A stretch of DNA of 64,000 bases, from assembly GCF_003574735.1 (NCBI RefSeq), contig NZ_QORW01000001.1, forward strand, positions 248,001 to 312,000. The letters are read 5' to 3'. The notes beneath the pieces are model-generated. The model was not told where the DNA came from and made no database searches. It saw only the letters and a list, made by a program, of their open reading frames with translations. Shown piece after piece: positions 1 to 64,000 of this stretch (positions are counted from its first letter, which is position 1; each line of letters opens with the position of its first letter). The translations under genes and the position numbers were made by a program. The DNA is from Dongia deserti (GTDB lineage Bacteria > Pseudomonadota > Alphaproteobacteria > Dongiales > Dongiaceae).

Positions 1-125
1 GGCGTCAGCGCCCGCACTTCGACCTCCATGATCTCCGGCTTGGTCGCGCCCGCCACCGCCGCATCGCGCAAGCGCAGCGTATTCGGCGAGGGCACGTGGG
101 CCACGATCAGCAAGTGCTTGGCCAT
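1..125 (-). CDS. Flavodoxin-like / NAD(P)H oxidoreductase family protein, N-terminal part only
   Basis: Reading leftward from an ATG at 125, the frame stays open to the window edge and begins MAKHLLIVAHVPSPNT. A hydrophobic beta strand (HLLIVAHVPS) followed by a Ser/Asn-Thr phosphate-loop-like turn and a helix is the usual N-terminus of flavodoxin-fold, FMN-binding NAD(P)H reductases (WrbA/FMN reductase group). Only about 41 codons are visible, so no catalytic or cofactor residue beyond the phosphate loop can be judged. It is divergent from the AI-2E family gene. The family call is an inference from a short N-terminus. Confidence 0.5.
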   Translation of the reverse strand, partial: MAKHLLIVAHVPSPNTLRLRDAAVAGATKPEIMEVEVRALT

Positions 126-277
126 GAGGTCGGCGCTTCCCTGGGATTGCGGGCCGCACTATCCGCCCGAGCCTCGGGCTGAATCAAGGTCTCGAGGCCC
201 CGGACGTGACGGAACCAACGCCGCGTGTGGAGGGTTTCCAGAGCGGCATCGTCCGTGTCCGCGGGGAGGTGCGCGTC

Positions 278-1447
278 ATGTCGAACGGGAGTCATGGCGG
301 ACCAGTGACCAAGGCGCTCAAGGACAAGGAGCGGGCAACGACCCCACAACAGGGCGCCAGACAGGGCGCCGAAGAAGAGGCCGTAGAGCAGATAGGCCGT
401 ACCATCAACGTTCAGACCGTCTTTCTGGGCGTCATCGCCGGGATCCTGGTGCTCTATACGCTCTACGTTACGCGCACGGTCGCAATCCCCATCGTCCTGG
501 CCTGCATGCTCAACCTGGTCTTGACACCATTGGTGCTGGCCCTTGCGCGCATGCGGATTCCGGAGCCGATCGGCGCCGTATTGGTGGTAGTGCCGTTCCT
601 GCTGTTGTTCGGGCTTGGCCTGTCGACCTTGGCGGAGCCTGCAGCCGGCTGGCTGCGGCGCCTGCCTTTTGTGATCGACCAGCTGAGCGATCGGCTCGAC
701 TTCCTGCGGGTCCCCGCCGAACAGCTGCGGCAAGCCGAGGAAGCGCTCGGCAACGTCGGTGCGGAGGAGGAGACCGTCGAAGACGTCACGCAAGTGGTCG
801 TGGCACGGCAGACGACATTGCGCGACGTGCTCCTCAACGAAACCACGCGCTTCACAGTCGGCGCGGTCGCAACTCTGGTGCTGCTCTATTTCATGCTGGC
901 AATGGGCGACAAGTTCCTGCGCCACCTGGTGTCGGCACTGCCCGACTTCCGCACCAAGAAGCAAGCGGTCGAAATCGCCCATCAGCTGCAGAGCGACATG
1001 TCGCACTATCTGCTCACCATCACCGGCATCAATGTGGCTTTCGGCGGCGTTGTCGCCGGCGCGATGTTCGCAACCGGTATGCCCAATCCCTTGTTGTGGG
1101 GCGCGATGGCGGGGCTGCTCAATTATGTCCCATTCCTGGGACACACCGTCTCGGCCATTGTCATCGGCATGGTGGCGCTGCTCAGCCTTCCCGATGTTAC
1201 GACGGCGCTGATCCCGCCGGCCATCTTCATCGTGATTGCGGCTCTAGAGGGCAACGTGATAACCCCCATGATCGTGGCGCGACGCCTCACGCTCAACCCG
1301 GTTGCAGTGGTGACCGCACTCCTGATCTGGGGTTGGATGTGGGGAATCGTTGGCTTCCTGTTGGCCGTGCCGCTTCTGGTCGTGATGAAGATCGCCTGCG
1401 ATCAGATCGAGCCTCTGAAGCCGGTAGGAGAGTTTCTGGGCAGCTGA
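278..1447 (+). CDS. AI-2E family transporter (PerM/YdiK-like membrane protein)
   Basis: 389-residue polytopic inner-membrane protein. After a polar N-terminus of about 45 residues come two hydrophobic segments (VFLGVIAGILVLYTLYV and IPIVLACMLNLVLTPLV), a further pair near residues 95-115, and a C-terminal half with several helices including LLWGAMAGLLNYVPFLG. That Leu-x-x-Val/Ile-Pro-x-x-Gly element is the hallmark of the AI-2E_transport family. Members are proposed to export small molecules or ions; the substrate here cannot be told. I chose the ATG at 278 because a strong GGGGAGGT lies 7 nt upstream. A longer in-frame start at 206 lacks a comparable site. The gene stands alone; the next gene starts 175 bp downstream. 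Confidence 0.85.
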   Translation: MSNGSHGGPVTKALKDKERATTPQQGARQGAEEEAVEQIGRTINVQTVFLGVIAGILVLYTLYVTRTVAIPIVLACMLNLVLTPLVLALARMRIPEPIGAVLVVVPFLLLFGLGLSTLAEPAAGWLRRLPFVIDQLSDRLDFLRVPAEQLRQAEEALGNVGAEEETVEDVTQVVVARQTTLRDVLLNETTRFTVGAVATLVLLYFMLAMGDKFLRHLVSALPDFRTKKQAVEIAHQLQSDMSHYLLTITGINVAFGGVVAGAMFATGMPNPLLWGAMAGLLNYVPFLGHTVSAIVIGMVALLSLPDVTTALIPPAIFIVIAALEGNVITPMIVARRLTLNPVAVVTALLIWGWMWGIVGFLLAVPLLVVMKIACDQIEPLKPVGEFLGS

Positions 1448-1622
1448 GCCGGGCGGCTACGCCCACACCAATTTCGGTATTGGGCGGGGGCGATCATCCG
1501 CCAAAGGTCGAAACCTGACCCTTTGCCGTTTCCCTCCCCGGCCTTTCTGTGCATTAATCTAGAAAAACAACAATCAACCCGCCAAAGACGGGTAATCACA
1601 AATAACTAGCGGAGGAAAAATC

Positions 1623-2756
1623 ATGACGGGCACTCATCAATCCAAATCACGCCGCGCCTTTCTCAAGGGTGGCGGCATTGCCGCCGGTGCGGCAGCGGCT
1701 TCTGTCATCGCAGCCCCCACCGTCGTCGCGCAAAGCCCGGTCGTCATCAAGATGCAGTCCTCGTGGCCCGCATCGGACGCTTTCCACGAAATGGCCGGGC
1801 AATACGTGAAGCTGGTTGAGGCAACCTCAGGCGGACGGCTGAAGATCGATCTTTTGCCGGCGGGCGCTGTGGTCGGTGCGTTCCAGGTCATCGATGCCGT
1901 GAATGACGGCGTGATCGACGCCTCCCACACGGTGCCGGTTTATTGGTACGGCAAGCACAAGGCAGCCTCCTTCTTCGGAACCGGTCCGGTTTGGGGCGGC
2001 AGCGCCACCACCATGCTGGCGTGGTTCCATTCCGGCGGCGGCAAGGAGTTCTATCGCGAGCTGACGCAGGACATCCTGGGACTGAACATCATCGGCTTCA
2101 TGGGTTTCCCGATGCCGGCACAGCCCCTCGGCTGGTTCAAGAGTCCGGTAACCAAGGCAGGGCAGCTCAAAGGCCTCAAGTATCGTACCGTCGGATTGGC
2201 CGCCGATCTGTTCCAACAGATGGGCTTGAGCGTCGCGCAGCTTCCCGGCGGCGAAATCGTGCCGGCGATGGAGCGCGGCGTCATCGACGCGTTCGAGTTC
2301 AACAATCCGACTTCCGACATGCGGTTCGGCGCCCAGGATGTCGCGAAAAATTACATGCTCTCGTCCTATCACCAGGCAAGCGAGTGCTTCGAATTCCAGT
2401 TCAACAGGGACTTCTTCGAGGGCCTGGAGCCGGATCTGCAGGCGATTCTGCAGAACAGCGTCGATGCTGCCAGCAGCGTCAACACCTACTGGGCCCTGAA
2501 GCAGTACTCCGACGATCTGGCCAAGCTCCAGACCGAGCATGGAGTGAAGGTCCTGCGCACCCCTCAAGAGATTCTGGACGCGCAGCTCGCCGGCTGGGAT
2601 AAGCTGATCGAGCAGCTGGGCAAGGACGAGTTCATGAAGCGCATCATGGACAGCCAGAAGCAGTTCGTTGAGAAGGTCGTGTTCTATGAACTGATGAACG
2701 CGCCCGACTATGTGCTGGCGTACAATCACTATTATCCCGGCAAGCTTGCGCTATAA
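1623..2756 (+). CDS. dctP: TRAP transporter solute-binding protein (DctP family), Tat-exported
   Basis: 377-residue periplasmic binding protein of a tripartite ATP-independent transporter. The N-terminus has a twin-arginine motif (SRRAFLKGG) followed by an Ala-rich hydrophobic stretch ending near APTVVAQ, so export by Tat is expected. The body has the DctP pattern: IKMQSSWPASDAFHE start, the D-x-V-x-x-G-x-IDA element around residue 95, and GLKYRTVG preceding the conserved ligand-binding arginine region. An excellent SD (GCGGAGG) precedes the ATG. The permease genes follow after a 12-bp-stem hairpin. The ligand is unknown; many homologues carry 2-oxo or hydroxy acids, and the neighbouring amidase hints at an amide or its acid. 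Confidence 0.93.
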   Translation: MTGTHQSKSRRAFLKGGGIAAGAAAASVIAAPTVVAQSPVVIKMQSSWPASDAFHEMAGQYVKLVEATSGGRLKIDLLPAGAVVGAFQVIDAVNDGVIDASHTVPVYWYGKHKAASFFGTGPVWGGSATTMLAWFHSGGGKEFYRELTQDILGLNIIGFMGFPMPAQPLGWFKSPVTKAGQLKGLKYRTVGLAADLFQQMGLSVAQLPGGEIVPAMERGVIDAFEFNNPTSDMRFGAQDVAKNYMLSSYHQASECFEFQFNRDFFEGLEPDLQAILQNSVDAASSVNTYWALKQYSDDLAKLQTEHGVKVLRTPQEILDAQLAGWDKLIEQLGKDEFMKRIMDSQKQFVEKVVFYELMNAPDYVLAYNHYYPGKLAL

Positions 2757-2774
2757 TACGGGGCACTAGCAAAG

Positions 2775-2812
2775 TCCGACCCGGCGGGGCCGTGACGCCG
2801 CGCCGGGTCGGA
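2775..2812 (+). other. Intercistronic hairpin between dctP and dctQ
   Basis: Perfect 12-bp inverted repeat: TCCGACCCGGCG at 2775-2786 and its complement at 2801-2812, with a 14-nt loop. No T-run follows, so it is not a textbook terminator. In binding-protein operons such a stem after the binding-protein gene often protects its mRNA 3' end or partly terminates, giving more binding protein than permease. Confidence 0.7.
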
Positions 2813-2841
2813 TAGCATTCGGCGGCAGGGTTGCAGCAGAT

Positions 2842-3477
2842 ATGATCCGATATATCGAGTTCGCCGACCGGCTGTCCGCGTGGTTCGGCAAGGCGTTCGC
2901 CTGGGCGATCATGGTAATGACATTCGGGGTCGGCTATGAGGTCGTCGTTCGCCGGCTCCTGGGCGCCCCGACCGACTGGGCCTTCGATGTCTCCTACATC
3001 ATGTACGGCACCTTGTTCATGATGGGGGGTGCCTACACGCTCTCCCGCAACGGCCATGTGCGCGGCGACTTCCTCTATCGCCTGTGGAAGCCGCGCACGC
3101 AGGCGATCGTGGAGTTTCTGCTCTATTTCCTCTTCTTCTTTCCGGGCGTTATCGCCCTGATCTTCGTCGGATGGAAGTATTCGGCACGCTCCTGGAGCTA
3201 CGGCGAGGTCAGCGTGAACAGCCCCGCCGGTGTGCCGATCTTCCAGTTCAAGACCATCATCTTCGCGGCCGGCGCCCTGCTCTTCATCCAAGGCGTCGCG
3301 CAGGCCATGCGCTGCATCATGTGCATGCGCGACGGCTACTGGAGCCATGCCAAGGATGACATCGAGGAAACAGAGGTCAAGCTGATGCGCGGTGAAACGG
3401 TTGAGGAGCTGCGCGGAAGCACTGCCGAGACGATCGACGTGGTCGCGCCCAGTGAAGACCAGGAGACTCGTCGATGA
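2842..3477 (+). CDS. dctQ: TRAP transporter small permease (DctQ family)
   Basis: 211-residue inner-membrane protein with four predicted hydrophobic segments, the DctQ topology. The family landmark W-x-x-E-V-x-x-R-R is present as a variant (GYEVVVRRLLGAPTDWAFDVSYIMYG), and the segment after TM2 (SRNGHVRGDFLYR) matches the conserved R-x-x-x-H-V-x-x-D pattern of small TRAP permeases. The C-terminal tail of about 45 residues after TM4 is Glu-rich and soluble, longer than in many DctQ proteins. Its stop overlaps the dctM start (ATGA, 4 nt), indicating translational coupling. It pairs with DctM as the membrane complex. Confidence 0.92.
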   Translation: MIRYIEFADRLSAWFGKAFAWAIMVMTFGVGYEVVVRRLLGAPTDWAFDVSYIMYGTLFMMGGAYTLSRNGHVRGDFLYRLWKPRTQAIVEFLLYFLFFFPGVIALIFVGWKYSARSWSYGEVSVNSPAGVPIFQFKTIIFAAGALLFIQGVAQAMRCIMCMRDGYWSHAKDDIEETEVKLMRGETVEELRGSTAETIDVVAPSEDQETRR

Positions 3478-4892
3478 CCGATCCGCAGATCGCGCTGTTT
3501 ATGCTGGGCGCGTTCATCTTCATTATCCTGCTCGGCTTCCCGATTGCCTTCACCTTGATGGCCATGGGCGTCGGCTTCGGCTACTACGCCTATTTCGATG
3601 CCGCCCGGATGTGGCGCACTTATAATCGCGCGGTCGAGAGCGGTGCGGATACCTGGACCCTGATCGAGACCTGGGTCGGCGGCTTCTTCAACAACCGGGT
3701 ATTCGACCTCTTCATAAACCAGACATTCTCGGTGATGGCCAATGATGTGCTGACGGCCGTGCCGCTGTTCCTGTTCATGGGCTATATCGTCGAGCGCGCC
3801 AATATCGTTAGCCGCCTGTTCGCCACCCTCGCCATCGCGGCAAGGCACGTGCCAGGTTCGATGGCCGTGGCCGCGCTGATTACCTGCACCTTGTTCGCCA
3901 CCGCCACCGGCATCGTGGGTGCGGTCGTGACGCTGATGGGTCTGCTGGCGTTCCCCGCCATGCTCAAGGCACGCTACGATACCAGCTTTGCCAGCGGCAT
4001 CATCTGCGCCGGCGGCACGCTCGGCATTCTCATTCCGCCCTCGATCATGCTAATCGTATACGCTGCGGCGTCTGGCGTTTCGATCGTCCAGCTCTATGCC
4101 GGCGCGCTGTTTCCAGGACTGATGCTCGCCGGACTCTACCTCACCTACATCATCCTGCGTGCGGCCGTGCAGCCGCAGATCGCGCCCAAGCCCCCGAAGG
4201 AAGAGACAGCGATGCCGCTTCCGCAGCTGTTCCTGCTGCTGCTGACCTCGTTCTTTCCGCTCGCTATCCTCATCATGGCGGTCCTGGGTGCGATCTTCTT
4301 CGGCTGGGCGACACCGTCGGAAGCGGCGGCCGTCGGCGCGCTCGGCGGCCTGGTGCTGGCCATCGCCTACCGGGCGCTCACGTGGCAGCGGCTGCGCGAA
4401 TCCATCTACCTGACGGTGCGCACCACGGCCATGGTGTGCTGGCTGTTCGTCGGCTCCTGGACCTTTTCATCGGTCTTTTCCTATCTGGGCGGCGAGCAGA
4501 TCATCACCGAATTCGTCACCGGACTCGACATCACGCCGCTGATGTTTCTGATCCTGGCCCAGATCATCATCTTCCTGCTGGGCTGGCCGCTGGAATGGTC
4601 GGAGATCATCATCATCTTCGTGCCGATCTTCCTGCCGCTGCTGCCGCATTTCGGCATCGATCCCTTGTTCTTCGGGATCCTGGTGGCGCTCAACCTGCAG
4701 ACCTCGTTCCTGACACCGCCGATGGCGATGTCCGCCTACTATCTCAAGGGAATTGCGCCGCCCTTCGTGCAACTGGTCCAGATCTTCCGCGGCTGCCTGC
4801 CGTTCCTCTCATTGGTGATGCTGGCCATGGTGATGCTGTACGTGTTCCCGGACCTGGTGTTCTACCTGCCCAACCTGCTGTACGGGCGGTGA
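3474..4892 (+). CDS. dctM: TRAP transporter large permease (DctM family)
   Basis: 472-residue transport subunit with roughly a dozen hydrophobic helices. Landmarks of the DctM family seen here: VPLFLFMGYIVERA near residue 100, the GxxGxxxPPS-type loop (CAGGTLGILIPPSIMLIVY) near residue 180, and LNLQTSFLTPPMAMSAYYLKG near the C-terminus. It carries out Na+- or H+-driven uptake of the ligand delivered by the DctP protein. It overlaps dctQ by 4 nt, and the amidase gene starts 7 nt after its stop, so a single polycistronic unit dctPQM-amidase is likely. Confidence 0.94.
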   Translation: MTDPQIALFMLGAFIFIILLGFPIAFTLMAMGVGFGYYAYFDAARMWRTYNRAVESGADTWTLIETWVGGFFNNRVFDLFINQTFSVMANDVLTAVPLFLFMGYIVERANIVSRLFATLAIAARHVPGSMAVAALITCTLFATATGIVGAVVTLMGLLAFPAMLKARYDTSFASGIICAGGTLGILIPPSIMLIVYAAASGVSIVQLYAGALFPGLMLAGLYLTYIILRAAVQPQIAPKPPKEETAMPLPQLFLLLLTSFFPLAILIMAVLGAIFFGWATPSEAAAVGALGGLVLAIAYRALTWQRLRESIYLTVRTTAMVCWLFVGSWTFSSVFSYLGGEQIITEFVTGLDITPLMFLILAQIIIFLLGWPLEWSEIIIIFVPIFLPLLPHFGIDPLFFGILVALNLQTSFLTPPMAMSAYYLKGIAPPFVQLVQIFRGCLPFLSLVMLAMVMLYVFPDLVFYLPNLLYGR

Positions 4893-4899
4893 GGTCGGA

Positions 4900-6240
4900 A
4901 TGACCATGACGGACCTCGCCGATCTCAGCGCGCTCGAAGCCCGCGCCCGGATGGAACGGGGCGAATTGCGGGCGAGCGAGTTCATCGAGGCGCAGCTGCG
5001 CCGGATCGCCGCCAGAGACGCTACTATCCAGGCCTTCGCCTTCTTCGATCCGGAGTTGCCGCGCGCGGCCGTCAAGGCGTGCGACGAATATCGCGCGAGC
5101 GGCCGGCCGATCGGCGCACTGCATGGCCTTAGCGTCGGACTGAAGGACATCATCGACACCGCCGATATGCCGACGGAGAACGGCACGCCGATCGATGCCG
5201 GACGCCGCCCTGCGAAAGACGCCACCATCGTGCGACGCCTGCGCGCGGCCGGCGCCGTGGTGATGGGCAAGACTGTGACGACGGAACTGGCCTACGCCGC
5301 GCCTGGAAAGACCCGCAATCCGCACGACCCGGAGCGCACCCCTGGCGGGTCCTCCTCCGGCTCCGCCGCTGCCGTTGCCGCCGGCATGGTGTCGTTTGCG
5401 GTTGGGACCCAGACGTTCGGATCTGTGATCCGGCCGGCCTCCTTCTGTGGCGTCGTCGGCTTCAAACCGACCCACGGACTTATTCCGCGCACCGGCGTCC
5501 GGTTGCTCGTCGGTCCGCTCGACACGGTCGGCGTTTTCGCCCGCACCGTTGCCGATGCGGCGATGATCGCTGAGGTGCTCGCAGGCCACGATCCGGGAGA
5601 TGTCGATACTAGCCTGGCGCCGCCGCCGAAGCTGCTGGAAATCGCGCTGACCGACCCGCCAGTGCAGCCGGACATCGCCTTCGTAAAGTCGAATGTGTGG
5701 GACCAGGCGGAGCCGGAGACGCAGGAGGGCTTTCGCGAACTCGTCGAGGCGCTCGGCGAGCGCTGCACGGAAGTGGCTCTGCCGGAGATTTTCGAAGAGT
5801 GGCTCGGCGCGCACCGGTCGCTGATGCAGGCAGGCATGGCGCGCAACCTCGGCCCCTATTACCGGAAGGCCAAGGACAAGCTCAGCCCGGCGATGCGCGC
5901 CATCATCGAGGATGGGTTGAAAGTAAGCGCCGTCGATTATCTGACGGCGCTGGATTGGCGCGAGGCGCTGAATAACGGCCTCGAGCAGTTGTTCGATCGC
6001 TATGATGCGATCGTCACGCCGGCGGCCCCCGGAGAGGCCCCGCGCGGATTCGACTCAACGGGCAATCCGATCTTCAACGGCCTTTGGACTCTGTGCGGCG
6101 TTCCTGCAATCACACTGCCGCTTCTCACCGGTCCGAGCGGGTTGCCGGTCGGCGTTCAGCTGGTCGGTCGCCGCGGAGAGGATGCAAGGCTGTTACGGAC
6201 GGCGCGCTGGCTGGCGAGCGCGATCGAAAACCAAGCGTAG
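4900..6240 (+). CDS. Amidase (amidase-signature family, GatA-like fold)
   Basis: 446-residue cytosolic hydrolase with a complete Ser-cisSer-Lys triad: Lys82 in GLKDI, the cis-Ser in the GGSSSGSAAAVA glycine/serine loop (Ser151) and the nucleophile Ser175 in TFGSVIRPA. The Ser-Ser spacing of 24 residues equals that of malonamidase E2 and FAAH. The loop form GGSSSGS and GTQTFGSVIRPA resemble malonamidase-type enzymes more than GatA. It lies 7 nt after dctM, so it probably hydrolyses an amide that the TRAP system imports or that is formed from it. The exact substrate is not readable. An ATG two codons downstream is an alternative start. Confidence 0.9.
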   Translation: MTMTDLADLSALEARARMERGELRASEFIEAQLRRIAARDATIQAFAFFDPELPRAAVKACDEYRASGRPIGALHGLSVGLKDIIDTADMPTENGTPIDAGRRPAKDATIVRRLRAAGAVVMGKTVTTELAYAAPGKTRNPHDPERTPGGSSSGSAAAVAAGMVSFAVGTQTFGSVIRPASFCGVVGFKPTHGLIPRTGVRLLVGPLDTVGVFARTVADAAMIAEVLAGHDPGDVDTSLAPPPKLLEIALTDPPVQPDIAFVKSNVWDQAEPETQEGFRELVEALGERCTEVALPEIFEEWLGAHRSLMQAGMARNLGPYYRKAKDKLSPAMRAIIEDGLKVSAVDYLTALDWREALNNGLEQLFDRYDAIVTPAAPGEAPRGFDSTGNPIFNGLWTLCGVPAITLPLLTGPSGLPVGVQLVGRRGEDARLLRTARWLASAIENQA

Positions 6241-6263
6241 CACGGAATGGCAAAAAAGGCCGG

Positions 6264-6449
6264 ATGATGCTGAATACGATCCTCAAGTTAGCTGCGTTGG
6301 CAAGTTTCGTGGCGTCGGTCACCGTGCTTGCCATCTATGTTCCGGACCTGGATCTGATAGCTGTCCTCATCATCGTCGCCGTCATGGCGATCTATGACTT
6401 CCTGATCCGTCCCATCCGGATCCGCAACGGCAACAACCGTCAGCGCTGA
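6264..6449 (+). CDS. Small membrane protein of unknown function (61 aa)
   Basis: A 61-codon frame starts MMLNTILKLAALASFV 23 nt after the amidase stop and contains two hydrophobic segments (about residues 4-24 and 31-48) joined by a short acidic turn (VPDLDL). The end is basic (RIRNGNNRQR). This looks like a two-helix hairpin protein of the inner membrane. I do not recognise the family. It is co-directional with the TRAP-amidase operon and could be its last gene or an independent unit. Confidence 0.55.
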   Translation: MMLNTILKLAALASFVASVTVLAIYVPDLDLIAVLIIVAVMAIYDFLIRPIRIRNGNNRQR

Positions 6450-6461
6450 GCCAATAAGAAA

Positions 6462-6492
6462 CGGCTGCCCGTCGAGGGGAAACGGGCAGCCG
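6462..6492 (-). terminator. Rho-independent terminator for the leftward lipoprotein gene
   Basis: Perfect 10-bp stem (CGGCTGCCCG at 6462-6471, complement at 6483-6492) with an 11-nt loop. Read on the minus strand, the stem is followed by TTTCTTATT, a terminator-type T-tract. On the plus strand no T-run follows. It sits 31 bp past the stop of the leftward glycine-zipper lipoprotein gene and 12 bp past the rightward small gene, so it may serve both. Confidence 0.75.
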
Positions 6493-6523
6493 CTGGTTCG
6501 ATAAGTTGCGATCGTGTGAGTGG

Positions 6524-6778
6524 TTAGTCCCACTCCCAGATCGGCTTACCGAAATAGACATCATCCGGATCGGTCAGTGCGCCGCCCGCTGCGCCCGCGG
6601 CACCGCCGAGCAATGCGCCAGTTCCAGGGCTACCCAGCAAAGCGCCGCCCGCTGCACCCGCACCCGCACCAAGGGCTCCGCCTGTTATCGCACGCTCACC
6701 TTTGCTGGTGCCGCAGGCCGATAACCCGGCGCCGATCGCCAGCAAGGCAACTAGAGAGATGACCTTCATGCCGCGCAT
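6524..6778 (-). CDS. Small glycine-zipper lipoprotein (84 aa)
   Basis: The product begins MRGMKVISLVALLAIGAGLSAC. The lipobox L-S-A-C places the lipidated cysteine at residue 22, so this is a lipoprotein, probably of the outer membrane. The mature part is dominated by G-x-x-x-G repeats (GGALGAGAGAAGGALLG and GALLGGAAGAAGG), a glycine zipper as in SlyB/OsmB-type proteins, ending in a short acidic/aromatic tail (YFGKPIWEWD). I chose the ATG at 6778 because a GAGGAGAG site lies about 7 nt upstream. Such proteins are usually envelope-stress or structural; no specific role can be assigned. Confidence 0.82.
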   Translation of the reverse strand: MRGMKVISLVALLAIGAGLSACGTSKGERAITGGALGAGAGAAGGALLGSPGTGALLGGAAGAAGGALTDPDDVYFGKPIWEWD

Positions 6779-7026
6779 CTGAAACTCTCCTCGTCGCAGT
6801 TTCCGTCGCGTGCCTAAAAAACACGCCGGGCCCAATCTTGGTTCCGGCGTGCGCAATGGGAAGGCACGAGTACGTGAGTCCACCCACCCTTGCAGCTCCT
6901 ATTGTATTGAAACTAGGCGCTTCACCGCGACTTTCGGCGCTGAATCAACTCGCCGTGAGCACCGGCTCATGCGCAGCCGGCGCGGCCGATTGTGGCGACA
7001 ATGTGGCCGCGCCGCTCAGTTTTGAT

Positions 7027-7791
7027 TCATCGGCGAGCTGCGCGCTTGCCAGTGCGTTGCCGCGCCTCCTCCAACTCGGCACCTTCGTCGCTGTCCAAGG
7101 CGCGCGCGGCCTGACGTGCGCCACTTTCCGTTGCGCCGGATTTTGCGAAGGCATGTTGCGCGGACTGATAGTCGCGCGCCGAAAGGACGTCACCTTCACC
7201 GCGCAACTCGAATCGCTCCGCAGCGAACGTCCAGTTCGCGAGCTTCTTCACGAAGGCGTCGATGAACTTTGGGCGGTCATTCTGGTAGTCGAGATAGTAC
7301 GCGTGCTCCCACACGTCGCACGTCAAGAGTGCCTGCTGGCCGTGCAGCATCGGGAGCTCTGCGTTGGCGGTGGTGACCACCTTCAGCTTGTCGCGATCGA
7401 GGATCAGCCAGGCCCAACCGCTGCCGAACTGTTTCGCGGCCTTGTCGGCGAACTCTTTCTGGAAGGCGTCGAACCCGCCGAAGTCCTTGTCGATCTGCCG
7501 CTTGAGATCGCCACCAGGTCCTGCCCCGCCGTCGGGCGTGAGGCAGTGCCAGAAGAAGGAATGGTTCCAGTGCTGACCGGCATTGTTGAAGACCTCCCAG
7601 TCCTTCTGCCAGCTCTTCTGGATGATCTCGCCGAGCGCCAACTGCGCATATGGCGTCCCCTCAATCGCCTTGTTCAGCTTGTCGACATAGGCCTTGTGGT
7701 GTTTGCCGTGGTGGAACTTGAGCGTCTCAGGCGAAATATGCGGACTGAGTGCATCGAAATCGTAGGGCAATTTGGGAAGCGTGAAAGCCAT
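7027..7791 (-). CDS. sodB: Fe-type superoxide dismutase with a C-terminal extension
   Basis: 254-residue enzyme converting superoxide to H2O2 and O2. Metal ligands are in place: His27 (FHHGKHH), His77 (QHWNHSFFW), Asp159 and His163 (DVWEHAYYLDY). Gln73 before the WNH motif and the Phe-Phe-Trp context point to the Fe rather than the Mn type. SodB normally ends near residue 195-200; here about 55 extra residues follow (from LRGEGDVLSARDYQSA), rich in Ala, Glu and Arg and probably disordered. The gene is divergent from the EncFtn-encapsulin operon, placing superoxide removal beside iron storage. No signal peptide, hence cytosolic. Confidence 0.95.
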   Translation of the reverse strand: MAFTLPKLPYDFDALSPHISPETLKFHHGKHHKAYVDKLNKAIEGTPYAQLALGEIIQKSWQKDWEVFNNAGQHWNHSFFWHCLTPDGGAGPGGDLKRQIDKDFGGFDAFQKEFADKAAKQFGSGWAWLILDRDKLKVVTTANAELPMLHGQQALLTCDVWEHAYYLDYQNDRPKFIDAFVKKLANWTFAAERFELRGEGDVLSARDYQSAQHAFAKSGATESGARQAARALDSDEGAELEEARQRTGKRAARR

Positions 7792-7896
7792 GACCTGTCA
7801 CCGATAAAACGCGTTGCAAAGAAGGCAGTTTCTGAAGCGCCGAACGGCTCGCAGGGGCGAGCCCCCGGCACCGAAAGTAAACAAGTCGCCCGGAAA

Positions 7897-7928
7897 CCGG
7901 TTCCGGAGGCGCGGGGGAGCGGAACCGG
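7897..7928. promoter_or_regulatory. Inverted repeat in the sodB / encapsulin divergent promoter region
   Basis: Perfect 9-bp arms CCGGTTCCG (7897-7905) and CGGAACCGG (7920-7928), spaced by 14 nt, lie between the divergent sodB and EncFtn starts. The size and symmetry fit a dimeric regulator site, but no known Fur or OxyR consensus is obvious. It could also form an RNA hairpin in either leader. Confidence 0.4.
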
Positions 7929-7957
7929 GACAGATTCCGAGGGTTTAACGGTGACAA

Positions 7958-7976
7958 CCCACGGGCACGCCGTGGG
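7958..7976. promoter_or_regulatory. Second inverted repeat upstream of EncFtn
   Basis: CCCACGG (7958-7964), 5-nt spacer, CCGTGGG (7970-7976). A 19-bp dyad placed 33 bp before the EncFtn start codon, so within reach of its promoter or leader. Operator candidate by symmetry and position only. Confidence 0.4.
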
Positions 7977-8008
7977 ACCAATTGTCGCTGTCAGCCAGAG
8001 GGATTCCG

Positions 8009-8407
8009 ATGTCGAGCGAACTGCTGCATGAGGCTGCCGAAAATTTATCGCCCGCGACCATAGACCGCCATAGGGCGACGGTATCGTTGATGGAGGAGCT
8101 GGAAGCGATCGATTGGTACGACCAGCGCATCGACGCGGCGACCGATCAGAGGCTGAAGGAGATCCTGCGGCACAACCGCGACGAAGAAAAAGAGCATGCC
8201 GCCATGGTCCTGGAATGGCTGCGCCGACAAGACCCGGTGCTGGACGAGCAGCTTCGCACGTACCTGTTCAAGGAAGGCGACATCCTCTCGGTCGAGGCCG
8301 GAGCGGAGGCAGCGGAAGCCGTGGGGGCAGAAGCTCCTGATGCGGCCGATGTGAGCGATGGCTGCCTTGGGATCGGCGACCTCAGAGGCGAGGAGGTGGC
8401 GCCATGA
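8009..8407 (+). CDS. Encapsulated ferritin-like protein (EncFtn), encapsulin cargo
   Basis: 132-residue half-ferritin of the EncFtn family, which forms annular decamers with ferroxidase centres at subunit interfaces. The core is MSSELLHEAAENLSP followed by two helices with the ferroxidase residues Glu30, Glu60 and His63 (in HNRDEEKEH) and the adjacent Trp36-Tyr37, equivalent to E32, E62, H65 and W38-Y39 of the Rhodospirillum rubrum protein. After an Ala/Glu-rich linker the C-terminus carries the cargo-loading peptide DGCLGIGDLRGE, which docks in the shell lumen. I took the ATG at 8009 because AGAGGG precedes it and the protein begins as known EncFtn do. The stop overlaps the shell gene (ATGA). 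It oxidises Fe(II) for mineralisation inside the compartment. Confidence 0.95.
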   Translation: MSSELLHEAAENLSPATIDRHRATVSLMEELEAIDWYDQRIDAATDQRLKEILRHNRDEEKEHAAMVLEWLRRQDPVLDEQLRTYLFKEGDILSVEAGAEAAEAVGAEAPDAADVSDGCLGIGDLRGEEVAP

Positions 8408-9279
8408 ATCACTTGCTGCGCGAGCTCGCCCCGCTCACCGGCGGCGAATGGAAAGCGATCGATGAGGAAGCCAAACGCACGCTCAAGATCAATCTCGCGG
8501 CGCGCCGACTGGTGGACTTTCGCGGCCCGCATGGCTGGCAAACCTCCAGTATCAACCTGGGCCGGGTGGAAGATGTCGGAGCCGAGATTCGTCCGGGCGT
8601 GGAAATCCGGCGCCGCCGGGTGCAGCCGCTGATAGAACTCCGCGTGCCGTTCGAGTTGTCGCGTGAGGAACTCGACATCATCAGCCGCGGCGGCGGGGAC
8701 CCGGATCTGAGACCGGTCACAGAGGCCGCTCGCTCGATTTCGATCGCCGAGAACCAGGCGGTGTTCAACGGCTTTGCACCCGGGCGCATCACCGGAATGC
8801 TCGAAGCGACCCTAGAAAGCGCGCTCACTCTCACTGACGATTATGTGCGCTATCCGGAGGTCGTGGCAGAGGCGCTTGGCAAGCTACGGAACTTGGGAGT
8901 CGACGGGCCCTATGGCATAGCGCTCGGTCCACGTTGCTATGTCGGCCTCACCGAGACCACGACTGGAGGCGGCTATCGCGTCTATGATCACGTCAAGCGC
9001 CTGCTGAACGGCCCGCTGGTTTGGACGCCTGGTATCGATGGCGCCATTGTGGTGTCGATGCGCGGGGGAGATTTCGAGCTGACGGTGGGCGAGGATTTCT
9101 CGATCGGCTATCTCAACCATACCTCCAATACGGTGCGACTATATCTGCAAGAGAGCCTCACGTTCCGCGTGCTGACCGCGGAGGCCGCCATCGCCTTACG
9201 TTACCGTGAAAACAAGGCAGAGCTGGCGCCGCCCGCCCGCGGCGCGTCCACGGGGCGCCGATCAAGAGCGCAAGAATAG
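8404..9279 (+). CDS. Family 1 encapsulin shell protein
   Basis: 291-residue HK97-fold shell protein (linocin/CFP29 family). Family features: N-terminal helix [23 protein letters not shown] (which lines the lumen and binds cargo peptides), [12 protein letters not shown], the E-loop region around [29 protein letters not shown]-like [10 protein letters not shown], and the P-domain/A-domain end [28 protein letters not shown]. It assembles into icosahedral protein compartments in the cytosol. A basic tail of about 20 residues follows the usual end. Translationally coupled (4-nt overlap) to the EncFtn gene, so together they form an iron-storage nanocompartment. Confidence 0.95.
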
Positions 9280-9374
9280 GGAACTCTGTACCTGCAGCAT
9301 CCGTTTACTTAGCAAGCCGCGCATCACGAGCTTGCGCGGCAGATGAGGTGCGGGAGCCGGGATGGAGGTCCAGT

Positions 9375-9545
9375 ATGTTGTATTGGGCGTTGCTCTTTCT
9401 CATCGTCGCGATCGTCGCCGGTCTTTTTGGTTTTGGCGGCATTGCGACGACTGCGTCCAGCATCGCACAGGTGCTGTTCTTTATCTTCCTGGTGCTATTC
9501 ATCATCAGCCTGTTCTTCGGCTGGCGGGGCGGAGTCGGCCCCTGA
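9375..9545 (+). CDS. DUF1328 family small membrane protein (YtjA-like, 56 aa)
   Basis: [22 protein letters not shown], then [21 protein letters not shown], gives two transmembrane helices around a G-x-x-G-F-G-G loop, the pattern of the DUF1328 family widespread in Proteobacteria. GGAGG at 9364-9368 supports the ATG at 9375. It lies 95 bp after the encapsulin gene, same strand. Function unknown; members are often stress-inducible. Confidence 0.85.
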
Positions 9546-9730
9546 CGCCGGAACAGATACTTGACGTGGCGGCGGCATCGGCCAGCAGATTCCGCCGCCG
9601 GCCCGTGGCAAGCACGCGAGTGAGCGCCCAAAGCGGCAGCAGGTCCCTCCCCCCAGAGCTGCCGCGCTGTCACCAAGGAGCATCGGTGACATCGTTTGCC
9701 ACGGGCCATTTCCTTCCCTGATCTCCGGAT

Positions 9731-10204
9731 TCAGCGTGCCAAGCGGGACCGAATGCGCTCTGCGAGCGCGCGCAGTTGCTCGACAGGGAGCGCCGGAAAT
9801 TCGCGGCTCATGATGCGGGTCATGCCGCTCGGCATCTTCTCTTCGACGATCTCGCCGCGAATCATTTGATCATTGAGCGCGTCGCCGGCGCGGTGCGGTG
9901 CCAGGTGGACGTGCAGGTGCGGCACGCCGTCTCCGAAGATGTAGACATAGACGATGTCGGTGTCCGTCGCCTCCTTCAAGGCGCGCGTGCAGCGCGCCAT
10001 GACAGCACCGAACGTCGCCGCCTCTGCCCCATCCAGATCGGTGATGAATCTGATATGCCGCTTTGGCTCGAGATAGGCAAAGCCCGGCACTTCCGAAGCC
10101 AGGCTGACGGTGAGGCGCCAAAGGCGATCCTCCCACACCTGCACGCGCTCAAGCTCCTGGTCTGCCGCTACACTGCGGCACATGGGACATTCAGGGATCG
10201 TCAT
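9731..10204 (-). CDS. HIT domain protein (histidine-triad nucleotide hydrolase/transferase)
   Basis: 157 residues. The histidine triad reads H96-L-H98-V-H100-L-A-P-H104, the H-phi-H-phi-H-phi-phi signature of HIT enzymes that split nucleoside phosphoramidates or dinucleotides. Cys6 and Cys9 (CPMC) at the N-terminus resemble the zinc-binding cysteines of some HIT proteins, though the other ligands are not obvious. GAGGAG lies 7 nt before the ATG. The substrate cannot be assigned. Confidence 0.88.
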   Translation of the reverse strand: MTIPECPMCRSVAADQELERVQVWEDRLWRLTVSLASEVPGFAYLEPKRHIRFITDLDGAEAATFGAVMARCTRALKEATDTDIVYVYIFGDGVPHLHVHLAPHRAGDALNDQMIRGEIVEEKMPSGMTRIMSREFPALPVEQLRALAERIRSRLAR

Positions 10205-10469
10205 CGGCCGACTCCTCGCTCAGGCGACGGGTGAACCGATCTTTGGGTGATCTCAGTATTTGTGCAAGCGCGCCATCGGCCTGGGGCGGCGCGACGGCAC
10301 CGCCTTGATGATCGCGCGCGGTGTGAGGGCGAATCCGCCCGCGCCCGCCGCCGGCAGGTGACCATTCGACGATGCTGCGCTCGAGAGTTTTGCCGGTTTG
10401 GCCGGCAGTCGGGACAATCGAGCCATCGCGAACGGTCACTCTGCTTCGGGGGGAGGAACGTGCTCGGCG

Positions 10470-10847
10470 TTATGCAAAGATGTGCTCCGGATTCCCGGTA
10501 ACCGCCTGCAACAACTGCGAGGGAGTAAAGGGCTTCTGAACGACCGCGTCAGCGCCCAATGTCTGGGCAACATTCAGATAATCCACCGGCAGGCGCGGCG
10601 ATCCGCCGGAAATCGCAACGACGCGCGGCTGTCTTGACCCGACCTTCGCCTCGCGCAGGACGTCGATGCCATCCACGTGCGGCATGAAGATGTCGGTGAC
10701 GATGACCTCCGGCTCGAGCGAGGCGCAGAGCTCGATTCCTTCGCCGCCATCCTTGGCCTGCGCGACCTCATAACCCGCTCGTTTCAGCATCATCGCGATC
10801 AGGCAACGCACCTGCGGGTCGTCATCGATCACAAGCGCCATAGCCAT
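10470..10847 (-). CDS. Single-domain response regulator (receiver only)
   Basis: 125 residues forming one CheY-like receiver: acidic pocket DDD at residues 8-10, phosphorylation site Asp52 (VTDIFMPHVDG), switch Ser80 (VAISGG) and Lys105 (QKPFTPSQ). No output domain, so it acts by protein contact, for example in a phosphorelay or as a phosphate sink. GAGAGG precedes the ATG. The hybrid kinase at 11632 is a possible partner, but it is transcribed the other way. Confidence 0.92.
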   Translation of the reverse strand: MAMALVIDDDPQVRCLIAMMLKRAGYEVAQAKDGGEGIELCASLEPEVIVTDIFMPHVDGIDVLREAKVGSRQPRVVAISGGSPRLPVDYLNVAQTLGADAVVQKPFTPSQLLQAVTGNPEHIFA

Positions 10848-11111
10848 GATTCACCTCTCCTTTACCTTGTGCCGCGTTTATCCGGGTTTGGTGTCTCTGT
10901 TGCGGTTCTCTTATGGCAGGGCGACGGCGACGGCGTCGATTGCGCCCAAGGATGGTCGACGGTGTCATCGGCATGAGCGCATCATACGAAAGTATGAGCG
11001 GCCATCCGGATGCGGAATTTCCCCGCGGCGATTAACGGCCTAGAAGTCAATGCAGGGGCAATGTGCGTGCGACGCGATTGCCCACCAACATGTGCCATTT
11101 GGAGACGTCTT

Positions 11112-11606
11112 ATGCAGTTCCTAAAGGTCCTGTTGAGCGCACTGGCGCTCCTGTTCCTGGGTGCGGCGCCGAGTGCCGCCTTGGGGGAGCCCGCGCTTCT
11201 CACCATCTCGGGCGAGATCGGGTCCGGCAACCAGGATGGCAAGCTGGTGCTGGACCGAGGCGCGTTCGAGGCCATGCCAATGTCCATCGTGAAGACCGAG
11301 ACCCCCTGGACCGAAGGCATGGTGACGTTCGAAGGCGTTCCGCTGAAGGCGCTGCTCGATCTGGCCGCGGCGAACGGCGAGACCATTCACGCAGTCGCCC
11401 TCAATGACTATGCGGTCGACATTCCAGTAGGGGATTCGGCCAACCCCAAGGTGATCGTCGCCTATCGCATGAACGGCCAGACCATGCGGGTACGTGACAA
11501 GGGGCCGCTCTGGCTGATCTATCCGTTGAGCGATGAGCCGTCGCTGCGAACCGAGGCGACGCACACCAAGATGATCTGGCAGATCAAAGCCTTCGAAATC
11601 CGGTAA
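11112..11606 (+). CDS. Exported protein with oxidoreductase molybdopterin-binding-like domain, no cysteine
   Basis: 164 residues with a Sec signal peptide (MQFLKVLLSALALLFLGAAPSAALG). The mature part, LLTISGEIG through VTFEGVPLKALLDL to DKGPLWLIYPLSDEPSL, follows the sulfite-oxidase/YedY-type Moco domain pattern shortened to a single domain. No cysteine occurs anywhere in the protein, so the Mo-ligating Cys of active enzymes is absent. A binding or sensory role is therefore more likely than catalysis. The ATG at 11112 has GGAG 7 nt upstream. It sits 25 nt before a hybrid histidine kinase whose periplasmic domain it may contact. Confidence 0.72.
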   Translation: MQFLKVLLSALALLFLGAAPSAALGEPALLTISGEIGSGNQDGKLVLDRGAFEAMPMSIVKTETPWTEGMVTFEGVPLKALLDLAAANGETIHAVALNDYAVDIPVGDSANPKVIVAYRMNGQTMRVRDKGPLWLIYPLSDEPSLRTEATHTKMIWQIKAFEIR

Positions 11607-11631
11607 GACTGCCCCAGGCCAGGCGTTTCCC

Positions 11632-13944
11632 ATGCTCTCGCTTCCGCGACCATTCCAGCGGAACGCCTGGCTGCTGGTGGCCATCGGTGTCTTCCTGCTT
11701 GGGACGATCGTTTCCGCCTATCGGATCTATCAAACTCAAGCGGCGATCTTCTGGAACTACCGTACCGGCACCTGGCTGGTGGTGGAGGCGCAGACCGAGT
11801 TGCAGAATGCGCTGATGGCCGCGAAGACCTTCCGGATCGAACCGTCGGAGGTGGCCCGTGATGAACTGGCGGTCCGGTTCGATGTTTTCTGGAGCCGCAT
11901 CCCGCTGATCCTGGATTCGCAGGAAGGCGTCGACATCAGGCGCATCGATGCGATTGTCCCGAACACTCACAAGGTGCTGGCGGAACTCCCGCTGCTGGAC
12001 GAGGACCTGGAGCGGATCCAGGTAGGCGATATCGGATCGGTCAAGCCGTTCGAGCGCCGCTTGGCTTCGCTGGCGCCCCTATTCGAGGAGATGACGCGGG
12101 TCGTCCTGGTGCAGGATGAGCTGCGCTATCGCTCCGGCAGCCTGCTGAAGGAGATGTGGTGGACCGTCGCGGCATTTCTGCTCGCGATCAGCGCCGGAGT
12201 CGTTCTCATCATCGGAAACCTGATCAACACGCGCCGGATCCGGAACCTGCTGGCACAGCGGGAGGCGATCGAGCGGGTGCAGGCGACCCAGCTTGCCGCC
12301 ATCGAAAGCAGCGGCGAAGGCATTGCCATGTTCGACGCAGAGGGCCGCCTCGGCTATTCCAATGAGGCGTTCCATCAGCTTATCGGCGATGACTTTACCC
12401 GCACCCTCAATCTCCGCTCATGGCGGCGGTTCCTGACCCGCGATGGCGCGAGGACCTTGCTCCGGGGACTGCGCCAGGCCAACCGGCAGATGCCGTGGAA
12501 GGGCGAGATCCGAGGCCGCACGCTGGCAGGCGCCGAGCGGGACTGGGAAGCTCATATCATGCGCCGCCGCGAAGAAGGGTTCGTGGCGGTCATTCGCGAT
12601 CTGACGGACCGCAAGGCGGCGGAGCGCGAACACAGCCTGCTGCAGCAACAACTGCATCGGGTCGAAAAGATGGATGCGGTCGGACGGTTGGCCGGCGGCG
12701 TGGCACACGACTTCAACAACATCCTCGCCGCCATCCTGGGTTTCGGCTCCCTGCTCGAGCTCGATCTCGAAGATCGCCCGGAGCAGCGCCACATGGCGCA
12801 GCAGATCCTGAACGCGGCGGAGCGAGGCAAGGAGCTGGTGCAGAGCATCATGACCTTCAGCCGCACCGAAAAGTCGGAGCGTGCGGTCGTCGAAGTCGGC
12901 GCCATTTGCCGCGAGGCCGCCACCATGGCCGCCCTTTCGATTCCCGGCCCGGCCGTGTTCGAGACCGAGATCGAGCCTCGCAGCCTGCCGGTCGTCGGCA
13001 ATGCCACGCAGATCAATCGCGCCATTCTCAACCTGTGCATCAACGCGCGCGACGCGCTGGAAGGCAATCGCGGCACCGTCAGGCTCGAGGTTGCCCGGGT
13101 GCTGGCGGAGGACGCGGGCATGATCGGCTCCGCGCCCACCTTGCCCGCTGCGCAGCAAGCGGTCGTCAGCATCGATCCAATCTCGGAGACGCAGACACGC
13201 GCCTGGGTTGGCGGAGCGGGTAAGGTGGCTGAGTTCTATGCCCGCATCCGTGTGATGGATGACGGCAGCGGCATCAGTCGCGGCATCATGGAGAAGATGT
13301 TCGATCCCTTCTTCACCACCAAGGATGTAGGGCGGGGTACCGGTCTGGGTTTGGCCTCCGTGCTTGGAATCGTGAAAGCCCATGGTGGTGCAATCGCGGT
13401 GGACAGCACCATCGGAAAGGGTTCGATTTTCGACATTCTGCTGCCCTTGCAGGCAGCCCCGACCGAGACTGCGCAAGCGCAAGCCGCTGCAGGCAAAGAA
13501 TCCGCCACCGTGCTTTCGGACATGCATGTCCTGCTGGTGGACGATGACCCTGGCGCCGGCAACGCACTCGGCGCCATCTTGCAGAAGGTCGGCTGCGAGG
13601 TCTCCTATGTCGCCAGCGGAGCGGAGGCGCTAGCGGTCGTTGTGGATGAACCCGATTGGTTCGACCTGGTCGTCACCGATCTTGCCATGCCGGAGATGTC
13701 GGGGCTCGACTTGGCGAGCCGCCTCAGAGAGCACCGGTTTGCCCGGCCGATCGTGTTGGCCAGTGCCCGCTTGCAGGATGCTTCCCTTGAGGAGCGAGCA
13801 CGTGCCGGAATCGAATACACGATCGCGAAGCCTTTCACCTTGAGCGAGGTGGCCGCAGTGATCTGGTCGATCGCCGGCGCGCGTGCAACAAAAAAGATCG
13901 AAGAAAACGCGCGAGCGGGCGCTGCCCGCGCCTTCGGCGCCTGA
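11632..13944 (+). CDS. Membrane-bound hybrid sensor histidine kinase (PAS-HisKA-HATPase-REC)
   Basis: 770 residues. TM1 at about 12-31 and TM2 at about 175-197 flank a 145-residue periplasmic helical sensor. Then comes a PAS domain (about 215-325), a HisKA dimerisation helix with His359 in GGVAHDFNNILAA, the HATPase with N box (NLCINARDAL, Asn471), G1 box (DDGSGI, 543-548) and G2 (GRGTGLGLASV), and a C-terminal receiver (about 632-750) with phospho-acceptor Asp683. The HDFNN form marks the NtrB/FixL-like HPK4 class. It forms an operon with the Cys-less Moco-like exported protein and converges on the LuxR-type regulator at 13954, a plausible downstream target. Confidence 0.93.
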   Translation: MLSLPRPFQRNAWLLVAIGVFLLGTIVSAYRIYQTQAAIFWNYRTGTWLVVEAQTELQNALMAAKTFRIEPSEVARDELAVRFDVFWSRIPLILDSQEGVDIRRIDAIVPNTHKVLAELPLLDEDLERIQVGDIGSVKPFERRLASLAPLFEEMTRVVLVQDELRYRSGSLLKEMWWTVAAFLLAISAGVVLIIGNLINTRRIRNLLAQREAIERVQATQLAAIESSGEGIAMFDAEGRLGYSNEAFHQLIGDDFTRTLNLRSWRRFLTRDGARTLLRGLRQANRQMPWKGEIRGRTLAGAERDWEAHIMRRREEGFVAVIRDLTDRKAAEREHSLLQQQLHRVEKMDAVGRLAGGVAHDFNNILAAILGFGSLLELDLEDRPEQRHMAQQILNAAERGKELVQSIMTFSRTEKSERAVVEVGAICREAATMAALSIPGPAVFETEIEPRSLPVVGNATQINRAILNLCINARDALEGNRGTVRLEVARVLAEDAGMIGSAPTLPAAQQAVVSIDPISETQTRAWVGGAGKVAEFYARIRVMDDGSGISRGIMEKMFDPFFTTKDVGRGTGLGLASVLGIVKAHGGAIAVDSTIGKGSIFDILLPLQAAPTETAQAQAAAGKESATVLSDMHVLLVDDDPGAGNALGAILQKVGCEVSYVASGAEALAVVVDEPDWFDLVVTDLAMPEMSGLDLASRLREHRFARPIVLASARLQDASLEERARAGIEYTIAKPFTLSEVAAVIWSIAGARATKKIEENARAGAARAFGA

Positions 13945-13953
13945 GGGAATGCG

Positions 13954-14649
13954 TCAGTCCGCCGTCGGTTTCACACCTGCTCGCATGGCCGCAGTGGCCA
14001 GCTGGGTGCGGTTTGCGACCTGGAACTTGCGGCACAATGAAGCGACATGGATCTTGACCGTGACTTCGCTGAGGCCGAGCTGGCGAGCGATCTCCTTGTT
14101 GGGCGAACCGGCCACCACGCGGACCAGCACGTCCTTCTGCCGATCGCTCAGCGCGGGCAGCGGTTCCACAGGCTGCTCCGGTTCGGCCGGCTGCGCGAGG
14201 TCGCCGCTCCAGGGAACGAACACCTGACCTGAGACCGCCAGCTTCAAGGCCATCAGGAGGGCGGGTGCGGACATCGCCTTGGGGAAGACGCCCGCGGCAC
14301 CGGCCGCGATCAAAGGCTCGACCTCTTCGCTGGAGACGTAGCCGGAGATCACCCCGACGGGCAGCGTCGGATATTCGTTCTTCAATGCCGTGATGGTGGC
14401 CGCGCCGGACATGCCCGGCATGTTGTAGTCGAGCAGTACTATCGAGAACGCGGTCTCGGTTCGCAGCAGCGCCTTCGCCTCATCGACATTGCGCGCCTGC
14501 CGCATGCGCAGATTGGGATCAAGGCGCTCCAGCATCTGAGCGAGCGCCTCCCGCACCATCGCATGATCGTCCGCGAGAAGAACACGCCATTCTGCGTTCT
14601 CAGTTCTGGATTCAGTCGGTGATGCAGCCGGCGATGTCATGATGTTCAT
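13954..14649 (-). CDS. NarL/LuxR-family response regulator
   Basis: 231 residues: receiver at about 21-140 with acidic residues Asp27-Asp28 and phospho-acceptor Asp74 (VLLDYNMPGMSG), a Pro/Glu-rich linker (AQPAEPEQPVEPLP), and a LuxR-type helix-turn-helix at about 165-228 (LSDRQKDVLVRVVAGSPNKEIARQLGLSEVTVKIHV). Switch positions Ser99 (VISGY) and Lys123 (FPKAMS) are present. It ends 9 bp from the convergent hybrid kinase stop. Likely a DNA-binding output partner of that or another kinase. Confidence 0.92.
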   Translation of the reverse strand: MNIMTSPAASPTESRTENAEWRVLLADDHAMVREALAQMLERLDPNLRMRQARNVDEAKALLRTETAFSIVLLDYNMPGMSGAATITALKNEYPTLPVGVISGYVSSEEVEPLIAAGAAGVFPKAMSAPALLMALKLAVSGQVFVPWSGDLAQPAEPEQPVEPLPALSDRQKDVLVRVVAGSPNKEIARQLGLSEVTVKIHVASLCRKFQVANRTQLATAAMRAGVKPTAD

Positions 14650-14782
14650 ACCGCACCCTGTACAAGAGTGACATGAGTGTTACTATGCATCCATGTTTGA
14701 CTGCGAGGCGTGAGCAAAGAGTTAAGGAACGCTAGGTCGAAAGGCTTAGATCGGACGAGCGATCGCGCGCAACGAAGGGCGA

Positions 14783-15766
14783 CTACTCAACCGGATAGGG
14801 TCCTTCGAGGAAGGTCTCCGCGTGGTAGCCTTTCGATCCGATAAGCCGCGCCAGCGGGCTTCTGAAGTCGTGCCCGGCCGTGAGTCGCTCGACCACGAAC
14901 CTGAAATCATAGTGTGGCCGCCAGCCGAGCTCGTCGCGCGCCCGTTTGTTGACATATACCCGATCGATGCCCGAAGCCATTGTCCAGCCGCGGCGCGCGT
15001 ATTCCGCGTCATATTCGGGAACATGGCGCCGCACGACGCCCGGTGCATCCCGCCTCAACTCCAAAAGATCGTCGCGGGAGAAGGGCGTGGTCGCGCTGAT
15101 GATGTAACGTCGGAAGCCCAGCGAAGCCGCGTGCCGCGCGGCAAGCAGATGCGCGCTCACCACATCTTCGATGTCGACCCGCCGGTACAGGTATTCATTC
15201 GCCTTGGCGTTCTCGTCCGCATAGGCCGCGCGTACGGCTTTGTCGTCATCCTCCTCGGGAAAGAAGCGCGACGTCCTCAAGACGATGCAGGGAAGGTGCT
15301 GGTTGCGGTGGAACAATTGGCAAAGATTCTCCGCCGCCTCCTTGGTGACGCCATAGATGTTCTTGGGCATCGGCACGACTTCTTCCGTCACCCAGGCCGC
15401 CGGGGCCCCGACCGGCGGCACCAGCGCATCCCCGAAGACGCTGGTCGTGCTGGTACAGATGAAGGATTTGACGCCGACCGCCACCGCCTCTTCCAGCAGG
15501 TTGAGCGTGCCGGTGACGTTGGTATCGATGAAGTCCTGCCTGCCGTGAGTGGCGACATGCGGCTTATGCAACGTGGCGGCATGGAACACCACATCGACAC
15601 CCTTCATGCAGTGCCGGACGCAGGAGCGATCCGAGATCGAACCGATCTGGCTGGTGAACGGACTCTCCCGGATGTCGAGTGCGACGACCTCATGCTCCAG
15701 ATCCCGCAAGGTGCGGACCAGAGCCTCGCCGAGGTGACCGGAACTTCCCGTGACCAGAACCTTCAT
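14783..15766 (-). CDS. NAD(P)-dependent epimerase/dehydratase family protein (extended SDR)
   Basis: 327 residues. The Rossmann motif VTGSSGHLGEALV is at the start, Asp after beta-2 (VVALDIRE) suggests NAD preference, and the active-site tyrosine-lysine pair lies in YGVTKEAAENL with a Ser/Thr run (CTSTTSVFG) upstream. This is the extended-SDR layout of sugar-nucleotide epimerases and related oxidoreductases. The substrate is unknown; the dTDP-sugar locus lies 22 kb away, so context does not help. A TTG three codons upstream is open, but the ATG at 15766 restores the standard MKVLVTG start. Confidence 0.85.
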   Translation of the reverse strand: MKVLVTGSSGHLGEALVRTLRDLEHEVVALDIRESPFTSQIGSISDRSCVRHCMKGVDVVFHAATLHKPHVATHGRQDFIDTNVTGTLNLLEEAVAVGVKSFICTSTTSVFGDALVPPVGAPAAWVTEEVVPMPKNIYGVTKEAAENLCQLFHRNQHLPCIVLRTSRFFPEEDDDKAVRAAYADENAKANEYLYRRVDIEDVVSAHLLAARHAASLGFRRYIISATTPFSRDDLLELRRDAPGVVRRHVPEYDAEYARRGWTMASGIDRVYVNKRARDELGWRPHYDFRFVVERLTAGHDFRSPLARLIGSKGYHAETFLEGPYPVE

Positions 15767-15839
15767 GATCTGCAATTCAGGCGAATAAAGGATCGACGAT
15801 CGCAGGGACTATAGGCAATCCGCCCGGCGCGATGCCACG

Positions 15840-16532
15840 CTAGAATTGTTCCGGAATGCCTTGCGTGATTCGCCAGTCCTTGAGCAGCACGCGGCGGCGC
15901 TTCGGGTAACGCTGCTTCAGGGGCTTAGCCTTCTCGATGCGATCGGCGCGGAAATGGCGGAAGTCCTGGCGCATCTCGCACCAGGCAGCCACCACGCGCG
16001 CGCGATCGAAAAAGGCAAGTGCGATGGGCCAGATGATGCGCTCCGACTTCTGGCCCTTTTCATCTGTATAGGCGATCTTGATCTTGCGCTCTTCGCGGAT
16101 CGACTGACGGATCGGGCTGAGGTCGACCGGCTCCGGCGCCGCTTCGCGGCTTGCACCGACCATGACGCCGGCCAGTTCCACTCGCTCCTTCAGATCCTCC
16201 GGCAGAACGGCGGCGATCTTGGTCAGGGCATTGCGCGCCGCGTGAGCCAGGAGCTTGTCGCCGCGTTGCATGACCCAGCGCGAGCCCAGGACCAGGGCCT
16301 CGATCTCTTCGTCATCGAACATCAGCGGCGGCAGCAGGAAGCCCGGGCGCAGCACATAACCGATGCCCGCCTCGCCCTCGATGGTCGCGCCCTGCGCGTT
16401 CAGTGAGACAACATCACGATAGATGGTGCGAATCGAAACGTTGAGCTCGTCGGCCAGACGTTCCGCGCTGACGGGCCTGCGATAGGCACGCAAGGCCTGG
16501 AGCAACGCCAGCAATCGCTCGGACTTGGACAT
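15840..16532 (-). CDS. WYL-domain transcriptional regulator (YafY type)
   Basis: 230 residues: N-terminal HTH_11/DeoR-like winged helix (RLLALLQALRAYRRPVSAERLADELNVSIRTIYRDV) and a C-terminal WYL ligand-sensing domain (about 135-215). A WCEMR segment stands where WYL regulators have their conserved arginine-containing core. Most of this group control a neighbouring enzyme gene and themselves. A perfect 19-bp palindrome lies 52 bp upstream of its start, a likely autoregulatory site. The facing gene is a soluble chemoreceptor-like protein on the same strand, ending 77 bp upstream. Confidence 0.9.
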   Translation of the reverse strand: MSKSERLLALLQALRAYRRPVSAERLADELNVSIRTIYRDVVSLNAQGATIEGEAGIGYVLRPGFLLPPLMFDDEEIEALVLGSRWVMQRGDKLLAHAARNALTKIAAVLPEDLKERVELAGVMVGASREAAPEPVDLSPIRQSIREERKIKIAYTDEKGQKSERIIWPIALAFFDRARVVAAWCEMRQDFRHFRADRIEKAKPLKQRYPKRRRVLLKDWRITQGIPEQF

Positions 16533-16584
16533 GCTGACAGAATGGCAAAGCCGTCACGCGAACGCCAGCGGGCTTTTCAGAGTC

Positions 16585-16603
16585 CCTGACAGTTTCTGTC
16601 AGG
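16585..16603. promoter_or_regulatory. Palindromic operator candidate upstream of the WYL regulator
   Basis: CCTGACAG (16585-16592), TTT spacer, CTGTCAGG (16596-16603): a perfect 8+3+8 dyad. A further CTGACAG half-site overlaps the WYL start region at about 16533. Repetition of the same heptamer beside a regulator gene supports an autoregulatory operator. Confidence 0.6.
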
Positions 16604-16608
16604 ATAAT

Positions 16609-18312
16609 TCACGGGCGCGCTCGTGCCAGCTCTGTCTCGCCCTTGAGGCTGCCGGGCTCGTCACGATACGTCATGCGGCCGGCAACAATCTCACCCTGCC
16701 AGCGGCGCTCGATTTCCGCCCGTGAGGGCTGGGCCTTGAACCAGTCGATGAACTGGTTGACGGCCTTCAGGAGCCCATGGCTGGAGGGATCGTCCGCCAC
16801 GCCGACGGCGTAGTACCACGGCTCGGGCGCGAGATCGACCGGCAGGCATTCGATTTTGCCGTGCCATGGCGAGCCGGCGCCGGTGCAGGCCCAATGATAG
16901 ATCGGCTTGTCGACTGCGAAGGCATCGACCGCGCCCTCCGACAGGCAGTCATGAATGCGGCTCTGGTCGGTATAGGCGATGAGGTTGGCGAGCTTCACCT
17001 TGCCGCCGGGCGTGCCCATGTTGGCGGCCCAGCGGAGCCCGGCCGCCTCCAAGGTCGCAAAGGCCGCCGGATCGTTGATGCAGCCCAGCACCTTGCCCTC
17101 AAGGTCGCCGATCCCGCCGATGCGCGCATCGCCAACGCGGCGCGCGAGCACGTAGCGCAGATAGGTGTAGGGCTCCGAATAAGCGACGCCGCGCCAGCGC
17201 GCATTGGGCGGCAGAGCGCTCCACACCACGTCGCACTCCGCTTCGCCGCGTCTGCGGCCGGCATGGAGCAGTTCGCAGCACAGATCCCAAGGCTGCGGAA
17301 CGAACTCCACCGCCACGCCGAGCCATTTGGCAAAAGCCTCGGCGTACTGGACGTCGAGCCCCGTAAACCGGCCGCTCGGATCCTGGAAAGACAGACCCTT
17401 GAAATCCGGCTCAAGCGCGACCCGGAGAGTGCCGCGCCGCTTGACCTCGACCAGTCGGTCGAAAGCCGGGTCGGACTTCACCGCTTCCCCCTCTAGGAGC
17501 TGTGCGAAAGCGGCGCCCGGATCGCCGGTACTCCACGCCTCCACCGCTTTCATCAGAAGCGTTCGCACCCATTCATCTTTCGCGCGGGCCCGCTCGGACG
17601 CGGTCCGGATGCCGCTCAACACCTCGTGCAGCACGCGGTTGCTCTCTGCCATCATGTTCACTTCGGCAGTGGTCCGGGCGAACGTCTCGTGGAGGCGGCC
17701 ATTGGTCTCCTCGACCGCGCGCGCGACGTTGGCAAGCGCATCGCGCGTGAGATCAGCAAGCCGCGCCAGCTCACCTTGCAGTTCGGTCAGCTGCACGGCG
17801 CTCGCCGCCTCATCGGCGCTCTTCAGCGTATCCTGGGCCAGGGCGCGGACCTCCTGGCTTACCACTGCAAAGCCGCGGCCGGCCTCTCCGGCGCGCGCCG
17901 CCTCGATGGTCGCGTTGAGCGCCAGCATACGCACGGTGTTGCCGATCTTGGTGATGCCTGCCAGCACCTTCTGCAGTTCGCCTGCGCGCTCGCTCAGCAT
18001 GCTGACCACGCGCTCGAGCCCCTGGCCTACATTGCTTTCGGTCTGGCCGACACGGCCCTTTACCTGCTGCACAAGCTCGCCGATGGTCTGATCGGCTGCC
18101 TTGAGTTCGCTGCGGCTGGCGTTGACCGATTTGTCCAGGGAGGCGCCCCAGCTCTGCACCTCCGCCACCAACTGGTTGGCTGTGTCGCTGGCGGCGCCGG
18201 CGTGGTTGAGCAGGTTTACGCAGTGGCGCAGGAACTGCGCAGTCTCGTACGCCGGCATGCGGTTCGAGATCTGGGCCGCTGCCGAAGTCGCCCCGCTGTG
18301 CTCAAAGACCAT
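16609..18312 (-). CDS. Soluble chemoreceptor-like protein: N-terminal MCP signalling domain fused to a C-terminal amino-acid-type solute-binding domain
   Basis: 567 residues with no signal peptide and no transmembrane segment. Residues about 40-250 are a coiled coil with the chemoreceptor hairpin tip (IGNTVRMLALNATIEAARAG followed by EAGRGFAVVSQEVRALAQDT, about 123-162). Residues about 285-545 are an SBP_bac_3 domain (RRGTLRVALEPDFKGLSF, then FTGLDVQYAEAFAKWLGV). Classical chemoreceptors have a periplasmic sensor first and the signalling tip last; here the order is reversed and both parts appear cytoplasmic. It would report an internal small molecule, perhaps an amino acid, to a Che-like kinase. 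It is divergent from the sarcosine-oxidase-like operon, which suggests an amine or amino-acid ligand (inference). Confidence 0.85.
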   Translation of the reverse strand: MVFEHSGATSAAAQISNRMPAYETAQFLRHCVNLLNHAGAASDTANQLVAEVQSWGASLDKSVNASRSELKAADQTIGELVQQVKGRVGQTESNVGQGLERVVSMLSERAGELQKVLAGITKIGNTVRMLALNATIEAARAGEAGRGFAVVSQEVRALAQDTLKSADEAASAVQLTELQGELARLADLTRDALANVARAVEETNGRLHETFARTTAEVNMMAESNRVLHEVLSGIRTASERARAKDEWVRTLLMKAVEAWSTGDPGAAFAQLLEGEAVKSDPAFDRLVEVKRRGTLRVALEPDFKGLSFQDPSGRFTGLDVQYAEAFAKWLGVAVEFVPQPWDLCCELLHAGRRRGEAECDVVWSALPPNARWRGVAYSEPYTYLRYVLARRVGDARIGGIGDLEGKVLGCINDPAAFATLEAAGLRWAANMGTPGGKVKLANLIAYTDQSRIHDCLSEGAVDAFAVDKPIYHWACTGAGSPWHGKIECLPVDLAPEPWYYAVGVADDPSSHGLLKAVNQFIDWFKAQPSRAEIERRWQGEIVAGRMTYRDEPGSLKGETELARARP

Positions 18313-18373
18313 CTGCTCATCCCCTCAACGTCTGAGCCGAGTCCCCTTCTATACTTTAGGATCATTAAACTTT

Positions 18374-18390
18374 CGTTCCCTGACGGAACG
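18374..18390. promoter_or_regulatory. Inverted repeat in the chemoreceptor / soxB divergent region
   Basis: CGTTCC (18374-18379), 5-nt spacer, GGAACG (18385-18390). It lies 62 bp from the chemoreceptor start and 131 bp before soxB. Candidate regulator site by symmetry and position only. Confidence 0.35.
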
Positions 18391-18399
18391 GACGCAAAA

Positions 18400-18417
18400 A
18401 CGTCATGCCGGTGACGT
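18400..18417. promoter_or_regulatory. Second inverted repeat upstream of soxB
   Basis: ACGTCA (18400-18405), TGCCGG, TGACGT (18412-18417). Adjacent to the dyad at 18374. The GlxA-type AraC regulator at the end of the operon is the obvious candidate ligand, though AraC sites are usually direct repeats. Confidence 0.3.
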
Positions 18418-18520
18418 CTCTGTCGATTATGGGCTAGTCTGCGTCGAAATCGAGCGATGAGCGAATCGCGCCTTGGCTAGCTTTGGGGCCGCGCCACAAC
18501 GGCACCCGGGATGACCGTAC

Positions 18521-19777
18521 ATGCTTCCAGCGTTGTTTCCCTATAAGCTCCTGCCCTATGGCTTTCGCAGGAAATATCGGCCGCAGCGATTCATCCCAAA
18601 GCAGAAGGACCTCAAGTCCTCCTATGACGTCGTGATCATCGGAGGCGGGGGGCATGCCCTCGCCTGCGCCTACTACTTGGCGCGCGACCACGGCATCACA
18701 AATGTCTGCGTCCTGGAGAAGGGTTACCTCGCCGGCGGCAACACGGCGCGCAACACGGCGATCATCCGGTCCAACTACCTGACGCCCGAAGGCGTCAAGT
18801 TCTACGAGCAGTCGCTGAACCTCTACCGCGACCTGTCGCAGGCGTTCGACTTCAACATCCTCTATTCGGAGCGCGGGCATTTCACCCTGGCGCACACCGA
18901 CGCGGCGGTGCGCACCAGCCGCTGGCGCGCGGAGGTGAACAAGCAGCTCGGTGTCGATTCGGAGCTCATCTTCCCGGACGAGATCCATCGCCTGTGCCCG
19001 CACCTCAACATGTCGGACAAGGTGCGCTATCCGATCCTGGGCGCGCTCTATCACCCGCCGGGATCGATCGCGCGCCATGATGCCGTGGCCTGGGGCTACG
19101 CGCGCGGCGCCACTGCCATGGGCGCGGAGGTGCATCAGCAGACCCCCGTCACCGGCATCATCATCGAGAACGGCACCGTGAAAGGCGTCGAGACGCCCCG
19201 CGGAAAGGTCTACGCCAACAAGGTGATGCAGGCGGTCGCTGGCTCGACCTCCGTGGTCGCGAAGATGGCGGGCTTCCGTTTGCCGATCCGCACCATTCCG
19301 TTGCAGGCCTGCGTGTCGGTGCCGCTGAAGCCGTTCCTGGACCAGATCATCGTGTCAGGATCGCTGCACGTCTATGTGTCGCAGTCCTCGCGCGGCGAGC
19401 TGGTGATGGGTGGATCGACCGACCCTTACGGCCTCTATTCCACGCGCTCCACGCTCGATTTCAAGGAAGGGCTGCTGGGCCACATGCTCGAGCTGCTGCC
19501 CATGCTGGGCGAGGTGAAGATCCTGCGCCAATGGGCAGGCATGGCGGACATGACGCCGGATTTCTCGCCCGTCATGGGGCTGACGCCGGTCAAGAACTAC
19601 TACATCGACAGTGGCTGGGGCACCTGGGGATTCAAGGCGACGCCGGTCTGCGGCATGACCATGGCGCACACGATCGCCAACGATGAGCCGCACGATCTCA
19701 TCAAGCCGTTCTATCTCGACCGCTTCGTCGAGTACGCGCAGGTCGGCGAAAAGGGCGCGGCCTCGGTCGGGCATTGA
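18521..19777 (+). CDS. soxB/mgdA: Sarcosine-oxidase beta-like subunit; probable N-methylglutamate dehydrogenase subunit A
   Basis: 418-residue flavoprotein of the DAO/GlyOx family. The FAD dinucleotide fold is at YDVVIIGGGGHALACAYYLA (about 35-55), followed by a Glu in the ribose-binding position (VLEKGYL). His186 in SIARHDAVAW corresponds by family pattern to the histidine that binds FMN covalently in heterotetrameric sarcosine oxidase. The C-terminal GWGTWGFKATPVCG closes the FAD site. It is first in the order beta-delta-alpha-gamma, identical to soxBDAG and to mgdABCD. Co-clustering with glxBCD/mgsABC and a GmaS-type synthetase favours N-methylglutamate as the amine oxidised, with formaldehyde or methylene-THF as the C1 product. 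Confidence 0.9.
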   Translation: MLPALFPYKLLPYGFRRKYRPQRFIPKQKDLKSSYDVVIIGGGGHALACAYYLARDHGITNVCVLEKGYLAGGNTARNTAIIRSNYLTPEGVKFYEQSLNLYRDLSQAFDFNILYSERGHFTLAHTDAAVRTSRWRAEVNKQLGVDSELIFPDEIHRLCPHLNMSDKVRYPILGALYHPPGSIARHDAVAWGYARGATAMGAEVHQQTPVTGIIIENGTVKGVETPRGKVYANKVMQAVAGSTSVVAKMAGFRLPIRTIPLQACVSVPLKPFLDQIIVSGSLHVYVSQSSRGELVMGGSTDPYGLYSTRSTLDFKEGLLGHMLELLPMLGEVKILRQWAGMADMTPDFSPVMGLTPVKNYYIDSGWGTWGFKATPVCGMTMAHTIANDEPHDLIKPFYLDRFVEYAQVGEKGAASVGH

Positions 19778-19787
19778 GGAGGATGCG

Positions 19788-20099
19788 ATGAAGATCATGA
19801 ACTGCCCCCTCAACGGCCCGCGCAACATCAGCGAATTCGCCTGGGGCGGCGAAGTGAAACCGATGCCCGATCCCGCGTCGCTCGACGATCGCGCCTGGGG
19901 CGACTGGCTGTTCCTGGAGAACAACGAGGCCGGCGTGGTGCGGGAATGGTGGTGCCACGTGCCGACCTCCTTCTGGTTCATCGCGGAGCGCAACACGGTG
20001 ACGGACGAGATCCTGAAGACCTATCCGGCGAGCGAGCTGTTCAAGGAGCGCGTGAACTTCGCCCCTTCCGCCAAAAGTCCACAAGCGGAGAAGAAGTGA
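19788..20099 (+). CDS. soxD/mgdB: Sarcosine-oxidase delta-like subunit; probable N-methylglutamate dehydrogenase subunit B
   Basis: 103-residue small subunit. It opens MKIMNCPLNGPRNISEFAWGG and continues with VREWWCHVPTSFWFIAERNTVTDEI, typical of SoxD. SoxD proteins bind Zn through Cys and His residues; here only Cys6 of the usual N-terminal C-P-x-C-G pattern is visible (CPLNG), so the zinc site looks incomplete. This variation may mark the mgd branch. GAGGAGG overlapping the soxB stop gives a strong start at 19788. Its stop overlaps the alpha-subunit start (TGATG). Confidence 0.88.
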   Translation: MKIMNCPLNGPRNISEFAWGGEVKPMPDPASLDDRAWGDWLFLENNEAGVVREWWCHVPTSFWFIAERNTVTDEILKTYPASELFKERVNFAPSAKSPQAEKK

Positions 20100-23020
20100 T
20101 GGCTGGCATGAACCGCCTTCCCGCTCCGTTCGGTGCCTGGATCGACCGCAGCAAGCCGATCAGCTTCACCTTCGAAGGCAAGCCCATCGAGGGCTTCGCG
20201 GGCGACACCATCGCGAGCGCCCTGCTGGCCAACGGCCAGACCATGATCTCCCGCTCCTTCAAATATCACCGGCCGCGCAGCGTACTCACTATGGCGGGCC
20301 AGGATTCGAACACCCTCGTCCAGGTGGGCGAAGAGCCGAACTGCCTCGCGGACAAGCGCCGCATCGAGCCGGGCCTGAAGGTGGAAGCGCAGAACTATGT
20401 CGGCTCGTTCGAAGATGATAAGGGCCGCTTCACGGAACTGGTCGAGCGCTTCCTCCCCGTCGGCTTCTATTACAAGAGCTTCCATGAGCAGAAGACGTCG
20501 TGGAAGAAATGGGAGCCGATCATCCGCGCCATGGCAGGCCTCGGCAAAGCCGACCTCAAGGCTGACTTCCATCATTCCTACTACGACAAGCAATATCTGT
20601 TCGCCGATGTGGCGGTGATCGGCGGCGGACCGGCCGGCATGGCCGCTGCTCTGTCGGCCGCGGAGAGCGGCGCGGAGGTCATCCTGGTGGATGAAGGCGC
20701 TGAGCTTGGCGGATCGCTCTGGTACGCGCGGTTCAACGTCGATGGCACGCACGGCTCCTTGACTCGGGGGGAGCTGGAAACCGCAATCGCCGCTAAGCGC
20801 AACATCCGCGTGCTGAGCGATGCCGTCTGCACCGGTCTGTTCGCCGACAATTGGCTGCCGGTGATCACGGGCAATCGGCTCTATAAGCTGCGCGCCAGAT
20901 CTGTCGTGGTGGCGACCGGCTCGATCGAGCAGCCGTCGGTCTTCCGCAACAATGATCTGCCAGGGGTGATGTTCGCCTCGGCGGCGCAGCGTCTGGTGCG
21001 CCTCTATGGCGTGAAGCCAGGCGATCGCGCCGTCATCCTGACCGCCAACGACGATGGTTATGGCGCGGCGCTGGAAATACTCGATGCCGGCATCTCCATT
21101 GGAGCGATGGTCGATCTGCGCGCCACCGTGCCGACGAACGAGATGACGCAGGCCGTGCGCCGCGCCGGCATCGACGTGATCGCGGGTCACGCCATCAAGG
21201 AAGCGATCGCCGGACACGGCAAGTCTCGCATCACCGGCGCCATTGCCGCGCCGGTCGCGGGCGATGGCAAGCTCGGCGATGGCGGACGCGTTCTGGACTG
21301 CGATCTGATCCTGATGGCGGTCGGCTACTCGCCGGCAGCGCATCTGCTGCATCACGCCGGCGCCAAGTTTGCCTACGACACCGGCAGCCACATGTATCGC
21401 CTGGAGACCTTGCCAGCCCATGTGTTCGCCGCCGGGTCGGTCAACCAGGCCTATGTGCTCGACGCCACATTGGCGGACGGCAGGCGTGCCGGTTGGCTCG
21501 CGGCGCGCGATGCCGGTCATTCTGCCGGCGCGGAGCCGCCGGCCCCTGTGGAGCTGGGTTGCGACGGCCTCACCCACCCCTGGCCGATCTTCCCGCACGA
21601 GAAGGGCATGGATTTCGTCGATTTCGACGAGGACCTCAAATACAAGGACCTGATCAACGGCATCGCCGACGGCTACGACAATGTCGAACTGCTGAAACGC
21701 TACTCGACCCTCGGCATGGGCCCGAGCCAAGGCAAGCACTCCGCCGTCGCGGCGGTGCGCATCGTGGCGCGCGAAACCGGCGAAAACCTGAACCGCATGA
21801 GCGTCACGACGCAGCGCCCACCTTATACGCCGGAGAAGTTCGGCCACATGGCCGGCCGCGTGTTCGAGCCGGAACGGCGCACCGCCATGCATCATCGCCA
21901 CCTGGAGTTGGGGGCACAGATGATGCCGGCGGGCCTGTGGTGGCGCCCTGCCTATTACGGCCAGAAATCCGAGCGCGACAAGGCGATCCGCGAAGAAGCG
22001 AACGCCGTGCGCACCTGCGTCGGATTGATCGACGTTTCGACGCTGGGCGGTCTCGACGTGCGCGGGCCGGATGCCGCCGAGTTCCTGAACCGGATGTACA
22101 CCTTCGCCTATGCCAAGCAGCAGGTCGGACGCTGCCGCTATGTGCTGATGACCGACAATGCCGGCGTCATCACCGATGACGGCGTGGCGGTGCGGTTCCA
22201 CGACGAGCACTTCTACGTCACCGCCACGACCAGCGGCGTCGACGCGGTCTATCGCCAGATGCTGTGGTGGAACGCGCAATGGCGCCTCGACGTCGACGTG
22301 GCGAACGTCACCGCCGCTTATGCCGGCGTCAACATCGCCGGTCCGAAATCCCGCGAGGTGCTGAAGCGCGTGTGCGAGGGCGTCGACCTCTCAGCCCAGG
22401 CCTTCCCCTATATGGGCGCGGCGATGGCCGAAGTGGCCGGCATTCCTGCGCGCATCATGCGCGTCGGCTTCGTCGGAGAGCTGGGCTACGAAGTGCACGT
22501 GCCGGCGAGCCAGGGCGAAGCCTTGTGGGATGCGCTGATGGCGGCCGGCGGGCTTGAAGGCATCCGGCCGTTTGGCGTGGAGGCGCAGCGCGTGTTGCGC
22601 CTGGAGAAAGGCCACATCATCGTCAGCCAGGACACCGACGGCCTGACCAACGTGTGGGAAGCCGACATGGCCTGGGCGGTGGCGAAAACCAAGCCATTCT
22701 TCGTCGGCGGCCGGTCGGCGGAGATCCAGGCCAAGAAGCCGCTGACCCGCAAGCTGGTCGGCTTTACCCTGGCCAACGACAGCGATCCATGCCCCGAGGA
22801 ATGCCACCTGGTGCTGAAGGGCGAAGAAATCGTCGGCCGAGTCACGTCCGCGGTGCGATCGCCGTCGCTCAACAAGGTGGTGGGCCTAGCCTATGTGCAT
22901 CCCAGCGATGGCGAGCCCGGCAAGCAGTTCGACATCAAGGTCGACGGCGGCAGGCGCATCAAAGGCGTGGTGACCAAGTACCCATTCTATGACCCGGACA
23001 ACAAACGGCAGGAGATGTGA
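20099..23020 (+). CDS. soxA/mgdC: Sarcosine-oxidase alpha-like subunit; probable N-methylglutamate dehydrogenase subunit C
   Basis: 973 residues. N-terminal ferredoxin-like domain (IDRSKPISFTFEGKPIEGFAGDTIASAL), then a dinucleotide-binding region (VAVIGGGPAGMAAALSAAESGAEVILVDE, about residue 175) that holds NAD in sarcosine oxidase, a central helical region, and a C-terminal aminomethyltransferase-like (GCV_T) half (about 590-970), where tetrahydrofolate captures the C1 unit. Length is normal for the alpha subunit (about 965-1000). The true start is the ATG overlapping the delta stop; a longer in-frame start upstream lies inside the delta gene. It forms the core complex with the flanking subunits. 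Confidence 0.92.
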   Translation: MAGMNRLPAPFGAWIDRSKPISFTFEGKPIEGFAGDTIASALLANGQTMISRSFKYHRPRSVLTMAGQDSNTLVQVGEEPNCLADKRRIEPGLKVEAQNYVGSFEDDKGRFTELVERFLPVGFYYKSFHEQKTSWKKWEPIIRAMAGLGKADLKADFHHSYYDKQYLFADVAVIGGGPAGMAAALSAAESGAEVILVDEGAELGGSLWYARFNVDGTHGSLTRGELETAIAAKRNIRVLSDAVCTGLFADNWLPVITGNRLYKLRARSVVVATGSIEQPSVFRNNDLPGVMFASAAQRLVRLYGVKPGDRAVILTANDDGYGAALEILDAGISIGAMVDLRATVPTNEMTQAVRRAGIDVIAGHAIKEAIAGHGKSRITGAIAAPVAGDGKLGDGGRVLDCDLILMAVGYSPAAHLLHHAGAKFAYDTGSHMYRLETLPAHVFAAGSVNQAYVLDATLADGRRAGWLAARDAGHSAGAEPPAPVELGCDGLTHPWPIFPHEKGMDFVDFDEDLKYKDLINGIADGYDNVELLKRYSTLGMGPSQGKHSAVAAVRIVARETGENLNRMSVTTQRPPYTPEKFGHMAGRVFEPERRTAMHHRHLELGAQMMPAGLWWRPAYYGQKSERDKAIREEANAVRTCVGLIDVSTLGGLDVRGPDAAEFLNRMYTFAYAKQQVGRCRYVLMTDNAGVITDDGVAVRFHDEHFYVTATTSGVDAVYRQMLWWNAQWRLDVDVANVTAAYAGVNIAGPKSREVLKRVCEGVDLSAQAFPYMGAAMAEVAGIPARIMRVGFVGELGYEVHVPASQGEALWDALMAAGGLEGIRPFGVEAQRVLRLEKGHIIVSQDTDGLTNVWEADMAWAVAKTKPFFVGGRSAEIQAKKPLTRKLVGFTLANDSDPCPEECHLVLKGEEIVGRVTSAVRSPSLNKVVGLAYVHPSDGEPGKQFDIKVDGGRRIKGVVTKYPFYDPDNKRQEM

Positions 23021-23023
23021 GCG

Positions 23024-23752
23024 ATGGCGAGTCTGACCAACCTCGATCCCGCCACGTTGAAGCGCCGCAGCTTCATCTATCGCAAGCTTGCGGCCGCCGG
23101 CGCGGAGTTCGCCGAGGTGAATGGCGGCGCCGTTGCCATGCGCTATCCCGCGCGCGCGGAGAACGAAATGGCCGTTGCACGACGCATGGGGCTGGCCGAT
23201 CTTTCCGTCCTGTCCCATGGCGGCTTCAAGGGCCGCGGCACGGTCGAATGGCTGACGAGGCAGGGACTTACCATCGGCGCGGACAGCAACAAGGCTTATG
23301 TCCAGGCCGATGGCGAGCTGGCGGCGCGCCTCGCCCCGACCGAGATCTTCCTGCTGGATGCGCTGCAGGGTACCGGGCGGCTGATCAACCAGCTGAACGC
23401 GGCCTGGCAATGGGCGCCATCCGCGCCGCGGCCGCAGCAAGGCTATCCGACGCCGCGCCAGGATAGCCATGCCTGGTTCATGGTGACGGGCGAGAAGTCG
23501 GCCGAGATGTTTGCCAAGATCTGCGGCGTCGACCTGCGTCCGCAACACTGCCCCGTTGGCACCATTGCGCAGACCTCGGTCGCCAAGATGAGCAGCAGCA
23601 TCATCCGCGCCGATCTTGGCTCCACGCTCGCCTATCATCTGTTGGCGGATATCGCCTCAGCCGAATATCTGTGGACCTGCGTCGAGGATGCGATCGCCGA
23701 GTATGACGGCGGCATCGTTGGATTGGCTGCCTTGCGGAGCCTGCAGGCATGA
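23024..23752 (+). CDS. soxG/mgdD: Sarcosine-oxidase gamma-like subunit; probable N-methylglutamate dehydrogenase subunit D
   Basis: 242 residues of the SoxG family, which resemble a truncated GCV_T fold and help build the folate site. Visible landmarks: GLADLSVLSHGGFKGRGTVEWL, IFLLDALQGTGRLINQL and PVGTIAQTSVAKMSSSIIRAD. Three nucleotides separate it from the alpha stop. Its own stop overlaps the GlxA-type regulator start by 4 nt (ATGA), so the regulator is co-expressed with the oxidase. Typical SoxG proteins are 170-210 residues, so this one is slightly long. Confidence 0.85.
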   Translation: MASLTNLDPATLKRRSFIYRKLAAAGAEFAEVNGGAVAMRYPARAENEMAVARRMGLADLSVLSHGGFKGRGTVEWLTRQGLTIGADSNKAYVQADGELAARLAPTEIFLLDALQGTGRLINQLNAAWQWAPSAPRPQQGYPTPRQDSHAWFMVTGEKSAEMFAKICGVDLRPQHCPVGTIAQTSVAKMSSSIIRADLGSTLAYHLLADIASAEYLWTCVEDAIAEYDGGIVGLAALRSLQA

Positions 23753-24810
23753 CCGTCACGGCGCGAGCCAGGTCTCAGAGACCAGGCAACGCGCCGCAGG
23801 TCGCGGATCGCGGCGGTTTGCAGGGAGGCTTGCTGCCCGATTTCCTGAAACCGCGCACCAATGCCAAGTCGCCGTTCCGCGTCGCCGTCATCCTGGTGCC
23901 CGGTTTTGCCCTGATGTCCTTCGCTTCGGTGATCGAGCCGGTCCGCGGCGCCAACCGCCTCAGCGGCGCCACGTTCTATGAATGGGAATTGTTCGCCCCA
24001 GAAGGCGGGATGGTGGAATCCAACAGCGGCATCACCGTCGCCGCTGCCCCGGTCTCGACTCTCGAGCAAAGCCATTTCGATCTCGTCGTCGTGTGCGCCG
24101 CCAGCCATGCGGAGCAGCGCCGCTTCCGCACCGTTGAAGAGGTCCTGCGCCGCCTGTCCCGCCGCAACGTCGCGCTGGCTGCCGTCAGCACCGGCAGCTT
24201 CGTGCTGGCGCGCGCCGGCCTGTTGGATGAGCGACGCTGCACGGTTCATTGGGACTATGCCGACAGTTTTGCCGAAGCGTTCCCTGACATCGCGCTCTGC
24301 AACGACCTGTTCGTGGTGGATGGCAGCATCCTGACCTGCGCGGGCGCCACTGCGGCGCTCGACATGATGCTGCAGCTGATCGGCGCGCATCAGGGGCAGG
24401 ATCTGGCGCGACAGATCTCGGGGCAGTTCCTCCATGGCGGCATCCGCGCCGCGGCCGACGACCAGCGCCGCATGCTGCTGGGCATGGGTGTCACCAACTC
24501 CGTTGTGCAGAAGGCGGTCTCGCTCATGGAGGCCGCGATCGAGGAGCCGGTGCCGCTGACCGAACTGACCCAGCGTACCGGCGTATCGCAGCGCCAGCTC
24601 GAGCGGCTGTGCAAGCGTTATCTCGGGGCCACGCCCGCGCAATACTATGTGCAGCTCAGGTTGGAGCGCGCACGCCGCATGCTCCGGCAGACCGACATGT
24701 CCGTCGCGGAGGTTGCGATTGCCTGCGGCTTCGTCTCGCTGTCACATTTCGCCAAGGTTTACAGGCGTCACTATGGTTTATCGCCGCGCGAGGACCGCAA
24801 GGCGACATAA
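23749..24810 (+). CDS. glxA: GlxA-family AraC-type regulator (DJ-1/PfpI sensor domain plus AraC HTH)
   Basis: 353 residues: an N-terminal DJ-1/PfpI-like domain (about 42-210, VAVILVPGFALMSFASVIEPVRGANR; LAAVSTGSFVLARAGLLD) and a C-terminal double HTH of the AraC type (about 255-345, LTELTQRTGVSQRQLERLCKRYL and MSVAEVAIACGFVSLSHFAKVYR). The nucleophile-elbow cysteine of DJ-1 is replaced in VSTGSF, so it senses rather than catalyses. GbdR and related regulators of betaine/dimethylglycine/sarcosine catabolism belong to this family. Translational overlap with soxG argues that it controls this operon and perhaps glxBCD downstream. Confidence 0.9.
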   Translation: MTVTARARSQRPGNAPQVADRGGLQGGLLPDFLKPRTNAKSPFRVAVILVPGFALMSFASVIEPVRGANRLSGATFYEWELFAPEGGMVESNSGITVAAAPVSTLEQSHFDLVVVCAASHAEQRRFRTVEEVLRRLSRRNVALAAVSTGSFVLARAGLLDERRCTVHWDYADSFAEAFPDIALCNDLFVVDGSILTCAGATAALDMMLQLIGAHQGQDLARQISGQFLHGGIRAAADDQRRMLLGMGVTNSVVQKAVSLMEAAIEEPVPLTELTQRTGVSQRQLERLCKRYLGATPAQYYVQLRLERARRMLRQTDMSVAEVAIACGFVSLSHFAKVYRRHYGLSPREDRKAT

Positions 24811-24864
24811 CCACACAGACTCTATACCCATCGATCTACGTCTTAAGTCGCGGGCGCGGTTAGG

Positions 24865-24876
24865 CTAAAATTTTAG
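24865..24876. promoter_or_regulatory. 12-bp AT-rich perfect palindrome before the ATP-grasp gene
   Basis: CTAAAATTTTAG at 24865-24876, 54 bp after the glxA stop and 121 bp before the ATP-grasp ATG, flanked by partly matching TAGG/CCTA. It stands out in GC-rich surroundings. It may be an operator or part of a terminator; no T-run follows. Confidence 0.35.
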
Positions 24877-24996
24877 TGGCCTACTCCCCCAATCGGCGCG
24901 CTATCATCGCTGACGGGGACTCCGCAAGGCGACAACCGTCGATCTGCCGGCCAAGCAAGTACGTCGTGCAGGACAGTATGAATTTTGGTGGGAACG

Positions 24997-26454
24997 ATGC
25001 CTCGGATTCTGGTTTCGAACATCGATAATGAAAGCATGATGGCGGACGAGCGCGCGCTCACGCCGGATTTCTGCCGTGCGAGCGCCATCACCGCCAGACG
25101 CATGGCATGGTTTGCCGAAGCCGGCGACATCGTCGTGCTGCCGCGCGATCTGTCGCCGCAGATGAAAGTCTATATCGCACGCACCATGGGCTATGAGCCC
25201 GGTTCCGTCACCTATCTGACGCCGGACTGGGGCAATGGACATCCCCGCCCGATCCGCGCGCACGAGCTGCTGCATACAGGGCTTGCGGAACGGATGGTTC
25301 GGATGATCGGCGACCCCGGCAACTGGAGCGTCTATCCCTATTGCTATGAGCGCTCGACGCAGCAATTCGCCGAACGTCTCGGCCTGGACGGCGAACGCGA
25401 CGTGCGCCCGTTTGTGAAGCAGGGCGGTGCGGAATTGCTGAACGACAAGCGCGTGTTCCGCAGCGTTGCCGCCGGTCGGGGCGTTTCGATCGCGGAGGGC
25501 GTGGTCTGCGCGACCCAATGGCAACTCGAGGAATCCATCGGCGCGCTGATCGACAAGACCGGTGCGGTCATCATCAAGCAGGACCGCCACAGCGGCGGAT
25601 TCGGCAATCTGATCGTCAGCCGCGCGGAAGCCACCGGCGCGCTGGGCGCGCCCGAAGTGCTGGTGGCAAAGGATGAATCGCAGATCCGCGACCAGTCGCG
25701 CATCGCCTGGGCGCGCCTTGCCTACACGGATCGCGCGCCGCTGATCGTGGAAGTCTATTATCCGGTATCAGCCTGCGTCACGGCGGAGTTCAAAGTGGAT
25801 GCGGCGGACAACGCCGTCACCTTCCTTAATTGCGGCGAAGTCCGGCAGGCGCCGATCCTGAGTGGCCTCATCATGCCGTCCGCCGTTCCACCCTATCAGC
25901 TGGCGTCGTTCGTTTCTGGTGCGACGGAGCTGGCGCGGCTGTGCTGCGATCTTGGCTATGAGGGGCTGGTGAATATCGACGGTATCGTCACCGCCGATGG
26001 CAATGTCATTGTCAACGAGTTCAACGGCCGCATCGGCGGCTGCTCCCACATCCATCATATCCTTGAGGCCGTCGCCGGGCCGCGTTATGGCGACACGCTG
26101 GTGGTCGTCTCCCACAGCCGCACGGTCGACATTTCCATCGACCAGGCCTTCGGCGTCCTCAACGAGCGCAAGCTCGCTTTCGATCGGAGCCAGGGACGCG
26201 GTATCATCGTGACGGGCGAGGATGCATCTGGCTCGGGTCACCTGGAATATCTCTCCATCGCGCCATCGCGCGAGGATGCGATGCGGCTGGAGGCGGAGTT
26301 CGAAGGCCTGCTAGGCTTCGATATGCCTTCGCAAACCGAGGCCGGCATTGGGCATCTGGCCAAGATCCTGGCCCACCTGCCGCAGATCCGGCGCAAGGAG
26401 GTGGAGCAGGCCCTCCAGGATGGGCAGCGCCACGGCATTGCGCACCAGCCTTGA
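24997..26454 (+). CDS. preATP-grasp / PGM1-like ATP-grasp ligase
   Basis: 485 residues. The N-terminal part (MPRILVSNIDNESMMADERALTP) resembles the preATP-grasp domain. The central ATP-grasp fold shows a nucleotide-binding Lys in AVIIKQDRHSGGFGNLIV and the metal/phosphate-binding end GLVNIDGIVTADGNVIVNEF followed by NGRIGG. A C-terminal helical part follows. The arrangement matches the PGM1 group, whose founder joins amino acids in pheganomycin synthesis by acyl-phosphate chemistry. So a carboxylate-amine (or thiol) ligase is expected; the substrates are unknown. Lying between soxBDAG-glxA and glxBCD, it may act on glutamate-family or methylated amino acids. I chose the ATG at 24997 with GGTGGGA just upstream; GTG and TTG starts exist 3-4 codons earlier. 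Confidence 0.72.
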   Translation: MPRILVSNIDNESMMADERALTPDFCRASAITARRMAWFAEAGDIVVLPRDLSPQMKVYIARTMGYEPGSVTYLTPDWGNGHPRPIRAHELLHTGLAERMVRMIGDPGNWSVYPYCYERSTQQFAERLGLDGERDVRPFVKQGGAELLNDKRVFRSVAAGRGVSIAEGVVCATQWQLEESIGALIDKTGAVIIKQDRHSGGFGNLIVSRAEATGALGAPEVLVAKDESQIRDQSRIAWARLAYTDRAPLIVEVYYPVSACVTAEFKVDAADNAVTFLNCGEVRQAPILSGLIMPSAVPPYQLASFVSGATELARLCCDLGYEGLVNIDGIVTADGNVIVNEFNGRIGGCSHIHHILEAVAGPRYGDTLVVVSHSRTVDISIDQAFGVLNERKLAFDRSQGRGIIVTGEDASGSGHLEYLSIAPSREDAMRLEAEFEGLLGFDMPSQTEAGIGHLAKILAHLPQIRRKEVEQALQDGQRHGIAHQP

Positions 26455-26486
26455 CCCGTGTAGGCCTGGTGAAAGGAGTGCTGGCC

Positions 26487-26523
26487 TAAAGTAATCTCGG
26501 TTTTGCATGCCATGATTACTTTA
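26487..26523. promoter_or_regulatory. 10-bp inverted repeat upstream of the PAS_5 gene
   Basis: TAAAGTAATC (26487-26496) and GATTACTTTA (26514-26523) form perfect arms separated by 17 nt that include GCATGC. It lies after the ATP-grasp stop, 73 bp before the PAS_5 start. It could be a stem-loop or a two-site operator. No T-run follows. Confidence 0.45.
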
Positions 26524-26595
26524 CTACTTACAGTCACTTAGCAGCACAAATAGAATCGCTTATAGACATTCCGACTAAGTCGGGAATTGAAATGC

Positions 26596-27096
26596 ATGGC
26601 TTCTGACCAGCGGCGATTGGAATTTCCGCCGACCTGCCGCCCCGAGACAGTGGCGCTCTATGAATATTGGCGGAAGAAGTGCGGCGACCGCCTGATGCCC
26701 AGCCGCGCGGATCTGGATCCGTCCGAGATTCCGCCGCGCCTGTTGCCATGCATTTCCATTGTCGACGTCGTGCCTGATGATCGGCGCTACGTCTATCGCC
26801 TGGTCGGCACCGCCGATGTGCAGGTCCGCGGTCATGATCCGACCGGAAAGTCGGTGATCGAGGGCTTCTTCGGACCATCGGTGGAGGATGCGCTGAGCTG
26901 CTACGACCGCGTCGTCGCGACCAAGGCGCCCGTCCTCGACCCGGTGCCGTTCACCGCGACCAACGGCCGCTACACGACCGAGGAGACGATCTTCCTCCCG
27001 CTGTCGGATGACGGAATCAGCGTCAACAAGATCATCGTGTTCTTCGCCTTCGTCGACGTGCTCGAGCCCGGATCGGTTGTCCAACTCGATCTCTAG
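26596..27096 (+). CDS. PAS_5 domain protein, stand-alone (166 aa)
   Basis: A single alpha/beta PAS-like domain: ATVALYEYWRKKC-like helix, then PSEIPPRLLPCISIVDVV, YVYRLVGTADVQVRGHDPTGKSV and ETIFLPLSDDGISVNKI. The I-P-x-x-L-P, Y-R-L-V-G-T and F-L-P-L-S-x-D-G blocks define PAS_5 (DUF1488-unrelated PF07310 type) proteins common in Rhodospirillales-like bacteria. There is no output domain, and its role is unknown. A second copy of this family is at 61399-61890. The ATG at 26596 is preferred; an upstream TTG is in frame. Confidence 0.75.
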   Translation: MASDQRRLEFPPTCRPETVALYEYWRKKCGDRLMPSRADLDPSEIPPRLLPCISIVDVVPDDRRYVYRLVGTADVQVRGHDPTGKSVIEGFFGPSVEDALSCYDRVVATKAPVLDPVPFTATNGRYTTEETIFLPLSDDGISVNKIIVFFAFVDVLEPGSVVQLDL

Positions 27097-27187
27097 GCCG
27101 CCCGCGGGACACTCCGAAAGTCTCAATGACGCCAACGGGCCGCCGGGTTATGGTGGCGGAGCTTGTTCGACCTGGGACGAGGCGAGA

Positions 27188-27919
27188 ATGAAGGAAACGC
27201 GGCGCGCGGAAGCGAAGTCCAGCGGCAAGGCGGCCGGCAAGCGGCCCGGTGCGGCCTCAAGTTCCACCAGGAAACAGAGTGCTTCCAAGAGTAGTAATGG
27301 CGGAGGGGTCCAGTTTCAGGACCCACATCACGTCGCCTCGCGCGCAACGCGCCTGGAATCGGCGATCGGGCGCGAAGTACGGGCTTTCCGGCACCAGCTC
27401 GGCATGACCGTCACGCAGCTGGCGCAGAACGCCAACATGTCCGCCGGCATGCTGTCCAAGATCGAGAACGGCCAGACCTCGCCCTCGCTCGCCACCTTGA
27501 CTGAACTGTCGCGCGCCTTGCAGGTGCCAGTCACGGCTTTCTTCCGGCGCTTCGAGGAGGAACGCAGCGCCACCCATGTGAAGGCCGGCCAGGGCTTGCC
27601 GATCGAGCGGCGCGGGACCCGTGCCGGCCATCAGTATCAATTGCTCGGCCATTCCTTCAGCCGGCTGCTGGCAGTCGAGCCCTACCTCATCACGCTCAGC
27701 AAGGATTCCGACGTCTTCCCCATCTTTCAGCATGAGGGAGTCGAGTTTCTGTTCATGCTGGAAGGCGAAGTCGGCTACCGCCACGGTGACAAGACCTACC
27801 TGCTCCAGCCGGGGGACAGCCTCTATTTCGACGCCGATGTTCCGCACGGGCCGGAGGAACTCCGCAAGCTGCCAGCCCGCTACCTGTCGGTCATCTGCTA
27901 CGCCCGCAACGCGGAATAG
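27188..27919 (+). CDS. XRE-family regulator with C-terminal cupin sensor
   Basis: 243 residues: a Lys/Ser-rich, low-complexity N-terminus (about 1-45), an XRE helix-turn-helix (about 60-115, IGREVRAFRHQLGMTVTQLAQNANMSAGMLSKIENG) and a cupin_2 domain (about 165-235, HEGVEFLFMLEGEVGYRHGD then LQPGDSLYFDADVPHGPEEL). This layout is standard for XRE-cupin regulators of amine, polyamine and amino-acid catabolism. It lies 128 bp before glxB on the same strand and probably regulates glxBCD-gmaS or the whole amine cluster. The basic N-terminal tail is longer than usual. Confidence 0.9.
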   Translation: MKETRRAEAKSSGKAAGKRPGAASSSTRKQSASKSSNGGGVQFQDPHHVASRATRLESAIGREVRAFRHQLGMTVTQLAQNANMSAGMLSKIENGQTSPSLATLTELSRALQVPVTAFFRRFEEERSATHVKAGQGLPIERRGTRAGHQYQLLGHSFSRLLAVEPYLITLSKDSDVFPIFQHEGVEFLFMLEGEVGYRHGDKTYLLQPGDSLYFDADVPHGPEELRKLPARYLSVICYARNAE

Positions 27920-28047
27920 CTGATTTACCGTATCTTTACCCACAGTAAAAAAAGTTTCACGAACCTTGCGCTGGAGCCCGGCTGGCACTATCCTGCTTAC
28001 AGCCGGTGCACACCGGCATTGCTGGCGCCTGGAGGAAGGCAAAAATC

Positions 28048-28947
28048 ATGTGCGGTATCGTCGGATTGTTCGTGAAGAATCCCGCCCTGCAATCGAAGCT
28101 CGGCGCGCACCTTGAAACCATGCTGATCGGCATGAGTGAGCGCGGTCCGGACAGTGCCGGCATCGCCGTCTATCACAGCCCTGTTGCCCAAGGGCGGAGC
28201 AAGCTGACCCTGTTCAATGCCGACGACGCCTATCCCTGGCGCAAGCTCGCAGGCGACCTCGGCGCGGGGCTGAGTGTCGAAACGGACGTCAGCCAGAAGG
28301 GCAATCACGCGCTGCTGACCGCGGAGGCCAGCGAAAGCAAAGTCATCGAGTGGCTGCATGCCAACCGCCCCGATGTGCGGATCATGGGCTACGGCAAGCT
28401 GATGGAGGTCTATAAAGACATGGGCCTGCCGGGCGAGGTCGCCAAGAAATACGGCCTCCAGAAGATGTCCGGCACGCACGCCATTGGCCATACGCGCATG
28501 GCGACCGAGAGCGCCGTCACCACGGAACATTCGCACCCCTTCACGCCGGCGCCGGACATGTGCCTCGTGCACAACGGCTCGCTCAGCAATCACAACAACC
28601 TGCGCAAATGGCTGCGCAAGCAGGGGCAAACGTTCGACACTGACAACGATTCGGAGGTGGCCGCGCGCTATTTCGCGTACCGCCTGTCTGAAGGCGCCAG
28701 CCTCAACGAAGCACTGGAGGCGGGCCTGACGGACCTTGACGGATTTTTCACCTTCACCATGGGCACGAAGGACGGCTTCGCGGTGGTGCGCGACGGCATC
28801 GCCTGCAAGCCGGCCGTGCTGGCAGAGAATGACGACTGGGTGGCCATGGCATCGGAGTTCCGCTCCCTCGCCTACCTTCCCAACATCGAGAAAGCGAAGA
28901 TCTGGGAACCGGCGCCGGCGACCGTGTACACCTGGAGCCTGCACTGA
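28048..28947 (+). CDS. glxB/mgsA: Glutamine amidotransferase class II subunit GlxB / N-methylglutamate synthase subunit A
   Basis: 299 residues; the mature protein starts at the nucleophile Cys2 (MCGIVGLFVKN), as in Ntn-type glutaminase domains. Further family marks: MSERGPDSAGIAVY, GTHAIGHTRMATES, HSHPFTPAPDMCLVHNGSLSNH and SDSEV-like NDSEVAARYFA. It is a stand-alone glutaminase domain corresponding to the N-terminal part of glutamate synthase GltB. In the N-methylglutamate pathway, MgsABC uses gamma-glutamylmethylamide or glutamate plus methylamine to make N-methylglutamate. GGAGGAAGG before the ATG at 28048 decides the start. It is followed 1 nt later by glxC. Confidence 0.9.
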   Translation: MCGIVGLFVKNPALQSKLGAHLETMLIGMSERGPDSAGIAVYHSPVAQGRSKLTLFNADDAYPWRKLAGDLGAGLSVETDVSQKGNHALLTAEASESKVIEWLHANRPDVRIMGYGKLMEVYKDMGLPGEVAKKYGLQKMSGTHAIGHTRMATESAVTTEHSHPFTPAPDMCLVHNGSLSNHNNLRKWLRKQGQTFDTDNDSEVAARYFAYRLSEGASLNEALEAGLTDLDGFFTFTMGTKDGFAVVRDGIACKPAVLAENDDWVAMASEFRSLAYLPNIEKAKIWEPAPATVYTWSLH

Positions 28948-28948
28948 G

Positions 28949-29632
28949 ATGAACGTCATCGACTTGTCCAGGACCCCGCTGCGCGAGGTCAATAGCCGCC
29001 TCCAGAAGTTGCCCAACGATACCAACGAACGGCTCTGGAAGCTGATCAACGTCCACGGCGAGCACGCCTGCGCCGTCGGCCTGACGAAGCCCATCGAGGT
29101 CCAGATCGACGGTCATATCGGCTACTACTGCGGCGGCATGAACCAGGAAGCCACCATCGTCGTCAACGGCCAGTGCGGCGTGGGCCTGGCCGAGAACATC
29201 ATGTCCGGAGAAGTGCGGGTGAAGGGCAACGCCAGCGCCGCCGCCGGCGCCACCGGCCAAGGCGGCCTCATCGTCATCGAGGGCGATGCGGGCACGCGCT
29301 GCGGCATTTCCATGAAGGGCGTCGACATCGTGGTCGGCGGCAGCGTCGGGGCGATGAGCGCCTTCATGGCGCAGGCAGGCTCGCTCGTGGTGTGCGGCGA
29401 TGCCGGCGCAAATCTGGGCGACTCGCTCTACGAGGCGCGCATCTATGTGCAGGGCAAGGTCGAAAGCCTGGGCGCCGATTGCGTCGAGAAGAAGATGACG
29501 CCGCACCACCTCGCGAAGTTGGAACGCCTGCTGAAACGCGCCGGAATCAACGGCGATCCCAGCAAGTTCAAGCGCTTCGGCTCCGCTCGCAAGCTCTACA
29601 ACTTCCACGTCGACAATGTCGACGCGTACTGA
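28949..29632 (+). CDS. glxC/mgsB: Glutamate synthase GXGXG-domain subunit GlxC / N-methylglutamate synthase subunit B
   Basis: 227 residues making the right-handed beta-helix (GXGXG) seen at the C-terminus of GltB. Repeating G-x-x-G turns are visible: GHIGYYCGGMNQEATIVVNG, CGVGLAENIMSG, GGLIVIEGDAGTRCG and GGSVGAMSAFM. It has no catalytic residue of its own and acts as a structural channel or scaffold between the glutaminase and FMN subunits. One nucleotide separates it from glxB and 12 from glxD. Confidence 0.9.
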   Translation: MNVIDLSRTPLREVNSRLQKLPNDTNERLWKLINVHGEHACAVGLTKPIEVQIDGHIGYYCGGMNQEATIVVNGQCGVGLAENIMSGEVRVKGNASAAAGATGQGGLIVIEGDAGTRCGISMKGVDIVVGGSVGAMSAFMAQAGSLVVCGDAGANLGDSLYEARIYVQGKVESLGADCVEKKMTPHHLAKLERLLKRAGINGDPSKFKRFGSARKLYNFHVDNVDAY

Positions 29633-29644
29633 GGAACAACCCTC

Positions 29645-30973
29645 ATGAGCTCCACGCCCTTCTACACGCCGCCGCGCTGGTCGGCGACGTTCGACCCGCA
29701 CTCGGTTGCCGAGATCCATCGCGCCGCCCAGACCGGCATTTATGACATCCGCGGCGCCGGCGCCAAGCGCAAGGTGCCGCATTTCGACGATCTGCTGTTC
29801 CTCGGCGCATCGATCTCGCGCTATCCGCTGGAAGGCTATCGGGAGAAGTGCGGCACCGACATCGTGCTGGGCACCCGCTTTGCCAAGAAGCCCATCCACC
29901 TCAAGATCCCCGTCACCATCGCCGGCATGAGCTTCGGCGCGCTGTCCGGCAACGCCAAGGAAGCGCTCGGTCGCGGCGCCACGCAGATGGGCACCAGCAC
30001 AACCACCGGCGACGGCGGCATGACGCCGGAAGAACGCATCTCCTCCAAGATCCTGGTCTATCAGCTGCTGCCCTCGCGCTACGGCATGAATCCGGACGAT
30101 CTGCGCAAGGCCGACGCGATCGAAGTGGTCGTGGGCCAGGGCGCGAAGCCCGGCGGTGGTGGCATGCTGCTGGGCCAGAAGATCACCGAGCGCGTGGCCA
30201 AGATGCGCACGCTGCCGGTCGGCATCGACCAGCGCTCCGCTTGCCGCCATCCGGATTGGACCGGACCCGACGACCTCACGATCAAGATCCAGGAGCTGCG
30301 CGAGATCACCGATTGGGAAAAGCCGATCTATGTAAAGGTCGGCGCGACGCGGCCCTATTTTGACACCGCCCTGGCCGTGAAGTCGGGTGCCGATGTGGTC
30401 GTGCTGGACGGCATGCAGGGTGGGACGGCGGCAACGCAGGACGTGTTCATCGAGCATGTCGGCCTGCCGATCCTCGCCGCGATTCGCCCGGCGGTGCAGG
30501 CGCTGCAGGACCTCGACATGCACCGCAAGGTGCAACTGATCGTCTCCGGCGGCATCCGCAACGGGGCGGACGTGGCGAAGGCACTGGCGCTGGGTGCCGA
30601 TGCGGTCGCAATCGGCACGGCCGCGCTGATCGCCCTCGGCGACAACGACCCACATTGGGAAGAGGAATACAAGAAGCTCGGCACCACTGCCGGCTGCTAT
30701 GACGATTGGCACGAGGGCCGCGACCCCGCCGGCATCACCACCCAGGATCCGGAGCTTTCCAAGCGGCTCGATCCCGTGAAGGCGGGCAAACGCCTCGCCA
30801 ATTATCTGGCGGTCCTGACCATGGAGACCCAGATCATCGCGCGCGCCTGCGGCAAGAGCCATGTCCACAATCTGGAGCCGGACGACCTGGTCGCGTTGAC
30901 CGTCGAGGCGGCTGCCATGGCGGGCGTGCCGCTCGCCGGAACCAACTGGATACCGGGCAAGAACGGGATGTAA
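29645..30973 (+). CDS. glxD/mgsC: FMN-dependent glutamate-synthase-like subunit GlxD / N-methylglutamate synthase subunit C
   Basis: 442-residue TIM-barrel protein of the Glu_synthase family. Family elements: PVTIAGMSFGALSGNAKEAL, TTTGDGGM, GQGAKPGGGGMLLG, VKVGATRPYFDTALAVKSGADVVVLDG and IVSGGIRNGADVAKALALGADAVAIGTAAL (phosphate-binding loops for FMN). Cysteines at RSACRHPDW and TTAGCYDDW lie near where GltB has its 3Fe-4S ligands, but the full cluster motif is not clear. It is the redox-active centre of the three-subunit enzyme, with GlxB and GlxC. Confidence 0.91.
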   Translation: MSSTPFYTPPRWSATFDPHSVAEIHRAAQTGIYDIRGAGAKRKVPHFDDLLFLGASISRYPLEGYREKCGTDIVLGTRFAKKPIHLKIPVTIAGMSFGALSGNAKEALGRGATQMGTSTTTGDGGMTPEERISSKILVYQLLPSRYGMNPDDLRKADAIEVVVGQGAKPGGGGMLLGQKITERVAKMRTLPVGIDQRSACRHPDWTGPDDLTIKIQELREITDWEKPIYVKVGATRPYFDTALAVKSGADVVVLDGMQGGTAATQDVFIEHVGLPILAAIRPAVQALQDLDMHRKVQLIVSGGIRNGADVAKALALGADAVAIGTAALIALGDNDPHWEEEYKKLGTTAGCYDDWHEGRDPAGITTQDPELSKRLDPVKAGKRLANYLAVLTMETQIIARACGKSHVHNLEPDDLVALTVEAAAMAGVPLAGTNWIPGKNGM

Positions 30974-31018
30974 TCTCGCGACAGCCCTGATCGATAACGC
31001 GTTGAGGGGAGGTTTTCC

Positions 31019-32326
31019 GTGACCGCCGATCTTGCCGAGATCGCCAAAGAGCGACAGATCAAATATTTTCTGATCAGCTACACTGACCTGTTCGGCGTGC
31101 TGCGTGCCAAGCTGGCGCCGGCCGCCGCCATTGCGGATATGCAGCGCGATGGGGCCGGCTTTGCCGGCTTCGCGACCTGGCTGGACATGACGCCGGCGCA
31201 TCCGGACCTGTTTGCCAAACCGGACCCGGCCAGCCTCATCCAGCTGCCCTGGAAGCCGGAAGTGGGCTGGCTGGCCAGCGACCTGTGGATGGACGGCAAG
31301 GAAGTCGCCGACAGCCCGCGCGCGCAGCTGAAACGGATGATCGCCCTGGCCGACAAGAAGGGCCAGCGCATGAAGAGCGGCGTGGAATGCGAGTTCTTCC
31401 TGACGACGCCCGACGGCAGGAGCTTGGCCGATGGCGCCGACACGCAAGAGAAGCCCTGCTACGACCAGCAGGCGCTGATGCGCCGCTACGACATCATCAC
31501 CGAGATCTGCGACTCGATGCTGGCGCTGGGCTGGAAGCCTTATCAGAACGACCACGAGGACGCGAACGGCCAGTTCGAGATGAACTGGCACTACGACGAT
31601 TGCCTGTTGACCGCGGACCGCCACGTCTTCTTCAAGTACATGGCCAAGACGATTGCCGAAAAGCATGGGCTGCGTGCGACCTTCATGCCCAAGCCGTTCA
31701 TTAACCTGACCGGCAGTGGCTGCCATGCCCATGTCTCGGTCTGGGACAAAAGCGGCAAGACCAATCTGTTCGCCGATGCCAAGGGCGAGCTGGGCCTCTC
31801 GAAGCTGGCCTACCAGTTTCTGGGCGGCATCATGCACAACGCCGAGGCGCTGTGCTCCATCTTCAATCCGACGGTCAATTCCTACAAGCGCATCAACGCC
31901 CCACGCACTGTCTCGGGCGCGACCTGGGCGCCCAATACAATCACCTATTCGGGAAACAACCGCTCCCACATGGTGCGCATTCCAGATGCCGGGCGGTTCG
32001 AGCTGCGCCTCGCGGACGGAGCGACCAACCCGTATCTGCTGCAGGCCGGCATTTTGGCAGCGGGACTCGACGGCATCGACAACGACCGCGACCCTGGCGA
32101 GCGCCTCGACATCAACATGTATACCGAGGGCCACAAGGTGAAGAACGGCCGCAAACTGCCGCTCAACCTGCTCGATGCGATCCGCGTCACGGAGAAAAGC
32201 GAATCGCTGCGCGCCTATTTCGGCGGCAGCTTTGTCGAGTCGTACTGCTCGATGAAGATGACAGAATGGAATTCCTACACGCGTCACCTGACCGAGTGGG
32301 AGCGACAGAACAGCCTGGACTGCTGA
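31019..32326 (+). CDS. gmaS: Glutamine-synthetase-like ligase, GlnT / gamma-glutamylmethylamide synthetase type
   Basis: 435 residues of the glutamine synthetase superfamily. Metal and substrate motifs: SGVECEFFLTT, NDHEDANGQFEMNW, FINLTGSGCHAHVSVW, NPTVNSYKR, NTITYSGNNRSHMVRIP and RFELRLADGATNPYLLQAG. Length and motifs fit the GlnT/GmaS clade rather than GlnA (about 470 aa). With glxBCD and soxBDAG nearby, it most likely joins glutamate and methylamine to gamma-glutamylmethylamide using ATP. A GlnT-type glutamine synthetase is the alternative. The start is GTG, supported by GAGGGGAGG 6 nt upstream. Confidence 0.88.
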   Translation: MTADLAEIAKERQIKYFLISYTDLFGVLRAKLAPAAAIADMQRDGAGFAGFATWLDMTPAHPDLFAKPDPASLIQLPWKPEVGWLASDLWMDGKEVADSPRAQLKRMIALADKKGQRMKSGVECEFFLTTPDGRSLADGADTQEKPCYDQQALMRRYDIITEICDSMLALGWKPYQNDHEDANGQFEMNWHYDDCLLTADRHVFFKYMAKTIAEKHGLRATFMPKPFINLTGSGCHAHVSVWDKSGKTNLFADAKGELGLSKLAYQFLGGIMHNAEALCSIFNPTVNSYKRINAPRTVSGATWAPNTITYSGNNRSHMVRIPDAGRFELRLADGATNPYLLQAGILAAGLDGIDNDRDPGERLDINMYTEGHKVKNGRKLPLNLLDAIRVTEKSESLRAYFGGSFVESYCSMKMTEWNSYTRHLTEWERQNSLDC

Positions 32327-32354
32327 TGCGGCACTAACTCGAAATCGACATAAA

Positions 32355-32388
32355 GAGCGGCGTAGCGGCGCCACTCCTTCTTTATTCT
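32355..32388 (+). terminator. Probable Rho-independent terminator after gmaS
   Basis: A 22-nt stem-loop at 32355-32376 (GAGCGGCG pairing with the complementary arm with one mismatch and a 4-nt loop) is followed by CTTCTTTATT. It lies 28 bp past the gmaS stop, separating the glx-gmaS unit from the Amt gene. Confidence 0.6.
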
Positions 32389-32606
32389 CGGCTGTGCCGA
32401 CTCGGCGTCGCCTAAGTCAAGAAACTTTTTTTACAGCTAGTTAAGGCGCACTAAGTCTGGCATACTGCGACCAAAGAACACACAAGACATATGTGGGGAA
32501 CGCCCGCCTCTCGGCGGCATCTCGGTAACTCTCTCGGCCGGCGAGCCTTGGGTCCGGCCATGGGGCCTTCTCATCTGGAAAGGCCAAGATCGGTAGAGGG
32601 GGAGCC

Positions 32607-34007
32607 ATGGATACCGATATCGGCGCACTGACGATCATCTTCACCGAGTTCTACTACTGGATCACCGTCGTTCTTATGTTCCTGATCCATATCGGCTTCT
32701 GCATGTACGAAGTCGGCGCCTCGCGGCGGAAGAACCACATGCACACGCTGATGAAGAACACGATGCTGATCCCGCTGGTCACCATCACGTTCTTCTTCTT
32801 CGGCTGGTGGATCTATTTCGCGTTCCCGAACGGGCCCGGGATCCTTGGCGGCCTGATTTCGTCGCCCTGGGCGGAGCCTTGGAATGAACTGATGGGCGCC
32901 CACATGGGCGGCGCGCCAGCAGGAACCGACATCACCGCTGAAGATACGGCATTCTGGGCCCGCATCAACGGCGTGTTCTGGGCTGCGTTCCTGCTGTTCT
33001 CCTGGACCGCGGCATCGATCGTCTCCGGCGCCGTCATCGAGCGCATCCGGTCAGGCTCCTTCTGGCTGATCGCCGTCGCGGTCGGCTCCTTCACTTGGAT
33101 CATTGATGCGGCCTGGGGCTGGCACCCGGATGGATGGATGGTCCAGCTGCTGGGATACCACGACGCCTATGCCTCGGGCGTGATCCACGCGATCGCGGGT
33201 GGCGCAGCGTTGGCAGTCCTGATCCACCTTGGTCCACGAATCGGCAAGTTCCGGGCCGACGGGACGCCACGCAATATCGTGCCGCAAAACCCCTGGCTGA
33301 TCACGATCGGATTGTTCCTGATCTATACGGGTTTCTGGGGCTTCTACGTCGCGTGCAACATTCCGATCATCGACGTTCAGGAAGGTGAAGGGGTCTTCTA
33401 TTCGGCCACCAACATCTACCTGACGCCGACTACCTTGTCGGCGATCACGTTCAACTTCCTGATGTCGCTATCCGGCGGTTTGCTGGCCGGCTACATCGTC
33501 TCCCGCGGCGATGCCTTCTGGACCTATTCCTCGGGCCTGTGCGGGATCATTGGCGCATCGGCTGGCAATGATCTCTATCACCCGATCCAGGCCATGCTCA
33601 TTGCCGCCGTCGTGGCGGCGATCTCCTACAAGATGCACTACTGGGTGGAGCGGCGGTTCAAGATCGACGATGCGGTCGGTGCCGTTGCGGTGCACGGCTA
33701 TGGAGGCTTCCTCGGCGTGGTCGTGGCGGGCTTCATGCTTTGGGGCTATCCGGCGTCTCAGAAGTACGACGTGCTGATCACGCCCTGGGGCAACTTCATC
33801 GGCGCGATCATCATGTTCTTCGTCCTGGGTTTCCTGCCCGCTTACATCCTGGCCGGAATCATGAAAGCGATGAATGTGCTGCGCATCCCGCGCGAGATCG
33901 AACTCGTTGGGCTCGATCTTTCGGAATATGCGGCGCGCTACGAGAACGAGGACGACGTCAACCGGGCCGAGCTGGACGAAGCCCGGCGCGCAGGCGTTAT
34001 CCGCTAA
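32607..34007 (+). CDS. Divergent ammonium/methylammonium transporter (Amt family)
   Basis: 466 residues, about 11 hydrophobic helices. The twin-histidine pore pair is conserved: His194 (HDAYASGVIHAIAGG, with Asp186 eight residues before it) and His363 (DDAVGAVAVHGYGGFLG). The extracellular GWFGFN element of typical Amt proteins reads GFWGFYVAC, so the Asn is replaced by Tyr, a notable departure. The C-terminal cytoplasmic tail is long and acidic. Placement right after a GmaS-type gene suggests uptake of methylammonium or ammonium for that enzyme. It stands 280 bp from gmaS behind a terminator and is followed by a small membrane protein 21 bp later. Confidence 0.87.
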   Translation: MDTDIGALTIIFTEFYYWITVVLMFLIHIGFCMYEVGASRRKNHMHTLMKNTMLIPLVTITFFFFGWWIYFAFPNGPGILGGLISSPWAEPWNELMGAHMGGAPAGTDITAEDTAFWARINGVFWAAFLLFSWTAASIVSGAVIERIRSGSFWLIAVAVGSFTWIIDAAWGWHPDGWMVQLLGYHDAYASGVIHAIAGGAALAVLIHLGPRIGKFRADGTPRNIVPQNPWLITIGLFLIYTGFWGFYVACNIPIIDVQEGEGVFYSATNIYLTPTTLSAITFNFLMSLSGGLLAGYIVSRGDAFWTYSSGLCGIIGASAGNDLYHPIQAMLIAAVVAAISYKMHYWVERRFKIDDAVGAVAVHGYGGFLGVVVAGFMLWGYPASQKYDVLITPWGNFIGAIIMFFVLGFLPAYILAGIMKAMNVLRIPREIELVGLDLSEYAARYENEDDVNRAELDEARRAGVIR

Positions 34008-34028
34008 ACACTACGGTTGGAGGAAATC

Positions 34029-34265
34029 ATGTCTACCGGCAATTTCGAAAACTGGCACGGTACGATGACCGATATCGGACCGCTCTATCCTTTCGTGGGC
34101 TCGGAGATGTTCCTGTTCATCGTCGGTCTGGTGTTCTGGATCGGCTGGCACGTGCTGCAGTGGCGGATGGAAGCGTCAAACTACAGCGACGATCTCGAGA
34201 TCCTGAGGAGTCCAGACAAGATGGACCGGGCTCTCAAAGGAGAGCACGTGCTGCGGACCATGTAG
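34029..34265 (+). CDS. Small single-span membrane protein beside the Amt gene (78 aa)
   Basis: MSTGNFENWHGTMTDIGPLYP precedes one hydrophobic helix (about 23-45, SEMFLFIVGLVFWIGWHVLQW), followed by a charged cytoplasmic tail (SDDLEILRSPDKMDRALKGE). GGAGG lies 8 nt before the ATG at 34029. No family is recognised. It is 21 bp from the Amt stop and ends just before a strong terminator, so it forms an operon with Amt and could be an accessory subunit. Confidence 0.75.
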   Translation: MSTGNFENWHGTMTDIGPLYPFVGSEMFLFIVGLVFWIGWHVLQWRMEASNYSDDLEILRSPDKMDRALKGEHVLRTM

Positions 34266-34290
34266 CAGACGCGCCAGCGAACATCGCTTC

Positions 34291-34321
34291 AAGCGCCGGC
34301 AAAAAATGCCGGCGCTTTCTT
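34291..34321 (+). terminator. Rho-independent terminator after the Amt operon
   Basis: Perfect 11-bp stem (AAGCGCCGGCA at 34291-34301 and its complement at 34307-34317) with a 5-nt A loop, running into TTTCTTTTT. It is 26 bp past the small gene stop. A textbook terminator. Confidence 0.92.
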
Positions 34322-34553
34322 TTTGCCGCGGTTCCGCCACTGTGTCCGATCGACGCACCTTAGCCTTTTGAAATAGTCGACGCGCGACCGTTCGACGGAA
34401 AAGCGGCCGTGAAATGCCGATTTCTGGTCATTCAAAAAAATTTCCTGCTAGTGGATTCTCCAATCTCGTGCAAACATACGAATTGTCGCAGAGAACGGCT
34501 CGATCAAGACGCCGCAAAGGCGCCGGGTCGGTTGGATCAGGGGAGTCAAAAGT

Positions 34554-34850
34554 ATGGCGGAAGAAGTTCTTGCCGGCCAATCAATGCAATCCCGTGTTGA
34601 CCGGATGTTCGGCCGTGACCGGTTGTGGGCATGGGGATTCGTCATCGTGCTCTGGGTCGTTCTTGCCTTCGTCTATTTTGCCGTTTCCGGTTTCATCGTC
34701 GACGGCACGGCGAAGATCGTCGCGGCCATCGCCGCGGTGCTGGTGGGTATTTTCAATACCGCCTCGATCGGGGCGATGATCAGCCACTATTCGCACGACA
34801 AGAACGCGATCTACGAACTCGACATCAAGCATCTGGACGCGCGGCACTGA
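34554..34850 (+). CDS. Small two-span membrane protein (98 aa)
   Basis: Two hydrophobic helices (about 26-46, WAWGFVIVLWVVLAFVYFAV, and 53-74, AKIVAAIAAVLVGIFNTASIG) with a polar N-terminus and a charged, His-containing tail (HYSHDKNAIYELDIKHLDARH). No family recognised. It starts a tightly spaced four-gene run ending in an APC permease, all co-directional. Gap to the next start 39 bp. Confidence 0.72.
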   Translation: MAEEVLAGQSMQSRVDRMFGRDRLWAWGFVIVLWVVLAFVYFAVSGFIVDGTAKIVAAIAAVLVGIFNTASIGAMISHYSHDKNAIYELDIKHLDARH

Positions 34851-34889
34851 CCGTTGGGTCGGTTCGAGGCGTTCATCAGGGAGGATGGC

Positions 34890-35372
34890 ATGGCACAAGT
34901 GTACCAGCCGCCGAAGCAGTCCCGCTTGGGACAGCTGATCGATGCGGCTGTAATTCTTATTCTGGTATTCCTGGCTCTTTTCATTCCGCTGGAGATGGAG
35001 TTGGCCGGCGCCGAGAAGGGCGACTGGCTGCCGGGGAATTATGCGGTCGAGCAAACGGCCGATGGCGGCGTTGTGCTCAAGAACGACAGCGGGCTGATCA
35101 AGACAATCGCCGCCGATGGAACAGTCACCTTCGAGAATCTGACCTGGGAAGCCCTGCAGCAGAACGAAGTCATGCAGGCCCAGTGGAGCAAGCTCGGCTA
35201 CGACCTCCAGGCTGCAGCGGAAGCGATCACCAAGCGCTACGACTACTCGTTCGACTGGCTGTGGCTGATCCTGACGCTCGCCGCCATCGGTGGATATTTC
35301 CTGTTCCTGGTGAGGCAATCGGACAAGGAATACCGCGAAGTCATCGCCGAGAAGTTCGGCAACCGCTCCTGA
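34890..35372 (+). CDS. Membrane protein with an external domain of about 90 residues between two helices (160 aa)
   Basis: TM1 at about 20-38 (LIDAAVILILVFLALFIPL), then a predicted extracytoplasmic part (AGAEKGDWLPGNYAVEQTADGGVVLKN cut short here) of about 90 residues with beta-rich character, then TM2 at about 122-142 (WLWLILTLAAIGGYFLFLV) and a short charged tail. I chose the ATG at 34890, with AGGGAGG upstream; an open TTG start lies 12 codons earlier. No family recognised. It may be an assembly or substrate-capturing partner of the downstream permease. Confidence 0.72.
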   Translation: MAQVYQPPKQSRLGQLIDAAVILILVFLALFIPLEMELAGAEKGDWLPGNYAVEQTADGGVVLKNDSGLIKTIAADGTVTFENLTWEALQQNEVMQAQWSKLGYDLQAAAEAITKRYDYSFDWLWLILTLAAIGGYFLFLVRQSDKEYREVIAEKFGNRS

Positions 35373-35393
35373 TTTGGGTCGAAGGAGATAAGC

Positions 35394-35585
35394 ATGCTCG
35401 ATTTTCTGCAGTTCCGCGGCCCGTGGGATTGGCTGCAGGCCGCGGCCTGGCTCGTGTCCATCGCGTTGCTCGGCTGGATGGTGTTAGACGCTATCCGGAC
35501 CGGACGCAAATTCAATGAAGATGTCCTCGCCAGCTCTCAAGAAGGCGTGGACGAACTGCTCCAGCATCACGATCGGGTACGGTGA
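35394..35585 (+). CDS. Small single-span membrane protein (63 aa)
   Basis: MLDFLQFRGPWDWLQAAAW begins the chain. One helix (about 14-33, LQAAAWLVSIALLGWMVLDA) and a charged tail (RTGRKFNEDVLASS) follow. GAAGGAG precedes the ATG. Its stop overlaps the GTG start of the APC permease (GTGA), so translation is coupled. Family not recognised. Confidence 0.72.
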   Translation: MLDFLQFRGPWDWLQAAAWLVSIALLGWMVLDAIRTGRKFNEDVLASSQEGVDELLQHHDRVR

Positions 35586-36997
35586 GCGCAATGGTCGACA
35601 CAACTGTTGGCGGCGCACAGCCGACCAAGATCAATCTCGTCAAGGTCCTGGGTCCGGTCCATGTCTGGGCTCTGGGCGTTGGTATCGTCCTGGTCGGCGA
35701 GTTCATGGGCTGGAACTTCTCCGTGGAGAAGGGCGGCGCTTTGGGCTCGCTGATCGCGTGCTGGATCATCGGCCTGCTCTACACCTGCGTCGCGATGCTG
35801 GATTCGGAGGTTACATCGACCGTGGCCGCTGCCGGCGGACAGTACACGCAGGCGAAGCACACGACGGGGCCACTGATGGCCTTCAATGTCGGCCTCTATC
35901 TTGTCCTGGCCTATACCATGCTGGAAGCGGCCGACATCTTCGTGTTCGGCGACTTGGTGCGGATTGCGGCCGAAAATCTGGGCGCGGAACAGGGCACGGT
36001 CGACACAAGGCCGTTCGTGCTGCTGGCCGTCTCCGTCCTTGCCTTCCTCAATTACCGCGGGGTGTTCATGACCCTGACGGTGAACTTCCTGATCACCGCC
36101 GTCGCCTTCATCTCGATCATCGTGCTCGTCATCGCTTATCAGTTCGGGATCGGCACCAGCGAGACATTGCAGCATGGCGGCCTCGGCATGGGCGAATTGC
36201 CCTACGGGTGGATGGGCGTCCTGGCGGCTTTCCAGTTCGCGATCTGGTACTACCTCGGCATTGAAGGCACGTGCCAGGCTGCGGAAGAGGTCCGCTCCTG
36301 CGGCCGCTCTTTGCCGCTTGGTACTATGACGGGCATGATCACGCTCCTGATCGCCGCCGCGCTCACTTGGTATGTATGCTCCGGCACGCTGCCCTGGGAG
36401 TATCTCGGCACGGCCCTGGCTCCGCTTTATGACGCCTCGCTGATGTCCGGCAGCACGTTCCTCATCGTGCTCCTGTGGGTCGGCACCGTCTTCTCGGCTC
36501 TTGCCTCGGCAAACGGCTGCATCAATGATGCGGCACGGGCCTGGTTCTCCATGGGCCGGGACCGCTACCTGCCGGAATATTTCGCCGCAGTTCATCCGGT
36601 CTATCGGACACCGTTCCGCGCCATCATCTTCCTGATCCCGATCGCGGCGGCGTTCGGGTTCCTGGGATTGCTGGCGCCGGTCGTCACCTTTTCGATCCTC
36701 TCCGGCCTGCTCGGCTACACGTTCATGCCGATCAACATGTTCCGCTTCCGGGCGAAATGGCCGCTGGGGTCGATCAAGCGCGGTTACGTCCATCCGTTCC
36801 ACCCCTTGCCGGCGATCACGTTGCTGGTGCTCTGCATCGCGACGTACGTTGCGGTCTATCTGGGTTTCGGAACGCAGCTCCTGGCCATGATGGTGTTTTA
36901 CGTCGTGGCCTCGATCTGGTTTGTCGTCTTCCGCTACAAATATGTGCGGCGCGGCGACCAGTTCACGATGGCGTGGCCGCGACCGAAGGGTTATTGA
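35582..36997 (+). CDS. APC-superfamily amine/amino-acid permease (ethanolamine-permease-like)
   Basis: 471 residues with 12 predicted helices. The APC signature near TM1 is GVGIVLVGEFMGWNFSVEKGG, and TM3-TM6 carry AAAGGQYTQAK, LNYRGV and FAIWYYLGIEGTCQAAEEV, the last resembling the GxE element of APC carriers. It resembles the ethanolamine permease (EAT) branch. A small-amine substrate such as methylamine or ethanolamine fits the gmaS/sox context but is inferred. The GTG at 35582 overlaps the previous stop; the ATG at 35591 with GGTGAG upstream is an alternative. Last gene before a long hairpin. Confidence 0.87.
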   Translation: MSAMVDTTVGGAQPTKINLVKVLGPVHVWALGVGIVLVGEFMGWNFSVEKGGALGSLIACWIIGLLYTCVAMLDSEVTSTVAAAGGQYTQAKHTTGPLMAFNVGLYLVLAYTMLEAADIFVFGDLVRIAAENLGAEQGTVDTRPFVLLAVSVLAFLNYRGVFMTLTVNFLITAVAFISIIVLVIAYQFGIGTSETLQHGGLGMGELPYGWMGVLAAFQFAIWYYLGIEGTCQAAEEVRSCGRSLPLGTMTGMITLLIAAALTWYVCSGTLPWEYLGTALAPLYDASLMSGSTFLIVLLWVGTVFSALASANGCINDAARAWFSMGRDRYLPEYFAAVHPVYRTPFRAIIFLIPIAAAFGFLGLLAPVVTFSILSGLLGYTFMPINMFRFRAKWPLGSIKRGYVHPFHPLPAITLLVLCIATYVAVYLGFGTQLLAMMVFYVVASIWFVVFRYKYVRRGDQFTMAWPRPKGY

Positions 36998-37015
36998 TCC
37001 TTCCTTGAGCGAGCC

Positions 37016-37049
37016 AGCACGGCCGGCAGGGTTCCCTGCCGGCCGTGCT
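37016..37049 (+). terminator. Long hairpin after the APC permease gene
   Basis: Perfect 15-bp stem (37016-37030 and 37035-37049) with loop GTTC, very GC-rich, 19 bp past the permease stop. No T-run follows (CATTGGGG), so it is either a strong non-canonical terminator or an mRNA-end stabiliser. Confidence 0.65.
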
Positions 37050-37097
37050 CATTGGGGTTAGGCCAAATAAGCAGACGAGCAATCAACAACGGGTCGA

Positions 37098-37781
37098 ATG
37101 TCGGGTAGCACCGTCTGGTTCATAATCCTCGCGCTAGCCGCCGCCGGAATCGCTGTGCTGGCGATCATGTATCGCCGCAATCGCTTGGCGGTCCGAAGCC
37201 GCCGAGCCGGGCTCTTCACGCCTGCCTATGATCTCTTCTCCGCATATCGCGTGACGCAGCACGGCATCGACTATCCCGTGCTGACCGGCGAGTATCGTGG
37301 ACGAAGCTTTCATATCGATGCGATCGTCGACACGCTGACCTTCAGGAAGCTTCCCGTGCTGTGGCTACGGGTGTCGCTGCTGGCTTCCCTGCCCGGCACA
37401 GCGACGCTCGACATCCTGGTGCGCTCGCAGAACGCCGAGTTCTATTCGCCGGCCAATGACCTGCCACACGCGTTGGCGCCGTTGCCTGGGTGGCCCTCCG
37501 ATGCGCTGGTACGAACCGACGACCCGCAGCGCGCGCCCGATCTGTCGGTTGTCGATCGGCATATGTCCGTGTTCGCCCGCCCCGCGACCAAGGAATTGCT
37601 GGTCACGGCCAAGGGCACGCGCGTGGTCCACATGCTGGATCAGGCCCGACGCGCGGAGTATCTGGTGCTGCGCCAGGCCGAGTTCGAGCACGCGTCTGTG
37701 GATCGGGAGACCCTGAGGGATCTGATGGACAGGACCATCGCACTTTATGAGAACTTGGCGGCCAGCAGGAAGCCCGCATGA
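37098..37781 (+). CDS. Membrane-anchored protein of unknown function (227 aa)
   Basis: One N-terminal helix (about 6-24, VWFIILALAAAGIAVLAIM) followed by a basic stretch (YRRNRLAVRSRRAG) and a soluble domain of about 190 residues with mixed alpha/beta character (GIDYPVLTGEYRGRSFHIDA; SVVDRHMSVFARPATKELLV). The pattern recalls proteins that present a cytoplasmic or periplasmic beta-rich domain on one anchor, but I do not recognise a family. The stop overlaps the next gene (ATGA), so the two are co-translated. Confidence 0.7.
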   Translation: MSGSTVWFIILALAAAGIAVLAIMYRRNRLAVRSRRAGLFTPAYDLFSAYRVTQHGIDYPVLTGEYRGRSFHIDAIVDTLTFRKLPVLWLRVSLLASLPGTATLDILVRSQNAEFYSPANDLPHALAPLPGWPSDALVRTDDPQRAPDLSVVDRHMSVFARPATKELLVTAKGTRVVHMLDQARRAEYLVLRQAEFEHASVDRETLRDLMDRTIALYENLAASRKPA

Positions 37782-38095
37782 CCAAAGCGCCAATGCCAGG
37801 ACAGAAGCCGATCAAGCCGCCGTTCCATCCGCTGCTGGTGCTGGCGGTCGCGATCGTCCTGCCCGGGATTGGGCAGATCATGAATAATCAGCCCGTGCGC
37901 GGCCTGCTGTTTGCGTTCACGACCGTGGCACTCGGCTATGTCACGTCCAAGTACGCTGCGCCCGACGTTTCGATCTTCGGGCGCTATGCCGGTGGATTCT
38001 TCATCCACGCCATCGCCCTCATGGACGCCTATCGATGGGCGAAGGTGCGCTGGGAGATCTTTCATTATGGCTCGGATGGCAATCGTCCCAGCTAG
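37778..38095 (+). CDS. Small membrane protein of unknown function (105 aa)
   Basis: Hydrophobic segments at about 18-38 (HPLLVLAVAIVLPGIGQIM) and 43-60 (GLLFAFTTVALGYVT), then a possible third (GGFFIHAIALMDAYRW). The G-x-G-Q-x-x-x-x-x-x-x-R-G-L-L pattern near residue 30 resembles TM2-like or DUF5683-type membrane proteins, a weak similarity only. It overlaps the upstream gene by 4 nt and shares a CTAG with the convergent rfbD stop. Confidence 0.68.
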   Translation: MTKAPMPGQKPIKPPFHPLLVLAVAIVLPGIGQIMNNQPVRGLLFAFTTVALGYVTSKYAAPDVSIFGRYAGGFFIHAIALMDAYRWAKVRWEIFHYGSDGNRPS

Positions 38096-38982
38096 CGCGC
38101 CAGGATTGACCGCACCATACGATCCAGATCGCTTTCGATTGCGACAGCGGACAGCCCAAGGGACTGCCTGATGCGCGCGCAGGACAGCACTGAATAGAGC
38201 GGGCGGCGCGCCGGCGCATTCAATTCGGCCGTTGTGATTGCTTGCAGTGGTGGTGGTTTCAGCCCGGTCTTTTTTGCGGCCGCCAGCACTCTCTCTGCGA
38301 AGCCGTACCAGCTCATATCCGAAGCGCCGCAGAAGTGGAACAGGCCGCAGGCCGCACCTTCGCCATCCAGCTGCCGCAGCGCGACCTCCTGTATTGCGCG
38401 GGCCAAGTCCGATGCGACGGTCGGACAACCCCATTGATCATTGACCACGCGCAGAGCTTCCCCCGCGCGGGCGCGGCGCAGCAGCTTGACCGGGAACGTG
38501 TCACCGACTTCGCTCACGACCCACGAGGCACGCAAGATCGCCCAGCGGCGAAGCGCCCCCGCCTGCTCGATCGCGCGCTCGCCCTGGAGCTTGGTCTGGC
38601 CGTACACGCTAAGCGGATTGGGCGCGTCCGTCTCTACGTAGGGTGCGCCCTTCTGCCCATCGAAGACATAGTCCGTCGAGCTGTGCACCAGCGGAAGATC
38701 CAGCTCGGCGCACGCGGCCGCCAGCGTCTGGGGCAGCCGCGCATTGAGCGCCGAAGCAGCTTGCGGTTCGCTCTCCGCGTGGTCGACCGCCGTGTAGGCA
38801 GCGGCGTTCACCACCAGGTGAGCACCTTCCGTCCGAAGCACGTCCCGGAGCAGGTCCGCTTCGAGATTGCCCTTCAGCGACCTGCGCCCATGCAAAGCGA
38901 GCGTGAAGCCAGAGGGCCAATGCAGCGCCCGCAGCGACTGCGCAAGTTGACCGCTCTCGCCGATGACGACGATCTTCGGCAC
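38092..38982 (-). CDS. rfbD: dTDP-4-dehydrorhamnose reductase
   Basis: 296-residue SDR that reduces dTDP-4-keto-L-rhamnose, the last step of dTDP-L-rhamnose synthesis. N-terminal nucleotide loop GESGQLAQSL, then NAAAYTAVDHAESEP (the RmlD-typical N-A-A-A-Y-T-A-V-D-x-A-E), STDYVFDGQKGAPYVETD and the catalytic YGQTKLQGE with a Tyr-x-x-x-Lys pair. Normal length. Downstream of the ABC exporter gene on the same strand (7 bp gap). rfbB, rfbA and rfbC are on the other strand within 8 kb. Confidence 0.94.
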   Translation of the reverse strand: MPKIVVIGESGQLAQSLRALHWPSGFTLALHGRRSLKGNLEADLLRDVLRTEGAHLVVNAAAYTAVDHAESEPQAASALNARLPQTLAAACAELDLPLVHSSTDYVFDGQKGAPYVETDAPNPLSVYGQTKLQGERAIEQAGALRRWAILRASWVVSEVGDTFPVKLLRRARAGEALRVVNDQWGCPTVASDLARAIQEVALRQLDGEGAACGLFHFCGASDMSWYGFAERVLAAAKKTGLKPPPLQAITTAELNAPARRPLYSVLSCARIRQSLGLSAVAIESDLDRMVRSILAR

Positions 38983-38989
38983 GGACCGA

Positions 38990-40792
38990 TTACGCGCTGA
39001 ATGCGGGGTTGGCCTTGGAAATCGGCACCACCTCGGCTGGGATACCGGGCTCTATGGCCGCGACATTACCGCCCGAAATCTTGTAGATGCGGTCCGCCAT
39101 CTGCCGCCAGGCATCGCCGTGGCTGACCGCGATCACCGTCAAGCCTTCATCCCGCACCATCTCGCGAATCCGCGTGCAGATCGCATCTTCCGATTCGCGG
39201 TCGAGGCCTGCGGTCGCCTCATCGAGGACCAGGATCGCCGGCCGGTTCAACAGCGCACGGGCCAGCGCGATGCGCTGACGCTGCCCACCGGAGATCATCT
39301 GGCCGCGCTCACCGACAATATGGTCGAGCCCGTTCGGCAGATCCTTGACGAACTCTCCGGCGCCGGCTGCATGTAACGCCTGCCAGACCTCCGTATCGCT
39401 GAACCGCGTCTCCCCCAGGGCGACATTGTTGCGCACGCTGTCATGGAACAGGGTGACATCCTGCGGCACATAGCCGATCAATTGCCGCCATTTCGCGACG
39501 TCCACTTCGGAGCTGTCCACGCCACCCAAGAACAGCTTGCCAGAACGCGGTGGAAGCAGCCCAAGCATGAGATCCAGCGTCGTCGTCTTGCCGACGCCCG
39601 ATGCGCCGATCAGAGCTGTGACCTTGCCCGCCTCCACGGTGAAGTCGACCTTGGACAACAGTTCCTGGCCATCGGCATGCTTGAACGAAACACCCTCGAA
39701 GCGGATTCCGGCGGCGGGGTCGGGGATCTTGCTGCCGGTCAGCTGCTCCTGACTTGCCGCGGCGGCATCGACAAGGCTCCTGGCCGAGCTCAGCCAGACC
39801 TGGGCCGTCGTGAGCCGCTGACTGCCGCGCTGCACGAACCCGAACGTATTGACCAGGCGCACCAGCAGAATCGCGGCAAGCAGCAGTTCATGCCCGCCGA
39901 GATGCAGCAGCTGGCTGCCGCCTAGCAGGCCTAGAACCATGCAGATCGCGATTAGCGGAGCCTGGAGTTCCTCGGCATACTCCGCCGACAGGACGCGGGT
40001 TTTCATGCTGCTGTCGAGTGCGCGGCTGTCTTTGGCGAGGAGCTTCGACATCTGCGCTTGTCGCCCCATGGCGCGGATCGACTTGATGCCGATGAAGACG
40101 TCCGTCAAGTCCGCCTTCATGTGACGCATGGCCCGGCTTTGCCCCTTCGCTGCGCGCTTGGACTGCCGGACCAGCGCCCCGTAAGAGATCGCCATGATGG
40201 CAGCGACCGCCGCTGCCACCAGCACCATGGCCGGCGCGATGACGTAGCAGATCAACAGGTAGATGAAGATGCGGAGGAACGCCGTCAGCATCTCGGTACC
40301 AAGCTGGAACGCATCGCCGGCCGCATTAGAGCTCTCGCCGGCGGCCGCGACGAGGCGGCTCAGTCTCTGGCGCGCATAGAAGCTCCACCGCGCTTGCATC
40401 AGGGTTCGGATGACATCGAGCCTGGCTCGGGTGTTGATCCGTGCCATGACGTTCGCGACATAGCGCGTCACGACAATGCTGACGGCGGCCTTGACCACCA
40501 TGAAAAGCACGATCGTGAGCAACAGCGTCACCAGATTCATCGGCAGGCCGATGGTCGTGAAGGCCTTCTCGAGCGCGTTGTGGATCAGCGCTCGCCGGCC
40601 GCCCGGCTCCAGATCCATATCCGGGCTCATGACCGAGAACAGCGGAATGATGGCCGCAAATCCCACGAGTTCAAAGACGCTCGCCACGCAAACGCCGACA
40701 ATCACGATGGAACGCTGCAGCGGCGGAACTGCTCGCAGCGATGTGAGCGTGGAGCGCAGCAGACCCGGCTTCTTTGGTTTGTTCCTCGCCAT
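38990..40792 (-). CDS. ABC exporter, fused permease-ATPase (polysaccharide/lipid type)
   Basis: 600 residues: a six-helix exporter membrane domain (about 25-310, IVIVGVCVASVFELVGFAAI; LVTLLLTIVLFMVVKAAVSI) and one ATPase (about 360-590) with Walker A GASGVGKTT, signature ISGGQRQRIALARAL and Walker B AILVLDEATAG. The half-transporter must dimerise. In a glycan locus with rhamnose genes and glycosyltransferases, it probably flips a lipid-linked glycan or exports a surface component. I chose the ATG at 40792 (AGGA upstream); the frame is open further upstream, but that part lies in the neighbouring gene. Confidence 0.88.
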   Translation of the reverse strand: MARNKPKKPGLLRSTLTSLRAVPPLQRSIVIVGVCVASVFELVGFAAIIPLFSVMSPDMDLEPGGRRALIHNALEKAFTTIGLPMNLVTLLLTIVLFMVVKAAVSIVVTRYVANVMARINTRARLDVIRTLMQARWSFYARQRLSRLVAAAGESSNAAGDAFQLGTEMLTAFLRIFIYLLICYVIAPAMVLVAAAVAAIMAISYGALVRQSKRAAKGQSRAMRHMKADLTDVFIGIKSIRAMGRQAQMSKLLAKDSRALDSSMKTRVLSAEYAEELQAPLIAICMVLGLLGGSQLLHLGGHELLLAAILLVRLVNTFGFVQRGSQRLTTAQVWLSSARSLVDAAAASQEQLTGSKIPDPAAGIRFEGVSFKHADGQELLSKVDFTVEAGKVTALIGASGVGKTTTLDLMLGLLPPRSGKLFLGGVDSSEVDVAKWRQLIGYVPQDVTLFHDSVRNNVALGETRFSDTEVWQALHAAGAGEFVKDLPNGLDHIVGERGQMISGGQRQRIALARALLNRPAILVLDEATAGLDRESEDAICTRIREMVRDEGLTVIAVSHGDAWRQMADRIYKISGGNVAAIEPGIPAEVVPISKANPAFSA

Positions 40793-40821
40793 ATCCTGGT
40801 TCTTCGCTTGTGTGGGTCCGC

Positions 40822-41970
40822 TCAGGCCATCTGGGCAGCCGGCTGCCAATGAGAATTCGATTCCGAGAGTTCGGCTCGACCGCGGCCGACAATGGTCTGC
40901 CACTGCCGGCCGATCGCCTCGACGCTGAACTGCTCCGCCAGGATGGGTTGCGCGCGCCTCAGGTGCTCTTTGGCGGTGTGGCGGCTGAACAGGTAGGCAT
41001 CGAGGCCGGCGCGCCAATCGTCGAGCATGATCACGTCGCGCAAGGGCTCCAGCGCCTCGAGATACGTGGCAACCACCGGCACGTTATTGGCCAGGGAGAG
41101 TACAGCGCGATTGGCGGACTTGCAGACCGAGAACGCGTCGGTACCGCTCGGCATGACGAACAGATCGGCGCGCGACAACTCGAAAAACACTCGCTCGTTG
41201 GACCAGGCCTCGTAACGCGTGAAGATCTTCACGCCATGGGTGAGGGCATCGAACCGGACGCGGTTGTTGCTGATGACGACGAGCTCGATCGGCCGGTCGC
41301 GATGCACGTGTTCCAGTTCTTCGATCACCGGCCTCAGGAGCGCCATGCCGAACTCGGAATGGAAGCTGCCGTGGCGACCGAACCAGAGCACGCGCGCAGT
41401 GTCCTCCGGCAGATGTTCGACCTGCCAGTCTGATTCGACGTCGAACATGCCTCCGTCATGCAAATCGCGTGCGCCGGACGGCCCGCTGCGCGCCGCGGCA
41501 GCGAGCGAGCGCGGCAGCCACGCGCACATCGCCTGATAGGCATCAGGGGTGATCGCGCCATCCGGCACGACCCGGCTGGCCATGAGGTCCCCCAAGTGCC
41601 GGCGCACCACCCGCTCAAGCGCCTGGCTGGGCGTCACGATGGCATCCGCATAGCGGGCTAGATCAGCCGTGCTTTCAGCGGACAGATTTGGATCGCGACG
41701 CTGCGCATAGCCCGGAATGAAGACGTTGTCGCATAGATCGAGAAAAACCGCCCTCCCATGAGATCGGAACGCACGCGCCACTTCGTGAAGCCGCTCACCG
41801 GCCTGCTTCACGATGATCAAGGCATCGAACGCGGCAGGATCGGGATATTGATCGATGAAAATCGCGCTGTCGTGCCCGATCTGATGCAGCGCCCAGGCGG
41901 GGATCAGACAGCGGTAGCGGAAGCTGGCGACCGCCGGATCGGCCTCCGAGACAATCCAGGCTAGGCGCAT
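40822..41970 (-). CDS. Glycosyltransferase (GT4-like, GT-B fold)
   Basis: 382 residues beginning MRLAWIVSEADPAVASFRYR. The C-terminal half has features of family-4-like transferases: RVLWFGRHGSFHSEFGMALL, ELVVISNNRVRF and FFELSRADLFVMPSGTDAFSVCKSANRAVLSLANNVPVV split here as separate blocks, the last resembling the E-x7-E nucleotide-sugar site though with Asp/Ser changes. No membrane helix, so cytosolic face. It sits 29 bp upstream of the ABC exporter gene. The acceptor is unknown. Confidence 0.72.
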   Translation of the reverse strand: MRLAWIVSEADPAVASFRYRCLIPAWALHQIGHDSAIFIDQYPDPAAFDALIIVKQAGERLHEVARAFRSHGRAVFLDLCDNVFIPGYAQRRDPNLSAESTADLARYADAIVTPSQALERVVRRHLGDLMASRVVPDGAITPDAYQAMCAWLPRSLAAAARSGPSGARDLHDGGMFDVESDWQVEHLPEDTARVLWFGRHGSFHSEFGMALLRPVIEELEHVHRDRPIELVVISNNRVRFDALTHGVKIFTRYEAWSNERVFFELSRADLFVMPSGTDAFSVCKSANRAVLSLANNVPVVATYLEALEPLRDVIMLDDWRAGLDAYLFSRHTAKEHLRRAQPILAEQFSVEAIGRQWQTIVGRGRAELSESNSHWQPAAQMA

Positions 41971-42358
41971 GGACACGCCCCGGCCCCGGGGCGCTCCGCT
42001 CGAATGGGCAGCGCACGCAACCACACGCCTCGGCCGTTACGTCCCCACCTTTGAGTCATCCCGCTACCCTCGCTGCCCGATCCAGCGGCTCTTACCCCGC
42101 CCCGCCGGACAACCCACTCTTGTGCGCCCGCCCGCTAGACGCATGTCTGCGCGAGATGGGCTCTTACCCGAAGGATGACTAGTACTCAATCCCCCCATGT
42201 AATTCAAGGACATAACCGCTGACTATGGTGGTAAAGCGGTGGCATTGTGCACGCTTAAATATTGCAATTCCAGAGCCTTTATGCACTTTGACAGGGTGGA
42301 CTAAGCTGCCGAACGACGGTATTAACCTGCGGATTCTGATTGCGGCCGCGGAAATCTC
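41971..42358. other. 388-bp divergent intergenic region between the glycosyltransferase and rfbB
   Basis: No coding frame with family resemblance. The half near rfbB (about 42180-42350) is distinctly more AT-rich than its surroundings (for example CGCTTAAATATTGCAATTCC), as expected for promoters of the two divergent glycan units. I see no clear paired -35/-10 boxes, terminator or repeat. Confidence 0.5.
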
Positions 42359-43486
42359 ATGACCGTCCAGAGAACTAGCCTGACCGATCACGACCTGCGC
42401 CTTGCCCTTGGACAGCGCACAGTCTTGGTAACCGGAGGGGCTGGTTTCATCGGCTCGGCCGTGTGCCGCCTGCTACAGGACCTGACGGCCTGCCGAATCG
42501 TCAATCTGGACAAGCTCAGCTACGCATCCAGTCCGGCCGCTCTGGAGCTTCTGGGGCGCGATTCTCGCTACACGTTCGAGCAAGTCGATCTTTGCGACCG
42601 GTCAGCCTTGGCGGGTGTGTTCCAGCGTCACCGCCCCGATGCCGTGATCCATTTGGCAGCCGAATCGCATGTCGACCGGTCGATCGACGGGCCGCAGGCT
42701 TTCATCATGAGCAACGTCGTGGGCACCTTCAATCTGCTGGAGGCGTGCCGCGCTCACTTGGCCGAGCTGTCCGATTCGGCGCGGGCGGCGTTCCGGCTGG
42801 TCCATGTCTCTACCGACGAGGTCTATGGCTCGCTGGGCAATGACGGACAGTTCGACGAGCAAAGCCGGTATGATCCGCGGTCCCCTTATTCCGCCAGCAA
42901 GGCGGCCTCGGATCATCTCGCGGCGGCGTGGCGCCATACGTTCGGCGTGCCCACGCTGATCACCAATTGCGGCAATAACTACGGCCCTTTCCAGTTTCCG
43001 GAAAAGTTCATTCCGACTCTGATCATCCGCGCCATGAAGGGCCAGGAGCTGCCGATCTATGGCGGCGGCACGAATGTGCGCGACTGGATACATGTGGAGG
43101 ACCATGCGCGCGCTTTGCTGGGCGTTCTGGCCTTCGGCACTGTTGGCGGCAAATATTTGATCGGGGCGGAAGAGCAACGCCGCAACCTCGACCTTGCCGA
43201 GATGATCTGCGACCTGATCGACCGCATGGTCCCGCGCAACCAGCCGAGCCGCTCTCTGCTCACCCATGTCGTCGACCGGCCGGGCCATGATCACCGCTAT
43301 GCCATCGACCCGTCGAAGGTGCGGGCGGAGATCGGCTGGCGACCGCAGCGCTCCCTGGCAGATGGATTGGAATCGACGGTGCAGTGGTATATCGACCACA
43401 AGGAATGGTGGGAGAGCATCTTCCGCTCCGGCCGCTATGGCGGCGAGCGCCTCGGCCTCGATCAGCGCCGGGTTGCGGAAGCCTAG
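42359..43486 (+). CDS. rfbB: dTDP-glucose 4,6-dehydratase
   Basis: 375-residue extended SDR that converts dTDP-glucose to dTDP-4-keto-6-deoxyglucose. NAD loop VTGGAGFIGS (residues 24-33), HLAAESHVDRSIDGP, the catalytic Thr152-Asp153-Glu154 (STDEVYGSLG) and Tyr177-x-x-x-Lys181 (YSASK), NCGNNYGPFQFPEK and the RDWIHVEDHARAL element are all present. rfbA starts 2 nt after its stop. Compared with the usual about 350 residues, it has an N-terminal extension of about 15 residues. The start at 42359 is the only ATG near; an internal start is possible. Confidence 0.95.
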   Translation: MTVQRTSLTDHDLRLALGQRTVLVTGGAGFIGSAVCRLLQDLTACRIVNLDKLSYASSPAALELLGRDSRYTFEQVDLCDRSALAGVFQRHRPDAVIHLAAESHVDRSIDGPQAFIMSNVVGTFNLLEACRAHLAELSDSARAAFRLVHVSTDEVYGSLGNDGQFDEQSRYDPRSPYSASKAASDHLAAAWRHTFGVPTLITNCGNNYGPFQFPEKFIPTLIIRAMKGQELPIYGGGTNVRDWIHVEDHARALLGVLAFGTVGGKYLIGAEEQRRNLDLAEMICDLIDRMVPRNQPSRSLLTHVVDRPGHDHRYAIDPSKVRAEIGWRPQRSLADGLESTVQWYIDHKEWWESIFRSGRYGGERLGLDQRRVAEA

Positions 43487-43488
43487 CC

Positions 43489-44352
43489 ATGAAAGGAATC
43501 GTCCTATCCGGCGGCCGCGGCACGCGCCTCTATCCCGCGACGAAAGCGGTATCGAAGCAGCTCATCCCGCTCTACGACAAGCCGATGGTCTATTACCCCC
43601 TCGCAACCCTGATGCAGATGGGAATCCGCGAGATCCTGGTGGTGACCACGCCTGAGGATGAAGAACGCTATCGCCATCTTCTCAGCGACGGCACGCGGTG
43701 GGGCATCAACATCTCCTATTGCCGCCAACCGAAGCCCGAAGGGATCGCACAAGCGCTGCTGCTCGGCCAGGACTTCATCAAGGACAGCGCGGTCGCGCTC
43801 ATCCTGGGCGACAATTTCATCCATGGCGAGGGTCTGTTCCAGAGCCTGGCGCGTGCCCGTGCCTTCAGCACCGGCGCCATCAATTTCGCTTATCGGGTGT
43901 CCGATCCGCAGCGTTACGGCATCATCGAGTTCGATGCCGAGGGCCGGCCGCAGCGGCTGGTGGAAAAGCCGGCGAAGCCCAAATCGAACTGGGCCGTCAT
44001 TGGCCTCTATGTCTATGACCAGCGCGCGTCGGACTATGCCGCGGACCTGAAACCGTCAGCGCGTGGCGAACTGGAGATCACCGATCTCAATCAACGCTAT
44101 CTCGATCTTGGGCAGCTGCGCGTCGAGAAACTGGGGCCCGGCAATGCTTGGCTCGACACCGGCACGCACGATTCTTGGCTCGAAGCCTGCCATTACGTGC
44201 AAACGATTTTCCACCGCCAGGGCCAGATGATCGGCTGCCCCGAGGAAGTGGCCTACCGCAACAACTTCATCTCGGCCGCCCAGCTCGACAAGCTGGCGCA
44301 CGAAATGCGCGCGTCCACCTACGGCCAATATCTGAAAGCGTTGCTCGCCTAG
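43489..44352 (+). CDS. rfbA: Glucose-1-phosphate thymidylyltransferase
   Basis: 287 residues, the first enzyme of dTDP-rhamnose synthesis. Nucleotide motif LSGGRGTRLYPAT at residues 6-18, the sugar-phosphate Lys/Asp loop KQLIPLYDKPMVYYPL, LILGDNFIHG (catalytic Asp), RYGIIEFD, VEKPAKPKSNWAVIGLY and GNAWLDTGTHDS are typical of RmlA. Length is standard. It is 2 nt from rfbB and shares a CTAG stop overlap with the convergent family-2 glycosyltransferase. Confidence 0.95.
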   Translation: MKGIVLSGGRGTRLYPATKAVSKQLIPLYDKPMVYYPLATLMQMGIREILVVTTPEDEERYRHLLSDGTRWGINISYCRQPKPEGIAQALLLGQDFIKDSAVALILGDNFIHGEGLFQSLARARAFSTGAINFAYRVSDPQRYGIIEFDAEGRPQRLVEKPAKPKSNWAVIGLYVYDQRASDYAADLKPSARGELEITDLNQRYLDLGQLRVEKLGPGNAWLDTGTHDSWLEACHYVQTIFHRQGQMIGCPEEVAYRNNFISAAQLDKLAHEMRASTYGQYLKALLA

Positions 44353-46046
44353 TTCTTCTTGAAGATGCGGGGCCGTGGCGCAGTCGCCAGCCGCCCGCGT
44401 TTGCCTGACAAGGACAGATTCGGATTGAAGAACGGATCGTCAAAGATCACGTGAGCCCACCGCTCACGCATATATTCGCGTTCCCAGGCAAAACTGACGA
44501 GCCGCTCGGGGCGAATGTCGGAGCCGCGGCTGGCCGAATGGCGATGCAGAAGCCGCGCATGCGGCGTGTAGATGACGCGCAGACCAGCCTCGCGCACGCG
44601 CAGGCAGAAGTCGATGTCGTTATAGGCGACGGCAAGGTGGCGCTCGTCGAGCCCGCCAAGCTGTTCGAACAAGGATCGCCGCATCACCTGGCACGCGCCG
44701 GTGACGGCGCTCAAATCCTGTGCCACTAGGATTCGACCGGCATAGCCCGGATCATCCGGAGCAGCTTCGCCATACATATGACCTGCAACGCCGCTGAGCC
44801 CGACGATCACCCCAGCGTGCTGAATGCTGCGATCGGGATAGAGCAGCAGGCACCCGACCAATCCCACCCCCGGCCGCGACACTTGGCTCACCATTTCGTG
44901 CAGCCAGTCCGGCTCGAACGCTTCGATATCGTTGTTGAGCGTCATCAGGATTTCGCCGCGGGCCTGGGCCGCCCCGAGATTGATCAGTCGCGGGTAGTTG
45001 AAGGGGCCCGGCGCAGGGATAATGCGCACGTCGGGCCGTTGCGACAGCGCCTTGAAATACGTCTTGGTCTCTTCTTCCGTGCTGTCATTGTCGATGACGA
45101 TGATCTCCTTGTTCCTGTAGCTGGTCGCCTCGTCGAGACCCTTGATGCAGAGCTCGAGCAGATCCTTGCGGTCGCGTGTCGGAATGACGACGGAGACCAG
45201 CGGCAGGGGATCGGGCAGAGGATGCCGCAGGCGCAGGAATCCGTGGGCGCCAGAGTCCTCGACCGTCGCGCCGGGGAGCGAGGGGCGCTGCGTGATGTAG
45301 CGTTCCACGGCCGTGCGGCGTGCGCCGCCGGAGAGGTAGAGCGAGCGGGCCTTCGGCGTCACGGTGGGGTCCCCGGCCACGTGCACGAGGATACCGGGAC
45401 AGTGAAGCGGATCTTTGTCGCTGGTCGCGATCGCCTGCAGCGCCAGATCGTAGATCGCATCGTCGAGATCGACAGCCTCCGGAAGTGTCAGGCGCTCGAG
45501 CACCGATTTGCGGAAAATCACTGCACGGCCGAAGCCGTTCTGGGACAAAAACAGATCCTCGCCGAAATCCGGTTTGAACCAAGCCGCGAAGCGGCGACCC
45601 GCTGCGTCGATCTGATCCTCGTCACCGAAGATAAGGAGTGCATCCGGAACGGCATCGAAAGCCGCGAGAAGCCGCTGCGGCGCCGAAACTGCCAGCCGAT
45701 CCGAAGGATGCAGGATCACTAGATAGTCGGATGCAATTCGAAGCGCATGCGGCAGCGCCTCATTGAGCGGCGCGTCGGTCCCCGGCGGCCAAATCGGCTG
45801 TGGCCCGTTGCCCGACCTGGCGAGTTCGTCCCAGTAGGCGCGATCGTTGTCCGATCCGGAACCAACCAGCAGGATGGAAAGCGGCAGGGACGACCGGGGC
45901 AAGGCCTGCAGCGGCGCGTAGTTCTCCCACAGCTCGATCCAGCTCTGATAGTCGCGCTCTATATTGAGGCCGCGTGTGAGCCGCAGATAGAGCTCTTGCC
46001 GCGTCGGCTCGCGCCGAAACAACTTTCGCAAGCGGCCGAAAGCCAT
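44349..46046 (-). CDS. Family-2 glycosyltransferase, large two-domain form
   Basis: 565 residues. An N-terminal part (about 40-270) with GT-A-like strands (SILLVGSGSDNDRAYW; LLIFGDEDQIDAAGRRFAAW) precedes a clear GT2 domain (about 290-520): VVIPTRDRKDLLELCIKGL, EIIVIDNDSTEEETK, ILMTLNNDIEAFEPDWL (metal-binding Asp pair) and the acceptor helix AVAYNDIDFCLRVREAG. The order matches rhamnosyl- or O-antigen-type transferases with two GT2-like domains. I preferred the ATG at 46046 because GGGGGGAAG lies 7 nt upstream; a GTG at 46073 is open. Cytosolic. Convergent with rfbA. Confidence 0.85.
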   Translation of the reverse strand: MAFGRLRKLFRREPTRQELYLRLTRGLNIERDYQSWIELWENYAPLQALPRSSLPLSILLVGSGSDNDRAYWDELARSGNGPQPIWPPGTDAPLNEALPHALRIASDYLVILHPSDRLAVSAPQRLLAAFDAVPDALLIFGDEDQIDAAGRRFAAWFKPDFGEDLFLSQNGFGRAVIFRKSVLERLTLPEAVDLDDAIYDLALQAIATSDKDPLHCPGILVHVAGDPTVTPKARSLYLSGGARRTAVERYITQRPSLPGATVEDSGAHGFLRLRHPLPDPLPLVSVVIPTRDRKDLLELCIKGLDEATSYRNKEIIVIDNDSTEEETKTYFKALSQRPDVRIIPAPGPFNYPRLINLGAAQARGEILMTLNNDIEAFEPDWLHEMVSQVSRPGVGLVGCLLLYPDRSIQHAGVIVGLSGVAGHMYGEAAPDDPGYAGRILVAQDLSAVTGACQVMRRSLFEQLGGLDERHLAVAYNDIDFCLRVREAGLRVIYTPHARLLHRHSASRGSDIRPERLVSFAWEREYMRERWAHVIFDDPFFNPNLSLSGKRGRLATAPRPRIFKKN

Positions 46047-46202
46047 CGCGATGCTTCCCCCCAGACCATTCACCTGGTGACCCTACTTCCCTTCAATACA
46101 AGCTGACCGAAAGCCCGCCAAGGGCCAGATACGCGCTTTCGGCTTGTGCGGTTCCATCCGGTCGATTAATCACACGTACATTGGCCGTAGGGGATTCTGC
46201 CT

Positions 46203-46757
46203 GTGCAGATCACAGAGCTCGCTTTACCGGACGTGAAGCTGGTGCAGTTGAAGGTGCACGGCGACAACCGCGGTTTCTTCATGGAGACGTTCAGGGAAGC
46301 GGACTGGCGGTCGATCCTGCGCGATCGACCATTCATCCAGGACAATCAGTCACACTCGGCGCCAGCTGGTACCGTGCGCGGGCTGCACTATCAGATGCCG
46401 CCGTTCGCACAGGCCAAGCTGGTGCAGGCGCTGCGCGGACGGATCCTCGACGTCGCGGTCGACCTGCGTCGGGGTTCGCCGAGCTTCGGCCGTCACATCG
46501 CGCTTGAGCTCGCGGCCGGCGACGGCAAGCAGATGTTCGTTCCGGAAGGTTTTGCGCACGGCTTCATGACGTTGGAGCCCGATTCGATGGTCGCCTATAA
46601 GGTGACCGCTCCCTACGAGCCCAAATCGGAGCGCGGCATCGCGTGGGATGATCCAGACTTGGCGATTGTCTGGCCGGCCCAACTGAAGGCCAGTGCCACC
46701 CTGTCACCGCGTGACAGGCAATGGCCGTGTCTCAAAGACGCTACCGACTTGTTCTAG
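46203..46757 (+). CDS. rfbC: dTDP-4-dehydrorhamnose 3,5-epimerase
   Basis: 184-residue RmlC-type cupin. The catalytic base His62 (VRGLHYQMPP), Lys72 (QAKLV), Asp86 and Tyr132 (MVAYKVTAPY), plus the RGFFMETFR and FVPEGFAHGFMTLE blocks are in place. Start codon is GTG at 46203 with a GGGG-containing site about 9 nt upstream. The other three rfb enzymes lie within 8 kb on both strands, so the dTDP-L-rhamnose set is complete but dispersed. Its 3' end overlaps the convergent gene at 46741 by 17 bp. Confidence 0.94.
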   Translation: MQITELALPDVKLVQLKVHGDNRGFFMETFREADWRSILRDRPFIQDNQSHSAPAGTVRGLHYQMPPFAQAKLVQALRGRILDVAVDLRRGSPSFGRHIALELAAGDGKQMFVPEGFAHGFMTLEPDSMVAYKVTAPYEPKSERGIAWDDPDLAIVWPAQLKASATLSPRDRQWPCLKDATDLF

Positions 46758-47613
46758 ACGGCAGGATTCCGGACAGGGCTGCCGCTGCACTGCGGATCAC
46801 GGGCCTGATCCAGGATCGCGGCGCGGGCTCCACGTCCCATTCCTGCACCGGCCGGGACGGGTCGTGCCGCAGGTCGAAGACGACACCTTGGATACTAGCT
46901 TGGCTGAAGTCCCCTGCCAGTGTTTCCATGGGGACCGTCTTTGCGCCCAATCCCAGATCGGCCGGCGGGATCGACATGCGTTCCGCCGCGGCACCGAGCT
47001 TGTCCAGCACCTCCGCCGCGGGCTTGGCGCGATCTTTCAACAGCAGATATTCGCCGGGCTGCGGTCGGGTCGCGATGTTGTCGTATGCGTTCTCCGCGAC
47101 GATCTCATTGAACTTGCTTTCCAGGCGCTCGCGCACGTCGGGCCGAGTCTTGCCGGCGCCCTCCTCCGTCAGCAGTTCGGCTCGCACCTGCATCAGGTCC
47201 ACTTCGCCGTTCAGCTGACGCGCCGCGCTTTCGACCAGCATCATGAATTCGTCGCCCTCGGCCAGCCCCGTCCGTTCCAGCGCGGCGAGCGCCGGCGTCT
47301 CGTCACGCAGGCTGGCCACGAGCATCAGCCACCATTGCTGCTCGATCTTGGAATCGCGGAGGGCGGCGAAGAATTCCTGCGAGCCTTCGCTTTCCGTCAT
47401 GAGACGCACGCGCACGATATCGAGCTTGCGGGCCTGCATCTTGATCAGGCGGCGGCGGAAGGCGCCGCGATTGGAAGGATCGACGAAATCGATGAAGAGC
47501 CGCTCAGGCAGGAAGCGCGCTTCCAGCCCCAGATACTGCCCGGTCATGCCGCGCGCATCGTGAATCCTGGTCGTTGCGTCGATCAGCAGAGAGAGATCCC
47601 AGGTCTCGGCCAT
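46741..47613 (-). CDS. Protein of unknown function (290 aa)
   Basis: I do not recognise this protein. It starts MAETWDLSLLIDATTRIHDARG, with no signal peptide or transmembrane helix. The first 90 residues have a PAS-like feel (LPERLFIDFVDPSNRGAFRRRL, then a charged helix), the middle is helical and Glu/Ala/Leu-rich, and the C-terminal third is mixed. It lies between the rhamnose and the galactonate genes, and its stop region overlaps rfbC by 17 bp on the opposite strand. The conserved context is unknown. Confidence 0.7.
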   Translation of the reverse strand: MAETWDLSLLIDATTRIHDARGMTGQYLGLEARFLPERLFIDFVDPSNRGAFRRRLIKMQARKLDIVRVRLMTESEGSQEFFAALRDSKIEQQWWLMLVASLRDETPALAALERTGLAEGDEFMMLVESAARQLNGEVDLMQVRAELLTEEGAGKTRPDVRERLESKFNEIVAENAYDNIATRPQPGEYLLLKDRAKPAAEVLDKLGAAAERMSIPPADLGLGAKTVPMETLAGDFSQASIQGVVFDLRHDPSRPVQEWDVEPAPRSWIRPVIRSAAAALSGILPSRTSR

Positions 47614-47697
47614 GCTCGCGGGCTCGCCTTATCCAGGATCTACTGGATAAGGCCGGCCGCATTAAGGAATGGTTAGCTACATCGAGCGATGCAGGAT

Positions 47698-48318
47698 CTA
47701 CCGCAGTGCGGAGACAAAGGCGGCGGCACGTTGCGCCAGCTCCTCCCGCGACGTGCCGGGTTTGTAGAGCGCCGAGCCGATTCCGAAGCCGTCTGCGCCT
47801 GCCGCACGATAGGCGGCGATATTGTCCGGTGTCACGCCGCCGGTGGGTATCAGCAACGTGTCCTTTGGCAGGACCGCCCGCCAGGCCTTGACCGCCGTCG
47901 GCGGCAACAACTCGCCCGGAAACATCTTCAGGCCATCCGCCCCGGCAGCAAGGGCTGTGAAGGCCTCGGTTGGCGTCGCGACGCCGGGCAACGTGATCAG
48001 CCCGCGCGCCTTCGCGGCGGCGATGACGGGCGGCGCGCAGTTCGGTGCGATCATCAGCCTGGCGCCGGTCGCCGCGACTTCATCCGCCTCCGCCTCACTC
48101 AGGACGGTGCCGGCGCCGATCAGAATGTCAGGGCCTGCATGACGGACGAAATACGCCAAGCTCTCGAACCGCCGCGGCGAATTCAGCGGCACCTCAATGA
48201 TCTGGAATCCCGTCGCCAGCAATGTTTCCAGCACCCAGGGCGCCTCTTCCGGCTTCATGCCGCGCAAGATAGCGATCAAGGGAAGCCGTGCGAGGCAGCT
48301 GCGAAGAATATCCGTCAT
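47698..48318 (-). CDS. dgoA: 2-dehydro-3-deoxy-6-phosphogalactonate aldolase
   Basis: 206-residue class I KDPG/KDPGal aldolase that splits KDPGal into pyruvate and glyceraldehyde 3-phosphate. Glu42 (IIEVPLNSP) and Schiff-base Lys131 (GLKMFPGELL) occupy the catalytic positions; the phosphate-loop GGVTPDN and GIGSALYKPG complete the barrel. The LNSP after the Glu is typical of the galactonate type (DgoA) rather than Eda. It overlaps dgoK by 4 nt (ATGA), a coupled pair. Final step of oxidative galactose breakdown. Confidence 0.93.
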   Translation of the reverse strand: MTDILRSCLARLPLIAILRGMKPEEAPWVLETLLATGFQIIEVPLNSPRRFESLAYFVRHAGPDILIGAGTVLSEAEADEVAATGARLMIAPNCAPPVIAAAKARGLITLPGVATPTEAFTALAAGADGLKMFPGELLPPTAVKAWRAVLPKDTLLIPTGGVTPDNIAAYRAAGADGFGIGSALYKPGTSREELAQRAAAFVSALR

Positions 48319-49244
48319 TTCGGCACCAACCCGGCTTGTTGTGCGATCCAGAACAAGGCAGCCGGCAGAACGTTCTTGTTGTCGATGCCCTGCAGATCGA
48401 GACCCAGTAGGTTCGCGCAAGCGCCATATCGCGCCAACATGCCCGCGGAGCCGATACAGATCACACCCGTGCGACCGAGGTCCGGCCAGGCAGCGAGCGC
48501 ATCGCGCATTTCGGCACCAACCAGCATGCCGGAAACATAGCTGGCGAGCGCGCGCCCTTCCAGCCGACCGAACAGCGTGAGCGAGCGCGCGCTGAATAGG
48601 CGATTGAGCAGCTCGGTATCATGACTGGTCGCGAGCACACCGCGGGCGAACGCGCCTTCATCTTCCGTGTCGCCGGTCATCAGCTGCGCCAGCGTGCCGG
48701 ATTGGCGCAGCAAATTGAACATCTCGCCGGTGATATAGGTGCGGAATTCGGTCAGGCGCTGCCCGGAGACGCGCGCCCATTTGGAATGCGTGCCGGGCAA
48801 CAGGAACACCCCGTCCGACAAATGGTGCGTCAGCAGTGCGCCCAGGATCTGGCATTCTTCGCCCCGCATCACCTCCGGCTGGGTGGCGCTGTCGAGGCTG
48901 ATGCCCGGCACGATCCAGCAATTGCTGGCGGCGACGCGGCCGGCCTTCATAAGATTCTGGGCCAGATCCGACAGCGGCGCCGGTGCCGTGACATAGGGCA
49001 CCTCCACCCAACCCATGCGGCTGCCCGCCATGCCGGCGATCACGACGGGAATGATCGACGCGGAACCGACCCAGTCGCCGAGAAAGACCTCCAAGGATTC
49101 CGCAAACCGGCGATCCTGGACCGCCAGCAGCCCTGAAGAATCCGCACGCTCGTCGACTGCCTTTCCGTCGGGTCCGAGCAGCCAGGCTCGCCGGTTGGTC
49201 GTTCCCCAATCGACTGCAATGCAGGAGTGGGTCGAGCCCGCCAT
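48315..49244 (-). CDS. dgoK: 2-dehydro-3-deoxygalactonokinase
   Basis: 309-residue sugar-acid kinase of the DgoK family. The N-terminal phosphate loop IAVDWGTTNRRAWLL, the central VVIAGMAGSRMGW and PGTHSKWARV, and the C-terminal IGSAGMLARYG are typical. It phosphorylates 2-keto-3-deoxygalactonate to KDPGal. The ATG at 49244 gives the family-typical start 8 bp after the gguC stop; a second ATG ten codons earlier would overlap gguC. Confidence 0.93.
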   Translation of the reverse strand: MAGSTHSCIAVDWGTTNRRAWLLGPDGKAVDERADSSGLLAVQDRRFAESLEVFLGDWVGSASIIPVVIAGMAGSRMGWVEVPYVTAPAPLSDLAQNLMKAGRVAASNCWIVPGISLDSATQPEVMRGEECQILGALLTHHLSDGVFLLPGTHSKWARVSGQRLTEFRTYITGEMFNLLRQSGTLAQLMTGDTEDEGAFARGVLATSHDTELLNRLFSARSLTLFGRLEGRALASYVSGMLVGAEMRDALAAWPDLGRTGVICIGSAGMLARYGACANLLGLDLQGIDNKNVLPAALFWIAQQAGLVPK

Positions 49245-49251
49245 GGTGGCG

Positions 49252-50247
49252 CTAGAGAGCTCCCACTCCGCCATAGGCAAAACTACCCGTCGCCGGCGCC
49301 AAGCGGTTGCGTAAGGGAGCTCCGAATTCCGCGATCTCGATTTCGAACACATCCCCGGATTCGGCGCGGATGCCGTCGCTAAAGCTTAACGTCGCCGTCC
49401 CGAAGAAGTGGACATGCAGATCGCCCGGGCGGCGGAACTGCCCATACTTGAAGTGATGGTATTCGAGGTTGGCGATGGTGTGGGACATGTTGCCCTCGCC
49501 GCTCAAGAACGGCTTACGCCAGATCACCTCGCCTTTGCGGACGACGCGGCTTTCGCCCTCCACCTTGTCCGGCAGAGGGCCCGTGCGCAGCTCCGGTCCG
49601 ATGGCGCAGGCGCGCAGCTTCGAGTGCGCGAGATAGAGGTAGTTCTGCCGCTCCATGACGTGATCGGAATATTCGTTGCCCAGCGCGAAGCCGAGGCGCC
49701 ACGGCTTGCCTTGGGAATCGACTAGGTAAAGGCCCGCGATCTCCGGCTCCTCACCGCCATCGAGCGCGAAATCGGGCAGCGGCAGATCGGCGCCCGGCGC
49801 CACGACGCAACTGCCGTCGCCCTTGTAGAACCATTCCGGTTGCACGCCGGGTCCCGCTCCTTGCGGCTTGCCACCTTCCAGGCCCATGCGGAACATTTTC
49901 ATCGAATCGCTCAGGGACTCCACATCGCCCGCGATCTTCTTGTGCATCTTGTCGCGCGCGTCGGCGCTGCCGAGATGCGTCAAGCCCGTGCCGGTCACCA
50001 AGCAATGGGTGGCGTCGGGATGATCGACCGGCGCCAGCACGCGTCCCCGCGACAGCAGGGCGGGATAGTCCAGCGCCTCGCCCTCGCCCGCTCTCTTGAC
50101 CGCTTCATCCAGGCTGTGACCCGCTGCGATCGCCTGCTGCGCCAAGGCGATCACGCTGGTGGCTCCCTTCACAATGATCGCCCGGCTGCCTTCGATGCGC
50201 GCCACGCCGCGCGCACCTGTATCGGTCAGAAATTGAATGAGACGCAT
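49252..50247 (-). CDS. gguC: GguC / AraD1-family protein (fumarylacetoacetate-hydrolase fold)
   Basis: 331 residues beginning MRLIQFLTDTGARGVA, with the FAH-like core ALDYPALLSRGRVLAPVDHPD, GTGLTHLGSADARDKMH and the later strands EFGNEYSD-like ALGNEYSDHVMERQNYLYLAHSK cut here into blocks. The metal-binding triad of FAH proteins (E-x-E...D) is not fully clear. GguC is found next to ChvE/GguA/GguB sugar uptake genes in Agrobacterium, exactly the context here. FAH-fold sugar-acid dehydratases and hydrolases exist, so it could supply the missing galactonate dehydration. GAAGAAGG precedes the ATG at 50247. Confidence 0.82.
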   Translation of the reverse strand: MRLIQFLTDTGARGVARIEGSRAIIVKGATSVIALAQQAIAAGHSLDEAVKRAGEGEALDYPALLSRGRVLAPVDHPDATHCLVTGTGLTHLGSADARDKMHKKIAGDVESLSDSMKMFRMGLEGGKPQGAGPGVQPEWFYKGDGSCVVAPGADLPLPDFALDGGEEPEIAGLYLVDSQGKPWRLGFALGNEYSDHVMERQNYLYLAHSKLRACAIGPELRTGPLPDKVEGESRVVRKGEVIWRKPFLSGEGNMSHTIANLEYHHFKYGQFRRPGDLHVHFFGTATLSFSDGIRAESGDVFEIEIAEFGAPLRNRLAPATGSFAYGGVGAL

Positions 50248-50278
50248 CTGGCACCTTCTTCCAACGAGTGCGGGTCTT

Positions 50279-50289
50279 TTATCATACAA
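50279..50289 (-). promoter_or_regulatory. Putative GntR/FadR operator in front of gguC-dgoK-dgoA
   Basis: Read leftward the site is TTGTATGATAA; its TATGAT could itself be the -10 of the gguC promoter. It matches TTGTCAGATAA at 50428 in 9 of 11 positions (TTGT..GATAA). Two copies between divergent arms, beside a GntR/FadR regulator gene, support an operator role. Confidence 0.5.
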
Positions 50290-50385
50290 ACTGAAAATCC
50301 AGCAACGCGGGACTGTCCTGCCACCGAGGGAAAATGATGGCAAGAGTTAATCGCAATGCGATGACGGGAGCAATCGTTCTGCAAA

Positions 50386-50414
50386 TTGCGATGGCAGCCG
50401 GGCTGGCTTATAGT
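50386..50414 (+). promoter_or_regulatory. Promoter of the sugar-uptake operon
   Basis: TTGCGA (50386-50391), exactly 17 bp, then TATAGT (50409-50414): 4/6 and 5/6 matches to the sigma-70 consensus. The start point would be near 50421. The operator-like TTGTCAGATAA begins just after it, which fits repression. Confidence 0.6.
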
Positions 50415-50427
50415 CTGCTTGGCACAA

Positions 50428-50438
50428 TTGTCAGATAA
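50428..50438 (+). promoter_or_regulatory. Putative GntR/FadR operator in front of the sugar-binding-protein gene
   Basis: TTGTCAGATAA, nearly palindromic (TTGTC/GATAA with one mismatch), about 8 bp after the predicted transcription start and 30 bp before the ATG at 50469. Related to the site at 50279. Confidence 0.5.
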
Positions 50439-50468
50439 ATGTGTCCAAGCAAAATATGGGAGGAAACA

Positions 50469-51551
50469 ATGCGGAAACTACTTGCTTCGGCAAGCATCGG
50501 CGCTATGGCGGTGTTGTTGTCCGTCGGCGCGTACGCCCAGGAAGGCACAGTGGCGAAGGCCGTGGGCGGCTACACCTTCGAGCAGGCGGCTAAGGAAGCG
50601 CCGGAGACCAAGAACTTTCATTCCGCCGACGGGCATCTGACGTTCGCGATCGTCACGCATACCGCGGGCAACGGTTTCTTCGATCCGGTCTACGTCGGCG
50701 CGACCGTCGCGGGCAACATGATCGGCGCGAAGATCCTCCTGCTAGGCTCCGAATCGCCGACCGACGATCCGCAGCGCGAGATCGAGATCCTGAACCAAAT
50801 CGTGCAGGACCCGACGATCGATGGCATCATCATGACGACGCCGCAGGTCGGCGCCTACAACGACATCGTGAAGACCGCGGAAAAGAACGGCATCCTGGTC
50901 GCCACCACCAACTCGTTCGACGATACCATCTACAATCGGAGCGGCATCAGCCATACCGGGCAGGACGCCTCTGCGGCAGCAATAGGCGGTGCAGCGCTGG
51001 CCAAGTGCGTGCTGGACAAAGGCGTCGAGAAGGGCTCGATCATCCTGCCGTCCTCGACCGCGATGGGGAACATCGAGGTCAACAACCGGGTGACGGCCGC
51101 CTTCAACGCGATCGTCAAGACGTTGAACGATGCCGGCAAGCTGCAGAACTTCAAGGTGGATGCGGGGCCGGAGAACGTCGGCGTCGATGCTAATCCGCAG
51201 GATCCGGTGAATAGCATCGTATCGCTGTTCGAATCACGCGGCGACGTGGTCGGCGCCTTCACCGCCAACAACGTGTTCACCCCCGCCCTCGCCAAGGCCG
51301 TCGCCCAGATAGGCAAGACCGGCGAGATCTGTGCCTACGGCTTCGACCTTGGCCCGGCGCAGCAGGATGCCATCCGCAGCGGCGATTTGACCGGATCGCT
51401 GGGTCAGCAGCCGTTCCTGCAGGGCTTTTGGCCGGTCATGCAGCTCTACCTCCAGATCGACCGCGGTATCTCGGCCGCCAATCTGGACACCAGGGCGCAA
51501 CTGGTGACGAAGAAAGACGTCGAGCTGGTCGGCAAGCGCTACGAGAACTGA
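50469..51551 (+). CDS. Periplasmic sugar-binding protein of an ABC transporter (Peripla_BP_4 type)
   Basis: 360 residues. Signal peptide MRKLLASASIGAMAVLLSVGAYAQ, then a CUT2-type binding protein fold: LTFAIVTHTAGNGFFDPVYVG, ILLLGSESPTDDPQREIEIL, DGIIMTTPQVG, SGISHTGQDASAAAIGGAAL, VVGAFTANNVFTPAL and CAYGFDLGPAQQDAI. It carries the ligand to the fused permease encoded next. GGGAGG precedes the ATG. The oxidative enzymes nearby suggest galactose or a related aldose or aldonate; the binding residues do not settle this. Confidence 0.92.
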   Translation: MRKLLASASIGAMAVLLSVGAYAQEGTVAKAVGGYTFEQAAKEAPETKNFHSADGHLTFAIVTHTAGNGFFDPVYVGATVAGNMIGAKILLLGSESPTDDPQREIEILNQIVQDPTIDGIIMTTPQVGAYNDIVKTAEKNGILVATTNSFDDTIYNRSGISHTGQDASAAAIGGAALAKCVLDKGVEKGSIILPSSTAMGNIEVNNRVTAAFNAIVKTLNDAGKLQNFKVDAGPENVGVDANPQDPVNSIVSLFESRGDVVGAFTANNVFTPALAKAVAQIGKTGEICAYGFDLGPAQQDAIRSGDLTGSLGQQPFLQGFWPVMQLYLQIDRGISAANLDTRAQLVTKKDVELVGKRYEN

Positions 51552-51648
51552 ACCCACCGTAGTCGCGCCGGAACGCGCATCGCGGGAGGGACCATCCCCT
51601 CCCGCGATCGTGCTATCTTTTCGTCTGCCTGGGAGATCGTGAAGGCCG

Positions 51649-53916
51649 ATGTCTGTAAGCGCGCAACTGCGAGTTGACCGCCTGCCCGCCCAATTGGTTG
51701 GTGGATGGGAGCTTGGGCTGCTCGTCCTCATGGCAATCCTGTTCGTTGGCGGCGCCCTGATCAATCCGGCCTTCTTTTTGAGCGGCGACGCCTTCCACGC
51801 CATCCTGCGCGACACCGCGCGCTATGCGGTAGTGGCGGTCGGCATGACCTTTGTCATCGTCAACAAGGACCTGGACCTCTCGGTCGGATCGACCAACGGC
51901 CTGGTGGGCGTCGCATTCTCCATCCTGTTCGCGCCCCAGTTCAACGACTGGGGGCCGATCTCCGCGACTATCTTCTGCCTCCTTCTCGGCATCACGATCG
52001 GCCTCATCAACGGCGTGCTGGTGACGATCCTGAAGGTACCGTCCTTCATCGCCACGCTCACAATGCTGCTGATCGGGCGCGGCATCATCCTTGGTCTGAC
52101 GGGCGGACGATCGATCGGTTATGCTGTGAAGGCGCGCGAGCATGGTTGGTTCTTTCATCTTGGCGAAACCAACATCCTCGGCTTCAACAACCAGATTCCA
52201 ATCGCCTTGCTGATCGTCATCGTCGGCGCCTTCGTGCTCGCCAAGACGCGCTGGGGTTATGAGACGTTCGCGACTGGCGGCAACGAGCAGGCCGCGGCCT
52301 ATGCCGGCATCCCGACCCGCTGGGTGCGCATCCGGGCCTATCTGTTGTCTTCGATCTGCGCCACCATCGCGGGCCTGATGGCGGTCACCCAGGACAAGGG
52401 CGTGACGGCACAGGCCGGCCTTTCCTCCGAGCTCATCGTGATCGCCGCCGTCATCATCGGCGGCGCCTCGATCCTGGGCGGACGCGGTCGGGTGATCGGT
52501 GCGTGCCTCGGCGCGATGCTGACCGTCGTGATCGACAAGGTGTTGCGCGAAGGCTGGCCGACAACGCGCATCGTCCAGATCGACGGCCAGGATTTCGAGG
52601 TCGCTGCCATTGCGCAGCTCCCGGTCGGCGCGGTTCCCGCCTTGCTCGGTGCGCTGTTGTTGCTTGCCGTGTTGATCGAGCCCTATGTCCTGCGACGGCG
52701 CTTGATTGGCCGGCTTTGGGCGTGGCTCAGAGGAAAGGAGCCGCCACTCATCATCGAGGCGACCGGCATCGCGATCGAGGGCGTGCAGACCAAAGGAACG
52801 ATGGCGAGCGACAAGGCGCTGTCGGCACGGGGCCTGGGCAAGTTCCTGGCGCGGCGCGATGCCCTTGCCATCGCTCTCACAATCGTGCTGTGGCTGATCG
52901 GACTTTGGCTCAGGCCGGATTACTGGTGGAACCTGCAGAACAGCTTCGCGATTCTGCTGAACTATACCGAGCTCGCGCTGCTGGCCATCGGCCTCACCTA
53001 TGTTATTGCCTGCGGCGACATTGATCTGTCGGTCGGCGCTGTCTTGGCGCTCGCCGGCGCGGCAACCGCATTTGCGATGAAGGTGATGGGTTATGATCCC
53101 TGGACAGCCGTACTGATCGGATTGCTGGCCGGCATGGCGGCCGGATTCGTCAATGCGCTGATCACCGTGGGGTTCAACCTGCCGGCCTTCATTGCGACTC
53201 TCGGCATGTTCTACATCGCGCGCGGCCTGGCTGCCTGGATCGTCGCCGGCAAGCAGCTGACCGGTTTTCCGGAGAGCTTCAACCTGCTGGGACGCAAGAT
53301 CGCGAACGTGCTCGATCATTTCGGCATTGATGTCGGGAGTGGCACGCTGCGGGCTGTCAGCGAGGCAGTCAGCATTCAGACTTTATGGATGATCCTGATC
53401 GCCATCATCGCCGGCATCATCCTCGGCTACACGCCGTTCGGGCAGATGATCTATGCAACCGGAGGCAACCGCCGTGCGGCCGACTATGCCGGCATCAACA
53501 CCAGGCGTGTGCGATTCATCTCGCTCATGTTCTCCGCGCTGTGCGCGACCATGGCGGGCATCATCTACACGGCCTTCTTCCGCAGCTTCAATCCGACGGC
53601 AGGGCAGTTCCGCGAGCTCGACGCCATCGCAGCCGTCATCATCGGCGGCGGATCGATCTTCGGCGGATACGGCACCATGATCGGCGCGCTTGCCGGTGCC
53701 GCCGTCATCACCCTGATCCGCGCCCTGCTGCAGCTCAACATCATCCTGCCCGGCGGCGGCTCCTTCGTGATGCCGCAGCACTGGGTCAACGTGTTCACTG
53801 GCCTCATCCTGATCGTCGCGGTGCTGATCGACATCTGGCTGCGGCAGGCGAATATCCTGGCCGGCCTGCGCCTCGCACGCTTCATCCGCCTTAAATCGGA
53901 GCCTGAACATGCCTGA
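51649..53916 (+). CDS. Fused double permease of a CUT2-type sugar ABC transporter
   Basis: 755 residues containing two complete BPD_transp_2 domains in one chain. Half one (about 20-350) has VGMTFVIVNKDLDLSVGSTNG, TIGLINGVLVTILKVPSFIATL and the coupling region GGNEQAAAYAGIPTRWV. Half two (about 400-745) repeats these: IGLTYVIACGDIDLSVGAVL, FVNALITVGFNLPAFIATLG and GGNRRAADYAGINTRRV. A soluble linker of about 40 residues (EPPLIIEATGIAIEG) joins them. The usual RbsC-type permease is about 330 residues and homodimerises. The SD is modest. The next ATPase overlaps its end by 8 nt. Confidence 0.93.
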   Translation: MSVSAQLRVDRLPAQLVGGWELGLLVLMAILFVGGALINPAFFLSGDAFHAILRDTARYAVVAVGMTFVIVNKDLDLSVGSTNGLVGVAFSILFAPQFNDWGPISATIFCLLLGITIGLINGVLVTILKVPSFIATLTMLLIGRGIILGLTGGRSIGYAVKAREHGWFFHLGETNILGFNNQIPIALLIVIVGAFVLAKTRWGYETFATGGNEQAAAYAGIPTRWVRIRAYLLSSICATIAGLMAVTQDKGVTAQAGLSSELIVIAAVIIGGASILGGRGRVIGACLGAMLTVVIDKVLREGWPTTRIVQIDGQDFEVAAIAQLPVGAVPALLGALLLLAVLIEPYVLRRRLIGRLWAWLRGKEPPLIIEATGIAIEGVQTKGTMASDKALSARGLGKFLARRDALAIALTIVLWLIGLWLRPDYWWNLQNSFAILLNYTELALLAIGLTYVIACGDIDLSVGAVLALAGAATAFAMKVMGYDPWTAVLIGLLAGMAAGFVNALITVGFNLPAFIATLGMFYIARGLAAWIVAGKQLTGFPESFNLLGRKIANVLDHFGIDVGSGTLRAVSEAVSIQTLWMILIAIIAGIILGYTPFGQMIYATGGNRRAADYAGINTRRVRFISLMFSALCATMAGIIYTAFFRSFNPTAGQFRELDAIAAVIIGGGSIFGGYGTMIGALAGAAVITLIRALLQLNIILPGGGSFVMPQHWVNVFTGLILIVAVLIDIWLRQANILAGLRLARFIRLKSEPEHA

Positions 53917-54676
53917 GCAACCGATCCTCGAGCCAACGGCTCCGATCATCGAGATGCGCCACATCAGCAAGGCATTCGGCGCCGTCCGCGCGTTGAGCGA
54001 CGTCGACCTCCGGCTCCATCCGGGCGAGATCATGGGGCTGGTCGGCGACAATTCCGCCGGCAAATCGACCCTGATGAAAATCCTGACCGGCGCCTATACG
54101 CGCGATTCCGGCGACGTGCTGGTGAGCGGCGCACAGACGCATTTCAAGAGCCCGCATGAGAGCCGCGCCGCCGGTATCGAGATGATCTATCAAGACTTCG
54201 CCTTGTGCGGAAACATGGATGTCGGCCAGAACATCTTCCTCGGCCGCTGGCCGCGCAAAGGATTGTTTGTCGACCGCAAGGCCATGTATCGCGAAGCCGA
54301 TGTGGTCCTGAAACGGCTGAAGGTCGACGTGAATTCGGTCTATCAGCGGGTGGAAAGCCTGTCGGGCGGACGGCAGCAATCGGTCGCGATCGCGCGCGCC
54401 ATCTCCTTCGATCCGCGTGTCGTGATCCTGGACGAGCCGACAGCAAACCTATCGGTCATGGCGACCGAGCGGCTGCTGGAGACCATGCTGGAGCTGAAGA
54501 AACACAATGTCGCGCAGATCATCATTTCACACCGGCTACAGGACATCTTTGCGGTCGGCGACCGTGTGATGGTTCTGAAGCGCGGCGAGAATGTCGGCGA
54601 GCGCTACATCAAGAATACAACCGAGCAGGAGGTGCTGGAGATCATCGTCTCCGGACGGCGCGAGAAGGTTGCCTAG
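53909..54676 (+). CDS. Single-domain ATPase of the sugar ABC transporter
   Basis: 255 residues. Walker A at 46-53 reads GDNSAGKS (G-x-N-G-A-G-K-S in most homologues, Ser for Gly), Q-loop YQDF, signature LSGGRQQSVAIARA, Walker B VVILDEPTAN and the switch His in IIISHRL. CUT2 sugar ATPases such as RbsA, MglA and GguA normally have two fused ATPase domains (about 500 aa); this one has a single domain and pairs with a fused double permease. Overlaps the permease gene by 8 nt, hence the same operon. Confidence 0.92.
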   Translation: MPEQPILEPTAPIIEMRHISKAFGAVRALSDVDLRLHPGEIMGLVGDNSAGKSTLMKILTGAYTRDSGDVLVSGAQTHFKSPHESRAAGIEMIYQDFALCGNMDVGQNIFLGRWPRKGLFVDRKAMYREADVVLKRLKVDVNSVYQRVESLSGGRQQSVAIARAISFDPRVVILDEPTANLSVMATERLLETMLELKKHNVAQIIISHRLQDIFAVGDRVMVLKRGENVGERYIKNTTEQEVLEIIVSGRREKVA

Positions 54677-54736
54677 TCGCCCGGATAAGATGCGTTGTGC
54701 TGAACGTCGATTGGTGCCATATAATCCGCACTGAAG

Positions 54737-55498
54737 ATGAGGAAACTAAAAAAAGCCGCAAAGGCCAGGGGAGAGCGCCTTCATCACTCTTTGGCGCAGG
54801 ATATCGGGGCCCGAATTCTCCGAGGGGACTACGCGCCCGGATCGCTGCTGCCCAATGAAGCCGAGTGGTGCGACGTCTATGGCGTCAGCCGCACGGCGGT
54901 GCGTGAGGCGATCAAGATGCTGGCGGCCAAGGGCCTGATCCTCTCGCGGCCCAAGATCGGCTCGCGCGTGCGGCCGCGCGAGGCGTGGAACCTGCTCGAC
55001 CGGGATGTCCTCGCCTGGTACTGGGCGGCTTCGGATCAGCACCACTTCCTGAGCAACGTGCAGCAGATGCGCGAGATGCTGGAACCGGAAGTGGCCGCGC
55101 TCGCCGCCCTCAATCACACGGAGTCCCAGCTGGCTGCGATCGAGGCGGCCTACACGGGCATGGTCGATTCGACGAACACCACGGATTGGAACGCGAACGA
55201 CGTCAAGTTCCACCTGGCGGTGCTGGGCGCGGCCGGCAATGAGTTGCTGGTGCCTTTGGGCTTCATGATCGAATCGGCGCTCAGCAACATGTTCGAATAC
55301 ACCGCCTCTCACAACGAGCAGCTGCGCGCTGCCTTGCCGTTGCATGAGGCTATCCTGGTGGCGATCCGGCGCCGCAATCCGACCGCAGCGCGCCGCGCCG
55401 CCAGGGCGCTCCTGGCCGATACCAGCAGCGTGATCGGCAAGTCGCGGCGCTCGGGAAATGCCAAGCCGAGGAGCGAAATCCGAAAGCGGTCGGCCTGA
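54737..55498 (+). CDS. GntR-family regulator, FadR subgroup (DgoR-like)
   Basis: 253 residues. The winged helix (about 17-82) shows GARILRGDYAPGSLLPNEAEWC and YGVSRTAVREAIKMLAAKGLI, then an all-helical FCD domain with ligand residues in QQMREMLEPEVAALAA and FHLAVLGAAGNELL (Asp/His metal-binding pattern). A perfect TATAAT at 54720-54725 lies 11 bp before the ATG, so the message would have an almost absent leader. It probably controls both arms of the sugar regulon by binding the TTGTnnGATAA sites. Confidence 0.88.
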   Translation: MRKLKKAAKARGERLHHSLAQDIGARILRGDYAPGSLLPNEAEWCDVYGVSRTAVREAIKMLAAKGLILSRPKIGSRVRPREAWNLLDRDVLAWYWAASDQHHFLSNVQQMREMLEPEVAALAALNHTESQLAAIEAAYTGMVDSTNTTDWNANDVKFHLAVLGAAGNELLVPLGFMIESALSNMFEYTASHNEQLRAALPLHEAILVAIRRRNPTAARRAARALLADTSSVIGKSRRSGNAKPRSEIRKRSA

Positions 55499-55574
55499 CA
55501 AATCTTGCCAAGGGGCGGCGGGCTGTGATCTTGATTCACGCCTTGAGACGATTTCCTTGAGCAAGATTGCATCC

Positions 55575-56348
55575 ATGGACCTTTCGAATTTCGGCAAGTT
55601 TCCGAGCCTGCGCGACAAGAGTGTGTTCGTGACCGGTGGCGGCTCCGGCATCGGTGCCGCGATCGTCGAGAGCTTCGTCGATCAAGGCGCCCGCGTCGCG
55701 TTCGTCGACATCGACGAAGCCGGGAGCAAGCATTTGTGCGAGTCGCTCCGCGGACAATACGGCGTCGCACCGCATTTCACCCGCTGCGATGTCACCGACA
55801 TCACCGCCATGCAGGCAGCCATCGATCGAATCGGGCGCGAGCTGGGCGACATCGCCGTGCTGGTCAATAACGCAGCCAACGACATGCGTCATGACTGGCA
55901 GGACGTGACGCCGGACTATTGGGACGAGCGCATGGCCATCAATCTGCGGCCCATGTTCTTCGCAATCCAATCGGTGGCGCCGCAGATGAAGCGGCTGGGC
56001 GGCGGCTCCATCATCAATTTCGGTTCCATTAGCTGGAAGGTGAGGATGGGGGGCGCTGCGGCCTACACCACGGCAAAGGCGGCCGTGCATGGCCTCACGC
56101 GCGGCATGGCGCGCGACCTCGGGAAAGACAATATCCGCGTCAACACGGTCCTGCCGGGCTGGGTCATGACGGAGCGGCAGAAGAAGCTGTGGCTGGACGA
56201 AGCCGGTGAGAAACTGCTCGACCAGGAGCAATGTCTGGCAGGCCGGATCGAACCGATCGACGTGGCGCGGCTGGTCATGTTCCTCGCTTCCGACGATGCG
56301 CGCATGTGCACGGCGCAGGATTTCACCGTCGATGGCGGCTGGGCATGA
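55575..56348 (+). CDS. Short-chain dehydrogenase, probable galactose/aldose 1-dehydrogenase
   Basis: 257 residues of the classical SDR type. NAD motif VTGGGSGIGAAIVE (T20-G21), Asp after beta-2 (VAFVDIDEAG) indicating NAD, NNAANDMRHD, Ser near 151, Tyr164-x-x-x-Lys168 (AAYTTAKAAVHG) and the TVLPGWVMTERQ end. It lies between the GntR gene and an SMP-30 lactonase, typical for the oxidation of an aldose to its lactone. The specific sugar is inferred from dgoK/dgoA. The ATG at 55575 is 76 nt after the GntR stop; the frame is open upstream. Confidence 0.88.
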   Translation: MDLSNFGKFPSLRDKSVFVTGGGSGIGAAIVESFVDQGARVAFVDIDEAGSKHLCESLRGQYGVAPHFTRCDVTDITAMQAAIDRIGRELGDIAVLVNNAANDMRHDWQDVTPDYWDERMAINLRPMFFAIQSVAPQMKRLGGGSIINFGSISWKVRMGGAAAYTTAKAAVHGLTRGMARDLGKDNIRVNTVLPGWVMTERQKKLWLDEAGEKLLDQEQCLAGRIEPIDVARLVMFLASDDARMCTAQDFTVDGGWA

Positions 56349-57217
56349 CCGCGCCGCGACTCCTGCTGGACGCGAAGGCCAATCTGGGCGAAGGACCGCT
56401 CTGGTCGGCAAGGGATCAGGCGATCTACTGGACCGACATCAAGGTCAAGAAGCTCAACCGCTATCGCCTGGCCGATGGCGCGACGCACAGCTGGGATATA
56501 CCGGACACGATCGGATGGGCCGTCGAGCGCCGTGGCAAGCCGGGCTTCATCGTCGGGCTCGCCCATGCCATTGCGGACGTGACGCTCGATCCTTTCACCG
56601 TCACGCGCCGCTGTGAAATCGAGCGCGATAAGCCGGCCAATCGCCTGAATGACGCCAAGGTGGATCAGCAAGGCCGCATCTGGTTCGGAACCATGCACAA
56701 TCCGGAACAGGAGGCCTCGGGTTCCTTCTATCGCCTCGATCCGGACTTTTCCGTTCACCAGGTCGACACGGGTTATATCGTCGCCAACGGTCCGACCTTC
56801 AGCCCCGACGGCCGGACCGTCTACCACACCGACAGTTTCATACGCGAAATCTACCGCTTCGAGATCGAAGCGGATGGCAGCCTCACCAACAAGCGCGTGT
56901 TCGCGCGATTCACCGACGAAGAAGGTTATCCAGACGGCATGACCACTGATTGCGATGGCTGCCTTTGGGTCGCCCATTGGGCTGGATGGCGCATCACCCG
57001 GTTCCGGCCCGACGGAACGCGCGATCAAGTAATCCCGATGCCGGTATCGCAGGTCACCTCCTGCACGTTCGGCGGCGATAATCTCGACCGGATGTTTGTG
57101 ACCTCCGCGCGTATCGGTCTTTCCGACGCGCAGCTCGCGAAAGAGCCGCTGGCCGGCGGGCTGTTCGAGGTCGATCCGGGAACAGCCGGTCTGCCAACCT
57201 CCCAATTCGCGGGATAG
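56345..57217 (+). CDS. SMP-30/gluconolactonase-family lactonase
   Basis: 290-residue six-bladed propeller hydrolysing an aldonolactone. Metal ligands by family pattern: Glu16 (LGEGPLW), Asn148 (IVANGPTFSPDG) and Asp197 (GYPDGMTTD), with Asn102 (RLNDAKVD) near the substrate. Overlaps the SDR gene by 4 nt (ATGA), making dehydrogenase and lactonase a coupled pair. Cytosolic. It would give the aldonate that needs a dehydratase not otherwise seen in this window. Confidence 0.92.
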   Translation: MTAPRLLLDAKANLGEGPLWSARDQAIYWTDIKVKKLNRYRLADGATHSWDIPDTIGWAVERRGKPGFIVGLAHAIADVTLDPFTVTRRCEIERDKPANRLNDAKVDQQGRIWFGTMHNPEQEASGSFYRLDPDFSVHQVDTGYIVANGPTFSPDGRTVYHTDSFIREIYRFEIEADGSLTNKRVFARFTDEEGYPDGMTTDCDGCLWVAHWAGWRITRFRPDGTRDQVIPMPVSQVTSCTFGGDNLDRMFVTSARIGLSDAQLAKEPLAGGLFEVDPGTAGLPTSQFAG

Positions 57218-57241
57218 CTCCACTTCAGGTCGACCGTTTTA

Positions 57242-57263
57242 CCGAAAAGTAATACCTTTTCGG
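57242..57263 (+). other. Hairpin between the lactonase and PAP2 genes
   Basis: CCGAAAAG (57242-57249), 6-nt loop, CTTTTCGG (57256-57263). It follows the lactonase stop by 24 bp and ends 13 bp before the PAP2 start, so it could be a weak terminator or hinder translation of the next gene. No T-run follows. Confidence 0.5.
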
Positions 57264-57276
57264 GCTAACTGCAGGG

Positions 57277-58296
57277 ATGAAAATTGATGGGATTGACAGG
57301 GATTTATTTGCCTTATTCGGGTTGATTGCCGTCGTCACTCTTGGCGTGGCGTGGGTGCTGTCCCATGGCGTCCTGCACTGGGGCGATATTGTTTCGAGCT
57401 ATTTCCAGATCGGGTTTCTGAGCCTTCTCGTTGGGCTAATCCCTCGCGTGGTGTTCCCCACTTTCCAGGCGAGCCGAACGGGCAAGTCGCCGCTCGCAGA
57501 AGTCTACAAGTCCCTGACGGATCCCAAGCTCTGGGTCTGGCTCGCGGTCCCAGGATTCATCGCTCCGATCTTCATGGCGGCCTTCACGATTACGAAGACC
57601 CTGATCGGCATCAAGCTCGGCTTCACGTGGGATGATTACTTTGCCGAGCTCGACAGGGTCATCTTTGGCACGGATCCGTGGCGCTACACGCACGCCGTGT
57701 TCGGCACCGAGATGGGATCCAAGTTTCTGCAGTTCTGGTACGTCGGTTGGGGCGTGCCCGTCGCGTTCTCGATGCCGCTTGTCGTCGTGCTGGCGGGCCG
57801 CGAGCATGCCGCGAAGTTCCTGCTCGCCATGTTTCTGACCTGGGCCATGGCGGGACTTTGCCTTGCCGCATTGTTCGCGTCCGCGGGGCCCTGCTTTGCC
57901 GGCGAGTTCAACCCCGTGCTCAAAGAGCGCTTTGCGCCGCTGAATGATCAGCTCACATTGCTGCTCAAGGATGGCCCCATCCAGATGACGCAGCACTACC
58001 TCGCGAAGTACTGGAACGCGAAAGTCGCAGTCAAGGGCGGCGGCATATCCGCCTTCCCATCCGTGCATGTGGCCGTCGCCGTGCTCTACGTCATCGCGTC
58101 CTGGCGCAAGCCGTTGCTGCGATATGCGTCGTTGTTCTTCGCGATGACAATCTGGATCGGATCGATCCATTTTGGCTATCACTATGCCGTTGACGGCATC
58201 GCATCCGTCGGCATCGCTTACGCTGCCTGGACCATTGCCAGCAAGGCCGTCGCATTCATCGCAAGCCGGCATCAGCCTGCTGTCGCGCTGGCGTGA
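57277..58296 (+). CDS. PAP2/AUR1-like membrane phosphatase or phosphotransferase
   Basis: 339 residues with about seven hydrophobic segments. The catalytic PAP2 motifs lie near the C-terminus: GGISAFPSVHVAV (conserved Ser-x-x-x-His) and GSIHFGYHYAVDGIAS (Ser-x-x-x-His-x-x-x-x-x-Asp). The F-P-S-x-H form is the AUR1/inositol-phosphoceramide-synthase-like PAP2_3 pattern; the N-terminal K-x6-R-P motif is not obvious. It may act on a lipid phosphate or head group. It directly precedes the broken ureC, so a rearrangement may have placed it here. Confidence 0.82.
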   Translation: MKIDGIDRDLFALFGLIAVVTLGVAWVLSHGVLHWGDIVSSYFQIGFLSLLVGLIPRVVFPTFQASRTGKSPLAEVYKSLTDPKLWVWLAVPGFIAPIFMAAFTITKTLIGIKLGFTWDDYFAELDRVIFGTDPWRYTHAVFGTEMGSKFLQFWYVGWGVPVAFSMPLVVVLAGREHAAKFLLAMFLTWAMAGLCLAALFASAGPCFAGEFNPVLKERFAPLNDQLTLLLKDGPIQMTQHYLAKYWNAKVAVKGGGISAFPSVHVAVAVLYVIASWRKPLLRYASLFFAMTIWIGSIHFGYHYAVDGIASVGIAYAAWTIASKAVAFIASRHQPAVALA

Positions 58297-58317
58297 CGCC
58301 AATGATGCAATCCTAGT

Positions 58318-58791
58318 CCTGCCTTGACCCAGGGGATGGCCGCCGACGTGGGCTCGGTCGAGGTCGGCAAGCTGGCTGACCTCGTTCTGTGGAACCCAGC
58401 CTTCTTCGGCGTGAAGCCCGATCTGGTGCTGAAGTGCGGCACGATCGCAGCGGCACCGATGGGCGATCCCAACGCCTCGATCCCGACACCGCAGCCGCGG
58501 CATCACCGTCCGATGTTCGCCGCCTTCGGCGGGGCATCTTCCGTCAGTGCCGTGACCTTCACCAGCGCCGCGGCGCTGCAGCGTGATATCGGACGGGGCC
58601 TCGGCCTGACTCGGCCGCTGATCGCGGTCGCCGGAACCCGCTCGATTTACAAGAAGGATATGGTGCATAATAGCGCCATGCCTGTGATCGAGGTCGATCC
58701 CGAAACCTATGAAGTCCGTGCCGATGGCAGGCTACTGACCTGTGAGCCTGCCGCGCAGCTTCCCATGGCGCACCGCTGTTTCCTGTTCTGA
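58318..58791 (+). pseudogene. ureC: Truncated urease alpha-subunit gene (3' third only)
   Basis: About 155 codons match only the C-terminal part of UreC (normally about 570 residues): [60 protein letters not shown] and [18 protein letters not shown], the genuine C-terminus. The nickel ligands and carbamylated lysine, all in the missing two thirds, are absent. An in-frame stop lies at 58303 and no start codon is fit. The break falls within about 20 bp after the PAP2 stop, so the 5' part was deleted. Cannot encode an active urease. Confidence 0.88.
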
Positions 58792-58795
58792 TGCC

Positions 58796-59272
58796 ATGGA
58801 CGCATCGCGTCACGCCGCCCACTACATCGCCGCCGGTGAATGGCTCGCGACTCTGGAGCGCGGCACCGTCACTCTGATCTATGCCGATCGCTGCCGGCGG
58901 CGCGTGCGCCTGCTGGACGATCGTGGCGTCCCGTTCCTGCTCGATCTGGTGCGGCCGGCGCGCCTGGCGGACGGTGACGGGCTGGTGCTGGCTGACGGCA
59001 CGATCATCCGCGTGATCGCAGCACCGGAGCCGCTGGTCGAGGCCATCGCGACCGATGCGCGGCATCTGGCACGCCTGGCTTGGCATGCCGGCAACCGGCA
59101 TGTGCCCGTGCAGATCGTCGATGATCGCTGCCTGCGCATCGTGGATGATCCCGTGTTGGAGCAGATGCTGCGCGGCCTGGGCGCCGAGACGCGTACCGTC
59201 ACCGCGCCTTTCCATGCCGAGGGCCGCGCCTATGTCACGCTGTCGGGCGGTCACCATCATGGACACGATTGA
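58796..59272 (+). CDS. ureE: Urease accessory protein UreE
   Basis: 158 residues, apparently complete: MDASRHAAHYIAAGEW, GTVTLIYADRCRRRVRL, DDRGVPFLLDLVRPARLADGDGLVLADG cut here, then AWHAGNRHVPVQI with the conserved nickel-binding His and a His-rich end GGHHHGHD. UreE delivers nickel to urease, but the ureC just upstream is a remnant and no other urease gene follows, so this gene is probably orphaned or serves a urease encoded elsewhere. Confidence 0.88.
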   Translation: MDASRHAAHYIAAGEWLATLERGTVTLIYADRCRRRVRLLDDRGVPFLLDLVRPARLADGDGLVLADGTIIRVIAAPEPLVEAIATDARHLARLAWHAGNRHVPVQIVDDRCLRIVDDPVLEQMLRGLGAETRTVTAPFHAEGRAYVTLSGGHHHGHD

Positions 59273-59283
59273 CCGCGCACCAG

Positions 59284-59453
59284 TTTGGCGGATGCCGCCA
59301 AGCGCGGCGACAAGCCGGTCGTTTTCCCAAACACGCGCAGGTGAAGGCCTGGAACGAATCGCGTCGCTGGTACTGGAACTGGGCGGCCTGCCGTCGCGTC
59401 GCATGCAGTTTGCACGCGATCTCCCGCCGCTGACGGAATGGCGGCAGGTCTGA
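59284..59453 (+). pseudogene. Possible frameshifted coding remnant after ureE
   Basis: One frame reads LADAAKRGDKPVVFPNTR and then stops at 59341. Shifting by one base near 59335 continues sensibly as AGEGLERIASLVLELGGLP to a TGA at 59451. The joined text looks protein-like, but I do not recognise the family, and it is not UreF, which would be expected here. It may be a decayed gene fragment, or chance in GC-rich DNA. Confidence 0.3.
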
Positions 59454-59466
59454 TAACGGAGGTCGG

Positions 59467-59826
59467 ATGCTGACTGGCGTATGCCATTGCGGCGCCGTGC
59501 ACGTGACAATTCCGCGAAAGCCACGCAGCGTCACCGACTGCAATTGCTCCATCTGCCGGCGCTATGGCGTGCTGTGGGCCTATTACAAGGCGTCGACTGT
59601 GCGCGTTGAAGCGAAGGCCGGGGCGACGGAATCCTATGCCTGGGGCCGAAAGGCGCTTCGCTTCGTCCGTTGCACCACGTGTGGATGCGTTGTGTGCTGG
59701 CAGCGAGTGAGGCCAGATCCGGAGCGGAAGATGGGCGTCAACATCCGCAACTTCCCCCTCGACGTCCTGAACTCAGTCCGAATCCGCTCCCTCGACGGCG
59801 CCACGTGGGATGGACGGACACACTAA
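59467..59826 (+). CDS. GFA-family (glutathione-dependent formaldehyde-activating enzyme/CENP-V) protein
   Basis: 119 residues with the zinc cysteine set of the GFA fold: Cys6-x-Cys8 (CHCG), Cys25-x-Cys27-x-x-Cys30 (CNCSIC) and Cys68-x-x-Cys71 (CTTCG). Family members include the glutathione-dependent formaldehyde-activating Gfa and many of unknown role, so formaldehyde handling is possible but unproven. It is shorter than typical (about 130-190). Its stop overlaps that of the convergent MotB-like gene. Confidence 0.85.
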   Translation: MLTGVCHCGAVHVTIPRKPRSVTDCNCSICRRYGVLWAYYKASTVRVEAKAGATESYAWGRKALRFVRCTTCGCVVCWQRVRPDPERKMGVNIRNFPLDVLNSVRIRSLDGATWDGRTH

Positions 59827-60494
59827 GGCGTCGTGTCGGCGGCGCGCTCCGTGATGATCACGTTGACCTGCATCGAGGCGGCACCACTGGCGCTAAGCTC
59901 CGTGCGCGCCGGGATCGGTCCCGGAACGCCGGCCTGCTCGATCGCAGCGGCAGACAGCTGGGTCAGCACGAGCAGCTTGCCCCAGCGGTCCGGATCGTTG
60001 ATCGCGACGCCCTGGCCCTGCACCATGATCTCGTTCGGGAAGCTGCGCAGCGCACCGCCAAGAGCGAAAAGCAGACCGTCCTTCTTCGCACCGCCCCCGT
60101 TGCCAAGCTCGCTGATCAAGGTGCTCGTCGGCAGCGTCACGATCACGCGGTCGCCGTTGCCCGTCAGCTCGAGGGTCGCAAGCTTCGGGTCCTTCTCGAA
60201 AGAACCCTTGAGAAGGGCCAGCAGGTAGCTCGGGCTGCGGGCCGGATCCGTCGCTTCGGACACCATGCCGCGTTCCACGGGCTGAGGCGCCTGGAGATCG
60301 AGGTGCGCGCGACCAGGGATCGAGCCCAGGATCCTCTGGAACTTGTCGTGATCCAGCGAAACCATCGAAAACAACAGCACGAAGCACGCCAGCACGTTGG
60401 TGATGAAATCCGCATAGCTGAGCAGCCAGGGCTGCTGTACCCCACTGTCTGACGGCGGCGGTGACTGAAGGGAACGATGACGCGCTGGTTTCAT
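59823..60494 (-). CDS. MotB-like protein with the conserved plug/TM Asp
   Basis: 223 residues. A short cytoplasmic N-terminus, then one helix (about 23-45, WLLSYADFITNVLACFVLLF) in which Asp29 takes the place of the proton-binding Asp32 of E. coli MotB, then a periplasmic part that ends in an OmpA-like region (IMVQGQGVAINDPDRWGKLL). It is a B-type stator-like subunit (MotB/TolR/ExbD class). It overlaps the next-upstream MotB-like gene (ATGA), and no MotA-type gene is in the window. Confidence 0.75.
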   Translation of the reverse strand: MKPARHRSLQSPPPSDSGVQQPWLLSYADFITNVLACFVLLFSMVSLDHDKFQRILGSIPGRAHLDLQAPQPVERGMVSEATDPARSPSYLLALLKGSFEKDPKLATLELTGNGDRVIVTLPTSTLISELGNGGGAKKDGLLFALGGALRSFPNEIMVQGQGVAINDPDRWGKLLVLTQLSAAAIEQAGVPGPIPARTELSASGAASMQVNVIITERAADTTP

Positions 60495-61249
60495 GGCGCC
60501 TGCTCCTCAGCGGCGGGCACGGCGTCATCGGTGGTCGACGTCAAGGCCACCGCGATCCCGATACGAGCTGGATCGCAGCGTGCAATGCCGATCGAGAATT
60601 GCTTGAGCGGTGCACGCTCGCCCGCCAATGCAGCGCCGATCGCCACCGCACGGGCTCTCACCTGATCGCTCGGCTCGGCCGCGCACAGCCGCATTTCGAT
60701 GTGCGGCATGAAACGCTGCGGAACTCCATCCAGGGAATTCACAACTTCGCGCAACACGGTCGGGAACACCGGCGCGAGCGTCACGTCTTGATCCGGAAAG
60801 ACCAGCTCCGCCGGCAGCCACAGCACCTGATGATCGGAGGCCGGCGCCGGCTTGCCGCCCATGAGCGGCACCAGAGACTGGATGCGCTGCGTCAGACCCA
60901 CGATATAGTCGCGCAGGATGTCCTCATCCGTGCGCTCACGGGGCTCCTCGACCGGGATGGCGTTGCCGAACGCCTCCTGGACGCTGGCGATCGCCGCGTC
61001 CGTCTTGGTCTTGTCGTGCAGAGACATGCTGGCCAGAACGATGAAGAAGGTCAGAATGAGAGTCATCAGGCCTGCAAAGCTTGGTAGGCTCGGGTTGCGG
61101 GGCTGATGTACCCGGGGCGCCGTCGGCAGGCTCGGCGGACGCCAGCGTATGGCTTGCGTCAATTGGGCTTCGCCGGGCGCGCTGTTCGCCGTGCCATCCG
61201 ACGCCGCATGAGCGCGTGCGGGGTCGATCGTGTCGCTGATCACGTCCAT
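60491..61249 (-). CDS. Second MotB-like protein, proton-binding Asp replaced
   Basis: 252 residues from the ATG at 61249 (a GTG at 61294 would add 15). After an Ala/Pro-rich N-terminus, one helix (about 57-76, LPSFAGLMTLILTFFIVLAS) is equivalent to the MotB plug helix, but Gly stands where MotB has Asp. The periplasmic domain is divergent OmpA-like. It is translationally coupled to the Asp-containing gene downstream. Together they look like an unequal pair of B-subunits for an unseen A-subunit. Confidence 0.7.
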   Translation of the reverse strand: MDVISDTIDPARAHAASDGTANSAPGEAQLTQAIRWRPPSLPTAPRVHQPRNPSLPSFAGLMTLILTFFIVLASMSLHDKTKTDAAIASVQEAFGNAIPVEEPRERTDEDILRDYIVGLTQRIQSLVPLMGGKPAPASDHQVLWLPAELVFPDQDVTLAPVFPTVLREVVNSLDGVPQRFMPHIEMRLCAAEPSDQVRARAVAIGAALAGERAPLKQFSIGIARCDPARIGIAVALTSTTDDAVPAAEEQAP

Positions 61250-61398
61250 GGGTTGGGGACCCGTCGCCCGCAGCCAAGCATGGCTCCCATCCACACATAT
61301 TATGCTTAAAAAGGGCTTAAGGCCTGCCGGTCCCTTGGCTTTCAGCCTCTTAGGTCACGAGCCCGAGAAGGACATCCGCCGGCCCCCTCGTTTCGGCA

Positions 61399-61890
61399 TC
61401 AGGCGATTTGCCGCGGCGGAACCCCGGAATCGGCCATGCTGATGGCGCCATCGACCGTGATGCCGTCGTTGCTCAATGGGAAAAAGCCGGTTTCGCAGCC
61501 ACCCACACGACCGGTCGGCTTGTGCCACTCGCTCTTGTTCCATTCGTAGTAGGCAAAGACCGGCCCGCGCGTTGCGACCAGCCGGCGATAGCATTCCACA
61601 AGCAGGGGCTCGACGGCGAACTTGCATTCGTCGAGATAGCGATTGGTGAAGTCGTGGCCATTCGCCTCCACCACTCGCGTGCCAACCAGCCGGTAGCGCA
61701 CTCTAAGCGGCTTCCGCTCGATCTCGGCGATCACCAGATATGGCAGCAGGCGCGGAATCTCCGCTGGATCGATCGCGTCCCGCGGCGGAAGCGATCTGCC
61801 GGTCAACTTGCCTGGCCAATAGAACCGGAACTTCTTGACCCGTTCGGACGTGACTTGGCTGACATCGATCAGCTTGGAATGAGATGCCAT
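61399..61890 (-). CDS. PAS_5 domain protein, stand-alone (163 aa)
   Basis: Same family as 26596-27096: IDPAEIPRLLPYLVIAEIE, VRYRLVGTRVVEANGHDFT and FFPLSNDGITVDGAISM correspond block by block. No output domain is present. It is 19 bp downstream of the spoVR stop on the same strand and may belong to that operon. Role unknown. Confidence 0.75.
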   Translation of the reverse strand: MASHSKLIDVSQVTSERVKKFRFYWPGKLTGRSLPPRDAIDPAEIPRLLPYLVIAEIERKPLRVRYRLVGTRVVEANGHDFTNRYLDECKFAVEPLLVECYRRLVATRGPVFAYYEWNKSEWHKPTGRVGGCETGFFPLSNDGITVDGAISMADSGVPPRQIA

Positions 61891-61909
61891 GCCTTCCTTG
61901 ATCGCGCAC

Positions 61910-63466
61910 TTAGGTGCGCGGCGAAGCGTCGTACTGATACTTCGTCACGTCGTTTGTACCGATCCCGAGCAGTTGCACGTCATAGCCCCAGAGGTCGGCC
62001 ACGTAGCCGAGAACGGCACGAGCGTCATCTTCCGAAAGCGGGATGTCGTTGTGCAACTGGTGGGTTAGCACCAGGCGCCGGCTGCCTTTGAGATCGACAT
62101 CGGAGACCTGGATGTTGGGATCCCGCTCACCCGGATCATATTGCCGGGCAAGAGCGCGGCGAACGCGGGCATAGCCGCGCTCATCATGGATCGCATCGAC
62201 CAGATAGTGCGGCGCCTCGCTCTCGTCCGTGAGCTTGAACAGCCGCATCTTGCGCATCATGGTAGGGCTCAGATATTGCGCGATGAAGGAATCGTCGCGG
62301 AAATTCGCCCAGACCGTCTTCAGCGTTTCCATCACATCGCCGTTGCCGGCGATTTCCGGCAGGTACTCGCGGTCTTCATCGGTTGGGTCGGTCACGACGC
62401 GCTCGATGTCGCGCATCATCTCGAAGCCGAGGGCATAGGGGTTGAGGCCGGAATAGCGCCGATCATCGAAGTCCGGTTGGAACACGACGTTGGCGTGGCT
62501 CGAGAGGAATTCGAGCATCGAGCCTTCGCTGATCTTACCCAGATCGTAGAGCCTGTTCATGATCCGATAGTGAACGTAGGTGGCGCAACCTTCGTTCATC
62601 ATCTTGGTCTGCTTCTGCGGATAGAAGTATTGCGCGATGTTCCGCACGATGCGCACCAGCTCGCGTTCCCAATCCTTGAGGGACGGCGAGAATTTCTCGA
62701 TGAAATAGAGCAGGTTCTCTTCCGGCAAGCCGAGCTTCTTGCGCGCCATGTCGACTTCCGGCTTGACTTCCTCGCGCTTCGGCTTGGGCGGAAGCGTGCG
62801 CCAAAGATCGTTGTAGGTCTGCCGCTGATGCTCCAGGCGCTCCTCGGCGCGCTTCTTCTCCGTTGCCAGGCTGAGCCGCGGCCGCCGCCCATAGCGATTG
62901 ACCGCATGATCCATCAGCGCGTGCGCGGCGTCGAGCACGCGTTCGACCGAGGAGATGCCGTGCTGCTCCTCGCAGCGCGCGACATAGGACTTCGCGAAAT
63001 TGAGATAATCGAGAATCCCTTCGGCATCGGTCCACTCCTTGAACAGGTAATTGTTCCTGAAGAAGTGATTGTGGCCGAAGGCGGCGTGCGCCATCACCAG
63101 TGTCTGCATGGTCATGGTGTTCTCTTCCATGACGTAGCAGATGCAGGGGTTGGAGTTGATGACGATCTCGTAGGCCAGTCCCTGATAGCCCTTGCGATAC
63201 AGCGCCTCGTCGCGGGTGAAGCGCTTGCCGAATGACCAGTGGTGATAGAACACCGGCATGCCGATGGAGGAATAAGCGTCGAGCATCTGCTCCGAGCTGA
63301 TCATCTCCACCTGGACGGGATAGGGATCGAGCTTCAGCTCATTGAGCGCGATATCCTCGATCGCATCAAAAGTGCGCTTCAGCGTGTCGAAATTCCATTC
63401 GCCGGTTTGGAACAGCAAAGCGCTACCCGGCTGCACGCTCGTGTTTGCCGATCGACCCGCCATCAT
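61910..63466 (-). CDS. spoVR: SpoVR family protein
   Basis: 518 residues matching SpoVR (usual 460-520): YHHWSFGKRFTRDEALYRKG, GLAYEIVINSNPCICYVMEE, HAAFGHNHFFRNNY, MMNEGCATYVHYRIMNRL and NPYALGFEMMRDIERV. The His-Glu-His-rich segments suggest a metal-binding helical protein, but its biochemical function is not known. In many Proteobacteria it forms a unit with prkA and a YhbH/YeaH gene, the latter overlapping here by 4 nt upstream. Confidence 0.93.
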   Translation of the reverse strand: MMAGRSANTSVQPGSALLFQTGEWNFDTLKRTFDAIEDIALNELKLDPYPVQVEMISSEQMLDAYSSIGMPVFYHHWSFGKRFTRDEALYRKGYQGLAYEIVINSNPCICYVMEENTMTMQTLVMAHAAFGHNHFFRNNYLFKEWTDAEGILDYLNFAKSYVARCEEQHGISSVERVLDAAHALMDHAVNRYGRRPRLSLATEKKRAEERLEHQRQTYNDLWRTLPPKPKREEVKPEVDMARKKLGLPEENLLYFIEKFSPSLKDWERELVRIVRNIAQYFYPQKQTKMMNEGCATYVHYRIMNRLYDLGKISEGSMLEFLSSHANVVFQPDFDDRRYSGLNPYALGFEMMRDIERVVTDPTDEDREYLPEIAGNGDVMETLKTVWANFRDDSFIAQYLSPTMMRKMRLFKLTDESEAPHYLVDAIHDERGYARVRRALARQYDPGERDPNIQVSDVDLKGSRRLVLTHQLHNDIPLSEDDARAVLGYVADLWGYDVQLLGIGTNDVTKYQYDASPRT

Positions 63467-64000
63467 GCAACCTTCTGAGTCTTGGCGAACAGCTGATGGA
63501 AAACGGGGAAAATGTCCGACTTGGAGAACACCCGTTTCATGACGAAGTTGAGGGCCAGGTCGGCTACCGTCTTGTAGTCACGCCACAACAGGCTGGCATT
63601 GCCCTCGGAGCGGAACATGCCGGCCTCGCGCTCGTCCACCACTTCGATATAAGCGAAATACTGGCACAAGGGCAGCAGCTCATCCCGCAGGATGCGCGTG
63701 CAGGTTTCACTGTCGCTCGGATAGTTGTCGCCGTCGGAGGCCTGCGCCGCATAGATGTTCCAGGCGTCGGTGGGATAGCGTTCGTCGATGATGCGCTTCA
63801 TCTCGGCAAGCGCGCTGGAAACCACCGTGCCACCGGTTTCGGCCGAGCGGAAGAACGTCTCTTCGTCCACTTCCTTGGCCTCGGACGTGTGACGGATGAA
63901 AACTACATCCACATGCTCGTATTTCCGGGACAGGAAGAGGTGCAGCAGCAGGAAGAACCTCTTGGCGAGATCCTTCATGTATTCGCTCATGGAACCGGAC
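63463..64000 (-). CDS. YhbH/YeaH family protein (DUF444, VWA-like), C-terminal part
   Basis: The frame enters from the right edge as S-G-S-M-S-E, the D-x-S-G-S-M MIDAS motif of a von Willebrand A-like fold, and continues KDLAKRFFLLLHLFLSRKYEHVD cut here, VFIRHTSEAKEVDEETFF and GGTVVSSALAEMKRII to the stop at 63463. About 178 codons are visible of an expected 420. It overlaps spoVR by 4 nt, the standard prkA-yeaH-spoVR order. Its N-terminus lies beyond the window. Confidence 0.9.
   Translation of the reverse strand, partial: SGSMSEYMKDLAKRFFLLLHLFLSRKYEHVDVVFIRHTSEAKEVDEETFFRSAETGGTVVSSALAEMKRIIDERYPTDAWNIYAAQASDGDNYPSDSETCTRILRDELLPLCQYFAYIEVVDEREAGMFRSEGNASLLWRDYKTVADLALNFVMKRVFSKSDIFPVFHQLFAKTQKVA

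Follow-up and report, generated by a model that had tools for sequence, protein, structure and literature searches.

Within the window, by which we mean the whole 64,000-nucleotide stretch of Dongia deserti DNA analyzed here, two modules lie side by side: module A, formed by amt and s78, and block B, formed by s98, s160, s63, an APC permease gene, p227 and p105 (Table 1). We lean, by a slight measure, towards the view that block B is an APC-family importer of small amines, likeliest methylammonium, whose permease depends on five dedicated membrane partners; the physical complex, its substrate, the direction of transport and the role of each subunit are what we infer. An earlier note on this DNA had proposed a multi-component amine-uptake machine. 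What survives of that proposal is a conserved, pathway-linked APC unit, with Amt no longer a part of it.

Organization and conservation of the two modules

All eight genes lie where the earlier note placed them, on the + strand, with short membrane proteins between Amt and the APC permease. The small genes are under purifying selection. With pN/pS values of 0.09-0.61 for all six (against three same-genus genomes) and homologues that recur, in order, among distant taxa, they are more than chance ORFs. On two RefSeq plasmids, each block-B small gene is labelled "hypothetical protein".

Table 1. Features of the window discussed in the text, with their positions in the window.
Feature	Position	Strand	Remarks
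Four-gene sarcosine-oxidase-like operon (mgdABCD/soxBDAG)	18521-23752	+	Pathway context; soxB, soxD, soxA families
mgsA	28048-28947	+	Pathway context; named by gene order and family
mgsB	28949-29632	+	Pathway context; named by gene order and family
mgsC	29645-30973	+	Pathway context; named by gene order and family
gmaS-type type III glutamine synthetase	31019-32326	+	Pathway context; named by gene order and family
amt (module A)	32607-34007	+	Amt channel
s78, 78 aa (module A)	34029-34265	+	One-TM partner of Amt
Intrinsic-terminator-like hairpin	34291-34317	+	Between modules A and B
s98, 98 aa (block B)	34554-34850	+	Two TM helices predicted by hydropathy
s160, 160 aa (block B)	34890-35372	+	TM1, exposed domain, TM2
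s63, 63 aa (block B)	35394-35585	+	One TM helix
APC-superfamily permease (block B)	35582-36997	+	471 aa from GTG 35582, or ATG 35591 start
Hairpin between permease gene and p227	37016-37049	+	Perfect 15-bp stem, no T run; from sequence, fold and self-match
p227, 227 aa (block B)	37098-37781	+	N-terminal TM helix and soluble domain
p105, 105 aa (block B)	37778-38095	+	Membrane protein

The four small genes upstream of the permease had been taken as a single run. This stands for the 98-, 160- and 63-aa genes but not for s78, which goes with amt and is followed by the terminator-like site before s98. A scan of the stretch returned six such sites, against 5.0 in shuffles, and this site is the only match with an 11-pair stem. 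The proposed overlap of s63 with the permease gene holds if translation begins at the GTG and disappears if it begins at the in-frame ATG; since alignment conservation starts near that Met, the overlap is uncertain. The 227- and 105-aa genes do lie 3' of the second hairpin, and they are part of the permease's own block. This hairpin recurs between permease and p227 genes in 28 of 31 other loci, only a modest excess over the shuffle mean of 17.1.

We compared the closest 80 of 541 permease loci, and in these the order s98-s160-s63-APC-p227-p105 is unchanged: 74 are complete and six partial, five of the latter stopping at contig ends. One partial locus (L097) has no detectable p227 and p105. Counted gene by gene in the same 80, s98 is present in 78, s160 in 80, p227 in 78 and p105 in 76. 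The 98-, 160- and 63-aa genes and the permease gene, grouped together in the earlier note, are therefore neighbours in other genomes too, in a unit larger by the 227- and 105-aa genes. Block B occurs in Methylophaga, Methyloversatilis, Methylotenera, Paraburkholderia, and Roseovarius; the permease is also found in Aminobacter and Sinorhizobium, where the check on the small genes covered a single record per genus.

The s98 profile matched exactly 14 of 398 genomes sampled across the phylum (seven genera, eight of the 14 genomes belonging to one genus), the same 14 that hold the permease clade (at least 646 bits and at least 64% identity). The next permease homologue outside the clade scores 156 bits, and s98 was not found in 41 genomes holding only distant permease homologues (E up to 1e-20). 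Because up to 12 first-look candidates per genome were scored for s98 and up to four for the permease, these absences are not absolute. Among the clade loci, s98, s160, and s63 occur in 14/14 and p227 and p105 in 13/14.

Association with the N-methylglutamate pathway

The proposed tie between block B and the GmaS/MgsABC genes is borne out. The MgsC-type N-methylglutamate synthase subunit is encoded in 14/14 block-B genomes (at least 72% identity) vs. 44/398 overall, and gmaS or mgsC lies inside the fetched flanks of 58 of the closest 80 block-B loci. The other 22 flanks contain neither, some because contigs end there. In six genomes of the family where block B lies away from the pathway genes, MgdA is found elsewhere at 79-85%. 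In the window, the soxB, soxD, and soxA family matches of the sarcosine-oxidase-like operon all fall under the curated cut-offs, and the fourth gene has no NCBIfam match.

The reverse does not hold. Block B is absent from 30 of the 44 MgsC genomes in the 398-genome sample, and the pathway can therefore do without it; one genome (G015) has a close MgdA and no s160 match. Three of four plasmid loci (L160, L162, L163) lie away from pathway genes, and two are beside homogentisate/tyrosine genes, so that the substrate may vary.

Outlines of N-methylglutamate clusters (mgdABCD-gmaS-mgsABC), as far as the published descriptions available to us go, give the enzymes and at most Amt, without block B. 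In Methyloversatilis universalis FAM5 grown on methylamine, the pathway genes rose 6-10-fold together with "co-clustered conserved proteins", and amino-acid permeases were among the responding functions, while the MgsABC, MgdABCD, and Gmas rows of the table have poor q-values of 0.65-0.75 (PMC5023235). The accessible portion of that account names neither the small genes of block B nor its permease (PMC5023235).

The permease and its putative partners

The permease exceeds the Pfam gathering scores of AA_permease_2 (98.2 bits, cut-off 27) and AA_permease (91.6, cut-off 24.6). The nearest curated family in its superfamily is the ethanolamine permease (TIGR00908), whose equivalog cut-off it does not reach (178.6 vs. 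381.75 bits); the Methyloversatilis orthologue scores 180.6 bits. Its invariant residues are Glu40 (TM1), Asp118 (TM3), and Glu228 (TM6). Glu40, which lies in a G-E-[FY]-x-G-W segment, is present in 81/81 clade members and in 15/16 of the comparison set; this segment and the TM6 [GA]-I-E-G segment are common to the ethanolamine permeases, so Glu40 and Glu228 are not specific pointers to methylammonium. Of the 16 distant relatives retrieved, nine were put to the test, and every one proved to be an ethanolamine permease. The two groups differ in sequence (28-32% identity) and in gene content, as none of the 16 next-nearest relatives carries any of the small genes.

Among PDB sequence matches of the permease are the light chains xCT and b0,+AT of heteromeric amino-acid transporters. 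These are APC-fold proteins that need a membrane partner, which is one large glycoprotein, whereas block B would offer five small bacterial ones. Another parallel is the ActP-YjcH type, in which a sodium:solute symporter is paired with a short two-TM protein. Block B likewise combines a secondary transporter with a short two-TM protein (s98), in a different superfamily, and no YjcH-type Pfam family is among the s98 matches.

The earlier note recognized none of the small families. In structure prediction, the p227 model resembles TtfA and a translocon factor, while the s160 model (AF2, pLDDT 89) has no clear PDB match. The external domain of about 90 residues proposed for s160 is seen as 87 residues between the helices of the model, but much of it is absent from many homologues, whose median length is 133.5 aa. 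Conserved features of the helical proteins include the s98 tail IYxxDI[RK]HLD in the alignment, the s160 C-terminal motif Y-[RKL]-x-V-[IV]-x-E-[KR]-F (76 of the closest 80 loci), and the s63 tail SS[RQT]EG (71 of these 80). p105 bears PGxGQ and G-R-x-A-G-G motifs and scores below the DUF5683 gathering threshold (14.4 vs. 26.7 bits); a weak DUF5683 likeness appears in 22/41 members of its family (best E 9.4e-5).

p227, modelled by AF2 with a pLDDT of 93, is predicted to have a TtfA-like fold with an N-terminal TM anchor, the helix being indicated by both AF2 and hydropathy. The model aligns with TtfA (PDB 6t84) at Z 11.4 (rmsd 3.5, 152 aligned residues, VIA-align) and with chains of the ribosome-bound translocons 7tm3, 9i78, and 6w6l at Z 9.4-11.2, the matching chain presumably being CCDC47; the next other fold reaches Z 7.0. 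Foldseek alone gave no match under E 0.14, and a 42-row profile found no PDB chain, TtfA included, at E up to 1. According to the part of the literature consulted, the C terminus of TtfA is cytoplasmic and the protein acts in complex with a transporter (PMC6593404). TtfA, the accessory factor of the lipid transporter MmpL3, resembles p227 in its N-terminal anchor and soluble-domain fold and differs in its partner, MmpL3 rather than a LeuT-fold permease, and in being essential in mycobacteria. CCDC47 is alike in fold, yet eukaryotic, ribosome-bound, and general.

Under the importer reading, methylammonium would bind in the LeuT-fold core of the permease near Glu40 and Glu228, with Asp118 as a possible clade-specific addition to the site, and would be carried inward by secondary transport to feed GmaS and the N-methylglutamate pathway. 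The helices of s98, s160, and s63 (two, two, and one) may pack onto the permease as subunits. p227 could bind its cytoplasmic side and serve in assembly or stabilization, or in handing the amine over to GmaS, and p105 would complete the assembly. More tentatively, and with rather less than even confidence, we suggest that block B is a heteromeric bacterial LeuT-fold transporter (a permease in obligate association with three small helical subunits, a TtfA/CCDC47-like cytoplasmic adaptor, and a fifth membrane protein) and a main high-affinity methylammonium importer of Alpha-, Beta-, and Gammaproteobacteria that use this pathway.

Alternative readings and significance

The five small proteins might instead be dedicated biogenesis factors for the permease, outside the working transporter, which we regard as unlikely, though deserving attention. 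The translocon matches of p227 fit this idea, CCDC47 being described, in the excerpt available, as a component of a translocon for multi-pass membrane proteins (PMC7505659), and the hairpin after the permease gene could set p227 and p105 output apart from that of the permease. However, s98, s160, and s63 have the look of simple helical subunits and bear conserved tails, and the nearest relatives, the ethanolamine permeases, have none of the partner genes in the 16 loci compared. A transceptor, with the permease as sensor of the amine and the small proteins as relays to the regulators, is improbable: AraC- and XRE-cupin-type regulators are present in the cluster, and an XRE-cupin homologue in 11 of the closest 80 loci, but they are inconstant neighbours, and the Pfam matches of the small proteins include no signalling domain. 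That these are ordinary co-linear genes, functionally untied to the permease, we consider scarcely credible; their "hypothetical protein" labels would suit it, but it is opposed by the fixed order in 80 loci and by an occurrence that, among 398 genomes, falls in just the 14 holding the permease clade.

A rather unlikely reading is that methylammonium enters through Amt and s78 while block B moves another pathway compound or amine (ethanolamine-like, dimethylamine, gamma-glutamylmethylamide, or ammonium export). Amt channels conduct methylammonium. The window's Amt exceeds the PF00909 gathering score (186.7 vs. 23.2 bits) and falls below the TIGR00836 ammonium transporter cut-off (174.3 vs. 343.3); we take Asp186, His194, and His363 to be conserved Amt positions, the two His residues forming the twin-His pore. 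The same reading gains from the kinship of the permease to ethanolamine permeases, from some block-B loci adjoining dmm-like or homogentisate genes, and from one genome (G266) with the Amt-s78 pair about 2 kb from mgsC. Pseudomonas sp. C5pp also has a gmas-mgsABC-amt operon, whose amt product is called an inner membrane methylamine transporter in the section available (PMC8292978).

On the other side, Amt and s78 are a pair separate from block B. The pair is itself conserved: amt adjoins s78 in 19 of 20 loci examined. The s78 family occurs in 27 of 289 genomes of the class, 25 of them outside the family, and in 17 of the 18 of these examined Amt is adjacent. The idea of one machine joining Amt and the APC permease finds no support in this distribution or in the presence of Amt in only eight of the closest 80 block-B loci (flanks up to 10 kb), 72 having none in the fetched flanks. 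In the loci examined, with their short flanks, the pair is mostly away from pathway genes. Amt lies within 7 kb of MgsC in 0/13 block-B genomes (1/14 with the window itself) vs. 7/30 others, a trend only.

The importer reading bears on a step seldom named: for methylamine entry into N-methylglutamate-pathway bacteria, the literature we could draw on offers Amt or nothing. The available text of a Methylophilaceae genome study calls "the mode of methylamine uptake" unclear for pelagic strains without known oxidation pathways (PMC6794327). Block B is a specific, genetically testable candidate for methylamine uptake. If its five partners are subunits, dedicated accessory chains can be a requirement of an APC permease in bacteria too; to our knowledge, such dependence has been known only from the heteromeric transporters of animals. 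The fold of p227 would then connect the accessory factor of MmpL3, the multipass translocon of the ER, and a bacterial amine permease, and, should the heteromeric reading be true, a TtfA/CCDC47-like fold would have a part in assembling transporters of unrelated superfamilies. Five families now labelled as hypothetical proteins would also gain a function in one step.

Two gene units beside the methylamine genes

The earlier note had described an Amt channel and an APC permease accompanied by six small membrane proteins, and we found all eight genes where it had placed them, all on the forward strand. In neighbourhood maps of 15 other genomes, all of the family except G086, these genes split into two units: module A, the Amt gene and a 78-aa gene, and module B (block B), in which genes for proteins of 98, 160, and 63 aa (s98, s160, s63) are followed by the permease gene and by genes for proteins of 227 and 105 aa (p227, p105). 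Module B is intact in the 14 family maps, and the G086 copy is interrupted by its contig. In Dongia mobilis (L025), amt and the 78-aa gene lie downstream of module B, and in the window a terminator-like hairpin stands between the two modules; a sigma-70 promoter scan found 0 promoters against 2.1 expected. Purifying selection acts on the small genes, whose pN/pS in comparison with three same-genus genomes is 0.09-0.61. The two blocks singled out by the note, Amt with the 78-aa gene and the 98/160/63-aa genes with APC, are both kept elsewhere by neighbourhood comparison (19/20 and 80 loci, respectively), and their conservation is much stronger than was evident from the sequence alone.

In this 6.1-Mb genome (window G000:C1:248001-312000), the eight genes are preceded by a sarcosine-oxidase-like operon, an AraC and an XRE-cupin regulator, and mgsABC with a gmaS-type glutamine synthetase; the names mgs, mgd, and gmaS in the window were assigned from family and gene order. 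GbdR, to which the AraC-type regulator comes closest, regulates choline metabolism. Between the two regulators lies a 489-aa reading frame that appears ATP-grasp-like by eye. An NCBIfam search with it gave no match, and among the neighbourhood maps of 15 genomes it is confined to those of L021 and L022, from the same genus as the window.

Features of the window in and upstream of the two modules
Feature	Position	Strand	Remark
Sarcosine-oxidase-like four-gene operon (soxBDAG-like)	18521-23752		upstream of the eight genes
AraC-type regulator	23749-24810		end of soxBDAG-like operon; closest to GbdR at 314 bits, cut-off of 480 not reached
489-aa reading frame	24985-26454		between AraC and XRE regulators
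mgsABC + gmaS-type glutamine synthetase	28048-32326		upstream of the eight genes
Amt gene	32607-34007	+	module A
78-aa gene	34029-34265	+	module A
Terminator-like hairpin	34291-34317		between modules A and B
Block B	34554-38095	+	s98-s160-s63-APC permease-p227-p105
Perfect 15-bp hairpin, no T run	37016-37049		between APC permease gene and p227 gene

Conservation of block B and its permease clade

Scanning a genome collection with the alignment of the APC family yielded at least 541 relatives, of which the best 80 were retained, so that the picture covers the closest relatives. Judged from record titles, these best 80 loci come from Alpha-, Beta-, and Gammaproteobacteria, with one MAG labelled Deltaproteobacteria. 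Many belong to methylotrophs (Methylophaga, Methyloversatilis, Methylotenera, Methylobacillus, Methyloligella, Methyloceanibacter); Paraburkholderia, Roseovarius, and Aurantimonas are also represented, and Rhodospirillum, Rhodospirillaceae, and Dongia records are among the near relatives. A single-sequence search of the class with s160 matched in just 5/289 genomes, and profiles were therefore used subsequently; within the family, s160 was found in 15/17 genomes. Applied to the best 80 loci, profiles built from the window's family detected s63 and s160 in 80/80 each, s98 and p227 in 78/80 each, and p105 in 76/80. Gene order is identical in every one of these loci, 74 of which are complete and six partial: five stop at contig ends, and in the sixth (L097) p227 and p105 were undetected by the profiles. 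The median gaps along the block are, in order, 12, 13.5, 15.5, 102.5, and -4 nt. On plasmids of Aminobacter aminovorans and Pseudohalocynthiibacter, RefSeq annotates the five small genes as "hypothetical protein" and the permease as "amino acid permease"; in the Sinorhizobium meliloti record, the permease is named "APC family permease", and there are entries for three of the five.

Of 398 genomes in the phylum, 14 were positive with the s98 profile; eight of these belong to one genus, so that the 14 stand for 7 of 213 genera and not for 14 independent events. The same 14 genomes hold the clade permease (646-1044 bits, 64-100% identity), the next homologue falling to 156 bits, in searches that scored only the best first-look candidates per genome. 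The genes for s98, s160, and the permease stand next to one another at the 14 loci. No s98 was found in 41 further genomes with only distant permease homologues (E up to 1e-20). Sixteen such homologues were fetched, and all nine that were typed are ethanolamine permeases (555-704 bits). Within about 1.5 kb on either flank, these 16 loci showed no member of the five small families, against s98, s160, and s63 in 14/14 and p227 and p105 in 13/14 of the clade loci.

The permease and its putative small partners

The block-B permease belongs to AA_permease_2 (Pfam), and its solved relatives by sequence include CAT4, CAT1, the transporter 5oqt/6f34, xCT, and b0,+AT. Glu40 in TM1 is present in 81/81 members of the clade and 15/16 of an ethanolamine-permease comparison set, and Glu228 in TM6 in 81/81 and 16/16; Asp118 in TM3, invariant in the clade, is Ile in the comparison set. 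In amino-acid carriers, the break in TM1 is where the substrate carboxylate is held. An acidic residue near this break would suit an amine-only substrate, methylammonium being one candidate among others.

Hydropathy predicts two TM helices in s98 (77/78) and s160 (79/80), and one in s63 (80/80) and p227 (72/78); the prediction for p105 is uncertain (0-3 helices). No window small protein matched a Pfam or NCBIfam family above cut-off. Pfam was also run on four family alignments, with only weak matches, up to E 0.01: DUF4153 (9/41), FA_desaturase (7/41), and twelve families once each for s98; DUF5683 (22/41), DUF7533 (4), and DUF6677 (2) for p105; BCCT (2/41) for s160; and a match in one member for p227. 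With s160, p227, and s98, sequence-profile searches of the PDB gave no hit up to E 1. The s160 model from AF2 (pLDDT 89, pTM 0.63) had no clear match in the PDB by Foldseek (best E 0.17) and none at Z of 5 or more by VIA-align, which leaves room for a relative.

For p227 (AF2 model: pLDDT 93, pTM 0.89), the best Foldseek E against the PDB was 0.14. Alignment of the Foldseek candidates with VIA-align put TtfA first (6t84; Z 11.4, 152 aligned at rmsd 3.5), followed by three translocon chains, which we take to be CCDC47 (Z 11.2, 10.2, and 9.4); the next fold reached 7.0. Since Z below 8 is common without relationship according to the guidance of VIA-align itself, only these four stand out. TtfA, which shares with p227 a likeness of fold and an N-terminal TM helix, is described in the available text as having a cytoplasmic C terminus, forming a complex with MmpL3, and being required for MmpL3 transport (PMC6593404), and CCDC47, as far as the source covers it, is part of a translocon for multi-pass proteins (PMC7505659). 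Given this likeness and these roles, the best reading of p227 makes it a partner of the permease on the cytoplasmic side, acting as a working subunit or helping in assembly; with moderate confidence, we favor a stable complex.

A hairpin also lies between the permease and p227 genes. Among the 31 loci with an APC-p227 gap of 20-400 nt, 28 have a stem of at least 8 bp (47/78 gaps fall outside this range and hence outside the count), and shuffled gaps gave a mean of 17.1 loci with a stem and a maximum of 23 in 20 rounds. The excess over the shuffles is modest and thus argues only weakly for conservation of the hairpin.

Methylamine genes and the substrate of block B

MgsC, a subunit of N-methylglutamate synthase, was detected at 72% identity or more in 44/398 genomes, including all 14 with block B; another 30 MgsC genomes are without the block, and the relation is therefore one-sided. 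Around MgsC, mgsABC and gmaS homologues were found in 43/43 genomes (the window's own excluded), and an mgdC homologue in 12/13 with block B vs. 17/30 without. Eight of the 15 neighbourhood maps have no mgs or gmaS gene (L023 and L035 (contig <9 kb), and L029-L034); six family genomes with a stand-alone block B carry MgdA (79-85%) elsewhere. Genome G003 has neither s160 nor a close MgdA (best 50%), and G015 has MgdA at 75% identity and no s160 match. The window's genome also encodes a second MgsC-like protein (54% identity; G000:C14:99494-100774).

Across the 80 loci, gmaS or mgsC lies within the fetched flank in 58. Five of the other 22 have at least one gene resembling an apparent dimethylamine-monooxygenase set, with all four genes only in L101. 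On pSymB of S. meliloti Ak57, block B sits between a dimethylamine-monooxygenase-like set and glnT-mgs-sox genes (the dmm and mgs names are our own assignment). Pfam searches with 20 neighbouring proteins of free-standing copies (L043, L051, L054, L064, L081) showed no shared theme. In L043 (13282-14973) and L051 (8536-10173), the block is followed by another AA_permease_2 gene. The MAG at L092, titled Candidatus Methylopumilus universalis, contains both mgd-gmaS-mgs genes and block B. Pelagic Methylophilaceae are said, in the accessible text of PMC6794327, to encode neither methylamine pathway, and misbinning is a possible explanation of the conflict.

Homogentisate/tyrosine degradation genes neighbor block B on two plasmids from hosts of two different families, A. 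aminovorans pAA01 (L160) and a Pseudohalocynthiibacter plasmid (L162), which is evidence against a single fixed substrate; at 35% identity or more, no homogentisate genes were found beside the block in the best 80 loci. These two neighbourhoods possibly reflect another amine substrate, or coincidence.

Module A has a distribution of its own. The 78-aa profile matched in 27/289 genomes of the class. An adjacent Amt (65-100% identity) was seen in 19 of the 20 loci fetched (L164-L183), the exception being L170, a locus cut short. Within short flanks, these pairs mostly lie away from any methylamine gene, one in G266 being about 2 kb from mgsC. The 78-aa protein appears to be a conserved partner, with a single helix, for one subfamily of Amt, an unnamed accessory family distinct from block B. 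A second Amt (46%) is encoded in the window's genome. An Amt gene lies less than 7 kb from MgsC in 7/30 genomes without block B vs. 0/13 with it (1/14 counting the window), a trend with too few cases to claim the two as alternative routes.

In Methyloversatilis universalis FAM5 grown on methylamine, the available text reports pathway genes and "co-clustered conserved proteins" up 6-10-fold, and amino-acid permeases among the responding functions, with poor q-values for the pathway rows (0.65-0.75); block-B genes are not named in the part covered (PMC5023235). In the accessible part of a review, the protein encoded by amt in the gmas-mgsABC-amt operon of Pseudomonas sp. C5pp is termed the methylamine transporter of the inner membrane (PMC8292978). 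The accessible text of the literature on methylamine permeases or transport with the N-methylglutamate pathway, or on accessory subunits of bacterial APC permeases, was found to contain no description of block B. Block B is apparently an APC amine permease with five membrane partners, obligate by appearance, and its likeliest task is the import of methylammonium.
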